A stretch of DNA of 64,000 bases from Onchocerca volvulus (taxonomy: Eukaryota; Nematoda; Chromadorea; Rhabditida; Onchocercidae). This document shows positions 1-64,000 of this stretch, in pieces. Both the position numbers and the translations under genes were made by a program. Under the pieces are notes generated by a model, which did no database searches, was not told the origin of the DNA, and was given only the letters and a program-made list of their open reading frames with translations. The stretch covers positions 11,370,616 to 11,434,615 of the forward strand of contig HG738139.1 in NCBI GenBank assembly GCA_000499405.2. Direction: 5' to 3'. Each line of letters begins with the position of its first letter. Position 1 is the stretch's first letter.

Positions 1-643
1 AAATATCTTTTTTCTAGACAAAAAATGAAAAGTGAGAAAAAGTGCTTGGAACTTTTTGCAAAAAAAAAAATATATATATATATAACAAGCAGTATGATAT
101 AAATTGTACATATGCCATAATGTATATAAATAAATAGATAAATAAATAAATATATAAATAAATAAATTAATTAATAAATATATAAATATATACATATATA
201 CTATTTTGCAAAGGTGACACTACTATCTTTTTCTTACAGAACAATTACTATAAACTGCAGCAGACATCTAAATAACTGAATCTCAGTTTTTAATGCGGAA
301 ATTAAGTTTATGCAAATACCGTAACTTTCAATTCAAACTACTCTTCAAATATTTATATCAAAATATATTTTTTTGTACAATGAAATACTTTTCAGATCAT
401 TGCCAATGATGACCTTTCAGCAAATACGGCTATTATTAGTTTAAAGGCATCGTAGATTTGCAATGAAACAACACCGCACAAATAGAGTTAAAAATTAAAA
501 CGCATAGAAGAAAAATTAAAATACATGGCTCTTTTTGTCATTTTTTTTTCATCCTTTTTTGTCTTCTTTTTTGCACCCACTCGTTGGCAAAAGAAACAAC
601 TCAATTCAGTCAAATTCATGGAGTTGATAAATCAATTTCATAC
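1..643 (-). other. Intron of the phosphorylase kinase gene, no exon seen
   Basis: This stretch lies downstream (in gene orientation) of the donor at 642-643 that ends the last exon I can place. It is AT-rich with microsatellite-like AT and ATAA runs at 60-200. I searched the minus strand for the segment that follows in the alpha-subunit family and found nothing convincing, so the next exon is probably beyond the left edge. Confidence 0.5.
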
Positions 644-3600
644 ATTTTCCATAACTTTCCAATAATGTTCAACCATAGTATCGTCATGGGAAAACAAAGC
701 ATCCAGCATAAGCAAACAAATTGATAACGGCCATTCACATTCTATATCTTCAAATTGTTGCAATTCAGAATTGTTGTAATGCAGACGAGATGGATCCTGA
801 AAATCAAAAGAAAAAACTTTATGCAAAAAATAACAGAAAAATGAAGGAAACTTTCGAGTTATGCTTATGAATCTGTCCGCTAATTGAATAAAAAGAACTT
901 GGTTTTTGCTGGTGATAAACATACATGCATATACATACCACATGAATACGTGATTTAGCTTGCTTCACTACTTTTTGATAAGAAAACCAAGCTACTACTA
1001 ATCCCACGAATTTACGACATTTCCATATACTAAATTTTTAGTATATAATCAGAATAATTTTACTTCTAGTGGTGTTTTGTAACCATCACGCAGAAAACGT
1101 CGACAACCATAACGACCAAGCAGCGTATCAATGACTGTTTGACGTGTAAGTTGAATCAAACTCTGTTCCTCCACAGCAAAAGCCGGATATGAAATGATAC
1201 TCAGAAGCGCCAAATCAGTTTCCTGAAATTAGGAAAAAATGCATAAATAAAAAAAGAGAGAAATACAAGCAAATAAGGAATTTGCATAGAAAAAAACATC
1301 ATATACTTTAGAAAACGATTCACGAGGCAACATCGATGTTAACAGAGCTGAACATTGCTGGATCTGATCTGGTAATACATGAATGACAGATCCTGGAAGG
1401 AAAAATGGTGAAGATTTTCATTAAAATAAAAAATGAATCTCACGTTAATTCTTTTTTTCACATCATTCTCACTTTCTTTCTTTCCACAGAAAAAAAAATC
1501 AATTTGTGAATTCTAGTCATTTATAATTTATAAGATAAACCCAAACGGTGATAATGTTTGGAAGAACTTTAAGATTTGTTGGAATTTTTTGTTTTCGAAG
1601 TCAAGAAACCTTTTGAACCATCCCCAAACAAGTCGCCAACATCATTGAGAGCTTGCAATGCGGCTTTTACCATACCAACACTACTAGAGTTCAGTTCCCG
1701 TATTCCTTGATTCGTTTTATCACCACGCTCCCAAACACCATAGTCCTCAAATTAATTCATAAAAATGGCATGATCTTCAAAAAAAAAAAAAAAAAACTAT
1801 TAAAGTAGAATTAGTTTTAAGCTACTTTCTTATTTTAATAACCTATTATAATTTTGACTACTAATAACATAGGAGGTTTTTAATGATGTATTCCGAAAAA
1901 AAATCGAAATTAAGTGATGTCTAGATGATGTTAACATAAACTGACTTAAGATAAATTCAGTAAACTGTCCAACAAATTAAAGAATTAAATAGTGAGTGAC
2001 ATGTATTTCTCAATTTTTGAATAAAAACAGTAATGCATTTTGTGAGAAAAATGAAAAAAAAAAAATACCGGCGTTCGATAACCCGCTTCAATGTAATACA
2101 CCAAGTTTTGTACAAAAGCAACTTCATCAAAGTTCCGCACAATTTGCAAACCTAAAAGTTTTAATATTACATATATTTATTTATACATTTGTCTTAGTAT
2201 TTTAATAACAAGAAATAGTAAATAGAAAAAAAAAAAAAAAAAAAAACTGAACAAAATAAGAAATGCAACAGTAACTTTACTTTTGTTTGCTTAACAAAAG
2301 TGAAATTATTAAAACATAACATAAAAATGAACATTATAATTATTATTAAGGTTGAATATGCCCTTTGTCCAAACTAATTGATATTCGGAACCAATCATTT
2401 CACTGTTAAAGTTATTTAAGTTTAGAATTATGCACATCATACAGTAATGAGCACTTTTCATCTTATTTATCGGATATACGAAATCTAGAAGACCCCATTA
2501 TTCATATTTTATCAATCCTGAAGCTCCAAGATTTTCTAAAAGCACCTAAAATTTATAGGAGCACTAATATTTCGAAAATCCTTTCAATTTTTTTAAAGTT
2601 AATTCTCAGTTTTCAACATTAAATTTACCTGATGCCGTTAACTGGGCTAATGTTAGTAGGAATAATGATATCGCATCAATCTGTAAATGTCCCCATTCAT
2701 CATCACCAACAACAGTACCCTTTGTTTGGGCTGAGTATTTCGCATGAAGAGCATCATTTTTACGCTGATATAACTTGAACTGCTCAACCTTATCCGACTG
2801 ACGCATCATACATTCCAACAATGATTGCATAGTTTTCACACTAAAATGATTAAAAAAAAAAGTAATGATATGATAAAAAATACATGCACCCAAACAAGAT
2901 AAGGAAATTATTATTTAACTAAATCATCACCATAATGTCAAAATCATTTTAGTTAAACGAATTCAATGAATAGTATCAAAAGTACTATATTTCCAATCCA
3001 TTATGACATAAACTGATATTTTAATAAAAGAAATAATATTATCATTATTCACATTATACCTTTAGCCTAATCAAACACTTTACCAATTTAATCCCAATTC
3101 GTTCGCTTTGGCAAGATCCTCGTCTATGTCAGCACTTTTCTGATACGCTCGATACATTGCCCATATTGCGTGTGTTGCATATAAATTATCACGTACCCAC
3201 GCATGATCAGGTGAATCCTTAAAAATGAAAAAATAATATGTATAAAAGAAGATAGGAAATACTCGCTAATTATTTAATAAATTATTACTGAAAAGCAAAC
3301 AAGCTAAAATGAACTCGTTTTATCTTTCACAATAATGAAATTATCTTGAATCGAGCAAATTATCAGGGTCTATCCAATGATTCATGTAGTGTTATCATAC
3401 GAATATATCGCTAGCAAAGAGGTCTCTGACAGAGGAGACTTTTTCGATCGTATAAAACTGATTCAAATCATGCAGAACATAATAACGGAAATCTATTCCT
3501 TAATTATTTTATTTGAAAAACAAATAATTGTATTTATTCATTTTAATTATTAATAATTTACTTTGAAATACAACAAAAGGTTGAATTTCAGTCATCATCT

Positions 3601-4026
3601 ATTATAACTACAATAATTATTTAACTCCGAATACAACTAATCTTAAGATTTACAGAATCAATCAGTTTGAAAAAGCAACAATTATCACTTAATGCGACAA
3701 AAATTTACATGCAATAATCAAATTTCATTTAACCCTTTATCAAATAATTAGTAATACAATCCGAAGCATATTTTATTATTTCATGTTTAATTGATGCATT
3801 CAAGAATGTAGCATTAATTTCTTCTACAAACATCTCTTTCACTCTTCACTTCTTTATCTTCATCATAATTATTCAGTTTTGTAATTTAAATTAAATCTAT
3901 AAATATTCATACCTCTATGTTATTTGTGAATAAACCAGTAATAGGATTTTGATATTTTAGAATGGTCTGTTCAACGAGATACATCAAACAATCTAAACGT
4001 ACGCCAGAACCACTTCTCGAACGCAT
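644..4026 (-). CDS. PHKA: Phosphorylase b kinase regulatory subunit alpha, N-terminal part (partial at left edge)
   Basis: Regulatory subunit of the cytosolic kinase complex that activates glycogen phosphorylase. Eight exons join in phase into 359 residues: 4026-3913, 3217-3084, 2840-2629, 2151-2069, 1745-1610, 1392-1307, 1222-1064, 796-644. The start [12 protein letters not shown] corresponds to the start of vertebrate alpha subunits. Other family landmarks in order are HAWVRDN (about 43-49), [64 protein letters not shown], and [12 protein letters not shown] followed by FEDIECEWP. These belong to the glucoamylase-like GH15-type domain. HAWVRDN and [10 protein letters not shown] favour alpha over beta. 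The family is about 1,240 residues, so roughly 29% is present. A TTGCAG acceptor at 4080-4082 leaves a 53-base leader before the ATG, so it may be a trans-splice site; the frame is open back to it, so a longer N-terminus is possible. Acceptors are all AG, including a weak one before 1745. Confidence 0.93.
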
Positions 4027-4082
4027 CTTATTGATCAGTTGATTAATACCAGTGATTACAGCTAACAAAAACAATTCTCCTG

Positions 4083-4670
4083 CAAATTATGCAAAATTTT
4101 TGATTCAAAATGAATAACTTTTTTCCTTCATTGATAAGAATTCATAATTGCACTTGGAATCTTTTAAATTTTTAAATATCCACAGATAACCATATAAAAT
4201 CGTAATACGAATACAAATATGTAAGTAATTATTCTGATATATGTGTAACATACGTAAAGATAAATAATCGAACATAAGACATATGCGTATACATAAATGC
4301 ACGTGTAAGCAATCATATACACATTAATTTACTAGCTAACTGAACTGCAATACGAAAGATACTATATGTCACTGTTATGTCAAAAAACTGCGTTATGTAA
4401 TGCAATTTCTGTTGATAATTACTCATTTACATTGATAGATATTAATTATTTTGATGCGATATTAGTGAAGAAGTTATTTGAATCTGAATCGAATCAAATC
4501 AAGTCACTAAGAATGATTAATTGGAAATACAAATGGAAAATCTCTTGAAATAGTTGCTTTAATGATATCTTTGCTGTTGGGAGGAAAATTAACCAACAAG
4601 TAGACCAATTCCAATTTGGAATTTATAGGCACTGCAGAAATATCGATGATGTTACTTAGTGATGTTGATT
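4083..4670. other. Upstream region of the phosphorylase kinase gene, no gene seen
   Basis: AT-rich DNA upstream of the likely leader acceptor. A short open frame at 4366-4548 has no family resemblance and looks random. Confidence 0.4.
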
Positions 4671-4675
4671 TTTGA

Positions 4676-5023
4676 GAAATTAAAGAATGATAGGATTTGT
4701 AATACAGAACTTTTTTCGAAAAATTAGAGGAGATTTGTAATAAAAAATGTTTTTCAAGAAATTAGGGAGTGATAGAATTTGTGATATAGGACGTTTTTCG
4801 AGAAGCTAGAGAATAATAGGATTTATAAAACAGAACATCTTTCGAGAAATTAAGAGAATGACAAAATTTGAAACATTGAATGTTTTTTGAGAAATTAGAG
4901 ATTGATGGGTTTTGTAATATAAGACATTTTTCAAGAAATTAGAGAATGATGGAATTTGTAAAATAGAACGTCTTCCGAAAAATTGCAGAATGATAGGATT
5001 TGCAACATATAATATTTTTCTGA
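4676..5023. repeat. Degenerate 44-bp tandem repeat, eight copies
   Basis: Eight imperfect units of about 43-45 bp follow one another. The consensus begins GAAATTAGAGAATGATAGGA and continues ATTTGTAATATAGAACG then TTTTTCGA. Units differ by substitutions and small indels, so the array is old. It lies about 0.65 kb upstream of the phosphorylase kinase start codon. Confidence 0.85.
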
Positions 5024-5700
5024 GGACAATAAAGATTTTAATCGTTAAATTCGGCGAAAATTATGAGAAACATTTCCATAGAAATAGCTGCAGTTTACAA
5101 ACCGGTTCATGCCCGAGTTGCAGATGAAGGAGTCAGCTGTTGATAGCATAAGATCGGCATAACTGATTTATCTGATCGATTTGAAGTCGAGTATCCTGGT
5201 GCCTGACCTTTCAGAAGACCTGTTATTACAATGTAGTAATGTTATCTCTCTGTTTATGTGATATCATGCTCTTTCATACAATTGCTGAAATTTTAAAAAT
5301 TTTCAAATTTCCCAGATGAAAATTTTCTAAGAGTAAATACTTTTACTTACTTGTTTTTAGAGTGTTTACTCTTTCTTCTTAAAAGAAAAAAAGGAAAAAG
5401 GAAGAAATAAAGCAGGCAATTTTAAAAAATTAAGCAAAAATTTTTGGAGGAAAGATTTGTCAAATTTTTTTTATTTATAAATAACTTCATCTACTTTTCT
5501 AGTGAGCACTGTGGATAGAAATGATTTGCATAATCAAAAGTACTGTCTAAATTGATGGACAAATTAAACGGGATAATTTAATAATTAATTTCTTCAATCT
5601 CTTTGGAATTCAAATCCATTGAAATATATGGCATGCAATCATCAAAATATATCACCAATTTGTACCTTAGATTTATAATGATAAACACAAAGGAATGTTT
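5024..5700. other. Intergenic; a GC-richer patch at 5090-5230
   Basis: The patch at 5090-5230 is more GC-rich than its surroundings and carries an open minus-strand frame of about 34 codons. It could be a first exon or promoter of the phosphorylase kinase gene. I cannot assign it: no family similarity and no splice pair in phase with the exon ending at 3913. The rest is plain AT-rich DNA. Confidence 0.25.
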
Positions 5701-5704
5701 TTAT

Positions 5705-5880
5705 TGATATACTAGTCCGCGTGGCCAATTCAGCTAATCTATAGGGGCCGGCCAAGCTTCGCGTGTCCGGTTCCAGTTAGTATATATAAATGAGCATGTA
5801 AACGTGCAAAATCTTGATCCTCCGAAAATTCCTAAACAGTGCTTTATCTATTTGAAAATCTTAAATTCGTCTGAAAACAC
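5705..5880 (+). repeat. Dispersed repeat, copy 1
   Basis: A GC-rich module bounded by ACTAGT and CCAGTTAGT, containing GGGGCCGGCC, is followed by a tail with TATATAAATGAG, CAAAATCTT and TCCGAAAATTCCTAAACA. The same order of motifs recurs at 39478-39740, and part of it at 24300-24490. It abuts the Helitron relic. Confidence 0.75.
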
Positions 5881-5930
5881 GTGCTGTGATGTCATGCCTA
5901 TCATGGCAATTGCTCAGGAAGTAAGAGGTT

Positions 5931-7291
5931 TTGTACATCATTTACAACTGCATCTCACAAATGAATGTGTTCTTCAGAGCGAAGCTTGGTCTGATTAAAA
6001 CGGATGAACATCAAACGTTCTATCTCGATTTTTGCATACATATCGACGATATATTGGGGAAACAACTGACAGCATTTCAAAATGTGATTGTCTTCATTCT
6101 CTCGAAGATTAATCAGTATGAATAATGATTCACTGCACTATATTTCTTATTTATTTCTTCGTCACTGATTGGACTTAATCATCTTAATGTTGTTGAAGTC
6201 ATATTCATCGGTACCATCCCAAAAAAATGATTGGATATTGCAGAGTATCGTAGCATCGATGAGTTTCTGCAAATTTTGCCAACTGATCGTTTCTGACGTG
6301 AAGAGCAATATCTCTAGGTTGAAATTGATCTCCGACTATAATAATTCCCACTTCATCTATAGTTGGAGCATTGAATCTTCAAACATGTTCTTCAGCAGAC
6401 GTTTTATCAGCATGAATAACAATCTTGCATGCATCAAAAGGCACTATGTCAATTGCTGTTATGAACAAACGCACTAAATTGTTTTTTTCATAAAAAAGCT
6501 GTTGCAATTGGGAAATGATGGAGCTTTCTATTTCGGTATGAATTCCAGCAAGCATCATTGCTATCACCGATGAAATACATTTGTAGGAATTTATATTGAA
6601 CATCTGGCGACGGAAACAGGGAATCGGCTTTATGATAAATTTGTTCTTTCACTTTGAAAGTTGACATGAATTGTGTTGTTACGATTTCTGCGCCGAACGA
6701 CATCATTTTGAAGCATGAGTTGTATTTCCTGATTTTAGTTAGATAATGCTTTGATTCGGCGGTATATCCGGCAGACAAAATTTTTAATGACTCTCGTGGT
6801 TCTTTAAGTTGAGGCAGTTTAATTTTTCCGGCAGTGCAAAACATTTCTTTCATTTCTCCATTAAATTTTAGAGCCTTGCAATAGGGACATACTTCAGTTA
6901 TAGTACCAATTGGAACGTGCGGGCTCAAACTGTAATCATCAGTTCGGTTGCACCGGGTTGCAAAGCGATTGTAATTGCGTGGTTATTGAATATGAAATCG
7001 TGTTTGACGCTGATTTTCTGTTTCTCGTTTACTTCTTTCAGCCATTCTCAGCCTGCCGCGTTCATTCTGTTGAAAATGGAGCAGACCTGAAGCTGCAGAA
7101 CACGATCGACGTGCTCGCAACCGTTCATCCTCAAATCTCGCTGCACGTCATTCTGCTCGCATTTGAGTCATTCTTTACCTTGTTCACTCGTTGACTGATG
7201 CCCTTTCTTCCTCCGCTTGATTTGCAATTAATCGTCGTTTTGCTTTCGCTGCACGAGTACGATGGCCTAAGTTTGATCTTCTACGAAGCAT
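5931..7291 (-). pseudogene. Decayed Helitron RepHel protein, N-terminal half
   Basis: Minus-strand relic of a Helitron rolling-circle transposon protein. A start at 7291 gives MLRRRSNLGHRTRAAKAKRR, the basic N-terminus common in these elements. DDYSLSPHVPIGTITEVCPYC (around 6935-6870), SKHYLTKIRKYNSCFKMMSF and FMSTFKVKEQIYHKADSLFP mark the Helitron-like N domain. After a frame change near 6500-6600 comes QQLFYEKNNLVRLF with ACKIVIHADKT. Then FNAPTIDEV and THRCYDTLQYPIIF, a further frameshift near 6230, and QLFPQYIVDMYAKIE with FNQTKLRSEEHIHL. Stops break the basic region around 7190-7140, and another stop lies near 5958. No helicase half is seen and the element ends close to the dispersed repeat at 5705-5880. 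It is non-functional. Confidence 0.88.
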
Positions 7292-7477
7292 TATTTGAAT
7301 AAACTAAACAGATATTTAAAAAAATACTTGCATCTATTACTGTGTCAAAGATGTTTCATAACCTGAAAAATGGATTGAATAGCTAAGAAAGGTAATGCCT
7401 GATACCTATTTATAACTTGAATTGCACCTAACTGTTCTCAAAATTGACTTATTTGGCATGCAAAAAAAAAAAAAGAA

Positions 7478-8110
7478 GTAGACATATATAACTAGAAACA
7501 CACATCCATTCGAAGGCAAGGTTGTATCGAAATTTGAAAGCAGTCAATGAAAAGTCTGCGAAGTTACGCTGCAAGCAACAGTCTAGGTGCGGTCAACAAA
7601 TTCAGTCAGCTCATCTAGCTCATCTACTTCACAAATGAAGAAATAAACAAAAAGCTTAGAATAGGCCTTGTATTTGCAAAAATTTGAAATCGGTTACGCG
7701 CCTTTTCGAATGAAAATAAATTCGTCTACTCACTTATTTTAATAATAAGCAACCTTAAAAATACCTGTCATAGGTGCGACGAATGAAGAAAGAGTAGATA
7801 TATCTAAACAAAAAAAGCGTCTGTTCGAATAAAAAGTTTTGTCGAAATCCGAAAGCAATCGGTGAAGGGATTGCAAAATTTTGTGCCAAACAACAGCCAC
7901 GATATAGAAGATGTAGATATATGGCATATGATTTTACCTACTTTAACCTGTCACAGGTGTGATAAAAACAAAAAAACAAAAAAAAAAAAAAAAAAGAAAG
8001 ATATGTACAGATAAAAACACATTCCAATTTCAATGCAGCATTGTATCGAAATTTGAAAGCAATTGGTGAAGAGATTGCAGAGTTATGTCCAAATAACAGC
8101 GACGGTGGTT
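7478..8110 (+). repeat. Three diverged direct copies of a ~110-bp repeat
   Basis: Copies at about 7480-7590, 7790-7910 and 8000-8106 share TATCGAAATTTGAAAGCA, then a segment like ATTGGTGAAGAGATTGCA, then a CAACAGC-type end. Between them, CCTGTCATAGGTGCGA (7763) and CCTGTCACAGGTGTGA (7947) also match, so the true unit is longer, 200-320 bp with indels. They lie upstream (in element orientation) of the Helitron relic and could have been carried by it. Confidence 0.75.
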
Positions 8111-9092
8111 TACATTTTTATTTATATAGATTTTCATTTCTCTCCGATTTTCGTTATTGTATACCGAAATTGTTGAATTTAACCAAAGATGCTTTATCAA
8201 ATCAAATTATCGTATATTGCAAATGTTAGTTTTACAGTGATATTTGATTTTATCAATTAGTTTTTTTTTTTTTTGAAATATCTTATCAAATTTTATATAA
8301 AATTAATCTTCTTATAGCAGTTCAAAAGAAATATGTCCTTGATAATACGGTTAATAATACAGTACCATGAAAATAATTCTTACTACAGCATTTTTACAGT
8401 ATTCATCCACATCAGGGCAAAAGTATTGCTAATTTTATGATGATACAATTGAAACCGAGTAAGCCAATGATTCAAAAATCTAATATAGCTGTTCATAGTA
8501 AAATTTACTTTTTGTAATTTGATTACTTTAATATAATATAATTTAATTTTTTGATACTTTTAAGACTACTAAAATTGCCAAAATTTAAGTATTATTGCCT
8601 TTTTGGTGATCCTGAATGCAAATTTTTTATTTGAATTCAAAATTTCCAGTTTAAATTTAAGATTTTCAACTTGAATTTGCAATTCAGAAATATGAAAAAA
8701 CTGATAGCATTTAAATCCAAGCAATATAGTAATCTTGAGAGATCAAAAATTTTCGATTTATTTCAAGATAGCCGAAATTAATGGTAATATGAAAAAAATG
8801 ACAAGATCGAAATTTAGTAGTTTGGATTTAAACATCTTTCATTTGGTATTTAATTCTTTTGCTTTTTAAATATCATTGCTGTATTAAGCTTAACTTCAAA
8901 TTTGAACAATTCAAATGTTTACACACCATATTCGATTGAATTCAAATCTAATTCACGTTAAATAAATTCGAGTTTGGAAATAGCAGTAAGAATTCGGGTT
9001 TAAATTCTATTATAACTTCTATTAGATGATAGATATTTTCTTTATGTAGCTGAAAGTATTACGAAGTATTGATAATTAGAATAATTTAATAA
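8111..9092. other. Intergenic, no gene seen
   Basis: AT-rich DNA with many short GAATTCAAA/TTTAAATTC-like words but no clear periodicity. It separates the repeat cluster from the 3' end of the ML-domain gene. Confidence 0.4.
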
Positions 9093-9098
9093 TTTATT
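9093..9098 (-). terminator. Polyadenylation signal of the ML-domain gene
   Basis: AATAAA on the minus strand begins 2 bases after the TGA stop (9101-9103). This is very close to the stop, but short 3' UTRs are usual in nematodes. Confidence 0.35.
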
Positions 9099-9100
9099 CA

Positions 9101-10413
9101 TCATTTGGGGTTATTACGGGTTTTTATTATAGACAAAATATCCATGCATGTACGTAACTTCTTATTCTGATCAAAAATTTCAAGGTGTATCATGTACGGT
9201 ACATTATTCGGAAGCATTTCTATTAAGAATCGAATTTCGCTAAAATCGAAAATTAATGGTAATCGTTGCTGCCCACGTTGTATTGGGCATCGAACAGTTT
9301 TGTTGCATTTCACCAAATTATCTCTGAAAATAGGAAATGAAACTGAAAATTGGGATTTAATATCAAATTTTGAATATGAATATAATGGATAACGTTGTAA
9401 TGTCATTTCTTTTTTAAATAACATTGTGATGTTATTCCTTTTTTTTTTCCTTTTTTTTTTTTTGAAAGATTTTTCTTTATAGTCATTGCAAATAATGGAA
9501 AAATGAAAGGAAAAGAAACTAAAAAAAAATAGGTTGAACTTTTTCCCTAATGTTAAAGTAGAAATTTAATTTATGGATTTATGTGCATAATGCAACAAGC
9601 AATTGTTTTCCTAAACTATCCCTTAAAAATTTTTTATCAATTTTTTTTTTTTAATTTAACCAATATTTATACAGTCTGGTAGTTATCAAAAAATTTAATA
9701 GTTTCAAAAGTTTTTAAAGAAATTTGGTGTTTTTCAAAAAAAAAAAAGAAAAAAAAATTTCGAATAATTCCATTTGCATCTTTAGAAATTCATTAAAATA
9801 TGACGATGAAAATGATGGATATTACTGTAGCTTACAGTATTCCAAGAGTTGGGATTCGATGCCACCTACATCCAAGCCAACCGCCCCATTTGTACAGTTT
9901 GATGGTTGATTCCACATTATCAATTTGTCCACCGGTATTTGTTATATTAGTTAATATAATAAATGGTTTCATTGCATTGATCGGATAGATTCGTTTATCT
10001 ATAAATAAATTTTTCTTTTATACTTAATTTTTTAAAAATTTAAAGATGAAAATTTCAAAAAAAAAAAAAAAAAAAACGAAAAATTAAATGATAATTTCAA
10101 TAAATTAATGTTGTCAATTAATGAATTGTTTTATTTCCATAAAAATTCAATAATTAATAACACTATCTATGTGAAAATTATCGATATTGCAGGAAAAAGG
10201 AACATCATTTTCCAAATTGAAAATTTTCTTTTTTGTTTTCCTATTTTATAAAATCGAACAATTTTTATCAACGATCATTATATTGTGATATATTGTCGAT
10301 TCATTTGAGCAAGGAACCCAAACAAAATTAGATTCAGTGCCATTTGGAGCTTGACAAGCCATTTCACAGGGCGATATATTAACTGCTACAAACAGCAAAA
10401 TTAGAAATAGCAT
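9101..10413 (-). CDS. Secreted ML-domain lipid-binding protein, GM2-activator-like
   Basis: Three exons, 10413-10260, 9998-9836 and 9323-9101, join in phase into 179 residues. Residues 1 to about 16 (MLFLILLFVAVNISP) form a signal peptide. The core shows the pattern I associate with nematode ML (MD-2-related lipid-recognition) proteins: YPINAMKPFIILTNI (56-70), LYKWGGWLGCRWHRIPTLGI (86-105), DNLVKCNKTVRCPI (107-120), LPLIFDFSE, and PYMIHLEIFDQN ending in CMD. Six cysteines after the signal (20, 36, 95, 112, 118, 165) fit the disulfide-bonded beta sandwich. The family binds lipids in the lysosome or outside the cell; the ligand here is unknown. A CAG acceptor at 10424-10426 sits 10 bases before the ATG, suggesting trans-splicing. 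The exon 1 donor (T|GTTCGA) is weak but is the only one in phase. Confidence 0.82.
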
Positions 10414-10426
10414 TTTAGACAATCTG

Positions 10427-13400
10427 AAATGAATTAAATAATTCAAATTGAATAACGCCATTAATAGAAAGTTTAAATTCAAATACCGAATTATACAATC
10501 TCATTAATTTCAATAATATAAATGAATTCCATTTCGAAAAGGCTAAGAATAATACTTTGATATTTTACGTCAATTAGAAATGAAATTGCAAAGTGATGTA
10601 TAAAATAAAAGCATCTAAAAATAAATTTCATTCATGTCTTATTCTTAAAATTGAAAAAGAAATTAAAATTTTAAATATTTAACTTTTCAATTGTATTTCA
10701 AAATTTAAGATACCTATAAGAAATAAAAATTTTTTTACAAAAATGAATTTATTTAATTTGAAATTTTACCAAAATATGCAAAATTTTCTAAATCTTACTT
10801 TTCCATTCATTCTAAACTATTTTCTCAAATTAGGCAGAAATGAAACAATGATAATCATAAAGGAAGGAATTTCGATTTTTTGTTTGTGTTAAAATTTTAG
10901 CAAGACACAGGCCAAACTGACGAAATTATGTTTGTAGACAGAAATTGTTGTCAATAAAATATACTTCAGAATAACAGCTGATTCTTACACCAATCATTTG
11001 ATTTAATGATGACGTAATCAATCAATTTTCTTTTTGGATCTATTGATTTAGTTATGATATGACACTGATACTTTTGTCAATAAGAAATTATTTGAAGTAT
11101 TATTAAGAAATAAAACTTATGTTGCTAAAAATTGTGGTCTATTTCATTTGCAGAAATGTTTAAATTTTGTCAATTGAAACTTTTTTCAACCTAATTCAGG
11201 ATAGTATTCTTTAGTTATAATATGTATACACTAATTTTTCTTTTTATTTCAAAATATATTTCACGTAAACTAATAATATATTCACTGATGTAATATCTAG
11301 ACTTCGTTTTATTTTCTCACTTGATTCCAAATTTTTTGTAATATCCGTTTGAGCTGAAAGCTAAAGAAATGATTATTTTAAATTTGACGAATTAATCAGG
11401 CAAACATTTCATGGCTTCAATTCCAATACAAAAACTAACTCATTACATTGCATCAAATGAGTTTTATATCTAATATTTATTGTATATCTTGATTAATTTT
11501 GCAAATAAAGAAATGGAATATTTGTCAAGCATACTTTACATCACAAAGCAATTTTATCATTTAATTGAGAAACTGATATTGAAAAAACGGCGAATAAATG
11601 AAACATTTTATATATAATTATCTCCAAATATTATCAGAAATTATCATCACAGCAAAATAATTACGAATGCAGCCAGTTGCAGTATGTTAATATTATATTA
11701 TTTATTGTAATACATGATGGAAATAAAGTTTGGTTGGACAATTTTACAAGATAAACTTATGATTGTATTATCTAAGAATTTTTCTATCATTTCCCTTCTT
11801 CTTCTTGAAATTAATCTTAGAATAAGTAATAGTTTAATAATAATGATAAAAATCATTACAGTAATAATAATTGTTATTATGACTGTAACAATAATAAAAA
11901 AAATAATAATAATTCTTTTATGGCATGATATTTGATGGATGATAGTTTATAACAGCAAAATTGAATTCAATGAATGATAGAAATGAAAGAAATCTTTTCA
12001 ATCCTTTTATGAAATCTCAAAAAAAAGAAAAAAAAATGCCTGAAAGACAAAAATCACTTAAAGAATCATGAAATAATCACATTACTTGAAAATAGAATGT
12101 AAGAAATCGATCAGAATAATCTTTAATTGCAAGCTATTTGCAATTTTTTTGATCTTAACTAATAGCAGGTTGAAATGAGAAAATTTGCATTTAATCAGAA
12201 AATTTTATTAATTTTAGGCAAGAAGCTATGATACATTTATGAAATATGAAGGTGACAATATAAAAATAATCATTGGTCGATAATAAGCTTTCAAGATAGC
12301 TACAATACAAATATCTGAAATTGGTAAATGCTTCAAATGATCGAAATTCATAACATATATATGTGAAGCCTAATACAATTTACAAATATTAACTTGTAGC
12401 ACAAAAAGAAATAATTTACAACATTTTATCTTTAATAAAAAAAAGCTGGATAAGATTTTTTGATTGACACTACTGCAAAACCATGCTTAAGCTTTTAACT
12501 TGTCAACTAGAACATAATTTACAACATGTTAATATAGCACAAAGTGAGTTGATCATCATAGCACGACACAATTTTCAACATGTCAATTATAATGTAAAGG
12601 TCAAAAATTTGCTTCAACTAAGATATTTCTATAAAACAAAGATTCTTTGATCATTTGAGAATATCTGCACTACAAAAAATATTTCCGACACATGGAAAGA
12701 AAGATGATTATGGCTCTTATGATTATTGGTGTTTCGTTGATTATCTAATCGCATATCATTGTACTAATTATATTTCATTATCAAACATTTTTGAATAGAA
12801 AGTTGAACCATTTTATACTGTATGATATGACAAATCATACAGTATTCTTGTATCACTGTCACAAGAGTAAGCTATTTGCTTACTGTACAACTACTGTCAC
12901 TAATATCATCATTAATTGTCATATTTGTTTAATATTGTGACAATGCTATTACATTGTTTGCATGAGTATCATGTTGTAATTTGTAGCTACAATGACTGTT
13001 TGCACGTCATACTGTCATTAATTTTTGTAATTTGCAACATTTTGCTGCTCATTTTATTACTGTGAATTATAATTTATTATATCTTAACCAATAATATAAA
13101 TTGAATGAAAACAGAAAACTTGGAATAAATCAGAAAGTCATAACAAATGAAAATTTAATAATAGAAAAAAATTTACAATTAGTTCTTCTCACTGATTTAT
13201 GATCTCAAAAAAAAGAAAAAAAAATCTTTAATTATTGCAATAGAATCATGTGCTACTGTGTAAACATGACCGCCGTTGAAATTTGTAAAAACAATTAATT
13301 AAATAACGTTGATTGTTTTTAACAGACATAATTGAAGAATGAAAATGTAAAATGTTGAAACGATTGTAAAACTAAAACATATGGACAAATTGAAATCATA

Positions 13401-15810
13401 TGATTAGAAATAAAGTGGTTAATATATGTGCAAAAGTATGAAAAAATGTTTTTAATTTTGCAATTTTTTGAAATATCAGTTTCTACAATATTGATTCACA
13501 TGCTTCTTTTATTTTATGACAAAGGAAAAGGAGAGAAATATGCAGACTTATTTAATTTTTTATTTTTTATTTTGCAATTTTCTCTTTGTCAATCTTTTTA
13601 GGATTATAAATCAACGAAGAAGAAGAACTGGTTGTAAATTATTACTCATTATCAAATTTTTACCCAATTGCAGATTTTCTCATTTTTTTAATTATTTAAT
13701 CTTGATTTAAGACAATATAAAGATAAATTATATTGCGATAAATCAAATTCATTAACGAATTATTTAGTTTTACCTTCCTTTTTTTTTTTTTTTTATCAAT
13801 TTCTTATTATGCATTATTACATTCCATTAATTATTGAAATCAAAATTCAACGAAACAATTTTGATACATTGTTATTGAAATATTCATTTTTCACGTAATC
13901 ATGTATTCATTTTTAACGTAATCAAGTGTAATAATTATAATAATCATTTCAAAAAATTTTTTTTTATTTTTTATTAACAGCAAAATATTTTTTGTTCATT
14001 TTTGTATTTTGTTCTGCTAATTCGAAATTTATAACAGACATAACTGGATGCTAAGTATAATTTGCGAATGTGCAACAAACAATTCCGAGTTTTTTAAGAA
14101 TTTTACAAATAATATCAAAGATAACTACAAAACTTATCATGATCGATAAAATTATGTTCAAAGTCATAAGTTCACAACTGATATATCCTAATATAATTGA
14201 TAACAAAGTGTGAAATGGAATGAACTGAAAATTTGCGCTATACAAGTTATTCGTTATTGTCGTCATCGTTTAATCAATTTATCATATTTTCATAAATCAA
14301 TTTCATTATGTAAGATGAAATTTAATACTTTGATTTTAAAATATTTTGATTCTATTTTTTTTTAAATACTTTAATTATATTTTTATATTTTTGAATGTTT
14401 TACACAAATATTGATCTGAAATTGATGAGAAATAATGGAAAGAAAAATGATAGAGGGAAAATTTAAACTTTTTAATAATAAATTAAGTAAAAATTAAAAT
14501 AAAAGAAGATATACTGCATTTCAAAAAATTCGTAATTATATCAAAAATTAGCATTTCTTCAAAGATTAATAAATATGGAAATTAAAACAAAAAATGATTA
14601 AATGATTTCATTTTTTGATATAATTCCTTATTGTTTATTTGCATGTTTCCATTAGTTAAATTATCCAATCATCAAAACAAAAATAGGTTATTATTGATCG
14701 AAGCAAACTTGCTCCATTTACTACCTTTCTTATTTAAAAGTAAATTAAAATCTCACATACCTTTCAAATATTTGTCATATGATTAAAAATTTCAAATATT
14801 TTTCAATTACTTCATATTATATATTTCATATATAATTTTCAAATATTTTATATTTTTGATCGTTTAAAAATTAATCAATTTATCATGAAATAAAACTTTA
14901 ATAATTGATAAACAATTATTAATAACTGAATTTCCGATTTCGACATTTTAGGATTCAAATTCAGGAGTAAAATTTTTAAAAATGATAAATATTTTGAGTT
15001 TACAAAAATAATTATATATTTTTCATTTAAAAAAAAAAAATTATTATAATGGATTGCTATCATCATCGTTAAGGGATATAAACAATATCAAAAAAGAGAA
15101 TCGATATTTGCAGGATTGATGAATCAGTTTTTTCCGGCAAATATTGACTCTTTTCAGAAAAACATTTGTTCTACGTAATTCAAAGTAAATAATTTCGATA
15201 TTTCAATCAAAATTGTTTGAATAAGATTAAAATTTAAATTTTAACGATACTTGAATGATTGTAATTGAAGAAATGAGAATATTTCATTCATTTCAAATAA
15301 GAATAGACATCAATTTTTGCATTTATATTTCATATAAAATTATAAAATTTATAAAAATATTTTTTTTTCACTATTATTCCGCTTATTGAATCAATTTCAT
15401 CGATTTTATGAAATCGCCACTTTTTATAAAATAGGACTTTTTTTTCTTCAGAATCGTCACACTTGGAAATAGTCAGTATTAATTTTATAATTATTATGAT
15501 TTTGTTGTCAATGGTAACTTTTCTTTTAGATTTTTATCCATTTTAGAATACATTTTCAATCAAAGGATTCATCTACAGAGAAAAACTTGATCAACTGAAT
15601 AAAAATAGGTAAATTTTCAAACTTTTAATTTGAATTACAAAACTAAGATTAATTTAACTCATAACTAAATTTCGATTCGATTAGAAATGTTTGAATAAAT
15701 TGAATAAAATTTAATTAATGATCGGAGAATGATAATTTGATTATTGATTTATATCATTTAATGGGAAAAGGGTCAAATTTCATATTCAGTTGATCATATT
15801 TTTAATGCAA
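10427..15810. other. Gene-poor intergenic DNA
   Basis: About 5.4 kb of AT-rich sequence with poly-A/T runs and short repeated words, for example ATTTACAACAT near 12415 and 12520, and an 11-mer AACAGACATAA at 13321 and 14033. The longest protein-like minus-strand frame (14266-14051, 71 codons, hydrophobic) has no recognisable relative. Confidence 0.4.
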
Positions 15811-15863
15811 AAAAGTCAAATATCATATACGTCATTTAATGACGCATATGACATTTGACTCTT
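15811..15863. repeat. 53-bp near-perfect palindrome
   Basis: Arms 15811-15836 and 15838-15863 pair over 26 positions with three mismatches around a single central base (CATT-T-AATG). It could form a cruciform or a hairpin RNA, or be a remnant of a palindromic element. It lies about 430 bp outside the left arm of the large inverted repeat. Confidence 0.85.
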
Positions 15864-16292
15864 TTTTTTTTGTTTATTCATATGTTATTTTTCAGATTTA
15901 AATGATTCATCTCTTAACATATCAAAAATTCATATAGCATTGCTTAAATTTCACAATTTAATTTACATCATGCTTCATGTGATGGTAATATAAGTAAACA
16001 GACTTGTCATCATTGTTGTGAATTATGAAATTTGTTTTGCAATGTTGAACATGGCACATCAAATAAATAACTTTTCATCCATTATATTCACTTCAACAAT
16101 TCTTTCGTTTTTTTTTTTTTTTCATTCCTCTCGAAGGAAAAAGAAGAAAAAAACTTCTCGAAATATTGCAAAAATTTTTAAACATCGAATAACTCTTTTA
16201 TTTCGTCTGAAAAGAATATTACTCAACTAATTACGTCATCTTTACTTCAACTGATAACACTTTAATAGCTTTTCAAGACTTACGAATAATAA

Positions 16293-18377
16293 CAGACATA
16301 ATAAATGTCGACACATAATATTATCCTATAAACATCGAACATATTACTGTCCTGTTTTATGTTTATTTTATCATTTTTATTCCTCTTTCTATTTAAATAG
16401 AGAATGGATATCGATTCATTTGAAATTAACTTGAATCCACTTGAAGAGAAATTTCATCCTAATTTTTGGAAATTTTATATATCCTTTTTAAGACAAAGAT
16501 CAATTCAAGCTCTTTTAAATTGAAATGAATAGCAAAAATAGTATAACTATTTGACATAATAATAATAACCAACTTATGTAACGATGATTAACTGATATGA
16601 TTCTGATCAACTTATGTGACAATGACTAACTGATGTGATGATGACCAACTGATATGATGATGATCAATCAGAGGACAACGTTAATGAATGATAACAAAAA
16701 CCTTTTTTTTTTTATAGCGGCATTAATAGTAGAAGCAAAAAAATGATGTGATGATTTTTCAAATTTAATCTTTACTAGAATCTGAAATAAAAATCATTAA
16801 AATTTCAGGTGAAATTTTTAAATTTGGAATAATTTGGTTTGGGTATTTTTGGTTTTGCATCAATTATGTTAGAAGTATTGTAAGCAGTGGTTTGTTAGTT
16901 CATAATCGCAATTTATTCTTTAGTGATTTCGAATTATTAGATATAAATAGAAAAAGATTTTGCAAAGAAAAAAAAATTCAAAAACTTTGACAAGCCTTAA
17001 TCTAAAAATTGGAAAACAAAAGAAGGATTTCACCGGTCTTAAATTTTGAAATTATTGTTAAAAATTGATTGATTAAAATCTAAAATTACTCGTAAAATTT
17101 AAAACTACAAAAAAAATTACGAAATGAATAGTTTTGCAAGTTGCAAATTGCGAAATGAATAGTTTTTTATACTTTTTTTTTTCGTTAATCCGTTATTAAA
17201 GGCTTACATGTGAATGACACCTGTCACAACGAAAATGTAGAAGCGAGAAGTAATTTGTTAAAATGAGGAAATCCATTTCATCAATTTAGAAATATTTCCA
17301 TCTCAATTGTGGGGAAAGTTTAAGCAAATGAAATTTCATTTTTTTTTTTTTTTTCTGCAAAAACTGAGGAAAAATCAGTATTAGAGACATCTTGAAATGA
17401 AAAGATTTCAAATGAAATTTTTCAAATGTGAAAATATATTGTTTTGATAATATTCAAAACTTGACTTATTTTGCATTTAAATAATTAATTAATTTTATGT
17501 TTCCATCCGGGTTTTAATTTCAATTTTTCTTGTGATAAATATTTGAGTGAATTAATATTATATATGCATTTTATCACATTCTTAAATCTTATATTATTTT
17601 TTGAAGATGATTTCAAGTTTAGTTTCAATTAAAATTAATTGGCAATATTTTTTCGCTTATTTCTGACTAATTAGTTTTAATTACAATTTTAGTTGTAGTA
17701 AAAAGATTCAAAAGATTTTTGGATCATTTTTATTATTAATTAGGCTGTCTATTTTCAATAGATCTAGTCATAATAGAATTACAAGTTTCTCTTTTACTCA
17801 AATTTTGCTGAGTTTTTTTGAAGGAGAGGTTGACTATAATTTACTAGAAAAACCTATAATTTAGTTCATTATTTTTCTTTTCCGAAACATGTTTGTTTAA
17901 TTTTAGGGTAAAGCAAGCAACTTGTAACAAAGTTCTAAAATTTATTCTTGAAATAAAATTGTTTTTCTAATTGCTGATGTAATTAAATGAGTCAGTTAAC
18001 TAAAGAGGAAAGATTATCTAAAAAATTTTCAACATTTGTTTCAAGTTAACTGAAATTGAATACGAGTTTCAATCAATCCAAAGAAAAAAAGCGTCACCTG
18101 ACCGCAAAGTTTTCGTAAAGTTTTGCAAGAAATCATTTATCAATCAGCAAACGAGAAATTATAATGAGAGGTCAAAGACAAGCTTTGATCAATTTCAAAA
18201 TAATGAAACGGGACCATCTATTTATCTCAAAATTAATGAATAGTGATCATTTGTTTATCTCAAAATTTCTTTCTGCAGCTATTCATCTGCAAACAAACAA
18301 AATTATATGGAAAGGTCATGGGTTATAATTTAAGATAAATTTAAATATAATGAAAAGGCAAAACAAAATCATATGGA
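16293..18377 (+). repeat. Left arm of a 4.7-kb inverted repeat
   Basis: About 2,085 bp that recur as the reverse complement at 18922-21006. The arm starts CAGACATAATAAATGTCGAC and ends AAAATCATATGGA. I compared several stretches and found only scattered differences: single-base changes near 16560, 17290, 17468 and 17685, and one inserted A near 16645. Identity is therefore very high, probably about 99%. The arm has no plausible coding frame. No target-site duplication is evident outside the arms. Confidence 0.97.
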
Positions 18378-18921
18378 AAAGTCAGGGACTATAATTTAGT
18401 TAATTCATTTCATAAATTTGACAAATGTTTGCTTCTTCATTCATATATTTCTTCATATCCTATTCAAGAATTTCATTTCTTTTCAAAGAAACTAACAATT
18501 AGTTTTTTTGATTATCAAATTTTGCTAAAAATGTTTAACGATGAAACTAAATTTGATATGACTAATTTCTTTCGTTTAAGAATTTCCTGTTAGTCAGAAT
18601 TTTCAAAATTCATCCTTTGATTTTATTTAAATACAAGTGTTTATTTTGCTGACAAATGTTCCCGATGAAAAGATATTCACATTGTGAAATGAAATCAATA
18701 AATATGATTCATTATTATCAAACATTTGAAATTAGCAAATCGAAATTGATAATAAAAAATTATTTTGCAATTGAAAAAAATAGGAAATATTAGAAGATTA
18801 TATATAATGGAAAAATAGGAAATGAAAAATAATAGTACAAAAAAAGACGAAAATAAAACTGAAATGTACAATGAAAAGGATATGATTTTTTTTTTGTTTT
18901 GCCTTTTTCATTATATTTAAA
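18378..18921. repeat. Spacer (loop) of the inverted repeat with partial tandem duplications
   Basis: 544 bp of unique AT-rich DNA between the arms. At its left edge a diverged second copy of the last ~60 bp of the left arm begins (TATGGAAAAGTCAGGGACTA against TATGGAAAGGTCATGGGTTA at 18305). At its right edge (about 18880-18921) a second copy of the last ~45 bp of the right arm is present. The arms thus end inside short tandem duplications. Confidence 0.85.
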
Positions 18922-21006
18922 TCCATATGATTTTGTTTTGCCTGTTCATTATATTTAAATTTATCTTAAATTATAACCCATGACCTTTCCATATAATTTT
19001 GTTTGTTTGCAGATGAATAGCTGCAGAAAGAAATTTTGAGATAAACAAATGATCACTATTCATTAATTTTGAGATAAATAGATGGTCCCGTTTCATTATT
19101 TTGAAATTGATCAAAGCTTGTCTTTGACCTCTCATTATAATTTCTCGTTTGCTGATTGATAAATGATTTCTTGCAAAACTTTACGAAAACTTTGCGGTCA
19201 GGTGACGCTTTTTTTCTTTGGATTGATTGAAACTCGTATTCAATTTCAGTTAACTTGAAACAAATGTTGAAAATTTTTTAGATAATCTTTCCTCTTTAGT
19301 TAACTGACTCATTTAATTACATCAGCAATTAGAAAAACAATTTTATTTCAAGAATAAATTTTAGAACTTTGTTACAAGTTGCTTGCTTTACCCTAAAATT
19401 AAACAAACATGTTTCGGAAAAGAAAAATAATGAACTAAATTATAGGTTTTTCTAGTAAATTATAGTCAACCTCTCCTTCAAAAAAACTCAGCAAAATTTG
19501 AGTAAAAGAGAAACTTGTAATTCTATTATGACTAGATCTATTGAAAATAGACAGCCTAATTAATAATAAAAATGATCCAAAAATCTTTTGAATCTTTTTA
19601 CTACAACTAAAATTGTGATTAAAACTAATTAGTCAGAAATAAGCGAAAAAATATTGCCAATTAATTTTAATTGAAACTAAACTTGAAATCATCTTCAAAA
19701 AATAATATAAGATTTAAGAATGTGATAAAATGCATATATAATATTAATTCACTCAAATATTTATCACAAGAAAAATTGAAATTAAAACCCGGATGGAAAC
19801 ATAAAATTAATTAATTATTTAAATGCAAAATAAGTTAAGTTTTGAATATTATCAAAACAATATATTTTCACATTTGAAAAATTTCATTTGAAATCTTTTC
19901 ATTTCAAGATGTCTCTAATACTGATTTTTCCTCAGTTTTTGCAGAAAAAAAAAAAAAAAATGAAATTTCATTTGCTTAAACTTTCCCCACAATTGAGATG
20001 GAAATATTTCTAAGTTGATGAAATGGATTTCCTCATTTTAACAAATTACTTCTCGCTTCTACATTTTCGTTGTGACAGGTGTCATTCACATGTAAGCCTT
20101 TAATAACGGATTAACGAAAAAAAAAAGTATAAAAAACTATTCATTTCGCAATTTGCAACTTGCAAAACTATTCATTTCGTAATTTTTTTTGTAGTTTTAA
20201 ATTTTACGAGTAATTTTAGATTTTAATCAATCAATTTTTAACAATAATTTCAAAATTTAAGACCGGTGAAATCCTTCTTTTGTTTTCCAATTTTTAGATT
20301 AAGGCTTGTCAAAGTTTTTGAATTTTTTTTTCTTTGCAAAATCTTTTTCTATTTATATCTAATAATTCGAAATCACTAAAGAATAAATTGCGATTATGAA
20401 CTAACAAACCACTGCTTACAATACTTCTAACATAATTGATGCAAAACCAAAAATACCCAAACCAAATTATTCCAAATTTAAAAATTTCACCTGAAATTTT
20501 AATGATTTTTATTTCAGATTCTAGTAAAGATTAAATTTGAAAAATCATCACATCATTTTTTTGCTTCTACTATTAATGCCGCTATAAAAAAAAAAGGTTT
20601 TTGTTATCATTCATTAACGTTGTCCTCTGATTGATCATCATCATATCAGTTTGGTCATCATCACATCAGTTAGTCATTGTCACATAAGTTGATCAGAATC
20701 ATATCAGTTAATCATCGTTACATAAGTTGGTTATTGTTATTATGTCAAATAGTTATACTATTTTTGCTATTCATTTCAATTTAAAAGAGCTTGAATTGAT
20801 CTTTGTCTTAAAAAGGATATATAAAATTTCCAAAAATTAGGATGAAATTTCTCTTCAAGTGGATTCAAGTTAATTTCAAATGAATCGATATCCATTCTCT
20901 ATTTAAATAGAAAGAGGAATAAAAATGATAAAATAAACATAAAACAGGACAGTAATATGTTCGATGTTTATAGGATAATATTATGTGTCGACATTTATTA
21001 TGTCTG
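18922..21006 (-). repeat. Right arm of the 4.7-kb inverted repeat
   Basis: Reverse complement of 16293-18377, ending GTCGACATTTATTATGTCTG at 21006. Poly-T/A runs differ slightly in length between the arms, as expected of two independent copies. No gene is visible. Beyond 21006 the sequence is unrelated to the left flank. Confidence 0.97.
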
Positions 21007-24000
21007 CAATTTTATTTGCAACAAAATGTTTATAAAATATTTCAAAAATCAAATGCTTACGTAGTATTTCGAAAATGAGGAAATAAGCAGAAACTAGAAT
21101 TTGCTTGATGCTTACTATGTTTGCAATTTTATTTACAAATGAAATATTTACTATATAATATTTGGGAATTTCATACAGGAAACAAATTAGTTGTTTACTG
21201 TTATGTGAGAGAATTTGCATAGTGAAAAATGAAAAATAACAACTATTATCTAATTTCCTAAGCCATTAATTATATAAGATATGTAATTAATAAATATACA
21301 TATGTCTATTTTATTTTTGTTATTTCTCAGATATGTCTCTCATTTCAAATTATTATTAACAAAATTTGAAATTTTAGAAAATTTCAAAATTTAATTTAGT
21401 CATTATTATCCTTTACGATATAATAATTTGCATAGAGCTTTAGCATATCGATATAAATCAATTTTTGAATATATTTAAATTTTTTATAATTGTTTTTAAT
21501 CCTTAACATGTAATTTCCTTGTTAATAAAAGGAAAATTGCATTCTTTTTAAATTAGTAATCGATTTATGAAAAAATAGGACTGTCTGCAATCGATAGTAT
21601 TTTCAAATTAATTACAGTCAGAAATTTTCAGTATGTTTCAAGTAATTTCAAAAAAAAAAAAAAAATTTGGTAGACAAAACAATTATTTAAAATATTTCGA
21701 AAAAAGAAGCTCCCACAATCAGTAAAAAAACTTTTTTAATAGAATAAATATTATCGCAATCAATTTTATTTTTTAAATGTCCATTCGACTGAAAAATAAA
21801 AATTACTTTCCTACAAATGAAAAATTGTGTCTTTTACTTTTATCGTTAATCAATTTTTTTTTTCGAAAATAATAAGTAATTTTCTTGATTTTCAAATTTA
21901 AAAAATTTAAAAAATTGCTAAAAAAATCAAATTTTAAAAGAGTGAGTAACTTTTGAAATTTCAAATTTGAAGAATTTTTCATTTTTCGTTAGTTGATGGA
22001 TGTGATAAAGTGATAAAAGGAAGGGAATTTTTTTTTTTTTTTTTCTTGTTTGGGTAAAAGTGAAAAAAAGAGAGAAAAATGTAGAAAGAAGCGGATTTTA
22101 GAGATAATTCTTGAGATTCCTGTATATAGTAGATAGATGAATTTGATAAATGATTATGTGCTTTATGTAAAATGGGATGAAAAAAAAAGCAACAAAAGAC
22201 ATTTATCATTCATTGATATTTTTCTGGATTATGCTTCATTTGAAAGAAACAATGAAATAAAAAATTGTAAACAATTTTTCTTTTTCTTTTTTTTTTTTTT
22301 GTTTTGAAAACTTGAATTTTTATTTTTGAAATACTGAAATGCTTCATCATTATATATGTATATATGCAATGTTAACAATAATAATAAATATTGATTTTTG
22401 ATATATTATATTTTTCTATTCTATTACAGATATTTATCACTCATTGATATTAATACCAATAATTTTTTTTTTCTTATTTCATTTCAACGAAATTCTTAAT
22501 TCGAAGCATTTTTTGATTTAATTTCCAATAATATATTTGATATTTATTCTCGATATTTTTTAAATTATTCATTAATAGCACAAAAATATATGATTAAAAT
22601 ATGTTACATATCAGTTTTCAAAATTTTCTTTTTTTTATTAATCCATAAGCTCAATTTTACGAAGAATTAAAATATATAAAATATCGATTTTTTATTTCAT
22701 TATCCGACAAATCATAGGAAGACTTATTATTATTATATAAAAACTTAAATTCTCATTAATCAGATAATTTTCATTTATTTTAAATTAAATGGAAGAAGTA
22801 TGAATGATTGAAAGATGAATGTGATCATTCATCTCATTCGATCATACTTTATTTCTTCTATTATGATATTCTCCCTGAAGTTAAACAATTCTCTTATTCA
22901 ATTTTCTTTTTTTCTCGAAAATTCTTAACAATTTTCTGAAATGATTCAATATTACTGAAGCAGAAAAAGAATTGAAAATGGCAAAAGAAAAGTAATATCG
23001 ATAAAAGATAGGAAATTAAGTTAGGCTATAAAAAAAGAGATGAAAATTAAATTGCGAAAAATTTCAAAATGATTGCAAGATTTTACGAAAAATTAGAAAT
23101 AAAAATTCCAAACAGAAATAAAATATTTGAAAAAAAAGAAATTATTTAAAAAGTAGGACAATTAAAGAAAATAGCAATTGCTTGTATCAGAAATTGAAAT
23201 GGTATTGATAAGAAATCATCTATTATTACTGTTATTGATTAATGATGATTGACAATACAAATGATGAAAAAAGTGATATGAATTAAATCATCCAGAAATT
23301 ATGATAAGAAAATTAACAGAAATAATTATTATACAGGAAAAAAAATTATAATAATGAATAGAAATAGAAATACATAAAAATAATTGAAATAGTTATAACA
23401 GTTAAATGAGAAGGATAATAATGTTAGCAACAATATATGACAATATTAATTAGAATAATAAGAAGAGTGATAATGAAATTAACGAGTTATAATGATTAAT
23501 GATAAACTAACTATCTAACTCAAATCAAAAATAATTTAAAATTCATTAATTTCATTCTCATTAAGGATCGATAATGAACCAATGAATTGGAAAATATCAT
23601 ATTATTTATATCTAATTATCTAACAACTTTTTCATAATGAACCATCTTTTATTTTGTTTTTGATAATTGCTTAATCTACTTATTTCTTTAATGATAATCA
23701 CGATAAATATATTTAATTTCAAGTATATTACAATATTCGATTATCTATTTTTTCGTTGACTGATTATTACATATCGCCTATGATTTTTTCTCATAATTTT
23801 AAATATCCTAAAAATTCTTCTCATAAATTTATATATTTTCAAATAATCTTTTTTAATTTCAAGTATTTTGATGTACAAATCAACAACCTTAAAGCTTTTT
23901 TCATCAATTTTTCATGTCACATTAAATACATGATGGAGAAATGAAATAAAAAGAAGTCTATATTGGACATGAACTAAACATTGACAAAAAAAAAAAAAAA

Positions 24001-24239
24001 AAAAAAGGAAAAAATGAACGAATAATTTATCATTCTGATCAACTGGTTTAAACGAAAAAAAAAAAAAATATTTCTTTGTCTGAGTGATTTGATGATTGGG
24101 AATTTTTGTACAAAAAATTGAAATAAATTGATCAAACGGATTGATACGGGTTAAGTCTAATTTTTCTATTTATCTATGGGATATCTAAAGATAAAAAAGT
24201 ATAAAAAAAAAAAAAGATTATTCAAAGATAAAAAAAGGA
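21007..24239. other. Gene-poor intergenic DNA
   Basis: AT-rich with poly-A/T tracts. At 21001-21175 a segment TATGTCTGCAATTTTATTTGC recurs as CTATGTTTGCAATTTTATTT about 115 bp later, a diverged direct repeat next to the right arm. No coding evidence; a minus-strand 79-codon frame over it reflects this repeat. Confidence 0.4.
22793..22859. repeat. Imperfect 67-bp hairpin
   Basis: The left arm (AGAAGTATGAATGATT then GAAAGATGAATG) and the right arm (CATTCATCTCATTCGATCAT then ACTTTATTTCTTCT) pair imperfectly around TGAT. It may be a small palindromic repeat; a microRNA precursor is possible, but the loop is very short. Confidence 0.5.
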
Positions 24240-24299
24240 AAGAAATAATCGAAATCTAAATAAATAAAAATGTAAATGTTCGAATTGTTACTTTTCACA

Positions 24300-24490
24300 T
24301 AACGTTGCGAATTCTTCATCGATTGCTTTAAAATTCTGAAACAATATTGCATTCGAATAGGCGCGTGTTTAAAAATTCTGGGAAATTTGAGTTTTTGAAC
24401 AAATGGACATTTACATTTTCATTTGTCACATACTAATTGGACAATGCATGGTAATTCATGGCCAGGTCCAGCTAGTCTATATAAATAAAA
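24300..24490 (+). repeat. Dispersed repeat, copy 2 (rearranged)
   Basis: TTGCATTCGAATAGGCGCG at 24346-24366 matches TTGCATTCGAATACGC at 39702-39720. CAGGTCCAGCTAGTCTATAT at 24464-24483 matches the module end at 39550-39570 and at 5770. The two motifs are in the opposite order from the 39.5-kb copy, so this is a rearranged or junction copy. Confidence 0.55.
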
Positions 24491-25454
24491 TTTATTCATC
24501 AATCGTAGATAAACGAATAGATAAGATGTAATTAATTTAAATTTCGACATAGCAAATTAGCTGAATTACTCATTTATAGTAAAATAATGATATTATATGA
24601 TATATGGGATAAAAGAATAAGGAATATTCCGAAAAAAAAATTTCAGTTTTTTTAATATTCATATTCTGAATTTCCAGTATTTGATTTCATATATATTAAT
24701 TCATTTTACTAAATGATGGATATTTACCCCACTTTGCCTTTACTATATTTAATATTCATATATTTAACCAAGTTTTTTTAATTAAGCAAAAATATGTTTT
24801 AATTTGTATAAAACTTCCCACATATATATGAATAACTTCATATTTTAGAATTATTTAAATCATTTGCTTCAATTTAATAATTTTATTTTCAGTTCTGCTA
24901 TAAAAAAAAAAGGAGAGAAAAAGAGAATGAAAAGATTTGTTGAAAAATTTTATTCATCCCCCCTTTTTTCCCTAATCATTAATTTAATAATTTGAAAAAC
25001 ATTCAATTTTTATTCTGGTTTCATTTTATTATTTCTAATTTATCACTGCAATAATTTGCTTTTTTTTAATGAATTTTTTTTCTTATTTTAAAATTTTTCT
25101 AAATTTTAACAAAAAAAAATTATCAAAAATTTTGTTCCCCTTATTTTTCCCTCTTTCCTTTACTTTTTCTTTCTTCTTTTAGACATTAGCATTTTCATCG
25201 ATCTTTTGAAGTATCAGCAGCGCTGCAAGCATTTTGTAACAAAAAATGATTTCGAATTTCCATCCATTTCATTCGTCATCTCTTTTCTTCTCAAACCAGA
25301 AAAAAAAAAAAAAAAAAAGACAAAAAAGGGGACGAAGAAAAAAGTTTGTTAGCTTCAAGCAACTTTCGCATTCACATTTCTGCATCATCCTGTACTTTGC
25401 ACGAATTTTATGAAAAAAAAAAAAAAAAAAAGTGCTTGCATAAATAAATCATCG
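24491..25454. other. Intergenic, low-complexity
   Basis: Poly-A and poly-T tracts separated by ordinary AT-rich DNA. Nothing further seen. Confidence 0.35.
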
Positions 25455-25880
25455 ATTGTACACGATGAATTGCCGCAAATATTCACGTGAAATTCAATTT
25501 TTTTTTTGTTTTTGATTTCATAATCTGAGAATTTGCACTCATTTCATCAGAGCATTTCTTTTTTTTTTTTCTTTTTTTTTCAATCAATATAGCAAAAACA
25601 TTTTTGATAATTGATATGATAAATTGCTGCGAATAAATTCACGTGAAATTGTTCGTGTTTTTTAGTTTTTGAGTGACATGAAAGTTGTTTGTATTCATTT
25701 ATCACAGTCATTTCTCTTTTTCATTACGCAAACAAAGATATTATTATTATTATTAGTTCATGTGAATGGATGCGATAATTGTTGTTAATATCCACGTGAA
25801 ATTTTATTTTATTTTTATTTTATTATATAATTTGGAAATTAATGTTATTTCATCGTATCCAAGCATTTTTTTTAATCATT
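25455..25880 (+). repeat. Degenerate ~155-bp tandem repeat, three copies
   Basis: Three units share a GATGAATTGCCGCAAAT-like block followed by TTCACGTGAAATT, a T-rich block, then a TCATTTCATCA-like block and a CATTTCT block. The CACGTG cores lie at 25484, 25640 and 25793, giving a period of 156 and 153 bp. CACGTG is an E-box palindrome, but its conservation here may simply reflect repeat age. Confidence 0.65.
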
Positions 25881-26288
25881 AAATATAACAAGAATTATTA
25901 TTATAGCTATGAAATTACTATTATTATGTTTATTATTATCATTAATACTATTATTATTATAGTTATTATTTATAAAATTACTTGAAAATTAAAATCAGAA
26001 AAGAATTAAAAAAATTTAAAATCCATAATAAATACAAAAAAAAAAAACTAACTAAAAACAAAGAAAAAAAAACAACAATTATAATAAAAAACAAAGTTAC
26101 TCATACTACAAAAATAAGTCAACAAAGAAAAAATGCCACTAAAAAAAATTAAAACAATAAAAAAAAATCTGATAAAAATAAAAGAAATTGAATATTATTT
26201 AATTTTCATTTTACTTCTGCCTATTCACTACTGTTGTTTTAGTTTTATTCAATTTTATTTCACCCTATTTGAGCTAATCATTTATTTG

Positions 26289-26326
<38 letters not shown>

Positions 26327-27765
26327 TTTTTTTTTTTTGGAATTTAGCATTTTCAATTTTTCCTCGATTCTAATTTTTAAAATCGAAAAAGTTACAAAAA
26401 AAAAAAAAAAAAAAGAAAAAAGAAAAAAAAGTGTAATTTCAAAATTTAAATGATTGCTTATTGAAATGGGAAAATTCCATCTGTTTAAAAATATATATTT
26501 TAAACTGCAAGTATTATTAAATTGTAAGAATATTGCTTATCAAATTTCAACATATAACATAAATATTTTTTCAAAGATAGTATGTGTTGATAAGATGGGT
26601 GCACATACTGACAACAGATAAGAGGAATCTTGAATATTACATTCCATCTTTGACCCTCAGTAGTGGTTGTTGTAAATTAAAACAAATATTTCTGATGAGA
26701 GAAAGGAATGTTCTGGATAAATTTTTTTCATCATTTTTATTCCAATCCATTAAGATAATTAATATATCTAAAAAAAAAGTTTAAAATGTCATATTGATGG
26801 TTATTTGCATTTTTAATTCATTTCTTTTCTAATTAAAAAACAAAATAAAATGTATGACAATAAATTTTTCATTTTTCCAGTATGAAGAAAGTAAACAAAT
26901 TAAATGCCTGCTTCAAATTGATGTTTAATGATCTGAGAAAATGATAAACAACCATTTCGTAAGATATATGGAAACTGTAAAAATAATGAAAAAAAAGAAA
27001 TAAATATAAACATGAAAATGGATTAAAAAATGATTTAAATTTGAAATTTATAAAAAATTTTTTTATTCTAACTTTTCAACTATTTTTATAGTTTTTTATC
27101 AATCAAAAAAAATGACAATCCGAATAGTAGCAATTAGAGGAAAATCATAAGGATGTCGAATGAAAATGTATTTTGAGATGTAACTGCTAATTAAATAAAA
27201 AAATTTGAATTAACATATCATTGTTAGTCGATAGCAGATGCTAAATGAATCATTTTTATGAAAACAGTTCAACTCAGAGAAAAAAAAAATTTGAAATATT
27301 TTTCAATTTTTGTTTTTAAAACCGTCCAAAATATTTTGAAAATTATCCGTATCAAAATGAATAATCAAGAAAGATCTTTCGTGCATTTCTGAATGATAAT
27401 AAAATGTTTGAAATCGTTTGAAATTAAAATTTATTTTGGCATTCATTATTATTTTTAATTAAATTGGTCGAGTTGATAAAATTTAATTATAAATTAAAGT
27501 ATTAGTAAAAATATTCGCTATCCAAACAAATTATTTCATTAATACTATTGGAGACTCATCTAATTTAAAATCAATATCATTTGCAAATCATTGGAAATTG
27601 AATTTAAAAAGCAGATAACATCGAAGACTATCTGATTCGTTTTGATCACGTTGACGATATGGTTTACTTTTTCTCTCAATTTCTTCTATTGATATATTTT
27701 CATGGGAAAAATTCCCCTTCTTTCAGTTGATTGTATTTTAAAATATATCTCGTATCCAAATCTTT

Positions 27766-27798
<33 letters not shown>

Positions 27799-29320
27799 TT
27801 CCCATGTGAATAAATTCTTTTGTTAATAAATGAAAATACGGAAAAAAAAAGCGGTCCTTTCAAAATTTTTAATATCAAAAATAATCGAAGTGTAACGGGG
27901 ATTAATTTTCGAAAACAAGAAATAAGGTCATATTTATATATATATACAGCTTGTAAGAATCCATTCAGATGGATAAAATTTTCTCGCCAAGATCGTTGAT
28001 ATCTTACTTTCATATGTCAATATTTGACCTATAGATGACCCGACAGGATCGCTGATATTTTGCTTTGATATGTCCGATATTTGACCTCTTAGAATTTATT
28101 CAAAGAATAAGATTTCTCGCCCAAAATTGTCGATATTTTAGTTTTCTTTCTTATCGCATATATTATTCTCAGAGGATTTGTTGCAAGAAAATTGCTTAAT
28201 TCAATTTCTTTTAGCTATTTCTTGCTTCCTTCTTTTTCTTTTTCATATATTTCTCTATTTTTTCATCCCCTTTTCTATCTTTTCTTTCTTATTTTCATTT
28301 TAATTTCAGTTTCTAAAACATCATTTCTTCCATAAATCGCGAAACGATTCCTCTTTGTGATAATGGAATTGATTTCGATTTGTTTATAGTTCTTCTTTGA
28401 ATGTTCTAAATCATTCAGATCCATTTCGTCATTTCTATCGAATAGATGGAAATAGAAATATCACTATTCAAATGTTCCCAATATTCAATCATTTCGGATA
28501 TTATTACATTTTGTTATCATTATTATCGATTATCGTTAACGTCATCGTCTAAAACTAAAGTGATAGGACGGAGTGAAATATCTTTATCATCATCATTATT
28601 ATCATTATTACTGCCTCAACCATATATCATCTTTAGTTGATGAAACGAGATGAATCATTGTTATCAATATGATTATTTATCATTAATTCATTCTTATGTT
28701 TATCCTAAAAATACACATACAATAAAAATATTCATGTTTATCTTTTTCAAGCAGAACATTGGGAATAAATAACTGACGAAATGAAATTTTACTCGAAATA
28801 GTAAATCATTTCGAATATTATTATAAAAAAAACAAAAAAAGAAGAACGAAGAAAGAAATCACAAACAAAAAAAATATATACTTATTAAAATGAAGTTCAA
28901 ATTAAGTTTTGAGCTGAAAAATTCTCCTCATTTTGTACTTAATGATCAGATAGTAATTGTTGTTATTTTTATCTATCATTTAAGAATTTAAAAGGTCAAA
29001 AAACTGTTAGTTTTCAAAAAAAAAAAAAGATAAATTTCGTCGAATTATGTGAAGATTTATGGTGAATGTGTAAAAAAAACAGTAGCGGAAATAAATCGAA
29101 AAAAAAAAAGAAGTAAAAATAAATTTAGAAGTAAACAAAGGAAATGATGAGACATGTACTTAAATCCAAAAATTTGATAAATTTTTTCCGCAAAACTTTC
29201 AGCAAAATTTAGCAAGACGAAACTTTTTTTTTTTCCAATGCAAAAATTTGTAAGTTAATTACTTGAAATTTTGTACATCAGCAAACATTGGAAATGTATT
29301 ATTAAAATTAATATAAATGG
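25881..29320. other. Gene-poor intergenic DNA with long homopolymers
   Basis: Includes a near-continuous T run at about 26286-26338, an A run near 26395-26430, and an imperfect ~130-bp direct repeat at 27955-28160. No coding evidence; the open frames here are driven by homopolymers. Confidence 0.4.
27955..28160 (+). repeat. Imperfect tandem repeat
   Basis: AATCCATTCAGATGGATAAA followed by TTTTCTCGCCAAGATCGTTG is echoed by AATTTATTCAAAGAATAAGA then TTTCTCGCCCAAAATTGTCG. TCATATGTCAATATTTGACC is echoed by TGATATGTCCGATATTTGAC. About two units are present. Confidence 0.6.
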
Positions 29321-29329
29321 AATTTAAAG

Positions 29330-29935
29330 AAGAAAGATGGAACAAAATGGAGAGAAGAAGGCAGAATAATTCAATATTTGAAGATTGATAAGAAGAAAAT
29401 AAAGAAAAAAGAAAAGGCCGAAAAATGTTAATATCGAAAGATTGAAAAGAAAAAAAAGAGCGAAGAAGTGTAAATATTTGGAAAAAAAGAAAGCAGAAAA
29501 ATGCAAGTACTTAAAAAAAAGAAAAAAAGAAAGAAGGGACGTAAAAATGTAAATACTTGAAGAATGATAAGAAAAAGTAAGAAAAAAAGGCAAAAACTGA
29601 AAAAAAAAAAGAAAAAGCGAAAAAATGCTTTTTGCAGGAATTTATAAGCAAAAAAGGAGGAAAAGTTGCAAATACTTGACGAATGAAAAAAAAAAGGGGG
29701 AAAAGCATAAAAAAATGTAAAAATATCTAAAGAATGAAAAGAAAAACAAGAAATAGCCACAAATGCAAAAAAAAAAAAAAAAGTAAAACAAAAAAACAAA
29801 AAGGACAAATGAAAAAGAGAAAGAGGAAGGGAGAGAAGAAAAAAAAAAGCAAAAAAAAAAAAGAATTATCTAAAGATTGAAAAGAAAAAAAAAGACAATG
29901 AGGAGAAAGGATTGGAATAAAAAAAGAAAAATGGA
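29330..29935 (+). repeat. Polypurine (GA-rich) tract with degenerate tandem units
   Basis: About 600 bp in which the plus strand is overwhelmingly A and G. A loose unit with AAAATGTAAATACTTGAAGA followed by GAAAAGAAAAAA recurs every 50-80 bp. It lies just upstream of the trehalase promoter region. The minus-strand frames through it are rich in Phe, Ser and Leu only because of the composition. Confidence 0.85.
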
Positions 29936-30019
29936 AATAAATGCTTTAATGGTATAATATATTATAATATGTTGAAATTTCTTTTTAAAATATAAATCAA
30001 TTCTTAATTTCGAAATTTT

Positions 30020-30125
30020 TTCATTTACTAAAGAGGCGTGGCAGACGGTAGTAGCAGTATTAATGTCATTGGTTGGAATGATAAGGCGGAGCACACGGGA
30101 GCTTTGAAAATCGATATAAAATGAC
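30020..30125 (+). promoter_or_regulatory. Candidate trehalase promoter (ATTGG box and TATA box)
   Basis: A GC-richer segment between the polypurine tract and the trehalase gene contains GGCGTGGC (Sp1/KLF-like, near 30032), ATTGG (inverted CCAAT box, 30068-30072) and TATAAAA (30115-30121). The spacing is that of a TATA promoter, with transcription expected to start around 30145-30150, some 390 bases before the ATG. Confidence 0.4.
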
Positions 30126-30363
30126 ACGAACCATGAAATTTGGCGCATTATCCTTCGACAAATCGTAGTCGGCATCCAGTGACTCGCTGTTGTTGCAGAT
30201 AGCAGCATTTTAAAGGGCCTTTAGGGCCAAGATTGTTTTGGGCTTGTCAAAAAAGGGACAAGAAGTTAGTTAAGTTGACCTAAAAAGTCTACTTACTTTC
30301 TCAAATCTGTTACGATTTTTTTCGTACTGATATAAACTTTTCGTCTTCTATTATCATTTTTGC

Positions 30364-30406
30364 TATTTTAAAATCGGGTATTTCTATAATTCCCGATTTA
30401 AAAATA
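30364..30406 (+). promoter_or_regulatory. Inverted repeat in the trehalase leader
   Basis: TATTTTAAAATCGGG (30364-30378) and CCCGATTTAAAAATA (30392-30406) pair at 14 of 15 positions with a 13-base loop. The core AAATCGGG appears again near 30460. It could be an RNA hairpin in the 5' leader or a dimeric protein site. Confidence 0.6.
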
Positions 30407-30539
30407 AAACGGTTTAACAATTATTCCGTTTATTAACCCGGGTAATATTTTCTACCACCAAATCGGGTGTCATCGAGTCATCAAGAAAATTTATTCAATA
30501 TCTGAAGAAGGCATAGTATTTGTCCCAATTCCATCAACA

Positions 30540-33500
30540 ATGACGATCATTGATACGTTAGCGGTTAATGCTAATAATATTTTACCACTACCATCAAAAA
30601 CAACGACAACAACAACAACAACAACAACCGCTAATACATTACCATCATCTGACACCGAAGCCCAAATCATCAGTGATATGGAAGATGCTCCTCCGGTATC
30701 ACGAAAATACGGTACTTCCGTACCGGTAATACCGATAACAACAGGAAGCATCAAATCGGAAATCATGAAACAAATCTACTGTAGTGGTTCACTTCTTGAA
30801 GCAGTTCAAAAGGCACACATCTTTCACGATTGTAAACATTTCGTTGACATGCCACTCAAAATTGATGCTGGTTAGTTTTTTTTATTCTTTTAAATTTAAC
30901 AAATTTGATGATCTTTTTCTTTTCAAGTATGACCTGGTATTAAATTAGGTTAAATCCGGTAATGATAGAATTTCGGGAAGGTCGAAAATATGGTTGTTTG
31001 ATCAAGATTTTAAATTTAAAATGTCATGCTTTTATTTTCTCAAATATATTGCTATCACCGAGATATTTTGATATATTCTTTTTTTCATTGATTGATCGGT
31101 AGTATTTCTCAGAATATCCTGATTCTTTTTTTTTGATATGCAAATTTTCGTAATATAACCGGATGACATCACCGGAATGATGAAATATTTGATAGAAGGA
31201 AGAAAGAGAGAAGGACAGACAATTGATTATTGGATTATCGAAGCACATTTTTAAGAGTGTATGTGTCTGAGTAGTACCATTGATATTTGTGTGTAACAGA
31301 TCAGAGATTTATTCTGCATTTTGCATAATCGATTCGTTTTGCGTGCTACACTCAACATTTGCAGTTTATAGTAATAAAAGGCAAGGGATGATATATATAT
31401 ATATATGTATTGAACTATTCCACACAATCAAAACTTTATACTGGAATTATCAATAAACTTAAAATGAAGAATGAATATTATTTCAAGATTAATCAAATTC
31501 CACTCATTTTTATTATTTTTCTGCATACACGCACATGCACCCATATATCTCTATAATTAATTACATTATTTTTTTAAACATTTCTCGTACCAATCCATCA
31601 AACGTAAAGTTTAAACTTCTTTTTTTATTGGACTTTCTTCTTTTCAAAAATACCACCAACTGGCACTTTTTTTAAAAGTTTTTTTTTAATAGTTGAGTTA
31701 TTTCTAGCTTTCTACTTGTCAAAATTGCAAGTTGTTTTGCAGAATCAACACTGCAAGATTGGCAAGAATTAATTGCATCTGGTCAAATCGATGAGAATTC
31801 GCTGCGACGTTTCGTTGAAAATCATTTTGATGAACCAGGTGGCGAATTAGACAACTGTGAACCAAGTGATTTCGATCCGGAATATGGCAGATTTGAATCC
31901 ATTAATTCTCCATCATATCGTCAGTGGGCTAAGGAGCTTCATCGTAAATGGCCTGCTCTATGCCGTAAGGTAAGTATCTTTTTTTTTCTTTTTTTTTTTT
32001 TTTTATTGTTTTCGAATTTCACAGGAGGTAAGTGTCGGATGGAATTTCCGAATATAAAAAAGATGTGAAAGTTAGATTTTCAGTCATGTATTTCGAAATC
32101 TGACTTTTGCATTTAATGTTAGCATTGCTTGGAAGCTTCCAATTAAATTTTTGCAATGTCATTAGAAAAATTGAAGCTAAGAAAGGGAAAAAGTAATATA
32201 TTATTGCACTTAAATTTTCGTTTCTTGGAAGCTTCCGATCTGTCATTCCATGCTACAATTTAAAAATGAAGGTTTACTCAGGCTTGTTTTCAATGCTTCC
32301 TAATTCCTTCGATAATTGTCAGTGTTACCGGGTCTTCCCTTGCAAAATGGATATTTTTTTCTATTAAATTTAGAAAGAGTTTTTTTTTAAATTACAAAAC
32401 ATAATGTCTCTCCAACTTACCCTGAACATCATTAATACTAATTACCTATTACAGAAAAAGAAAAAATTACGGCCATTAAAATGATGGAAACATAAATTTA
32501 AGATGGAACATAAATTTAATACCTCTTTTCCGACTTACTAATTAAGTGGTTTTCAATGATACAAAAATTTTTCTTGTCAAAATAAAGAAGCTGGAATTGA
32601 ACGAACTTCAAAAAATGTCTGCCGCATCGAAACGTGTGCATAAAAAAGCTGGTCTTCGTTTTATTTCACTGGCGTTTGATTGCAAAATAAAAGAAAGCGA
32701 TTTAAACATAATTTATTTGGACTCGATTAAAATTCCATGGACTAAACAACTTTTCCATCTCATTTTAGTTTGTTAGAAGTTTAGTGAAATAGTAGTGGTA
32801 TAAGCAGACCAGCTTTATCTAGTGATGTATATAGTTAAACTTGAAGAATAGATTGAGTAAGTCGGAGAGGTATCGTATACTTTAGATATTTTTCCCCTTT
32901 GGTTCGATAGATTTGATTTTATGGGAATTCGTTGAGAAGGTTCTAACTTATTTCACCGCAGTTTGGGATCTTTTGCTTCAGAATATAGAATTCTCCCCCT
33001 TATCGTATCCCCTGTTATCCTTTCCAATAATATCCCATCTTCGGAATATTTAAGTTTTCTTCAGGTAATGCTGCTCGACTTTTTTGTTTTTGATTCATTC
33101 AAACTAGACGTGATGCTTTTCTGAACTTCAAACAATACGGGTAGGTTATTAGTGGTGATTGTTTCGGTTTTCATAAATTTCGAAGTCAATATTTCATGCT
33201 TACTACTTCCATGCATTAATTATCGGTATTTACCGATTTTGTTTTGCATCTGGATTTGAGAAATTTATTCCTACTATGCTTAATTTGCAAATTATCGCAT
33301 CGGCCAAGTTTCTCCCATTTTTTTTTTCTTTTTTATTGCCCTTTGAAAATATCAGTGTCTTTTTACTTTTTCAATTAGAATGGATCTTTGCGGGAATTCT
33401 TTGGAACTTCCAGAGAAAAATTCTAGAAACTTTGGATAGTTTCAGAAAAGCATCACCGAATTGTTTCTGAATATTATTTTTTCATGAAGTGAATGATGAT

Positions 33501-36500
33501 TTTTTTGGAAATATCGGAAGTCTAAAAAAATAAGAATTGTAGCCAAAATCTTCATGAAAATATTTCATTCAGAAACGAATTAGAACTTATTTTTGTTTCT
33601 TTTTCTTTTTTTTTTTTTTTTTTTTTGTTTTTGTTTTTATTTTGCAAGTAGGAATTCCGTATTGCCGCACACAAGGTTTACAATTGAAATTTGATAAAAC
33701 TCTCCCTGGACTCCTTGAAATATTTTAGGAATTCCTGCTGCCACCATCATCTACATCATTCAGAAGCCCGATATATGTATACCGGAAACGTTTTGAATCG
33801 CTCTTCTAAATGGTACCAACAACAATATCAACAATAGAACATATATATGTATTTATACAAACAATTACTGTTTGTGTAATCAACAGGTGATCACTACATT
33901 CCGGAGTTTTCCGGAATCATGCATCATCAACAAGAAACAATGGAATGACGTCGTCACTGTCATTCAACGAACACTAAAGAATCTTAGGAATCGCTTAGGC
34001 AACTAGAATTTAGGTTTATCGTAGTTTTGTAGTTTATTAGGGCATGCATCAAGGTTTCATCTAAATTCAATACTTATTCTTCAGCTTCTCGCTACACAAG
34101 GTTTGCTTTTTTTTTTTCATTTAATTCTCGTTTGCATTAATTTATGAAACCTTGATGCTAGATAACTAGTTTATTATAGGAAACATGTTTTTGCAATTAG
34201 GATTGTTCTCTTTTCCGCATTTCTCTTTCTCTTAATTTTAAAATAATTTCAATAATTTTATTTATTCTTCGAATGAGTTTTTATCTAGTACTATTACTAA
34301 TGAATAATTTAATCTTAAACTATACTCATATTTTTTGGTTTTAAATGCAATTGCATAACTGAGCTAAGCAATGCTGACTTAAGATTTTTTTGACTAAAGG
34401 ATGCACATATTGCGAACGGGGAACTGCAGTGCCGAAATTTCAATGCCGGAATTTTCTGCCAAAAAATTTACCGAAATTTGCAATGCCGAAATTTCATGCC
34501 AAAAAATTTACAAAAAAATATTTCATCAAAAAGCATCTCAACTGTTGGTACTGTTATCATAAGAGGGTTGTAGGTAACTTCTTGATTGTTTTTGTTCTGA
34601 TTTACCAGGTTCTTTTCCTTAATTATTTATAATTTCAGGTTTCGGATCGTGTCATTGCTGATCCGGAAAAATTCTCTTTGATTCCGCTACCGAAACCATT
34701 CGTGGTGCCCGGTGGACGTTTCCGGGAAATGTACTATTGGGATAGCTTCTTTACCATCAAGGGCCTTTTGGCTTCAGGCATGCATGACACCGTACGTGGA
34801 ATGATTGAAAATATGGGGAGTCTCATCGAAAGGTAATTTTTATGTTTTGATATACTTAGATCATAGAAAGCATCGTAGATAATTTCGACATCGAGATTCA
34901 AGTTTTAGATTCAAATTCTTTTTAAACATATATGAGTTTAAAGTTAATTATTATATTAAATTTCCAGATTTGGCTATGTTCCTAACGGAAATCGCGTATA
35001 CTATCTCAATCGATCTCAACCTCCATTACTCACTTGGTGTCTCTCTGCATATTACGAAGCAACAGGTGATAAGGAATTTGTCTTGACTGGTGCTCGTTGG
35101 TTTGAAAGAGAATTCGAGTTCTTCCAAACACATAAGTAAGTGTTGAATTTGATAGCAAAAGAACTTATGTTATTTACATAGTCGAAGTTGGGTTGGTAAT
35201 GGAATTTAAATAAAGGGTGTGGATTTTGATAAGTATAAAATGTTCCTTCTCGAAATTTCAGATCAATTCAGCTGCCTGGTGTGACATCATTGTTATATCG
35301 CTACCATGTTGTAGCCGTTGGTCCACGTCCGGAAAGCTACCGTGAAGACGTTGAAAGTGCTCATCATATCGAGGATGTACTAGAAAAACAACGTTTATGG
35401 GGTGACATAGCAGCTGCAGCTGAAAGTGGACGAGATTTCAGCTCACGTTGGTTTTCTCGAGATGGACCTGTGGCTGGTAAAATAGGTTCTACACGGTATA
35501 TAACTTTCAACTATTTCAATTTATTCTCTTTGAATTTACTGTATTAAAATGGCTTTGCATAAATGTGTTAATCGATTCACATTTATCTGATTACAAAAAA
35601 AAAATTCATTGCAAGATTGTAACAAAAAATTACTTTATAAATGAACTTCATGAATGATCAATTAGCATGACAATTAAGATTATGAAGATTATGAAACATG
35701 CTCATTTTGGGATGCATTTCCAGGACTAGTTCTATCTTACCGATCGATTTGAATGCAATAATTTGCGGAAATTTCCGTTTAATGGCTAATTTGTATGAAG
35801 TAATTGACGATATGTCAAGTGCTGAGCATTGTCGAGAACAGTTCAAAAATATGAAACAGGCAATCCATCAGGTATTCTGGAATGAGGAATGTGGTTGCTG
35901 GTTCGATTATGACATTATTCATGGTTGTCATGTTAATCTCTATATGGATACCAACTTCTTTCCATTGTTTACTGGATGTACGCATGATGGTGAGAACATT
36001 TGATTCATTTAATTTATTCAAGAAAAGTTGATTTCAAATTTTCATATCAGCAGAAAATGTGCAAGACTAGAGAGCGGGATTTGATCGGAATTTAATTATA
36101 AAAGTTGCTGCAAAAATAATTAGATGTTCTTTTATCAGTATAGTCTTAGCATATTTCTTACAGGGATTTTTTGTGACAGTTTTTTCGACACATTTCTCGA
36201 AATTAAGAGTGGTAATTGAAGCAGTATAAAAATATGAACATGGGAAATATAGCTTATAAATTTATTCATTTAATTTAATTCAAAGTTTAGAATTTATCTT
36301 GTTCAAATTAATCTTTGTAAAAATTAGAAAATTTTTGGATAAAACAAAAGAAGTATGCTTGAATTTTGCAAGTATTTTATTTACTTCATTTTTAGGTTTC
36401 GATCCACAAAAAATAGTATCATACATGACGAGTACGGGTGTTTTGGCATTCCCAGGTGGTTTACCAAGTTCACTGATAGCATCCGGTCAGCAATGGGATT

Positions 36501-36994
36501 TTCCGAACGCTTGGGCACCAACAACTTGGGTTGTAATACAGGGTTTGCGTGCCAGTGGTCAACATGAACTTGCTCGCCACATTGCCGAGAAATGGATCAA
36601 ACGAAATTATGGCATGTGGCGTGTTTCAGGTGGACGAATGTTTGAGAAGGTTAGCATTTTTGAAATCTGTGATTGAATCTGAGTTGTATATGTAAATCGA
36701 ACTAATTAGGTATGTGAGAATAATTGAAATTTCTTAAATTTTCAGTATAATGTTGCGTCACAAAACTATAATACAGCTGGAGGTGGTGGCGAATACGAAG
36801 TACAAGAAGGATTTGGATGGACTAATGGCGTTATCTTAGATTTGCTTCTCACATATGGACCTGATTTGAACTTCAAGTCGGATAATGATACACCTCTGAC
36901 AACAGATGAAGTATATGTTTGCTGTCAGGATCACCAGCAAATTCCTGGTGGTGTTACATCCACTGACATCCATACTGGTACCTTCACTAACTAA
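30540..36994 (+). CDS. tre: Trehalase (GH37), complete, eight exons
   Basis: Hydrolyses trehalose to two glucose units. Exons 30540-30870, 31743-31969, 34639-34832, 34968-35135, 35262-35495, 35724-35989, 36396-36649 and 36746-36994 join in phase into 640 residues. [11 protein letters not shown] opens the catalytic domain (about 79). The first trehalase signature is [15 protein letters not shown] (210-224), and the second is [10 protein letters not shown] (506-515). GPRPESY (about 327-333) and [18 protein letters not shown] (570-587) are also typical. By comparison with E. coli Tre37A the general acid is Asp365 and the base Glu574, both present. The residue before Asp365 is Arg where the family normally has Trp. 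The N-terminus has no signal peptide and carries ten consecutive Thr (21-30), suggesting a cytosolic enzyme, though an N-terminal alternative exon could exist. Intron 2 is 2.7 kb and the others are mostly short. The frame is open upstream of 30540, so an earlier start is not excluded. Confidence 0.95.
33721..34010. other. GC-richer island inside trehalase intron 2
   Basis: Contains an inverted repeat ATTCCGG (33898-33904) / CCGGAAT (33911-33917) and a CRE-like TGACGTCGTCA (33946-33956). It may be an intronic enhancer or an alternative promoter. No start codon in frame with exon 3 was identified. Confidence 0.3.
34030..34176. mobile_element. Candidate small MITE in trehalase intron 2
   Basis: A 126-bp segment (34041-34166) is flanked by direct repeats TAGTTTATTA (34030-34039 and 34167-34176). 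It carries subterminal inverted repeats GCATCAAGGTTTCAT (34046-34060) and ATGAAACCTTGATGC (34144-34158), a perfect 15/15 match. No coding content. It looks like a non-autonomous insertion with target-site duplication; the superfamily is unknown. Confidence 0.6.
34426..34520 (+). repeat. Short tandem repeat in trehalase intron 2
   Basis: TGCCGAAATTTCAATGCC and TGCCAAAAAATTTAC recur after about 55 bp (CAATGCCGAAATTTCATGCC, then AAAAAATTTAC). It lies 120 bp before exon 3. Confidence 0.65.
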
Positions 36995-39470
36995 TCAAAG
37001 TTTCTGGTAAACCAAAAATGTGAAACAGATATGTAGAAATACCACCACACCGTAGTTGTGTATTACATCATTCTTACAATGTATCTCGAAATCTTAAATT
37101 TTCAAAAAATTTCAGGGCCTATCACTTGAATTATTTAAAATACAAAATATTAAAAATTTAAGAGTTTTTTGATGGATAATCAAATGATAGTAATGAATTC
37201 GAGATACTTCGAATTTTGTCTTTTCAATGCAACGCAATTTGGATGAGAGGTGAATGTTAGTAATTAGATCATGATTAGATTGTTGGTTTAGAATAATGTG
37301 GAATAATTTTCAAAAAAAAAAAAAATCTTTTTATGGGATTTAGAAAATTCTTAGCTAAAATCTCTCCTCTCTGGAAATATCCAGTGTTTGGGATTATAAT
37401 CTTTTTGAGCAAATATACGAGTTCTACTGAACCATACACTATCTACCTTCTTAAAATCATATAGAAATACTTTTCAATCAAGTTTTCATATTTTCGGGTA
37501 CAATACTATTGCATTTGTTGTATAAGCACTGTCAGCAGTTTTATCTTACGGATTATCATCGATCATACTATCATGTATATCAGAAGTATATTATCCAGAA
37601 AACTGAGAGGAGAGATAGTATTATATTCTTAAAGACATTCTATCCGGGCAATTTTTTGTATTTTTCGCGTTGTTCGCTGCAAACTTAGAGTGTTTGCCAA
37701 GATTTGAAGTATTGCAGATTTCATATTGTATGCCTACCTTTCATTTAGTTTTGCATTGTTTGAAAATATAACGTTAGTGGTGATAATGTTCCGTGAACAC
37801 AATGAAAGCAATGCATTGACGAGAAAAAAAGCTCAGTTTAACAGATGAGAGGATAATAATGGAAGTAATAATAGTGTTAACAAAGCTTAATTTAGTGGAG
37901 CCAACAGAAGTATGATAACGATATTGTTAAAGAATTTCGAATAAACCAAGAATTAATTCCTAATCAAAGGAAAGTAATTTGCTGATGATTGAACAAATCT
38001 TTTTTTATTATCATTCATAATGATTCAAAAGTTATAATATATGTGGTACTTTTGCCGACTTCACTTTTAATTTATAAATGTTTCCATTTTAACAGCGATA
38101 ATTCTATAAAATGATTGGCACATTTAGACTATCTAACAATTTTGAAATTTTTTGAAATGTGAGGTCAAACATTAGTAGTTTTCAACCAGAAGAACGAATA
38201 TCAAAATAAGTTAGTAGACAGAAATTAATCTTTTTTAAAATTATCTGAAATAATGAATTGGATTGATATTCACTTTCCAGAACTTTTGGTATTAAGTTGC
38301 AATGATTTCGATTCATATAGGTTCAGTATTTAAGTGAGCCAGAAGATGAGTTGCGATAAGAGAAAACTAATAATTAGTAATGGTAATTAACAAAGCGAAG
38401 TATGGAAAACCACGAATTCAATGGAATTAGACGGATTCAAATCTTGCAAAATTTAGTGAAAATAGATTTATTTTTCCAGTTTCATCAACAGCATGAGTTT
38501 CGGTAATTGTCGTTTGTCGAATCCAATATAACATTATCAGTATCACGTGCATCACAATTATATTTTTAAGTCGAAAAGTTGATGAAATTTCGAATTTTTA
38601 GTTGAAGTAATTTCGCAAAATTTTAGATTATGGAAGTTCAAATTCCATTTCTAAGACATTTTTGAAATATATCATAATCAAAAGAATACACAAAAGTTGA
38701 AATGCTATCGGGAAGCATCGGAATCGAAACCATTCTTCTAGACAACCACATATCAAAGTTATTTTTGATTCCCCGCAAATTTCACACTATTCATAAATTC
38801 TATTCTTATAATTAATGATTTTATTTAAATTCAACAAATATTTTACTGTGCTGAAGTGAATAAACTAGATCAAAAAGTAAATATTTGCTAAAGTCGCTGA
38901 TATTTTGCTCAAAATCAAATCTTCTATTTATCAGTTTTCAAAATTTTGAAAAAAAAAATTGGGTTAAAACTTTTTGTTTTTAAGCAACAAATCCGAAAAT
39001 TATTCTCGTCACTGCAAGAATTCTTTTAATCCTGAAAGAAATTTATTTATCTTCTTCATTGAATACATTTGGGATTTCCCAGAATTTTCTAACCTGCTTT
39101 GCAAAGTTGTCATTACTGAAATCAAATTATTTAAATAACACGTTGATTGCATTAAGAAGAAACATCTGTAATGGTTGCGACTTTTTTTTTTTTGAAATTT
39201 TAAAATTTCATTTCATAATAATTTTAGCTTTTGTTTTAGGAATCATTTTGATTTATCCTATAAAAAATTTAGTGTATTTTTATTCTTTAATAGCTTTATA
39301 CTATTTTCCACAAATTCTTTGTTTTTTGTTTTTTTTTTTATTTTTGAAATTAAAAGCAACGAGCAAAAAGTTTTACCTTTACTCTCATTAGAAAGAACTT
39401 AATGATCTTATTGCATTTTAGCTGCTGAAGGTTATTATGACTACTTTCCTTTCTGCTCATGGCTTGAATT
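36995..39470. other. Region downstream of trehalase, no gene seen
   Basis: AT-rich DNA holding the trehalase 3' UTR. The first AATAAA I noticed is near 37940, so the poly(A) site is uncertain. A 110-codon plus-strand frame at 39059-39391 is Phe/Leu-rich low-complexity and not convincing. Confidence 0.35.
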
Positions 39471-39477
39471 ATGCTAA

Positions 39478-39740
39478 TACTAGCTGGACCAGGCCACGCG
39501 AGAGTGGTCAATCCAGTTAGTCCATAGGGCCCGGCAACGCTTTGCTTGTCTGTCTCCAACTAGTTTACATAGATAAAATGTCAATATTCGTTTGTTCAAA
39601 ATCTTAAATCTTCGAAAGTTTTTAAACACGAGCCTTATCTATATTAATTCAAAATCTCAGATATCGAAAAGTCCTAACCTATTGCTTTGAAATTTTGACA
39701 GAATCTTGCATTCGAATACGCTTATGAGTTTATTCACGTG
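39478..39740 (+). repeat. Dispersed repeat, copy 3
   Basis: An ACTAGCTGGACCAGGCC module with TAGGGCCCGG, ending CCAACTAGT, is followed by CAAAATCTTAAATCTTCGAA, TTTTTAAACACGAGCCTTAT and TTGCATTCGAATACGC. It matches 5705-5880 in the same order. Confidence 0.75.
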
Positions 39741-40261
39741 TTGCTGTAGCTCAGTCTGATTAAGTGGAAAAAAAGAAAAGAGAAGGAGCATATTTTCTAA
39801 TGTTGGAGAAAAAAAACTGATACTTTGTAATTTGATTTGTAGTTCAGTTGGATCGAAGATTGATTCTTGCTATTACGATTCGGCTAGGTCAGCAATAGGT
39901 GTGAGGAGGTATTTTATGTTTTGTATGACAGAGACGAATCCTGTTCAGAAAGATTTTATTGATTGATGAAGAGTGATTCTTCGTAACAAACAATCATCAG
40001 AGAATATCCAGGCAAAACTAATCACTAGGTTATTCTTTCCTTAGTCGTCGACAGAGAAGAATACTATTCAAGTGAATTGTCGGATTGTTGCTACTATTAC
40101 GTCTCTTTGAACTCTCGAACTGGAACCCTTGGAACTCCAAACTGTTGCTGTTGCTGCGTCGATCTTTGCGTTTATCTGTGAGTTGAGCCTTTTGGTGATA
40201 AACATGTTTGTCGTCACTTTTGAAATTGAAACTATTTCGCTCCATTTCATCTTTAGTATTT
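39741..40261. other. GC-richer region, possible transposon debris
   Basis: Less AT-rich than the flanks. Minus-strand frames rich in Lys, Arg, Ser and Asn (40030-40331) partly mirror the antisense of the Helitron N-terminus. I could not identify a gene. Confidence 0.25.
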
Positions 40262-40390
40262 CTCGATCAGCGTCAAACACGACTCTATGTTCAGCAGTCA
40301 TACGATTACAATCGTTTGCATTCCGGTACAACCCAACTGATGATTATAGTTTGAGCCCTCATGTTCTCATCGGCAAACTTCCTTGGTTTG
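40262..40390 (+). pseudogene. Fragment of a second Helitron N-terminus
   Basis: QRQTRLYVQQSYDYNRL in one frame, then TDDYSLSPHVLIG in the next, match the order seen in the 5.9-7.3 kb relic (QRQTRFHIQ, then TDDYSLSPHVPIG). A frameshift separates the two parts, and the similarity ends after GKL. It is on the opposite strand from the other relic. Confidence 0.65.
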
Positions 40391-41677
40391 TACAACGTAA
40401 GGACTTCGCAATAATATCCATAAATAAACCAATCGAATATGCATGTTCCAGAACTTCTTGTGTCTGAGCAGTGGTAACATTTGCAATTTCGGAATCAGAA
40501 TCATATTGTTTGGAATTAGGCATCTTTGCAGAATTTCGGAAAACAAAAAGTACATATGCTTCATTTTTTTTCACAAATTAATTTTCCCAGTTGTCTCTCC
40601 TAGTAAGTCTGTGTCTCTGTTTGACTCTTTGGTATCTGTTTGATTGAATGTTGAAACTTCACTTCATAATCATCCATACATATTTTCAAAATAGTAGTTT
40701 CTTTTCTGCTAGTTATTAAATTTAAGATATCTCATATGTCAGCATAAACATTTCGACTTATTTTTATTTTTTCTTTCCTCTTTTGTGCGGTCAAGATTTT
40801 CTTAATATGTTTCAACCATTTTTCGTTGGTTGATTCGAGAGTGCATATAGTTCAAGAAATTTGATTTTTTCCTTGATAATCCATAATTTGATTTTTGACA
40901 CTGTTGTTTTAGTTCATCTCGTAGTATTAGATGAATTCTTTTACTTCATTGAGGAGTTCCAGAATCTTTTCTTTCTTTGATTATGTTAATTTGGTTAGGT
41001 TGGTAGACATCCTGACTTACGGCACCATAAAATTGTCGGGAAATAATTTTGTGAAAGAATTACTTCGATTGAATTAGCTTCATCTGACAAGAGTGTTTTA
41101 GAAGATTAATCGATCCTAATGGATATATCGTATTGAATATGTACCTTTCGCGGAACAATTCAGGTGTTTCCAATAATACTAATATGCGATAATATCGAGA
41201 ACATTCTCGATACTTCTCGAATGTGCCATATATTTTGATATGGAGAAAATCTTTGCTAATCTATTTTTTCCATCAATATTAATATGGGATTACGGTATGA
41301 CTTCTTGCAAATTGTCAACAACAGCTTAATAATTGCTCTTCAGGCTTCTGAGATTTTTCGATGAAAGAAGAGATTATTTTCATTCCAATACCTTGAGAAA
41401 AGAAAAAAAAAGAAAAATATTTTTGGAATGAGAAATGAAACGAGAAATCTCATGGCCTTAATAATTGCTTGCGAATGTGACCGAAAATTAGTTTTTACTA
41501 ATTTTTTGGTTTTTCGTAATTTTAGTTTTATTTAATAGTTGGTAAATGCTTTCGGTAATTTTAATTTACTAAGTAATAAATGTAAGCTTTCCTTTTATTT
41601 CCAATATTTTGAAATAATTAGGAATTTCCATATTTTCAATAATCCATTTAAGAGATCAGAAGTCAAGCACAGGTGTC
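40391..41677. other. No confident gene; possible retroelement debris
   Basis: A minus-strand frame 40574-40359 (contains SKQYDSDSEIANVTTAQTQE) reads like protein but matches no family I can name. Further minus-strand pieces up to about 41060 are broken by stops. Decayed mobile DNA is likely. Confidence 0.25.
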
Positions 41678-41749
41678 GGTCCCGTGGTGTAGTGGTTAGC
41701 ACTCAGGACTTTGAATCCTGCGACGGGAGTTCAAATCTCCCCGGGACCT
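41678..41749 (+). tRNA. tRNA-Gln (anticodon TTG)
   Basis: 72 nt without intron. The acceptor stem GGTCCCG pairs with CGGGACC, and the discriminator is T. The D arm contains TAGTGGTTAGCA. The anticodon stem CAGGA/TCCTG encloses the loop CTTTGAA with anticodon TTG. The T arm is GGGAG-TTCAAAT-CTCCC. All stems pair fully, so the gene looks functional. The T run after it is short (TTT). Confidence 0.96.
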
Positions 41750-42206
41750 TTGTTGTTCACAATGGGAACCACTTTTTGAATCTCATCTATTCATATTTTC
41801 ATTTCATATATTCCTATTTCATTGATTGGTAAAATTGAGATATTTTATACTTTAAATATGATAGAATAATCAAGGTGTATTTATAACAGAAATTTATAGT
41901 ATTTCTCAGCCAAATGAATCATTTATCCACATCTTATCCTTTTTTAGTCTTATACAAAAGCCTTTATTCTCTCATCTTGCAATCTGCTCAAGCTTGCATG
42001 ATTCATCTAAAATGTTGTAAACCATGTTAATTGTCTGCATTGTTGCAAGGAACAAAGCTTTTATGCATTGATTGAAAGATTGTCTATCTCTTATCCTTTG
42101 TCCTGATAATCATTTTATCACAAATTGTAAGTCACTGTTCACTCATTCATTGCAAAATCAAGGATTATCGATATAAAAAGTAGCTTCAAGAATTCATCAG
42201 ATCGGT

Positions 42207-42295
42207 GGTACCATGATAGTTGCTCAGGTCAACTCTGGTACCATGATAGTTGCTCGGGTCAACTCTGGTACCATGATAGTTGCTCAGGTCAACTC
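42207..42295 (+). repeat. 30-bp minisatellite, three near-identical copies
   Basis: Units at 42207, 42237 and 42267 read GGTACCATGATAGTTGCTCA then GGTCAACTCT. The second copy differs by one base (CTCGGG). The near identity suggests recent expansion. Confidence 0.95.
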
Positions 42296-43604
42296 ACTTA
42301 ATTCTTCACGCAAATTACTTAACAGTCATTCAACTCACTTGACAATCAATCCTTTCATTTCAATCCAATTCGTCTATATTATTTAATCCATCTTTGCTAT
42401 AACCAAGAGATCAAATGCAATCGTGATATTACCTGAAAAAAAAGAAAAAAAAATCGTGATATTATTTTTATTCTATCTTATAAGATGAACGAAGAATCAA
42501 TTCTTTGCCAACCAATAAAACTTTTCTCATCAAAATTCATCTTTGTCACAATATAAAAAACTTCCCCAATATCATTCACTTTATTTTGTGTCAAATTCTA
42601 ACTGACAATAATTTTGAATTTAGTTTAATTTCAAATTTTGGACGATCAAATTGCAAATCCAAAAATAAGTTAAATTTGGGCTTTAAAGGATTTTAAACGG
42701 ATTGATTATGAAGTAGCTGTTTTCAAAATTTTCTCATCATGTGCTGACGAATTTTGACTACATATACGATGTGATATTTTGATAAAAAGAAAAAAAACTG
42801 TCGTCTTTTGGTTATTGGATTTTCAAAATCGAATGGACTTTTTACGGAAGTATTATTAACTATCAGACTCCGATTGGATTTTTGCAAACTAATTACTTAC
42901 TACACAAACGAAATATATTGGAAGTATCGATCAGTTAAGAAATTTACATTAGTGAAAGTGGATGACTTCTAAAATGATAAAATATTGGGAATAATAATAC
43001 TCATGATAGGGTTGAAAGATTCTGATTGATGAATGCTATAATCAATGATGATTGAAAATTTCATTTTAAATATCCGGTAAAAAATTTTTAGCAAAAATAT
43101 AGTTGATTGTTTGTCATGAATTAAACGGTATGGAATGCTTGATTCGAGCTTATATCATGTTATTACTAATTTCAGGTCAATTTACGATGTTTCTTATTCA
43201 AGTTATTGCTCCAAACAGATTTCTTGCCAGCAGAAAGTTCAGTAAAATATTCAATTCAACTAATAATAGCTCAATTAAAGAGTTTGAATAAATTTATGCC
43301 AATATTACAAAAATCTTGGATTAGTTCACAGTTAAATTGATATAAGTATTTTAAGAAATATAATCATATGCTGATTGTTATCAGATTGATTGTTATCAAA
43401 TCGTTGTATTTCAAAACGACTTAGTTTTGATTAGATTAATGATTCTGATAGCATTACTAAAGCACTTTTATGAATCATATGTCACTATCATTTCTATTTA
43501 TCACTAAATATCATTATCTTTCTTGAATTTAATTTGATTAATTCATTACTGTATGTATACATGTATGTTTTTGTATATATGTGTAAATAATAACTTGTTA
43601 ATTA

Positions 43605-43973
43605 AAATGTTGGCTATAAAATTAGTAAAATAAATAATTAATGGAATAGTAAGACTAATATTAAAATTAATATTATGTAAAACTTTATGTTAATGCAAAA
43701 TTATTGAAATCTGAGTACAGGGTTATAAAAACGTATAAATACAAAATACACATCCTAAACAAGTTTGCATTTTGGCCAACATTTTAATAAACAAATTATT
43801 TTATATTTGCTTATTTTTTATCATACATACTGATGAGAAAAAGGAGAAATGATAAATAAATTATTGAAGTGTTGGCATAAAATTAATAAATAATTCATAG
43901 AACATAAAAACCAATATTAAAATTAATGTTCAAAACTTAGGTGAGTACAAAATTTTTAAAATCTGATAACCTC
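43605..43973 (+). repeat. Diverged direct duplication (~120 bp unit)
   Basis: TGTTGGCTATAAAATTAGTA ... ACTAATATTAAAATTAAT ... TGAAATCTGA at 43605-43720 is echoed by TGTTGGCATAAAATTAATAA ... CCAATATTAAAATTAATG ... AAAATCTGA at 43868-43970. Confidence 0.6.
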
Positions 43974-45485
43974 TTTAAGACTCATTTTTGCATTTGAATA
44001 TAATAGATTTCTTATCATAGCTATAAGTCAACGATAGTTCGATGAGTTATCGATAAATTCAAGCAACATATTTTAATTTTGCAAAAAGATAATTTGCATA
44101 GATGCTTTTAATTTACTAATTTGGATCAATTCGAATTCATTTTTTTCCGTAAATTTCTTTTCATATTTTATTTGTAAAGAATTGTTATGAAAAAAGAATC
44201 CAATAAATTTGAATTACTCTGCAATTTTTCTTTAAATTTTTTGATCAAAATTTCATTTAACTTTCTAAAAAAAAATGTCCCAACTTTTTTTTTTTTTGTA
44301 AAAATTGTCTCAATTCTTCACATCATGAAACTGTCGCTAATAATGAATGAACTTGATCTGAGAGATGAAAAGAAAATAATCCAAGAATGGAGATGGTATT
44401 GGTACAAATAAGTGCTAAATTAATGATATCCATTGAAATATCGGTCAATGGTGTGAATGATCAGCGGGTTAGAGAATTTTTAGGGAGAAAAATGATGAAA
44501 ATTATTGTATTGATCATTAAAAATATAATTTCTATCTACATATTTCAATTTAAAAAAAAGGATCCATAATTACTTTACATTGTTCATTTCAAATAATTGT
44601 CAAATGACGCAATCATCGGTATCAACCCTTGAACTAATGAATTTTTTACAAAATTTCAATTCATCAATTGTTGGCCTAATTTCTTTATTTTAGTGACATT
44701 TGTTGAACATTATTTGAAAGCAACTCATACCAGTATTTTGTTATTTCTCGATCAATCCACCGTTCAGTTTAATCCGTCGTTTCATTTCTTGTCAAAAATC
44801 TACCTAACGGTTAACACCAACTTTTCCCGAAATCTTAAATCATTTGACTGTCACAAGTGCTACAAAAATGCAACATAGATTGATTGACAAAAATTTTACA
44901 TATTGCATAATACATTACTTCTAAAAAAAATATTAAATATTTTCCGCAATGTGTAAAATGATCTGATGTAAAATTAAAAAATTTAATTTAATACCATTTA
45001 ATTTCGAGTAATTATATTTTAAAACGAATGTCAATTCATGACACAGATAATAGTCTCAAATTTGGACAACAATTAAATCATTCCTTCATTCATACATTTG
45101 CCATTATACTTATTTTTTTTTTCTCGCAAAATTTATTTAATGTGTATTTCGTGTGCAATCCACATAACAAAATTTGATATTATGCAAAATTTAAATTTTT
45201 TTTTTTTTTTTGAAATAGTAATTTGGGAACAATTAAAATTACTCATTGACCTAAAATTCATTGTTCGTTACATTCTGATAAGCATTTTCTGTTCTCCAAA
45301 GATTTCTTCGAATTATTATCGTTATTGTATTTTGATACTGTTATTGTTAGAAAGTAACATATCGTAGCTTATTAAATATTCCAATGAAATTGTTTAAGAA
45401 TCGTTTAAAAAATGTTTCATTTTTTTTTCATTTTAAAATAAAATTTTAATTTTCATAAAGTTATAAGATTGAAATTTTTAGATAT

Positions 45486-48400
45486 ATGAGTGCTATAACT
45501 GCAATGATTATCATTTGCTGTTTGATAATTTCCGCAGCATTAACTGTAGTGATTATTCTGGTAACTATACCATCTGAAATTATCCAACTTGAATCGTATT
45601 ATCCGGAGATATGGACTGATCAGGAAGGTATTCATCAAGGAGTTTTCTTCTATCCGAACGAAGAAATACCATATAAGTTGAAAGATGATAAATTGGAAAA
45701 TTTATCAATGACTTCAACCATTGATACAGCTTCTAATATTACAATTTCAGCTATTAATAATATTACAGTAATCACAACAACTATTGTTGCTAATACATTT
45801 CCTGACAAAATATCTATGCCTATTTTAGAAAATGATGAGCTATCTTATCAGTCTTTAATATTTCCTAACACTACTGAATTGATGAAAATTCGGGAACCGA
45901 ATGATAATCGATCATCCGAAAGACAAAATACTGTAAATTCAAACACTTATATTGTTATGACAAAAAAGAAAAATGCAACATCAAATAATCGACGATCTGT
46001 GACAAAATCACAACATCATTCCATAGCTGACGAATCAAACTTTGTAACAAAATCTGTTACGCTGCGAACTTTACGACAAAATTTAGCAACTTTGAAGTTG
46101 CATCAACATATCGAACAGCTACCACTAAATGATGATGATTTAACGAATATTAAACGAAAAATGGAGCAAGCGACGCAAATGAAATTGCTACGTGAAGTGA
46201 CGTTTCCGAATAACGTAAAAGTGGTGGGATTAACAATGCAACGTGGACTTCTCTATGTTGCTACCAATGATGGTCAAATTACGATGATAAATCCGAAAAC
46301 TAACAAACAGGTATTGATTGATAATATCAGTTCTTTTTTTTTTTTTTCGGAGAAAAAAAAATCTATCTCAAAAACAGGTCAAATTTTTCCTAAGCAAAAA
46401 TATTGACTGGTTAATCCAATTATTAAAATTGGATTAATTTCTAAGTGAATACGTCATCGTTATAGAAGAGTAACTATATTTCATTAAGCAATGCCATTAT
46501 ATGAAAGTAATGATTGATGTTCGAAAGATTTCCTGAGAGTTCTCGAAAGTTTTAAGCAAATAGAGACGTTGGTAAAAGTGTTGTAATTAGAATAAAGTAT
46601 TTAACAAAATATGATCTTAATAATATATGTTGATTTTTTTAAATGATTTCAACATCATCACCGAAAAATGAAAAGGCAGCGCTGAATATTTGAATAACAT
46701 CAAAAAACAGTTAATTAAATATGATAAAATGAAGCAATTTAAAAAAATGATTAACAGAAAAAACAAATAAATCAAATAATTGATTGGGAATTTGTCACAA
46801 TTCTAAGAAAATAAAATTCACTTTAAACCATAAATGAGATAAAATTTTGTAATAATAACATTTCTCAAATCATATCATTAAGATTTAATTTCTTTACTGT
46901 ATTCGCTTCAAATATTTAGTGTAATATTTGTTACTTGTAATATAATTCATGTTTTTTGATATTTTGAAAAAAGTTTCGTTATAGTATTTGAATTATTAAA
47001 CTTTGCTCTAGAAATTGATCTTATTTTCCCTCAAAAAGAAACAAAGAAAAAAAAAACAAAACAAACGAATTTTCAAAAACTATCAAAATCGGAAAAATTT
47101 TATAAATAAAATAAGAATAGTGATCTAGAAAAATTACCTCTCAAATTCAATCAAAAAAAAACTTGAATTTTACTATAATATTGAATAGCACGATTTTTGT
47201 TCCTATTTTGGCAATTTTGATTTTTTTTTTAATTTACTGAATTTAAATATAGGCATAGCAATATCAAATTTGCATTTTATTGAACATAACTAGTTTTAAA
47301 ATCCAAAATATTACTGAAAGCGATAAATCATTAAATTATCATTTTAAATATTTTTATCTTACAAAGTTAAAATTAGTCACAATAATTGATGCAGAGAAGA
47401 AAATGTGAGGGAAAAAATTTGCTAACGTTTTATATTTGTATTGAAAATTTCACCAGTCATTAAATTGTTCCGGAAAATTTCAAAAATCCAGATTCTAATT
47501 TTGAATAATTAATTTAAAAAAAAAAACATTTGTTTTGTAAAATCGGTTAAAAATAGCAGCTTTTTCAGGTCGATATTATCAATATTAGTGATAAAATAAA
47601 TCGAATGACAGTTACACATAATGGTGATATTATTATCCTTAATGGTACTAATGTAATATCGTATCGAAATGCCAAGAAATACCGGGAGTTGGAATTGCCT
47701 ATAATTGGTAAAAGCTTATCTGCTTTTAAAAATGAGGTTATTACATTTTAATTTTCATTTCCTTCTTAATTATTTGCAATGTAATCATTTTTTATCTAAT
47801 ATAAAATTCAAGCTCTATTTATATTAAATGAATGATATAATAATTAAATGTTAAATGAATATTAGCCTAATTGTATAATATCGTTAATGAAAAATTTAAA
47901 TTCATAAATTTAACTTCGAACAAAAAATTAAAACTTGTGCAATTAAAGAATTCGAAAATAAAGTATTTTCAGAAATATTTTAATGAAGCATTTGAAATAT
48001 TAACTAGAACTGATGATTTTAAAATCTACTTATCAAATATCAAATAAAAGAATAGGAAGATTAGAGAAAGATTAAAGATAAATCTTTGTGATTATAAAAT
48101 TAACTGACAATTTAGAGATAAAATTTAAAAAAAAAAAACATTCATAAGAATGGTTCTAAATTGTCACTTTGAATATTTATAAAAATATTTCAAAATAGAA
48201 ATGAATGATATTTGAATGCTTCACTAATTAAATGAATATCAATAATAATCTCAGTTAAATTAATTTTTAAGCAATTTAAAATAAAAGTTTTAAAATGTCA
48301 TTTAATTTTTTTCCATTATATTCATTTCGGGTAATTTGAAATCGAAATGCTAAGGCATTTCGTTTATTTTAATTCTTGCTAATTTACAGATAGGCTTGGA

Positions 48401-49646
48401 ACGAATAATAGCGCTTGGACGAAGTAACGATGTATTATTTGTATTGACGAATGATTTGAAGCCAATCGAAGAAATGTACTTCAAAAATGATGCCAAGGAA
48501 ACATGTAATTTTGCTATTTTATATCAGAAACATTATTATATAAGCTGTCAAAGTGCTATTTTGCAACTTTCAGAAGTTAGTTTATTTTTAATTTTTAGTT
48601 TTTAACTTTTTTCGTTCAATTTTTAAATTTCTGATTTAATTTTAATAAATTTAGTCATTCCTAATCTCTAGTAGACGGTAATTATATTTAACAGCTATTG
48701 TCATGAGATTTCTTTTTAAATATTAATATCCCGATTATATCCGATATAATCTCTATTATATTGAATATTCGGGACATTTCTAGATATTTTGATAATTTCG
48801 TAATAAAAGAAAAAAAAGAAAACAAAAATATGAATTTCAAAATATCATACCGAATATTTCTGTTTTTCTTTTTTTTTTTTTAATTTGAAATATAAGAAAT
48901 AATTCTATGTTTATTTCTCCTTTATTACATATAACAAAAATAATGATCTTTTAATTCAGGTTTCCAAATTATCTCACAATTTTGATTTCTTTTATGGAAT
49001 AAATTACTTAAATTGTATTCTTCTATTTTATTATAATAATCCATTCAAATATCTTTTTTACATTTCCATTCATTCAGAATGGCGAAATTAAGAAAAAGAT
49101 TGGTATTAATAATGGAACTTTTTCGCTTGGTATAACAATTGATGATCAAGCTCGAATAATTGCAATTGTTAGGGGACAACCACTTTTGCGAGTTTTTCAG
49201 GTCAATTTCGATAATATTATATACATATTTGAAATGTAATACTAACAGGAGAAAAAATTTTAAACTAAATTTCAAACTTAATTTTATGAAATTTATTATA
49301 AATTATCAAAAAAAAAAAAAATGTTTTGAACAATTATTACACAAATAATTGGAAATTCTTTTTATCACTTATACTGATTACTTCCAAATAATTAGCAATT
49401 TTATTTATCACTATTACTAATTGCTTCCATTTTATACAAATAATTTTACTCATAAATCCAATTTAATCGCTTACTTTTCAGGATGGTAAATTACGGTATA
49501 ATCTATCTGCGAGATCTACCGAAGAAATATCGGCAATTTGGTCGGAAGTTCTTTATGAGAATGGCCGATTGCATGTAGTGGATTATCTGACGAATAAACT
49601 GAAGACTTTTCGCTATCCGATCGGCGACACTGAAAATGATGCGTAA
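45486..49646 (+). CDS. Type II membrane protein with propeller-like ectodomain, unknown function
   Basis: Five exons, 45486-46310, 47569-47736, 48390-48575, 49078-49200 and 49482-49646, all in phase 0, give 488 residues. Residues 5-29 (AMIIICCLIISAALTVVIIL and following) form one uncleaved transmembrane segment near the N-terminus, so the bulk is predicted to be extracellular or lumenal. Residues 75-170 are Ser/Thr/Asn-rich with several N-x-S/T sequons (NLS, NIT, NTT, NRS). From about 245 onward, short strand-rich units such as GLLYVATNDGQITMINP, MTVTHNGDIIILNGT, DVLFVLTND and NGRLHVVDYLTNKLKTF recall NHL/WD-type beta-propeller blades. I do not recognise the family. A TTTTTAG acceptor lies five bases before the ATG, as in trans-spliced nematode genes. 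AATAAA is at 49846-49851. Exon 4's donor (GTCAAT) is atypical. Confidence 0.75.
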
Positions 49647-52600
49647 CATTTACGATGTGTTAATTGATCAAAGGTCAAGATGATGGGGTCATCGCCACAT
49701 CACCGGTCATTCTTCTCGCCTTTCTTATAAGTCATCATAAAGTGCAAACATGATTAACCCTTGTTGTCTTAGGCTCTAATTAGTATATTTGTCGAAAATT
49801 ATTATGCCAATTAGTGTATTTATCAAAAAATTGGTCATAAATTCGAATAAAATCATTGAAAAAGAGTGGTAAATCAGAATTAAAATTAACAATTAACAAA
49901 GTTTGCTTGATATTATAATAATTTCCCAAAATACAGCATTAGGAATTGTCATCTCTTATCAAAGATTATCACCGCTTGATGAGTGATGAAAATTATTTAC
50001 CAGCAATAAACAAGCGATTAATTTGAAAATTTGAAAAACAATCTTTCAGATATAGCAGGAAATAACATGGATGATTTTAATAATATCCTTTTTGGTCTAA
50101 CACAAAATTTAACAGATTGATTTGAAAATGATTTTCTTCCGACCATTCTGAAAAAAAAAAAAGTCATGAAACTTTTCCTTTTACATTTCTCGCTTTCATT
50201 TTGATCTAAATTATTTATTAATTCAATTTCAGTCCAATCCTTTAAGTTTCAATTTTCTGTTGTAAAATGACAAAGACAAATTAATATTTTTCATCTTTCT
50301 GAAAATTTCCGCAATAATTCTCAATCTCACATTTAATTAAAAGTATGAATCAAATAATTTTTCAAAAAATATATAGAAAGTATCTTACTTTCCTCTTTTT
50401 TTTTGTTGTAGCAATCAGTGAGATTTCGGATTAACTGTTAGCTAAATTTTTAAATAAAATTTACTAAATTTCCTTACTTGTCAAGAATATTTTTCACTTT
50501 TAAGATTTTATTCGTTCAAAAAAAAAAAATCTTTTTAAAATAATTCCAAATTCTCTCGTCGAAAATTTTTTGCTCTTAATTTCTTGTTAATTATATCAGC
50601 TTATTCTCCTGTCTAATGGGAATATTATGTAATTCTCTTCATTCAATCTTTTTATAATTTGAAAAGTTTTTTTTTTTAAATCATTCCATATTAGCAATAA
50701 ATCTATGCCTCATTTTCGTTATCTTTAAATTATTAATTAAAACATAATAAAAATGTAGCCTAAATTTATATCAACCACCAAAATTCATGCTGTATTTGTT
50801 ATCTTTTTAAAAAATATTCTTTTTCTGCAATCCATTTTATCGGTTAATTTAATTAAATAAGAAGACAATTTAGGAAAAAAAAGAAAAGACATCCCATAAG
50901 TAAAAAAAAAAAAGATTTCTCATGATTCAGGTTTCATATTTCCAGAGATTTTATATTTTAAAAAAAAATAATAGGAAGAAAAAAGGAAAAAAGAATTTCT
51001 TTTTGAAATAATCGAAATATTTCTTAATTTCTGTTGGAGTGATTTTAAAAATTTCAACTTTTTTCAACCATCACAAAATATTAATTAGTATCTGGCCATA
51101 ACAATAACAATCAGTACATTTTTGTTATGTGTAATGATCATTATTAATTATTATTGTTATTATTATTATTATTATTATCATTTTCACCATCATTATTATT
51201 GTTATTATATTAATACATTTTCTTTTTCAAATAAACGACAAGAAAGAATTAAAACGTGATATTGTGTGTTAATAGATGAATGATATTATTAGTGATTATT
51301 TGATTGGATAAAATGAATAAACGATATTCGTTGGTGTTTATATTTGTTCAGATTATCACCTGATTATCAATAACATGAAGATAAAGCGATGGCTTTATTG
51401 ATTTTAATTTATATCCAATTCAATTAAGTAGATTTAACAAGTATTTTAGCCGTTATGTTACCTACAAATTTGTGCCTATCGAAATAAGCCAAATATATAA
51501 ATTAAAATGTAAAGTTTTCCCAATTATCATCGATTAATTAATTAAAATTTAGGATTAATTATCCTACCCTTCTTCTACTCTTTCCCCGATGTCACCATGA
51601 TTTTGTGTACATTTTCTACTACTACCATTGCTAAGTCGTATGTAAATAAATAAATAACTTTCGTTGCTTTCAGTATCGATGAAATGTTTAGCTTCCAATC
51701 TAAGCAAATATAGAAGTTAAATAGAAGTAATTGCTACGATTAGCATGTTTTCTTCTTTTGAAAGTTATCCGAAATACCGGAAAAGGAGAAGAGAGAAGAT
51801 GGAAGAAGCGGAAGAGAGGATAATCCGGAAATGATCCGTTTGAAAAATATCAATTTATTCGAGAAATATGCTAACAACTTAAACGCCTTTTAACGATTGA
51901 TCGCAACGATATCTTGTGATATCATATTGAAGATTCGGTTTGATTTGATCCGGTTCGGTTAATTCGACGATTCCGCTTTTTAAGCCACAATTGCGCAACA
52001 ATATAACTACTCCAACCACTTCCACACATTATCTGTTTGACCGAATTGATCAGTCCGATAAATAAAGCTATGATTTATTTGTTTACCTTCTCCTCTTTCA
52101 ACTAATATTCATATTATTCATGTATTTAATAGATAATTTAATACCTAATTAACATGATTTTAAAATATCATTTAATTTGCTCACTAAAAATCGTTATAAT
52201 TAATATCGCTAATTTGTTTTAAGACGGCCTGTTAGTGTTGTTGAAATTATTGCAAATAATCATGAATAGATGGTTAAAGAAGACATAAAATTAGCGAAAA
52301 TCGCTAGCAATAAAGTCGTGAATTGCCTTACACCTATGAAGGACTAATTTCTTGCAAAAAGCTCCGGAAAGTTGGTTTTATTTGTTAAATAAATAAGAGA
52401 CAAATAAGTGAATCGAAATCTTTCACATGTTAATATATCAATATTTGTTTATTTTAATGTTCAATAAATAAAATAAAAGCATATTTGCTTGCACTTCTTT
52501 CCAGAATTCTTTTCTCATAATGCTTCTCAAATATATAAAGAAAAAATTATTGTTCATGCCGAAAATTTGCTTTATCTACTTTTTTATCAATTTTTTTTCC

Positions 52601-53365
52601 AGATGACTTTTTTTTAAATTTCATACAGTTGAATTGATTAATTTCTTAAAATTTAAAGTAGTTTTGCATTCTTCAATTTTTCTTACATATAATAATACAT
52701 CTAAGACTTGATATTATTAACCAAAACCTGCTTTATCAAAAAAATTGAGCATAAATTCAGAATTTTTTAAAAACAGCAATGATGATACTTCTTATTTCAT
52801 AAAGCGACAGTGCGGAAAGCTGAGGCCATCGTTTCTTCCCAAAATGATTTCGGTTCGATGAGTTTATTCATAATTGAAAGAGAACGAAGGATTAGAAATG
52901 TTGAAATAAATTTTGAATTTCCAAGCATGCATGTTTCACGTATCCACGGCTATGAATTAGAAATGTGAGGATGTAAAAGCATGCCGTATTTTTCTACATT
53001 TCATGTATTTGCAACATTAAATTAGGACAAAAAATGCTATTGGAAGATGATATTTCAAAGGTTTATTCGATTACCAGTCAAAAATGCGAATAAAAATGAC
53101 ATTTTATACCGTTACGATTCCTGATTTTACGTGTTATATTCAATATCATACATTTAGCGATGAATTGATAATACTTTTTAAATACACTCCACAGGGACCT
53201 ATATACACATTTATATTCAGTTTACATACTTATATTGCTTTTTTTTTTGCATTATTTCAGCAGCATGATGTTGCCATCAAATGAAGTTGACATCAAATCG
53301 TAAAAAATAAGGCATTAATTACATGATTATGTCATAATCTCTTTAATATGTTTTGTTAGTTTTTA
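49647..53365. other. Intergenic region with a GC-richer island at 51750-52070
   Basis: Mostly AT-rich, with an (ATT)n microsatellite at about 51145-51215. The island at 51750-52070 has a purine-rich start and several CCGG and GATCCGG words. It contains a 43-codon plus-strand frame ending NPEMIRLKNINLFEKYANNL followed by NAF and a stop. AATAAA occurs at about 52058. It may be an unrecognised exon or non-coding RNA; no call is possible. Confidence 0.3.
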
Positions 53366-53369
53366 GATC

Positions 53370-56300
53370 ATGAAGCAAAATGAAATATCACCAGAAGTTA
53401 TCACTGAATTGATACAATTTCTTTCACCGAATATACATCATCATTTACGACAACAAGCATTGGACTATGTTATTGGCCTTTCAGCATCTGAACAGTTTAA
53501 CGTGATATTCCAGGTTTAATTTTTATGAGTTTTTTTTTTTTGTGTGAGAAAGTGTTGATACTTTGCAATAAGTATCCTACTGATAGCATAAACCATTGGC
53601 TGAATCAAAAAATTGATAAAAGCATTATGAATCTTCTTCGGATGCAAATATGCTCATCTTGCAATTCGCTAAAATACAGAGAAGCTTTTGTATTGAAATT
53701 CCAATAAAACCCGGTATTACTTATTTCGCTGATATGAATACAGAAGTAGGAAGCTGTTGCCTAGGGATTATTGATTAATTGGAAATCCAGATTCATAAAG
53801 TTTACTAGTTAATTGCACTACTATTACTTCAACTATTTCAGTTTTTTGCTTTTGTCGAAATTTTCGAAAATTAATAGTGTTAAAGACTAGTTTTAAGTTT
53901 TTCTGGAAAATAAGTTGACCGGAAGGTATGGTTATAGCTATGAATAAGGCCAATAGCATGCTTGCATATGTAAGTAGAATGATAGTAGTTGTTAGAAGAA
54001 TGAATATTGTATTCAGTAGCATAAATTGCATTATTGGTCGAATAACTGTTATTAGTGAAGATTTGATTGCACCAGCCGATAAAGTGATTGTTATTATCAG
54101 ATGAATGGTTTTGATTATTAGTTGGATACCTAACAAAGCGGTAATTTAGTAACAAGGTTCATATATTCGAATATTTTATTATTTATTCAAGAAACGGAAA
54201 AATTATTATATTCAGAGATTCGAAATTAACGTAATTTTACTAAAACTTTTTCTACAGGCAAACGATTTCTTGTTGGGACGATCATTATGTAGATTAATTT
54301 GCGAAGATAATATAGATGGGAATAATATATTTCCTGCACTGATCAATGCAACCGCTACTGATGTATTATGTGCCAAATATGTAATTGATAATACTGAATT
54401 TATTCAACGATGTATCGAATTTTGTCGAGATAATAGTGAACAGTATTCATTAAATGCTGCAAAACTATTATCCAATTTATCGTTACACTTTCCGGACAGG
54501 GTTTGTTTTTTATTTTCTCTCCTGGAATATATATCAAGTGATATCATAGTTTTTATCTTTGAACTAGTACACTGGATATCATTTTGTACTGATATATTTT
54601 CCTATGATCTTAGGCAAGATGAAGAATTATTTTCACTTTTTCGTTGTCTAAACATAATTAATATAGCATTTTATCAATTGATGGATTAAATAGAGCGAGT
54701 TAATAGCTGCTGTCGTTTACGTATTTAAAGAAAAAAAAAAATCTATATGTGAAACATTTTAGTTTTCTGACAATGTTTTATTTGATTAAAAGAGTTCAAG
54801 TTTGTGAAATCTTATTTCTCATCTAACAGGTTTTACTACTTTTGAAAATAAAGGATCTGTCACTTGTAAGTGAAAAAAAATGTTAGATGAATTTAAAGAA
54901 GGAATAAAATTTTAAGTGAAAGACAAAGCTGTTATGAGATAGTACATTTTGAATACTATCATATCTTTTAACATATATGAAATCGATTACTATCGAATGT
55001 TATGAACAGCCTTCCTCTAAAAAATACAGTTAAACAATTTCATTTGATCAACGCGCTGGTTAGACTTGTTGTTTGATAATTTCCAGAAATTTCTTTCATT
55101 TTCAAGTATTTTTAAATTATCCAATTATATTTTTGTCAACGTTTCAGTTGTACGATGCCGCAATGAAAAGTTGGGAAAATATTGTTGCTGATATAATAAG
55201 TAAGTTTTTTCTTCTAATTCATTTTCAGTGAATATATTAGAATGAATAATTTTTTCATGGCCAATTTGCAAATGTGAGTAATTTTGTAGAGAATTATTTA
55301 TTTGATGGTCTTTAAAAATCTTTGTCATTATGCTTATCGAAATTTAATTAGGAAATATAAAAAGTTATAACTTATGAAAAGATTAGTTTTCGCTTTATTA
55401 CTTTAGGTATCAATTTTTACCTTTTTATAATTCTTAGTGCTGATTATTTGCCAAGAAAATTTTCAGAAAGATTGAATGATTCAATATCCCATGAAAATAT
55501 CGATTATCTCGGCTATGTGCTTGTAAACTTTACTTCAATTGCAAGCATCCGCTTTTTATTATGTGAAAAGTTTGTTCGACAAATACTACCATTGGTGGAT
55601 TGCATCAAAAGATCAGAAAGATGTCTAATTGCCATTGATATTTTACGAAATTTATGTTTCGAAAGCAGTAAGTATTGCAAAAATTTTTTTTTCCATAGTT
55701 TTACTTTGGAATATATAGATCAATACAGAAAGAGTTATATTCCAGAATATAAGATTTGTACTACGAATGATGAATTGAAACGTGAAATATCTTCTTTTTT
55801 CATCCAGTGACTTAATAGATTCTGTTTTTTGCTACCTATATATACCTGTTATAATAGAAAGTGGGGAAAGAACTTTCTTTTTCTATTAAATAAAATGTTC
55901 AATTAGATAAATTCAAATTTGATAGAAATATAAAGTAATAGTTTCTGATGGAGCAGAATTATTATTTATTGTAAAATTTGTCTTTGCTCACTTATATTTT
56001 TTATTTTTAATCTTTTTAATAAGTTTGATGAGATTCCCCTCCTTTTTTCCAATGAAGAAGTATGCGTGAATCGAATGGCGGTGTTTATAAAGGTTGATAA
56101 GATTGTTGTATCAAGTTATCAGTAAGGAGCGGTACGTTGAAGCGTTTTGCTTACACAGCAAGCATAAAAAACATCAAATAGGCTACCGCCAAGGGAGCAT
56201 TAAGCCGATTATATCATTTGGAATATTCATATTTGTCTGATGGCATCTATATCATCACACTTCAACACTTTTTGTTTGTTCGTTGTCAAAGTGAAAATTT

Positions 56301-58652
56301 TTTTGCATTATTTGCTTAAATGAAAAGATTTTTTCTGAGCTGCAAAAACAATGCTAAAATTTGATTTTTTCGTTCATTCAATAAAATTTTTTCCAATTTT
56401 TATAATAGAGAAATGATGCAGAAATTTCAAATTCTTCAATATCAGAATAATTTTATATTGCACTGGTAAAACTTTTTTATGTTTTGGATAGCAGAGGCAA
56501 AGCTCCATACATAGATCATTAAGACATTAATAGCAAAAAGTTAATATCCACTTTGCTATTGATTAGTAGCAGAACTTAACTTTCACTACTTTTCATCAAT
56601 TAATCATCATGGCGGACAAATATCTTTAACAATTTATTTACATCACCATATGTGTAACTTTTTAGTTTGCGAAAACTTCCAGAATTACAATCCAGCGGAA
56701 TAGTTTTTGTAAAATATTACCAAACTTTATTGCGTATTGTATACTTCCTAATGATTTATACGGAACTTTTCAAAATTTTCTTTCTCTTTTTTTTTGTATG
56801 TAGCAATTATAAGTTGCACTTTATTCCTTATTCTGTACAGTCTCATGACATTTTTGAAATTAGTGTCAGAATAAAAGAGTAAATGAAATACGACGTTAAT
56901 TTTTTTCTGGATTTTTTTCTTTCTGCTTAGAATTCATCGCAGTCTATAACTGATAAGATATCACTTCAAATGTAAATGCTAGCATCATAATATTCTATAA
57001 AAAAACTGCTCTAATGAAGAAGAGAAAATGTTATTTCTAGTTTTATTTAAAAAAAAAAAAAAAAAAAGGTTAACAGTAAAGGAGAAAGTAATTGAGAAGG
57101 AGCTGAAAAATGAAGAAAAGTATGATGGAAAGAAGAAACGATACTGTAGCTTCTTGACATTTATAGTGGTAAATATTAGTATAACAACAGTAGGAAAGGA
57201 AAGGATAGGTGAATGAAAAAGCTTATGGAAGGATTATGAATGGTTTGGAATGTGCCAAATGTAAGTAGCATAGTAATATCCTGAATGAAGGTGGAAATTG
57301 ATTTTCTTTTATTTGTAAATAGATTATCTCGCACAATAGTTTAATGAGGTCTGAATTCGATATGGTCAATACACTTGACCTTTATTTAGTAAAATATCGA
57401 TAATGATCTCATCACTTGCATCAATAGCTATAATATATTAATTTCTTAAACGTTTCAAGAATTAGTTGTAGTATATATTTAGAACATAAATTGATAACAA
57501 ATATTTTAGTATCAAATTTTAAATAAATACTGATACTGATAGATGATTTAGGGTAGAAGCAGATATTGCAGTTAAGAACTTCTAATTTTGAAATAGTGTC
57601 CTCCTTATGTTATCGCCATTTTCAAGTGTTGCTATCCTCTTTTTTTATTTCAGTGATCAAGAATTAGGGAAGAAAGATAGAAATGAAGGAACATAAGTAC
57701 AATAACAGATAATGAATTGAGGAATGTAGACTAACAGTTAGTAAATAAATATAGAAAAGGATGGATTTGAATTTAAATTTAAATAAGCAATTTTTTTTTC
57801 ACATCGATATTTAGAATGGGTAACTAATTTTTAAAAAACATCGAAAATTTTCGGACTAAAAATTTTCTGGAAATCTTATTTCTAATGGAAATAGCATTAA
57901 TAAAAACCTAGGAAGTATTGTTGGTTATGTTATGTTACTTATATAAAATATGTCGAAGACTAAATGATAAGGATCAAAAAGACAAATACACTGTTATTAT
58001 TTGTTTCAAAGTTTTAAGAAAAACGATTATTATAATGCATCGATCAAATTTTTGACTGGAATAGGACTCAAAACTTCTTTATTATTCAATGAAAATTCTA
58101 TTTGAAAACAAAAAATGGATTTTGACCCCTAAATTAAAAGTTTTTAATTCAGTACTTTCATTTTTCAATAATGGAAACAAGAAGGTTGAAATTTATTTTT
58201 TTAAGAATTTTTTTATGCTTAAAAAATGACGATTTCAAAATGATGAAATATTACTAAAAATATCATTTTTCTTGGAGAGAAAGTGAAGAGAAAGACATTC
58301 AGTAAAATAAACCATACAATCACTTCTTATCATTCCATCCAGTATAAGATACTAAATTTTTATTATCCTCTCTCTATATAGATATCAGTTATTTTATCGC
58401 TATATTCTTATATCTAAGGCTAACTGTCTGTTAAATAACATTATTAGATCATTTTTGCAAATAATTAATGGTATTTCCTCAAGTATTAACATGCTAACAG
58501 CATGTGAGTTCAGTGATTAGTTCTGATTCAAATAGAAATTTTATTGTCGTTTTTTATAAATAAGGAAGAATTTTAAATGGCATTATAACAGTTGTTTTTT
58601 TTTTTAATATATGTAAATATATATAAGAGAACTTTATATATTCCTTTTTTTT

Positions 58653-58696
<44 letters not shown>

Positions 58697-61600
58697 ATAG
58701 TTCTAAATATTCTTTGAATTTATTTAAGGATTCTTTGTATTTGTATTGAATGAACGAAAAAAATTCTGAGATATGAATATGAATTACTGATTGTTGCTTC
58801 ATTTACTAGTAAGAATCATAAATATGTAGAATTTCCTTTCCAAATTAGACTATTTTTCAATAAATGCTGAGGCATCTTATTGGATCACAGCATAGTAATA
58901 AATATTTCAGATTAAATAAATAAAGAAAAGTTTGCTTTTAATATTCGAAATTTCAATGAATGCTGTATTTACCACAAATAGGTCGAACTGTTTAATTCCA
59001 TCAAGCGTTTTTAGCTTTGAGCAGTTATTCATTGGGTAAATTATTCGAATTTTCCACTCTTAGATCAATTAGTTCAATCTTTCCAACTAACTTATCAAAT
59101 ATCGTAATAAATAAAGCACTGATCGCATATTCATTATGTCCTTCTGATTTAAAGCTTAGTTATAACCCAACTTATTTATTTACCATCTTCTCAAGTACTG
59201 TTTTGTTCCACTTAAAACTCTGACAGCGACTAATTGCTTCATTAGCATTAGCATGCTTAAACAAAGTGTAATTTGATTACTTTAATAGGAATTACCGTTA
59301 ATTTTAATTTCTAAGTGTCTTGTTGGTTACATAAATGTTTACTATACTACGATAATTTTGCTGTTCAAATTTCGAAAATAATATTGATCAGTCAGAATTG
59401 TTTCATTTGTTATTATCATTAATAATCACTGATATGATTCCACTGATCAATCAAAAAAGTAATTTATGACATATTTAGTGTGCTCCTTAATAAATTTCAG
59501 CCGCATAGAAGCATTGAATATTAAACAGTTATCATGATTTATAATTGGTGCAAAAATTGGATATTACCAAAATCGGATGATGGCTTATAGGCATATGACT
59601 TTGTTTATGGATTTGTATGCTGGTACTTGTTTAACTTTAAATTTAATTGGAGAAATTAAAAATTGTTTGCTTAATTAGTACTAGAAGATGATAAGTTACG
59701 AATTTAAGATAATTCATTAAGCAACTTGAATAATATCAAGAAAACTACGCAATTCATATTAATGATGCTTGTTTTTACAAAATTAAGCCATTGTATTTTG
59801 GGGAAGAAACTTGCATCACGTCACTTCACAGCAGTCGTTCTTGTATCCCCATAATTACTTTTGAAGGCTAGTTTTTGTTCTTTTCATTTGGTGGTAAAAA
59901 AATTTTTCTTTAATGGTTTTCACGCTTGATTACTCAAATATAATTCCAATTTATTTATGGCCAAAGAGAAAAGTTACTTTTCCTCTTTCTTTTTTTTTTC
60001 TTTTTTGCTGCTTGCCTAAGATTTAGGAAATGGATTGTTACTTTGTAGAGGACCGTTTTTTTTTTTTATCTTCACCTTCCAAAAGAATTAGCACAATTGA
60101 TGAATTATATTTATAGCGGAAGTGTTAAGATAGAAAGGTCAAAAGAGTATTTGCTTGAAATATGGTACTATTGCTGAAAATAACATTTTGAAAAGTTGGA
60201 AAACTAATGGAAAAAGCCTTTTTTTCCTTTTTTTTTTTTTTGAAAATGCTGCAAATAAAAAGACTAGGTCATATTATATATATACATATTAAACTTACGG
60301 ATTATATATAATTTCATTGAATGTCAGAAATGAATCAAACCAATAAGTAGTATGAGGATTGATTGACGGATAAAGAGCTAAACTGAGAATAGTTTGCTTA
60401 TAAGTTAGCTATTCCCTTCCATATTAAAACTTATTATTATCATTATTATTATTATTGCTATTAATGTTATTATTATTACTATTACTGTCATATTATTGTC
60501 AAACTTTCATTAGTTGTGTCTGATGGAAAAGCTTCCGGAGTTGAATTTTAAAAATGTCATGCAAATGAAATTAGAATAGGAATTAGACCAACGTTTATGT
60601 CATTATGCACATACAAAGAAATTTATCTTCATCATCAAGTTCGAATAGTATTTATTTTCCATTCAGCTAGATAATTTAATAAATTTATTGGTATAGTAGC
60701 ACTCATCAAATATTCTTGCAAAATATTTAATAGTAGAAGAATACATTTACTTCACATATCAGAGTAATTATTTAAATACTTAAAATTAAGCTTTAGCTTT
60801 ATTTATTGCCTATTTTCAATTATGATGCTTAAAAATTTGCCGTCTTCTTATTTAAAATTCATTAGATGAGACATTTAATTATCGCTTGTTCCTGGAATAC
60901 TTAATTTGCTGTGTGATACTTTTTGATACTTGGTAATCGTGATGTTTTCCGATACTTGTATAATTATAATCACTTTAATACTTGAGATAAATACAATCCA
61001 GAATTTTTTTATTCTTAAATATCTTGCGAAGATATTTTGATGCATGCTATATTAAAAATAGATGTGTTCATCTTAATCGAATAAAATACAAATGCAATTT
61101 TATTTCAGTGATAAAGAACAAATTTTTTTTAAAATGATGCATAATGATATAATCATTGCCCGAATTGTTTCTTTATAATTTGATTTCATTCCATACCTTT
61201 AGAAATCTAGTTCGATGAGTCTTATCACTCCTAAACATTTTATAAGCTTAGTAATAATGATGCTGTGGTAATGATATAATGATAAGATCAGCAATATTGA
61301 TAACAATAACAATAGGCTATAATATAGCAGCTAATTTTTTGCAAACAAACCATTCTTAGTTTAACTTATTCATTTAAACATTTTTTAAATCGTGATTATA
61401 ATACGGTAGTTATTTATTATCCATCATCATCATCATCCTCTTGAAAAGCAGTGGGTAGCATTAAGTCATTTCTTACTAGATTTCTAAGTTTTCTGTTATT
61501 GATCGTTCCTAATTTATAGTCATTATCGTTGATCACGTTTCATTTATCATTATTGATCACTTCTTATTTATGATCATCATCATAGATCACTTCTCATTTA

Positions 61601-62576
61601 TTTCTTTATCATTGCTAATGTTTGTTAAAGCATTTATTAAAATATATAAGATACATAGGTATACGTATATGCTTGCGAATATATGTTATATAACAGCTGT
61701 TATAAAATCTACGTTTTATTTCCATGTTTATTATATATATTTTTACGTTTTTTCTTTCTTTTTTTTTTGTTCTATGTTTATTTGCTGAATGATGAAAGAA
61801 AAGAATACTCATCAATGCATTAATCTGAGTTAGGAGTTGAAAAGGAAATGTTATTTAATAACATTATGAATGAAAAATATGTTTAGAATTACTTTTTATT
61901 AGCATTCAGATTTATCACTTATCAGTAAGGAAAAATCAAGAATTTGATATAATTTTATCACAATATACATTTGGTTATCATCGCCCTTCGCTTTGTATAT
62001 GACGATAAAAAATTGTTGAGCAACATATATGAAGCAGTTATTATAAGTCCAAAAGATTTACATATTAAAAAAAAAAAATCGGTCTATATTAACTTTTAAC
62101 CATCAGTAAAGTTGTAATGATTTGCATATTTAACAAAATTATATCAGGATAAATGTTTTACATTTGTTCAGATTTATCTCGAAGCAGAACTAGATTTTAT
62201 TCATGCAATGCAATCATTGCGATCTTTTTAAGACAAGAAAAAAAGAGCTTTTTTTTTTTTTAATTTGAATGATTGGTTTGCTTGTTCTCGTTTCTCATTA
62301 TTTATTTTAAAAGTTTAAATTTTTAAAATTGAAAAAGAAGCAAAATTTTAAGTTAGAAAAAATAAAGTAAAAATGAACTGTTTTTCAGCTTGTCATTCGA
62401 TGCTTCTGGATAAAAATGATGAATTGTTGAGTACACTGTTCAAACCATTAGCTGATGTAAATGATAATTTGGATGATGATGAAATTGAAAAGTTACCACT
62501 TCAGTTGCAATATTATGAAGGTCATCGATGTCAAGATCCATTGATCACAAGCAAAATTATCGACTCACTCTATCAG
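53370..62576 (+). CDS. HGH1: HGH1 (FAM203) homologue, partial at right edge
   Basis: An ARM/HEAT-like repeat protein. In yeast and human HGH1 is a chaperone adaptor for folding of elongation factor 2. Exons 53370-53513, 54258-54500, 55148-55199, 55407-55667 and 62389-62576 join in phase into 296 residues. Family landmarks: ELIQFLSPNIHHHLRQQALD (13-32), an armadillo-type stretch LNAAKLLSNLSLHFPDR in exon 2, ILRNLCFES (about 225-233), and LLSTLFKPLADVNDNLDDDE then IEKLPLQLQYYEG (266-278). The last matches the conserved LPFLLLPLAG...ERLPVDLQYL block of human HGH1. The conserved C-terminal GRxxxR and REL motifs are missing, so one or more exons lie to the right; human HGH1 is about 390 residues. 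An acceptor sits 3 bases before the ATG. Exon 4's acceptor (at 55405-55406) was chosen because it alone keeps phase. Intron 4 is 6.7 kb. Confidence 0.85.
55668..62388 (+). other. 6.7-kb intron 4 of HGH1, no nested gene seen
   Basis: Very large compared with the other introns here. It holds a GC-richer patch at 56040-56280, long homopolymers (T run near 58652-58697), ATT microsatellites near 60430-60485 and a short tandem repeat at 61501-61615. I found no coding exon in it. Confidence 0.6.
61501..61615 (+). repeat. Degenerate ~28-bp tandem repeat
   Basis: Four units begin at 61501, 61531, 61555 and 61585. Each starts GATCRYKTY and is followed by a TTATTTAT-like segment and an ATCATT-type end (for example GATCACTTCTCATTTATTTC). 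Confidence 0.7.
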
Positions 62577-63701
62577 GTGACTATATTTTCTGATAAAACA
62601 ATCATAATAAATTATAGATAATTCAGAATAAGGCAGAAGATTTGTCTATGTTTTGCAATGCTGCTAATGCAGATGCGTGTCATTAGTATGCAATCAATGT
62701 ATTTACATGCCGTTAATCTAAGATGATTGGCTAAAACAAAATAATAGATGTTAGTAATATTGACATTTAAACTATCAAGTTCAGTAATATAACATTTCAA
62801 CTTTAGATCATAGGTCAGCATGCTTTTTACTGATGTTACTAAGCCAAGAAATGCTTTTTTTTACATTAGCATATAAAATAAGGATAAGATATCGAATTAA
62901 ATATGCGTATAAATTGAAATCAGAGGTTAATTTTTTATGATTATTGCCGATCTTCTACTGCCAATATAAATGTATATATGAAGTGCACCATTTCAATCTG
63001 AATTGTTTTATTGATTTTTCTTATATTTCATCTCTTTCTAAACTCATCCAAGTATTATTTCGAAACATGGTAGGAATCACATATAATATTTAACAGATTT
63101 ATGACCAATAACTTTTCTCGTTAAAATGAGTAAATAATTTAGCACAGTTTATGTTCTAAAGTATCAGATATTACAGAAGTTCGTTAGTTAAATAATTTAT
63201 CAAGCTAAGTTTGTCTTAGATAAGAAAGACAACGAAAAGATAATAATGATGTAATTGTATAGCAGAGGAGGGAAGATTAATCAAATCTCACCAGGATCTG
63301 TGAATGTGATTAATTATCAGTTCTATTCTATTGAATAATCTTTTTTTTTTTTTGCCAACTAAGAAAAGAATTTGGAAAAATTATTGCTTGTTTTTGAAAT
63401 AAAATCCAAAAAAATTCTCAAATAATAATTCACCTTTTGTCTTCCAAAGCAACTGTTTGTTTGCTTCTTTTTCATAAGTCTAATTAAGTCTACGTTTATT
63501 TGCATGCTGCATTTAACTGATTAAAGAATTGATTTCTTGTTCCTTTTTGAATTTTTTAATTCTGTACTTTTCAAAATATTACATATTAGTTTATGAATAA
63601 TTTTCCATATTATGTTATTTGCATTGATTTATAAATTGACCAAATAAGTGTTAGCATTATTTTCTCACTTTAATATTAATTTTTGTTTGATCATTATTAT
63701 T

Positions 63702-63755
<54 letters not shown>

Positions 63756-64000
63756 TTTCCATATAATCATTTTCACCACCACATATTGACTTATCCAAGA
63801 ACTGTTTCATTAAAATATAGTTATCGCATTTAGGAAGGAAAGAATATCTGCGATAGATTAAATGCAAAAATGGCAGAATTCTTCCTTTATAGGATAATTT
63901 TATTTAATTGAAATTAGACATTTAAACACCTCTATGAAAATTTAATATTTTGGCATCGAATAAATGTTACCGTTAAAGATAGGAAAATCGGAGAGAAAAA
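62577..64000. other. HGH1 intron 5 or 3' part, next exon not certain
   Basis: No clear continuation of HGH1. A phase-0 acceptor TTTAG at about 63831-63833 opens a short frame (EGKNICDRLNAKMAEFF), which vaguely resembles the C-terminal helices of the family but lacks the expected preceding motif. A T run of about 50 lies at 63703-63753. Confidence 0.35.

What the first reader, a model, noticed from the sequence alone, without database searches (positions are those of the whole stretch)
16293..21006. A 4.7-kb inverted repeat with ~2.08-kb arms of about 99% identity
Seen directly: 16293-18377 recurs in reverse complement at 18922-21006 around a 544-bp spacer, with only scattered single-base differences. 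There is no coding content and no evident target-site duplication. Possible natures are a giant foldback/MITE-like element, a very recent inverted duplication, or a locus whose read-through transcript is a long hairpin feeding the endogenous siRNA machinery. Long palindromes are normally unstable in genomes, so persistence would be notable. An assembly artefact must be excluded first.
Basis: partly seen in the sequence, partly recalled or inferred. Interest (0 to 1): 0.88.

Follow-up and report, generated by a model that had tools for sequence, protein, structure and literature searches.

The report
Recent inverted duplication in filarial worm
A 2.1-kb stretch of non-coding DNA in a parasitic roundworm genome is present twice, head to head around a 544-base spacer, most likely as an ordinary recent copying accident, though a short-read assembly error has not been ruled out.

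Summary
The repeat is in the sequence as described: 16293-18377 recurs in reverse complement at 18922-21006 around a 544-bp spacer, with 5 substitutions and 2 one-base indels (99.7%). Searches of the 94.7-Mb genome found arms, spacer and flanks at this locus only, apart from short weak matches. I found no target-site duplication and no protein domain in the frames tested. The genome is probably the short-read, optical-map assembly of Onchocerca volvulus (inferred). The anatomy fits a fold-back or template-switch duplication: the spacer ends in an inverted near-copy of the adjoining arm motif, as in human fold-back duplications (PMC3907307). Arm divergence (0.0024) equals nucleotide diversity of O. 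volvulus chromosome 2 (0.0022; PMC12212510), so the event may be as young as ordinary alleles, or the arms may be two haplotypes misjoined in assembly. Reads would be needed to decide. A hairpin RNA feeding siRNA is possible but has no evidence here. Long near-perfect intergenic inverted repeats are known in nematodes (PMC1803023). Verdict: known kind, modest interest, artefact unresolved.

The parts
16293..18377 (+). left arm of the inverted repeat (2085 bp, 24.7% G+C)
18378..18921 (.). 544-bp single-copy spacer (21.5% G+C)
18922..21006 (-). right arm, reverse complement of the left arm with 5 substitutions and 2 one-base indels
18340..18374 (+). unit 1, motif at the inner end of the left arm (its right-arm twin is 18925-18959 on the - strand)
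18880..18921 (-). unit 2, inverted near-identical copy of unit 1 at the right end of the spacer, directly abutting the right arm; differs from left-arm unit 1 only in the length of two A runs
18361..18417 (+). tandem unit A2 that straddles the left inner boundary (18377/18378); similar to A1 at 18295-18346 inside the arm
20995..21042 (+). tandem unit that straddles the right outer boundary (21006/21007); similar copy at 21112-21163 in the right flank

Best explanation
A young, single-locus inverted duplication of non-coding DNA in a gene-poor interval on a 16.6-Mb scaffold (probably autosomal) of a filarial nematode. A replicating or resected strand folded back on a short inverted homology at the edge of what is now the spacer, copied about 2.1 kb of its own template in reverse, then rejoined the chromosome at the outer junction. 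The 544-bp spacer is the fold-back loop. Shown: the geometry, the near-identity, the single locus and the short homologies at the joints. Inferred: the replication mechanism, the order of events and that the assembly is right. It probably has no selected function. If transcribed it would form a long double-stranded RNA, but transcription is not shown.
For: Arms 99.7% identical with 5 substitutions and 2 indels spread along the arm. Of 5 homopolymer runs of 8 bp or more in the left arm, 4 have the same length in the right arm and one differs by 1, as expected of a young copy. One locus in the genome apart from a 38-bp match. The spacer's right end carries an inverted copy of the arm's inner motif; its local-alignment score was reached by 0 of 300 Markov shuffles (the stretch was chosen after the likeness was seen by eye), and unit 2 differs from left-arm unit 1 only in two A-run lengths. 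[quoted passage not shown] of its 21 sequenced junctions 13 had 2-8 bp of inverted microhomology, 3 had repeat-element homology and 5 had insertions. The outer right joint lies inside a 48-bp stretch repeated nearby (0 of 300 shuffles), so a homology-assisted return is possible. No N run in the window.
Against: The same short homologies could help a gap-filler make a false join. Which arm is the original is unresolved: tandem units straddle the left inner boundary and the right outer boundary, so each arm has one junction that looks old. Unit 2 and unit 1 are both kept in tandem, whereas simple in-register fold-back priming would merge them into one, so an extra slip is needed. The 544-bp spacer is shorter than the 766-70,466 bp range stated in PMC3907307. 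Spacer left half against reverse-complemented right half gives a weak similarity (10 of 300 shuffles reach it) that could hint at an older, decayed repeat. Collapsed short reads could make the arms look more alike than they are. No outgroup was available.
Confidence: 0.58

Rival explanations
1. Assembly artefact: the true genome has one copy; the second arm is the other haplotype of the same worm, misplaced in reverse orientation during scaffolding, gap filling or manual joining.
For: The assembly was probably made from 400-550-bp paired-end and 3-kb mate-pair Illumina libraries of one adult female, with gap closure by IMAGE and GapFiller and manual finishing. Arm divergence 0.0024 (95% Poisson 0.0008-0.0056) equals nucleotide diversity 0.0022 of chromosome 2 (PMC12212510, passages): 4.6 substitutions expected, 5 seen (8.3 would be expected at the older global estimate of 0.004 quoted in the same paper).
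Against: The paired-end libraries were PCR-free, and the final assembly was checked by REAPR with the mate pairs and guided by an optical map. Two separate false joins plus a unique spacer would be needed. No direct or inverted duplicates of 500 bp or more were found in two 100-kb samples, so haplotype duplication is not rife there, but 200 kb is a small sample. No alternative-haplotype contig was found for either flank.
Confidence: 0.25
2. Old inverted repeat kept alike by arm-to-arm gene conversion, as proposed for Caenorhabditis intergenic inverted repeats.
For: Precedent in nematodes: long near-perfect inverted repeats more alike within than between species (PMC1803023, parts 1 and 2 of 4). 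Tandem units straddle boundaries of both arms, as expected if both junctions are old and conversion tracts end there. Weak similarity between the two halves of the spacer (10 of 300 shuffles).
Against: No paralogous gene pair was seen in or beside the repeat (a limited set of frames). Identity drops abruptly at both ends; the outer flanks show no decayed inverted similarity (234 of 300 shuffles score at least as high).
Confidence: 0.12
3. Endogenous long-hairpin locus: a read-through transcript folds into about 2 kb of dsRNA, is edited by ADAR and diced into siRNAs that act on other targets.
For: The 4714-nt strand folds with 2083 of 2085 left-arm bases paired to their partner (true of any such repeat). 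Two exons matching the adenosine-deaminase (editase) domain PF02137 lie on the same scaffold (the family also holds tRNA deaminases, recalled, so ADAR itself is not proven). In C. elegans over 98% of the edited regions of one study contained inverted repeats and/or overlapped transposons (PMC4282642, passages).
Against: Arms match nothing else in the genome beyond a 38-bp stretch, so there is no evident trans target. No evidence of transcription. The RNA-dependent RNA polymerase search did not complete.
Confidence: 0.05

Closest known systems
Fold-back inverted duplications with a single-copy spacer (PMC3907307, PLoS Genet 2014; abstract and passages)
   Same: inverted copies, unduplicated spacer as the presumed loop, homology between spacer end and start of the inverted copy
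   Different: theirs adjoin terminal deletions, translocations or ring chromosomes and, in the table rows I saw, run from 10 kb to 42 Mb with spacers of 766-70,466 bp by their text; this one is 2.1 kb with a 544-bp spacer and is interstitial, so it needs a second join back to the chromosome
Caenorhabditis long intergenic inverted repeats (Zhao et al. 2007, PMC1803023; parts 1 and 2 of 4 read)
   Same: nematode, intergenic, near-identical arms, spacer of hundreds of bp (their HSP16 example has 414 bp)
   Different: the examples described include duplicated gene pairs and persist between species; here no gene was found in the arms and no species comparison was possible
Foldback / MITE-like transposable elements (features recalled)
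   Same: inverted-repeat architecture
   Different: single locus, no target-site duplication
Endo-siRNA hairpin loci such as those of Drosophila (PMC5392987, search listing only)
   Same: would give a long hairpin RNA if transcribed
   Different: no evidence of expression, small RNAs or targets

Membership tests
fold-back / template-switch inverted duplication | two near-identical inverted copies around a single-copy spacer | tested here: met
fold-back / template-switch inverted duplication | inverted homology at the edges of the spacer | tested here: met
   (30 aligned columns with one gap, 0 of 300 shuffles); the register is not that of simple priming
fold-back / template-switch inverted duplication | ancestral or sister chromosome without the duplication | not testable with these tools
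   no relatives are held; no alternative contig found in the genome
foldback/MITE transposable element | multiple dispersed copies | tested here: not met
   the two arms and one 38-bp match only
foldback/MITE transposable element | target-site duplication | tested here: not met
   4-12 bp, boundary shifts -3 to +3
gene-converted long inverted repeat (Caenorhabditis type) | arms more alike within a species than orthologues between species | not testable with these tools
   no related genome held
gene-converted long inverted repeat (Caenorhabditis type) | paralogous gene pair in or beside the arms | tested here: inconclusive
   none seen, but only longer frames and a chosen set of short ones were scanned; short exons could hide
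endo-siRNA hairpin locus | small RNAs or ADAR edits mapping to the arms | not testable with these tools
   no RNA data
assembly artefact | no long molecule spanning both arms / normal depth over the arms | not testable with these tools
   no reads held; methods of the probable source assembly

The most novel reading that the evidence does not exclude
A young, possibly still polymorphic 2-kb inverted duplication has created, between two genes of a human filarial parasite, a ready-made long-dsRNA locus from unique sequence: a natural case of a new hairpin-RNA source being born, catchable before gene conversion or decay.
Probability: 0.08. Interest if true: 0.6.

Novelty: new member of a known kind. 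Interest (0 to 1): 0.27.

Why it matters
If real, it is a clean example of an interstitial fold-back duplication in a filarial nematode, roughly dateable by its few differences, and a place to ask whether a newborn hairpin locus is transcribed, edited or diced. If false, it marks a misjoin in a parasite reference assembly. Neither changes the picture of known mechanisms.

Tried and rejected
Transposon or MITE family: rejected, no other copies found and no target-site duplication. Coding or domesticated gene in the arms: no support (10 frames scanned, 3 with weak Pfam matches, CagL E 0.017, DUF7774 E 0.071 and FSAP_sig_propep E 0.057, all far below curated cut-offs and taken as chance). Rfam family: only the tRNA at 41678 in the whole window at the gathering threshold. 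Empty-site haplotype among the other contigs: none found by searching the left flank (14300-16292, itself only) and right flank (21007-23000; itself plus 6 short matches of 38-117 bp at 74-95% identity). Decayed older repeat beyond the outer ends: no signal (234 of 300 shuffles); between the halves of the spacer: weak (10 of 300). Direct similarity of left and right outer flanks: none (55 of 300 shuffles). GST as a species marker: uninformative, the 37-residue exon aligned over only 28 residues to its best solved match. Literature: the searches listed no paper whose title or abstract start describes this locus or a filarial inverted-repeat siRNA locus; one search returned none and one search listed all 10 of 10; searches list only 20 of 124, 34, 105 and 999 papers, and no body text was read beyond the papers cited.

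Full report
Observation. Local alignment of the arms shows 5 substitutions (left-arm sites 16563, 17285, 17463, 17682, 18355) and two one-base indels, 99.7% identity. Of the substitutions, 4 of 5 are transitions. Of 5 homopolymer runs of 8 bp or more in the left arm, 4 keep their length in the right arm. By blastn (E up to 1e-10, low-complexity masking) the next-best inverted match in the window is 102 bp at 81%; in two 100-kb samples from contigs C1 and C2 the best is 385 bp at 79% with a separation of about 23 kb, and no direct or inverted duplicate of 500 bp or more was found in either sample.

Where it lies. The window is G000:C4:11370616-11434615 of an unnamed 94.7-Mb genome in 115 contigs. 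Five contigs whose full lengths were shown measure 2.82, 28.35, 25.49, 16.64 and 16.05 Mb, which fits the four large scaffolds of 16-31 Mb described for Onchocerca volvulus (PMC5310847, abstract, section 16 and passages) if C1 and C2 are two parts of one chromosome; that paper gives 97 Mb in all, so the copy held here would be somewhat reduced. A DHFR exon matches its best solved DHFR chain at 59 of 76 residues (my count of the printed alignment); that this chain is filarial is recalled. I take the genome to be O. volvulus, and C4 to be its chromosome 2 (OM3), by inference. Around the repeat the DNA is A+T-rich and gene-poor: G+C is 0.226 and 0.227 in the flanks and 0.247 in the arm. The nearest genes I could recognise are a minus-strand gene at about 9.1-10.5 kb, possibly of the ML-domain kind (E 0.0033, below the curated cut-off, from guessed exons), and trehalase exons from 31.7 kb on the plus strand. 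The repeat therefore probably sits in a divergent intergenic interval.

What it is not. The left arm finds only itself, the right arm and a 38-bp match in the whole genome (the tool warns that very common words are skipped). The spacer finds itself and the arm motif. No target-site duplication of 4-12 bp was found. So it is not a member of a foldback or MITE family with detectable copies in this genome. Ten frames from the arms, spacer and neighbourhood gave no Pfam match above a curated cut-off (3 of 10 had weak matches).

How it arose. The inner and outer joints carry short homologies. At the right end of the spacer, unit 2 (18880-18921, minus strand) is an inverted copy of unit 1 at the inner end of the left arm, differing only in the lengths of two A runs; none of 300 shuffles reached the score (stretches chosen after the likeness was noticed). 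Unit 2 abuts the right arm's own copy of unit 1, making a tandem pair. At the outer right joint, a stretch straddling the boundary recurs 117 bp downstream (0 of 300 shuffles). At the inner left joint, unit A2 straddles the boundary and resembles A1 inside the arm (not tested against shuffles). [quoted passage not shown] in yeast a break near natural inverted repeats drives inverted duplications (PMC10622511, start of abstract and passages). I infer a fold-back or template-switch event. Since the two copies of the unit are kept in tandem, a simple in-register fold-back does not suffice; a short first copy followed by a slip back and a second, long copy would do. The spacer is also shorter than the range PMC3907307 states. 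Which arm is the original cannot be told: each has one junction that looks old.

Age and artefact. Substitution divergence is 5/2084 = 0.0024 (95% Poisson interval 0.0008-0.0056). Nucleotide diversity on O. volvulus chromosome 2 is 0.0022 in Ghanaian microfilariae (PMC12212510, passages). The arms are thus about as different as two alleles. This fits a young, perhaps still polymorphic duplication, and equally fits two haplotypes of one worm misjoined. The source assembly, if I have it right, came from one adult female, PCR-free 400-550-bp paired ends and a 3-kb mate-pair library, with gap closing, manual finishing, an optical map and a final REAPR check. Mate pairs of 3 kb can just span a 2.1-kb arm, so the structure is resolvable in principle but not proven; reads from the two arms may also have been merged in polishing, which would hide differences. 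No contig with an empty site was found.

What it might do. Transcribed through, the locus would give a duplex of about 2.08 kb (2083 of 2085 left-arm bases paired as expected), which is a consequence of the repeat and no evidence of function. Two exons of an adenosine-deaminase (editase) domain exist in the genome. The search for the RNA-dependent RNA polymerase did not complete in five tries. In one C. elegans study over 98% of edited regions held inverted repeats and/or overlapped transposons (PMC4282642, passages). Without RNA data the siRNA reading stays a possibility of low weight, the more so because the arms match nothing else that could be a target.

Comparison and verdict. Long near-perfect intergenic inverted repeats, for which gene conversion is proposed, are described in Caenorhabditis (PMC1803023, parts 1 and 2 of 4). 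This one differs in showing no genes and in having no species comparison. It is a new instance of a known kind, with an unresolved chance (about one in four, my estimate) of being an assembly error. Interest is modest.

Noticed in passing
window 9101-10500, minus strand: Three frames that look like exons of a small secreted gene; joined by guess they give a sub-threshold match to the ML domain (E 0.0033, 18.2 bits against a cut-off of 22.7).
   Followed up: partly
window 31697-36676, plus strand: Trehalase gene in at least two exons (Pfam PF01204).
   Followed up: no
window 55361-55810, plus strand: Frame with a sub-threshold DUF383 match (28.3 bits against a cut-off of 33.2).
   Followed up: no
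window 4670-5020: Degenerate tandem array with 44-bp spacing.
   Followed up: no
window 22251-22368: Part of the right flank that matches 5 places elsewhere in the genome at 74-88%, perhaps a fragment of an old dispersed repeat.
   Followed up: no
window 41678-41749, plus strand: tRNA-Gln (TTG).
   Followed up: no
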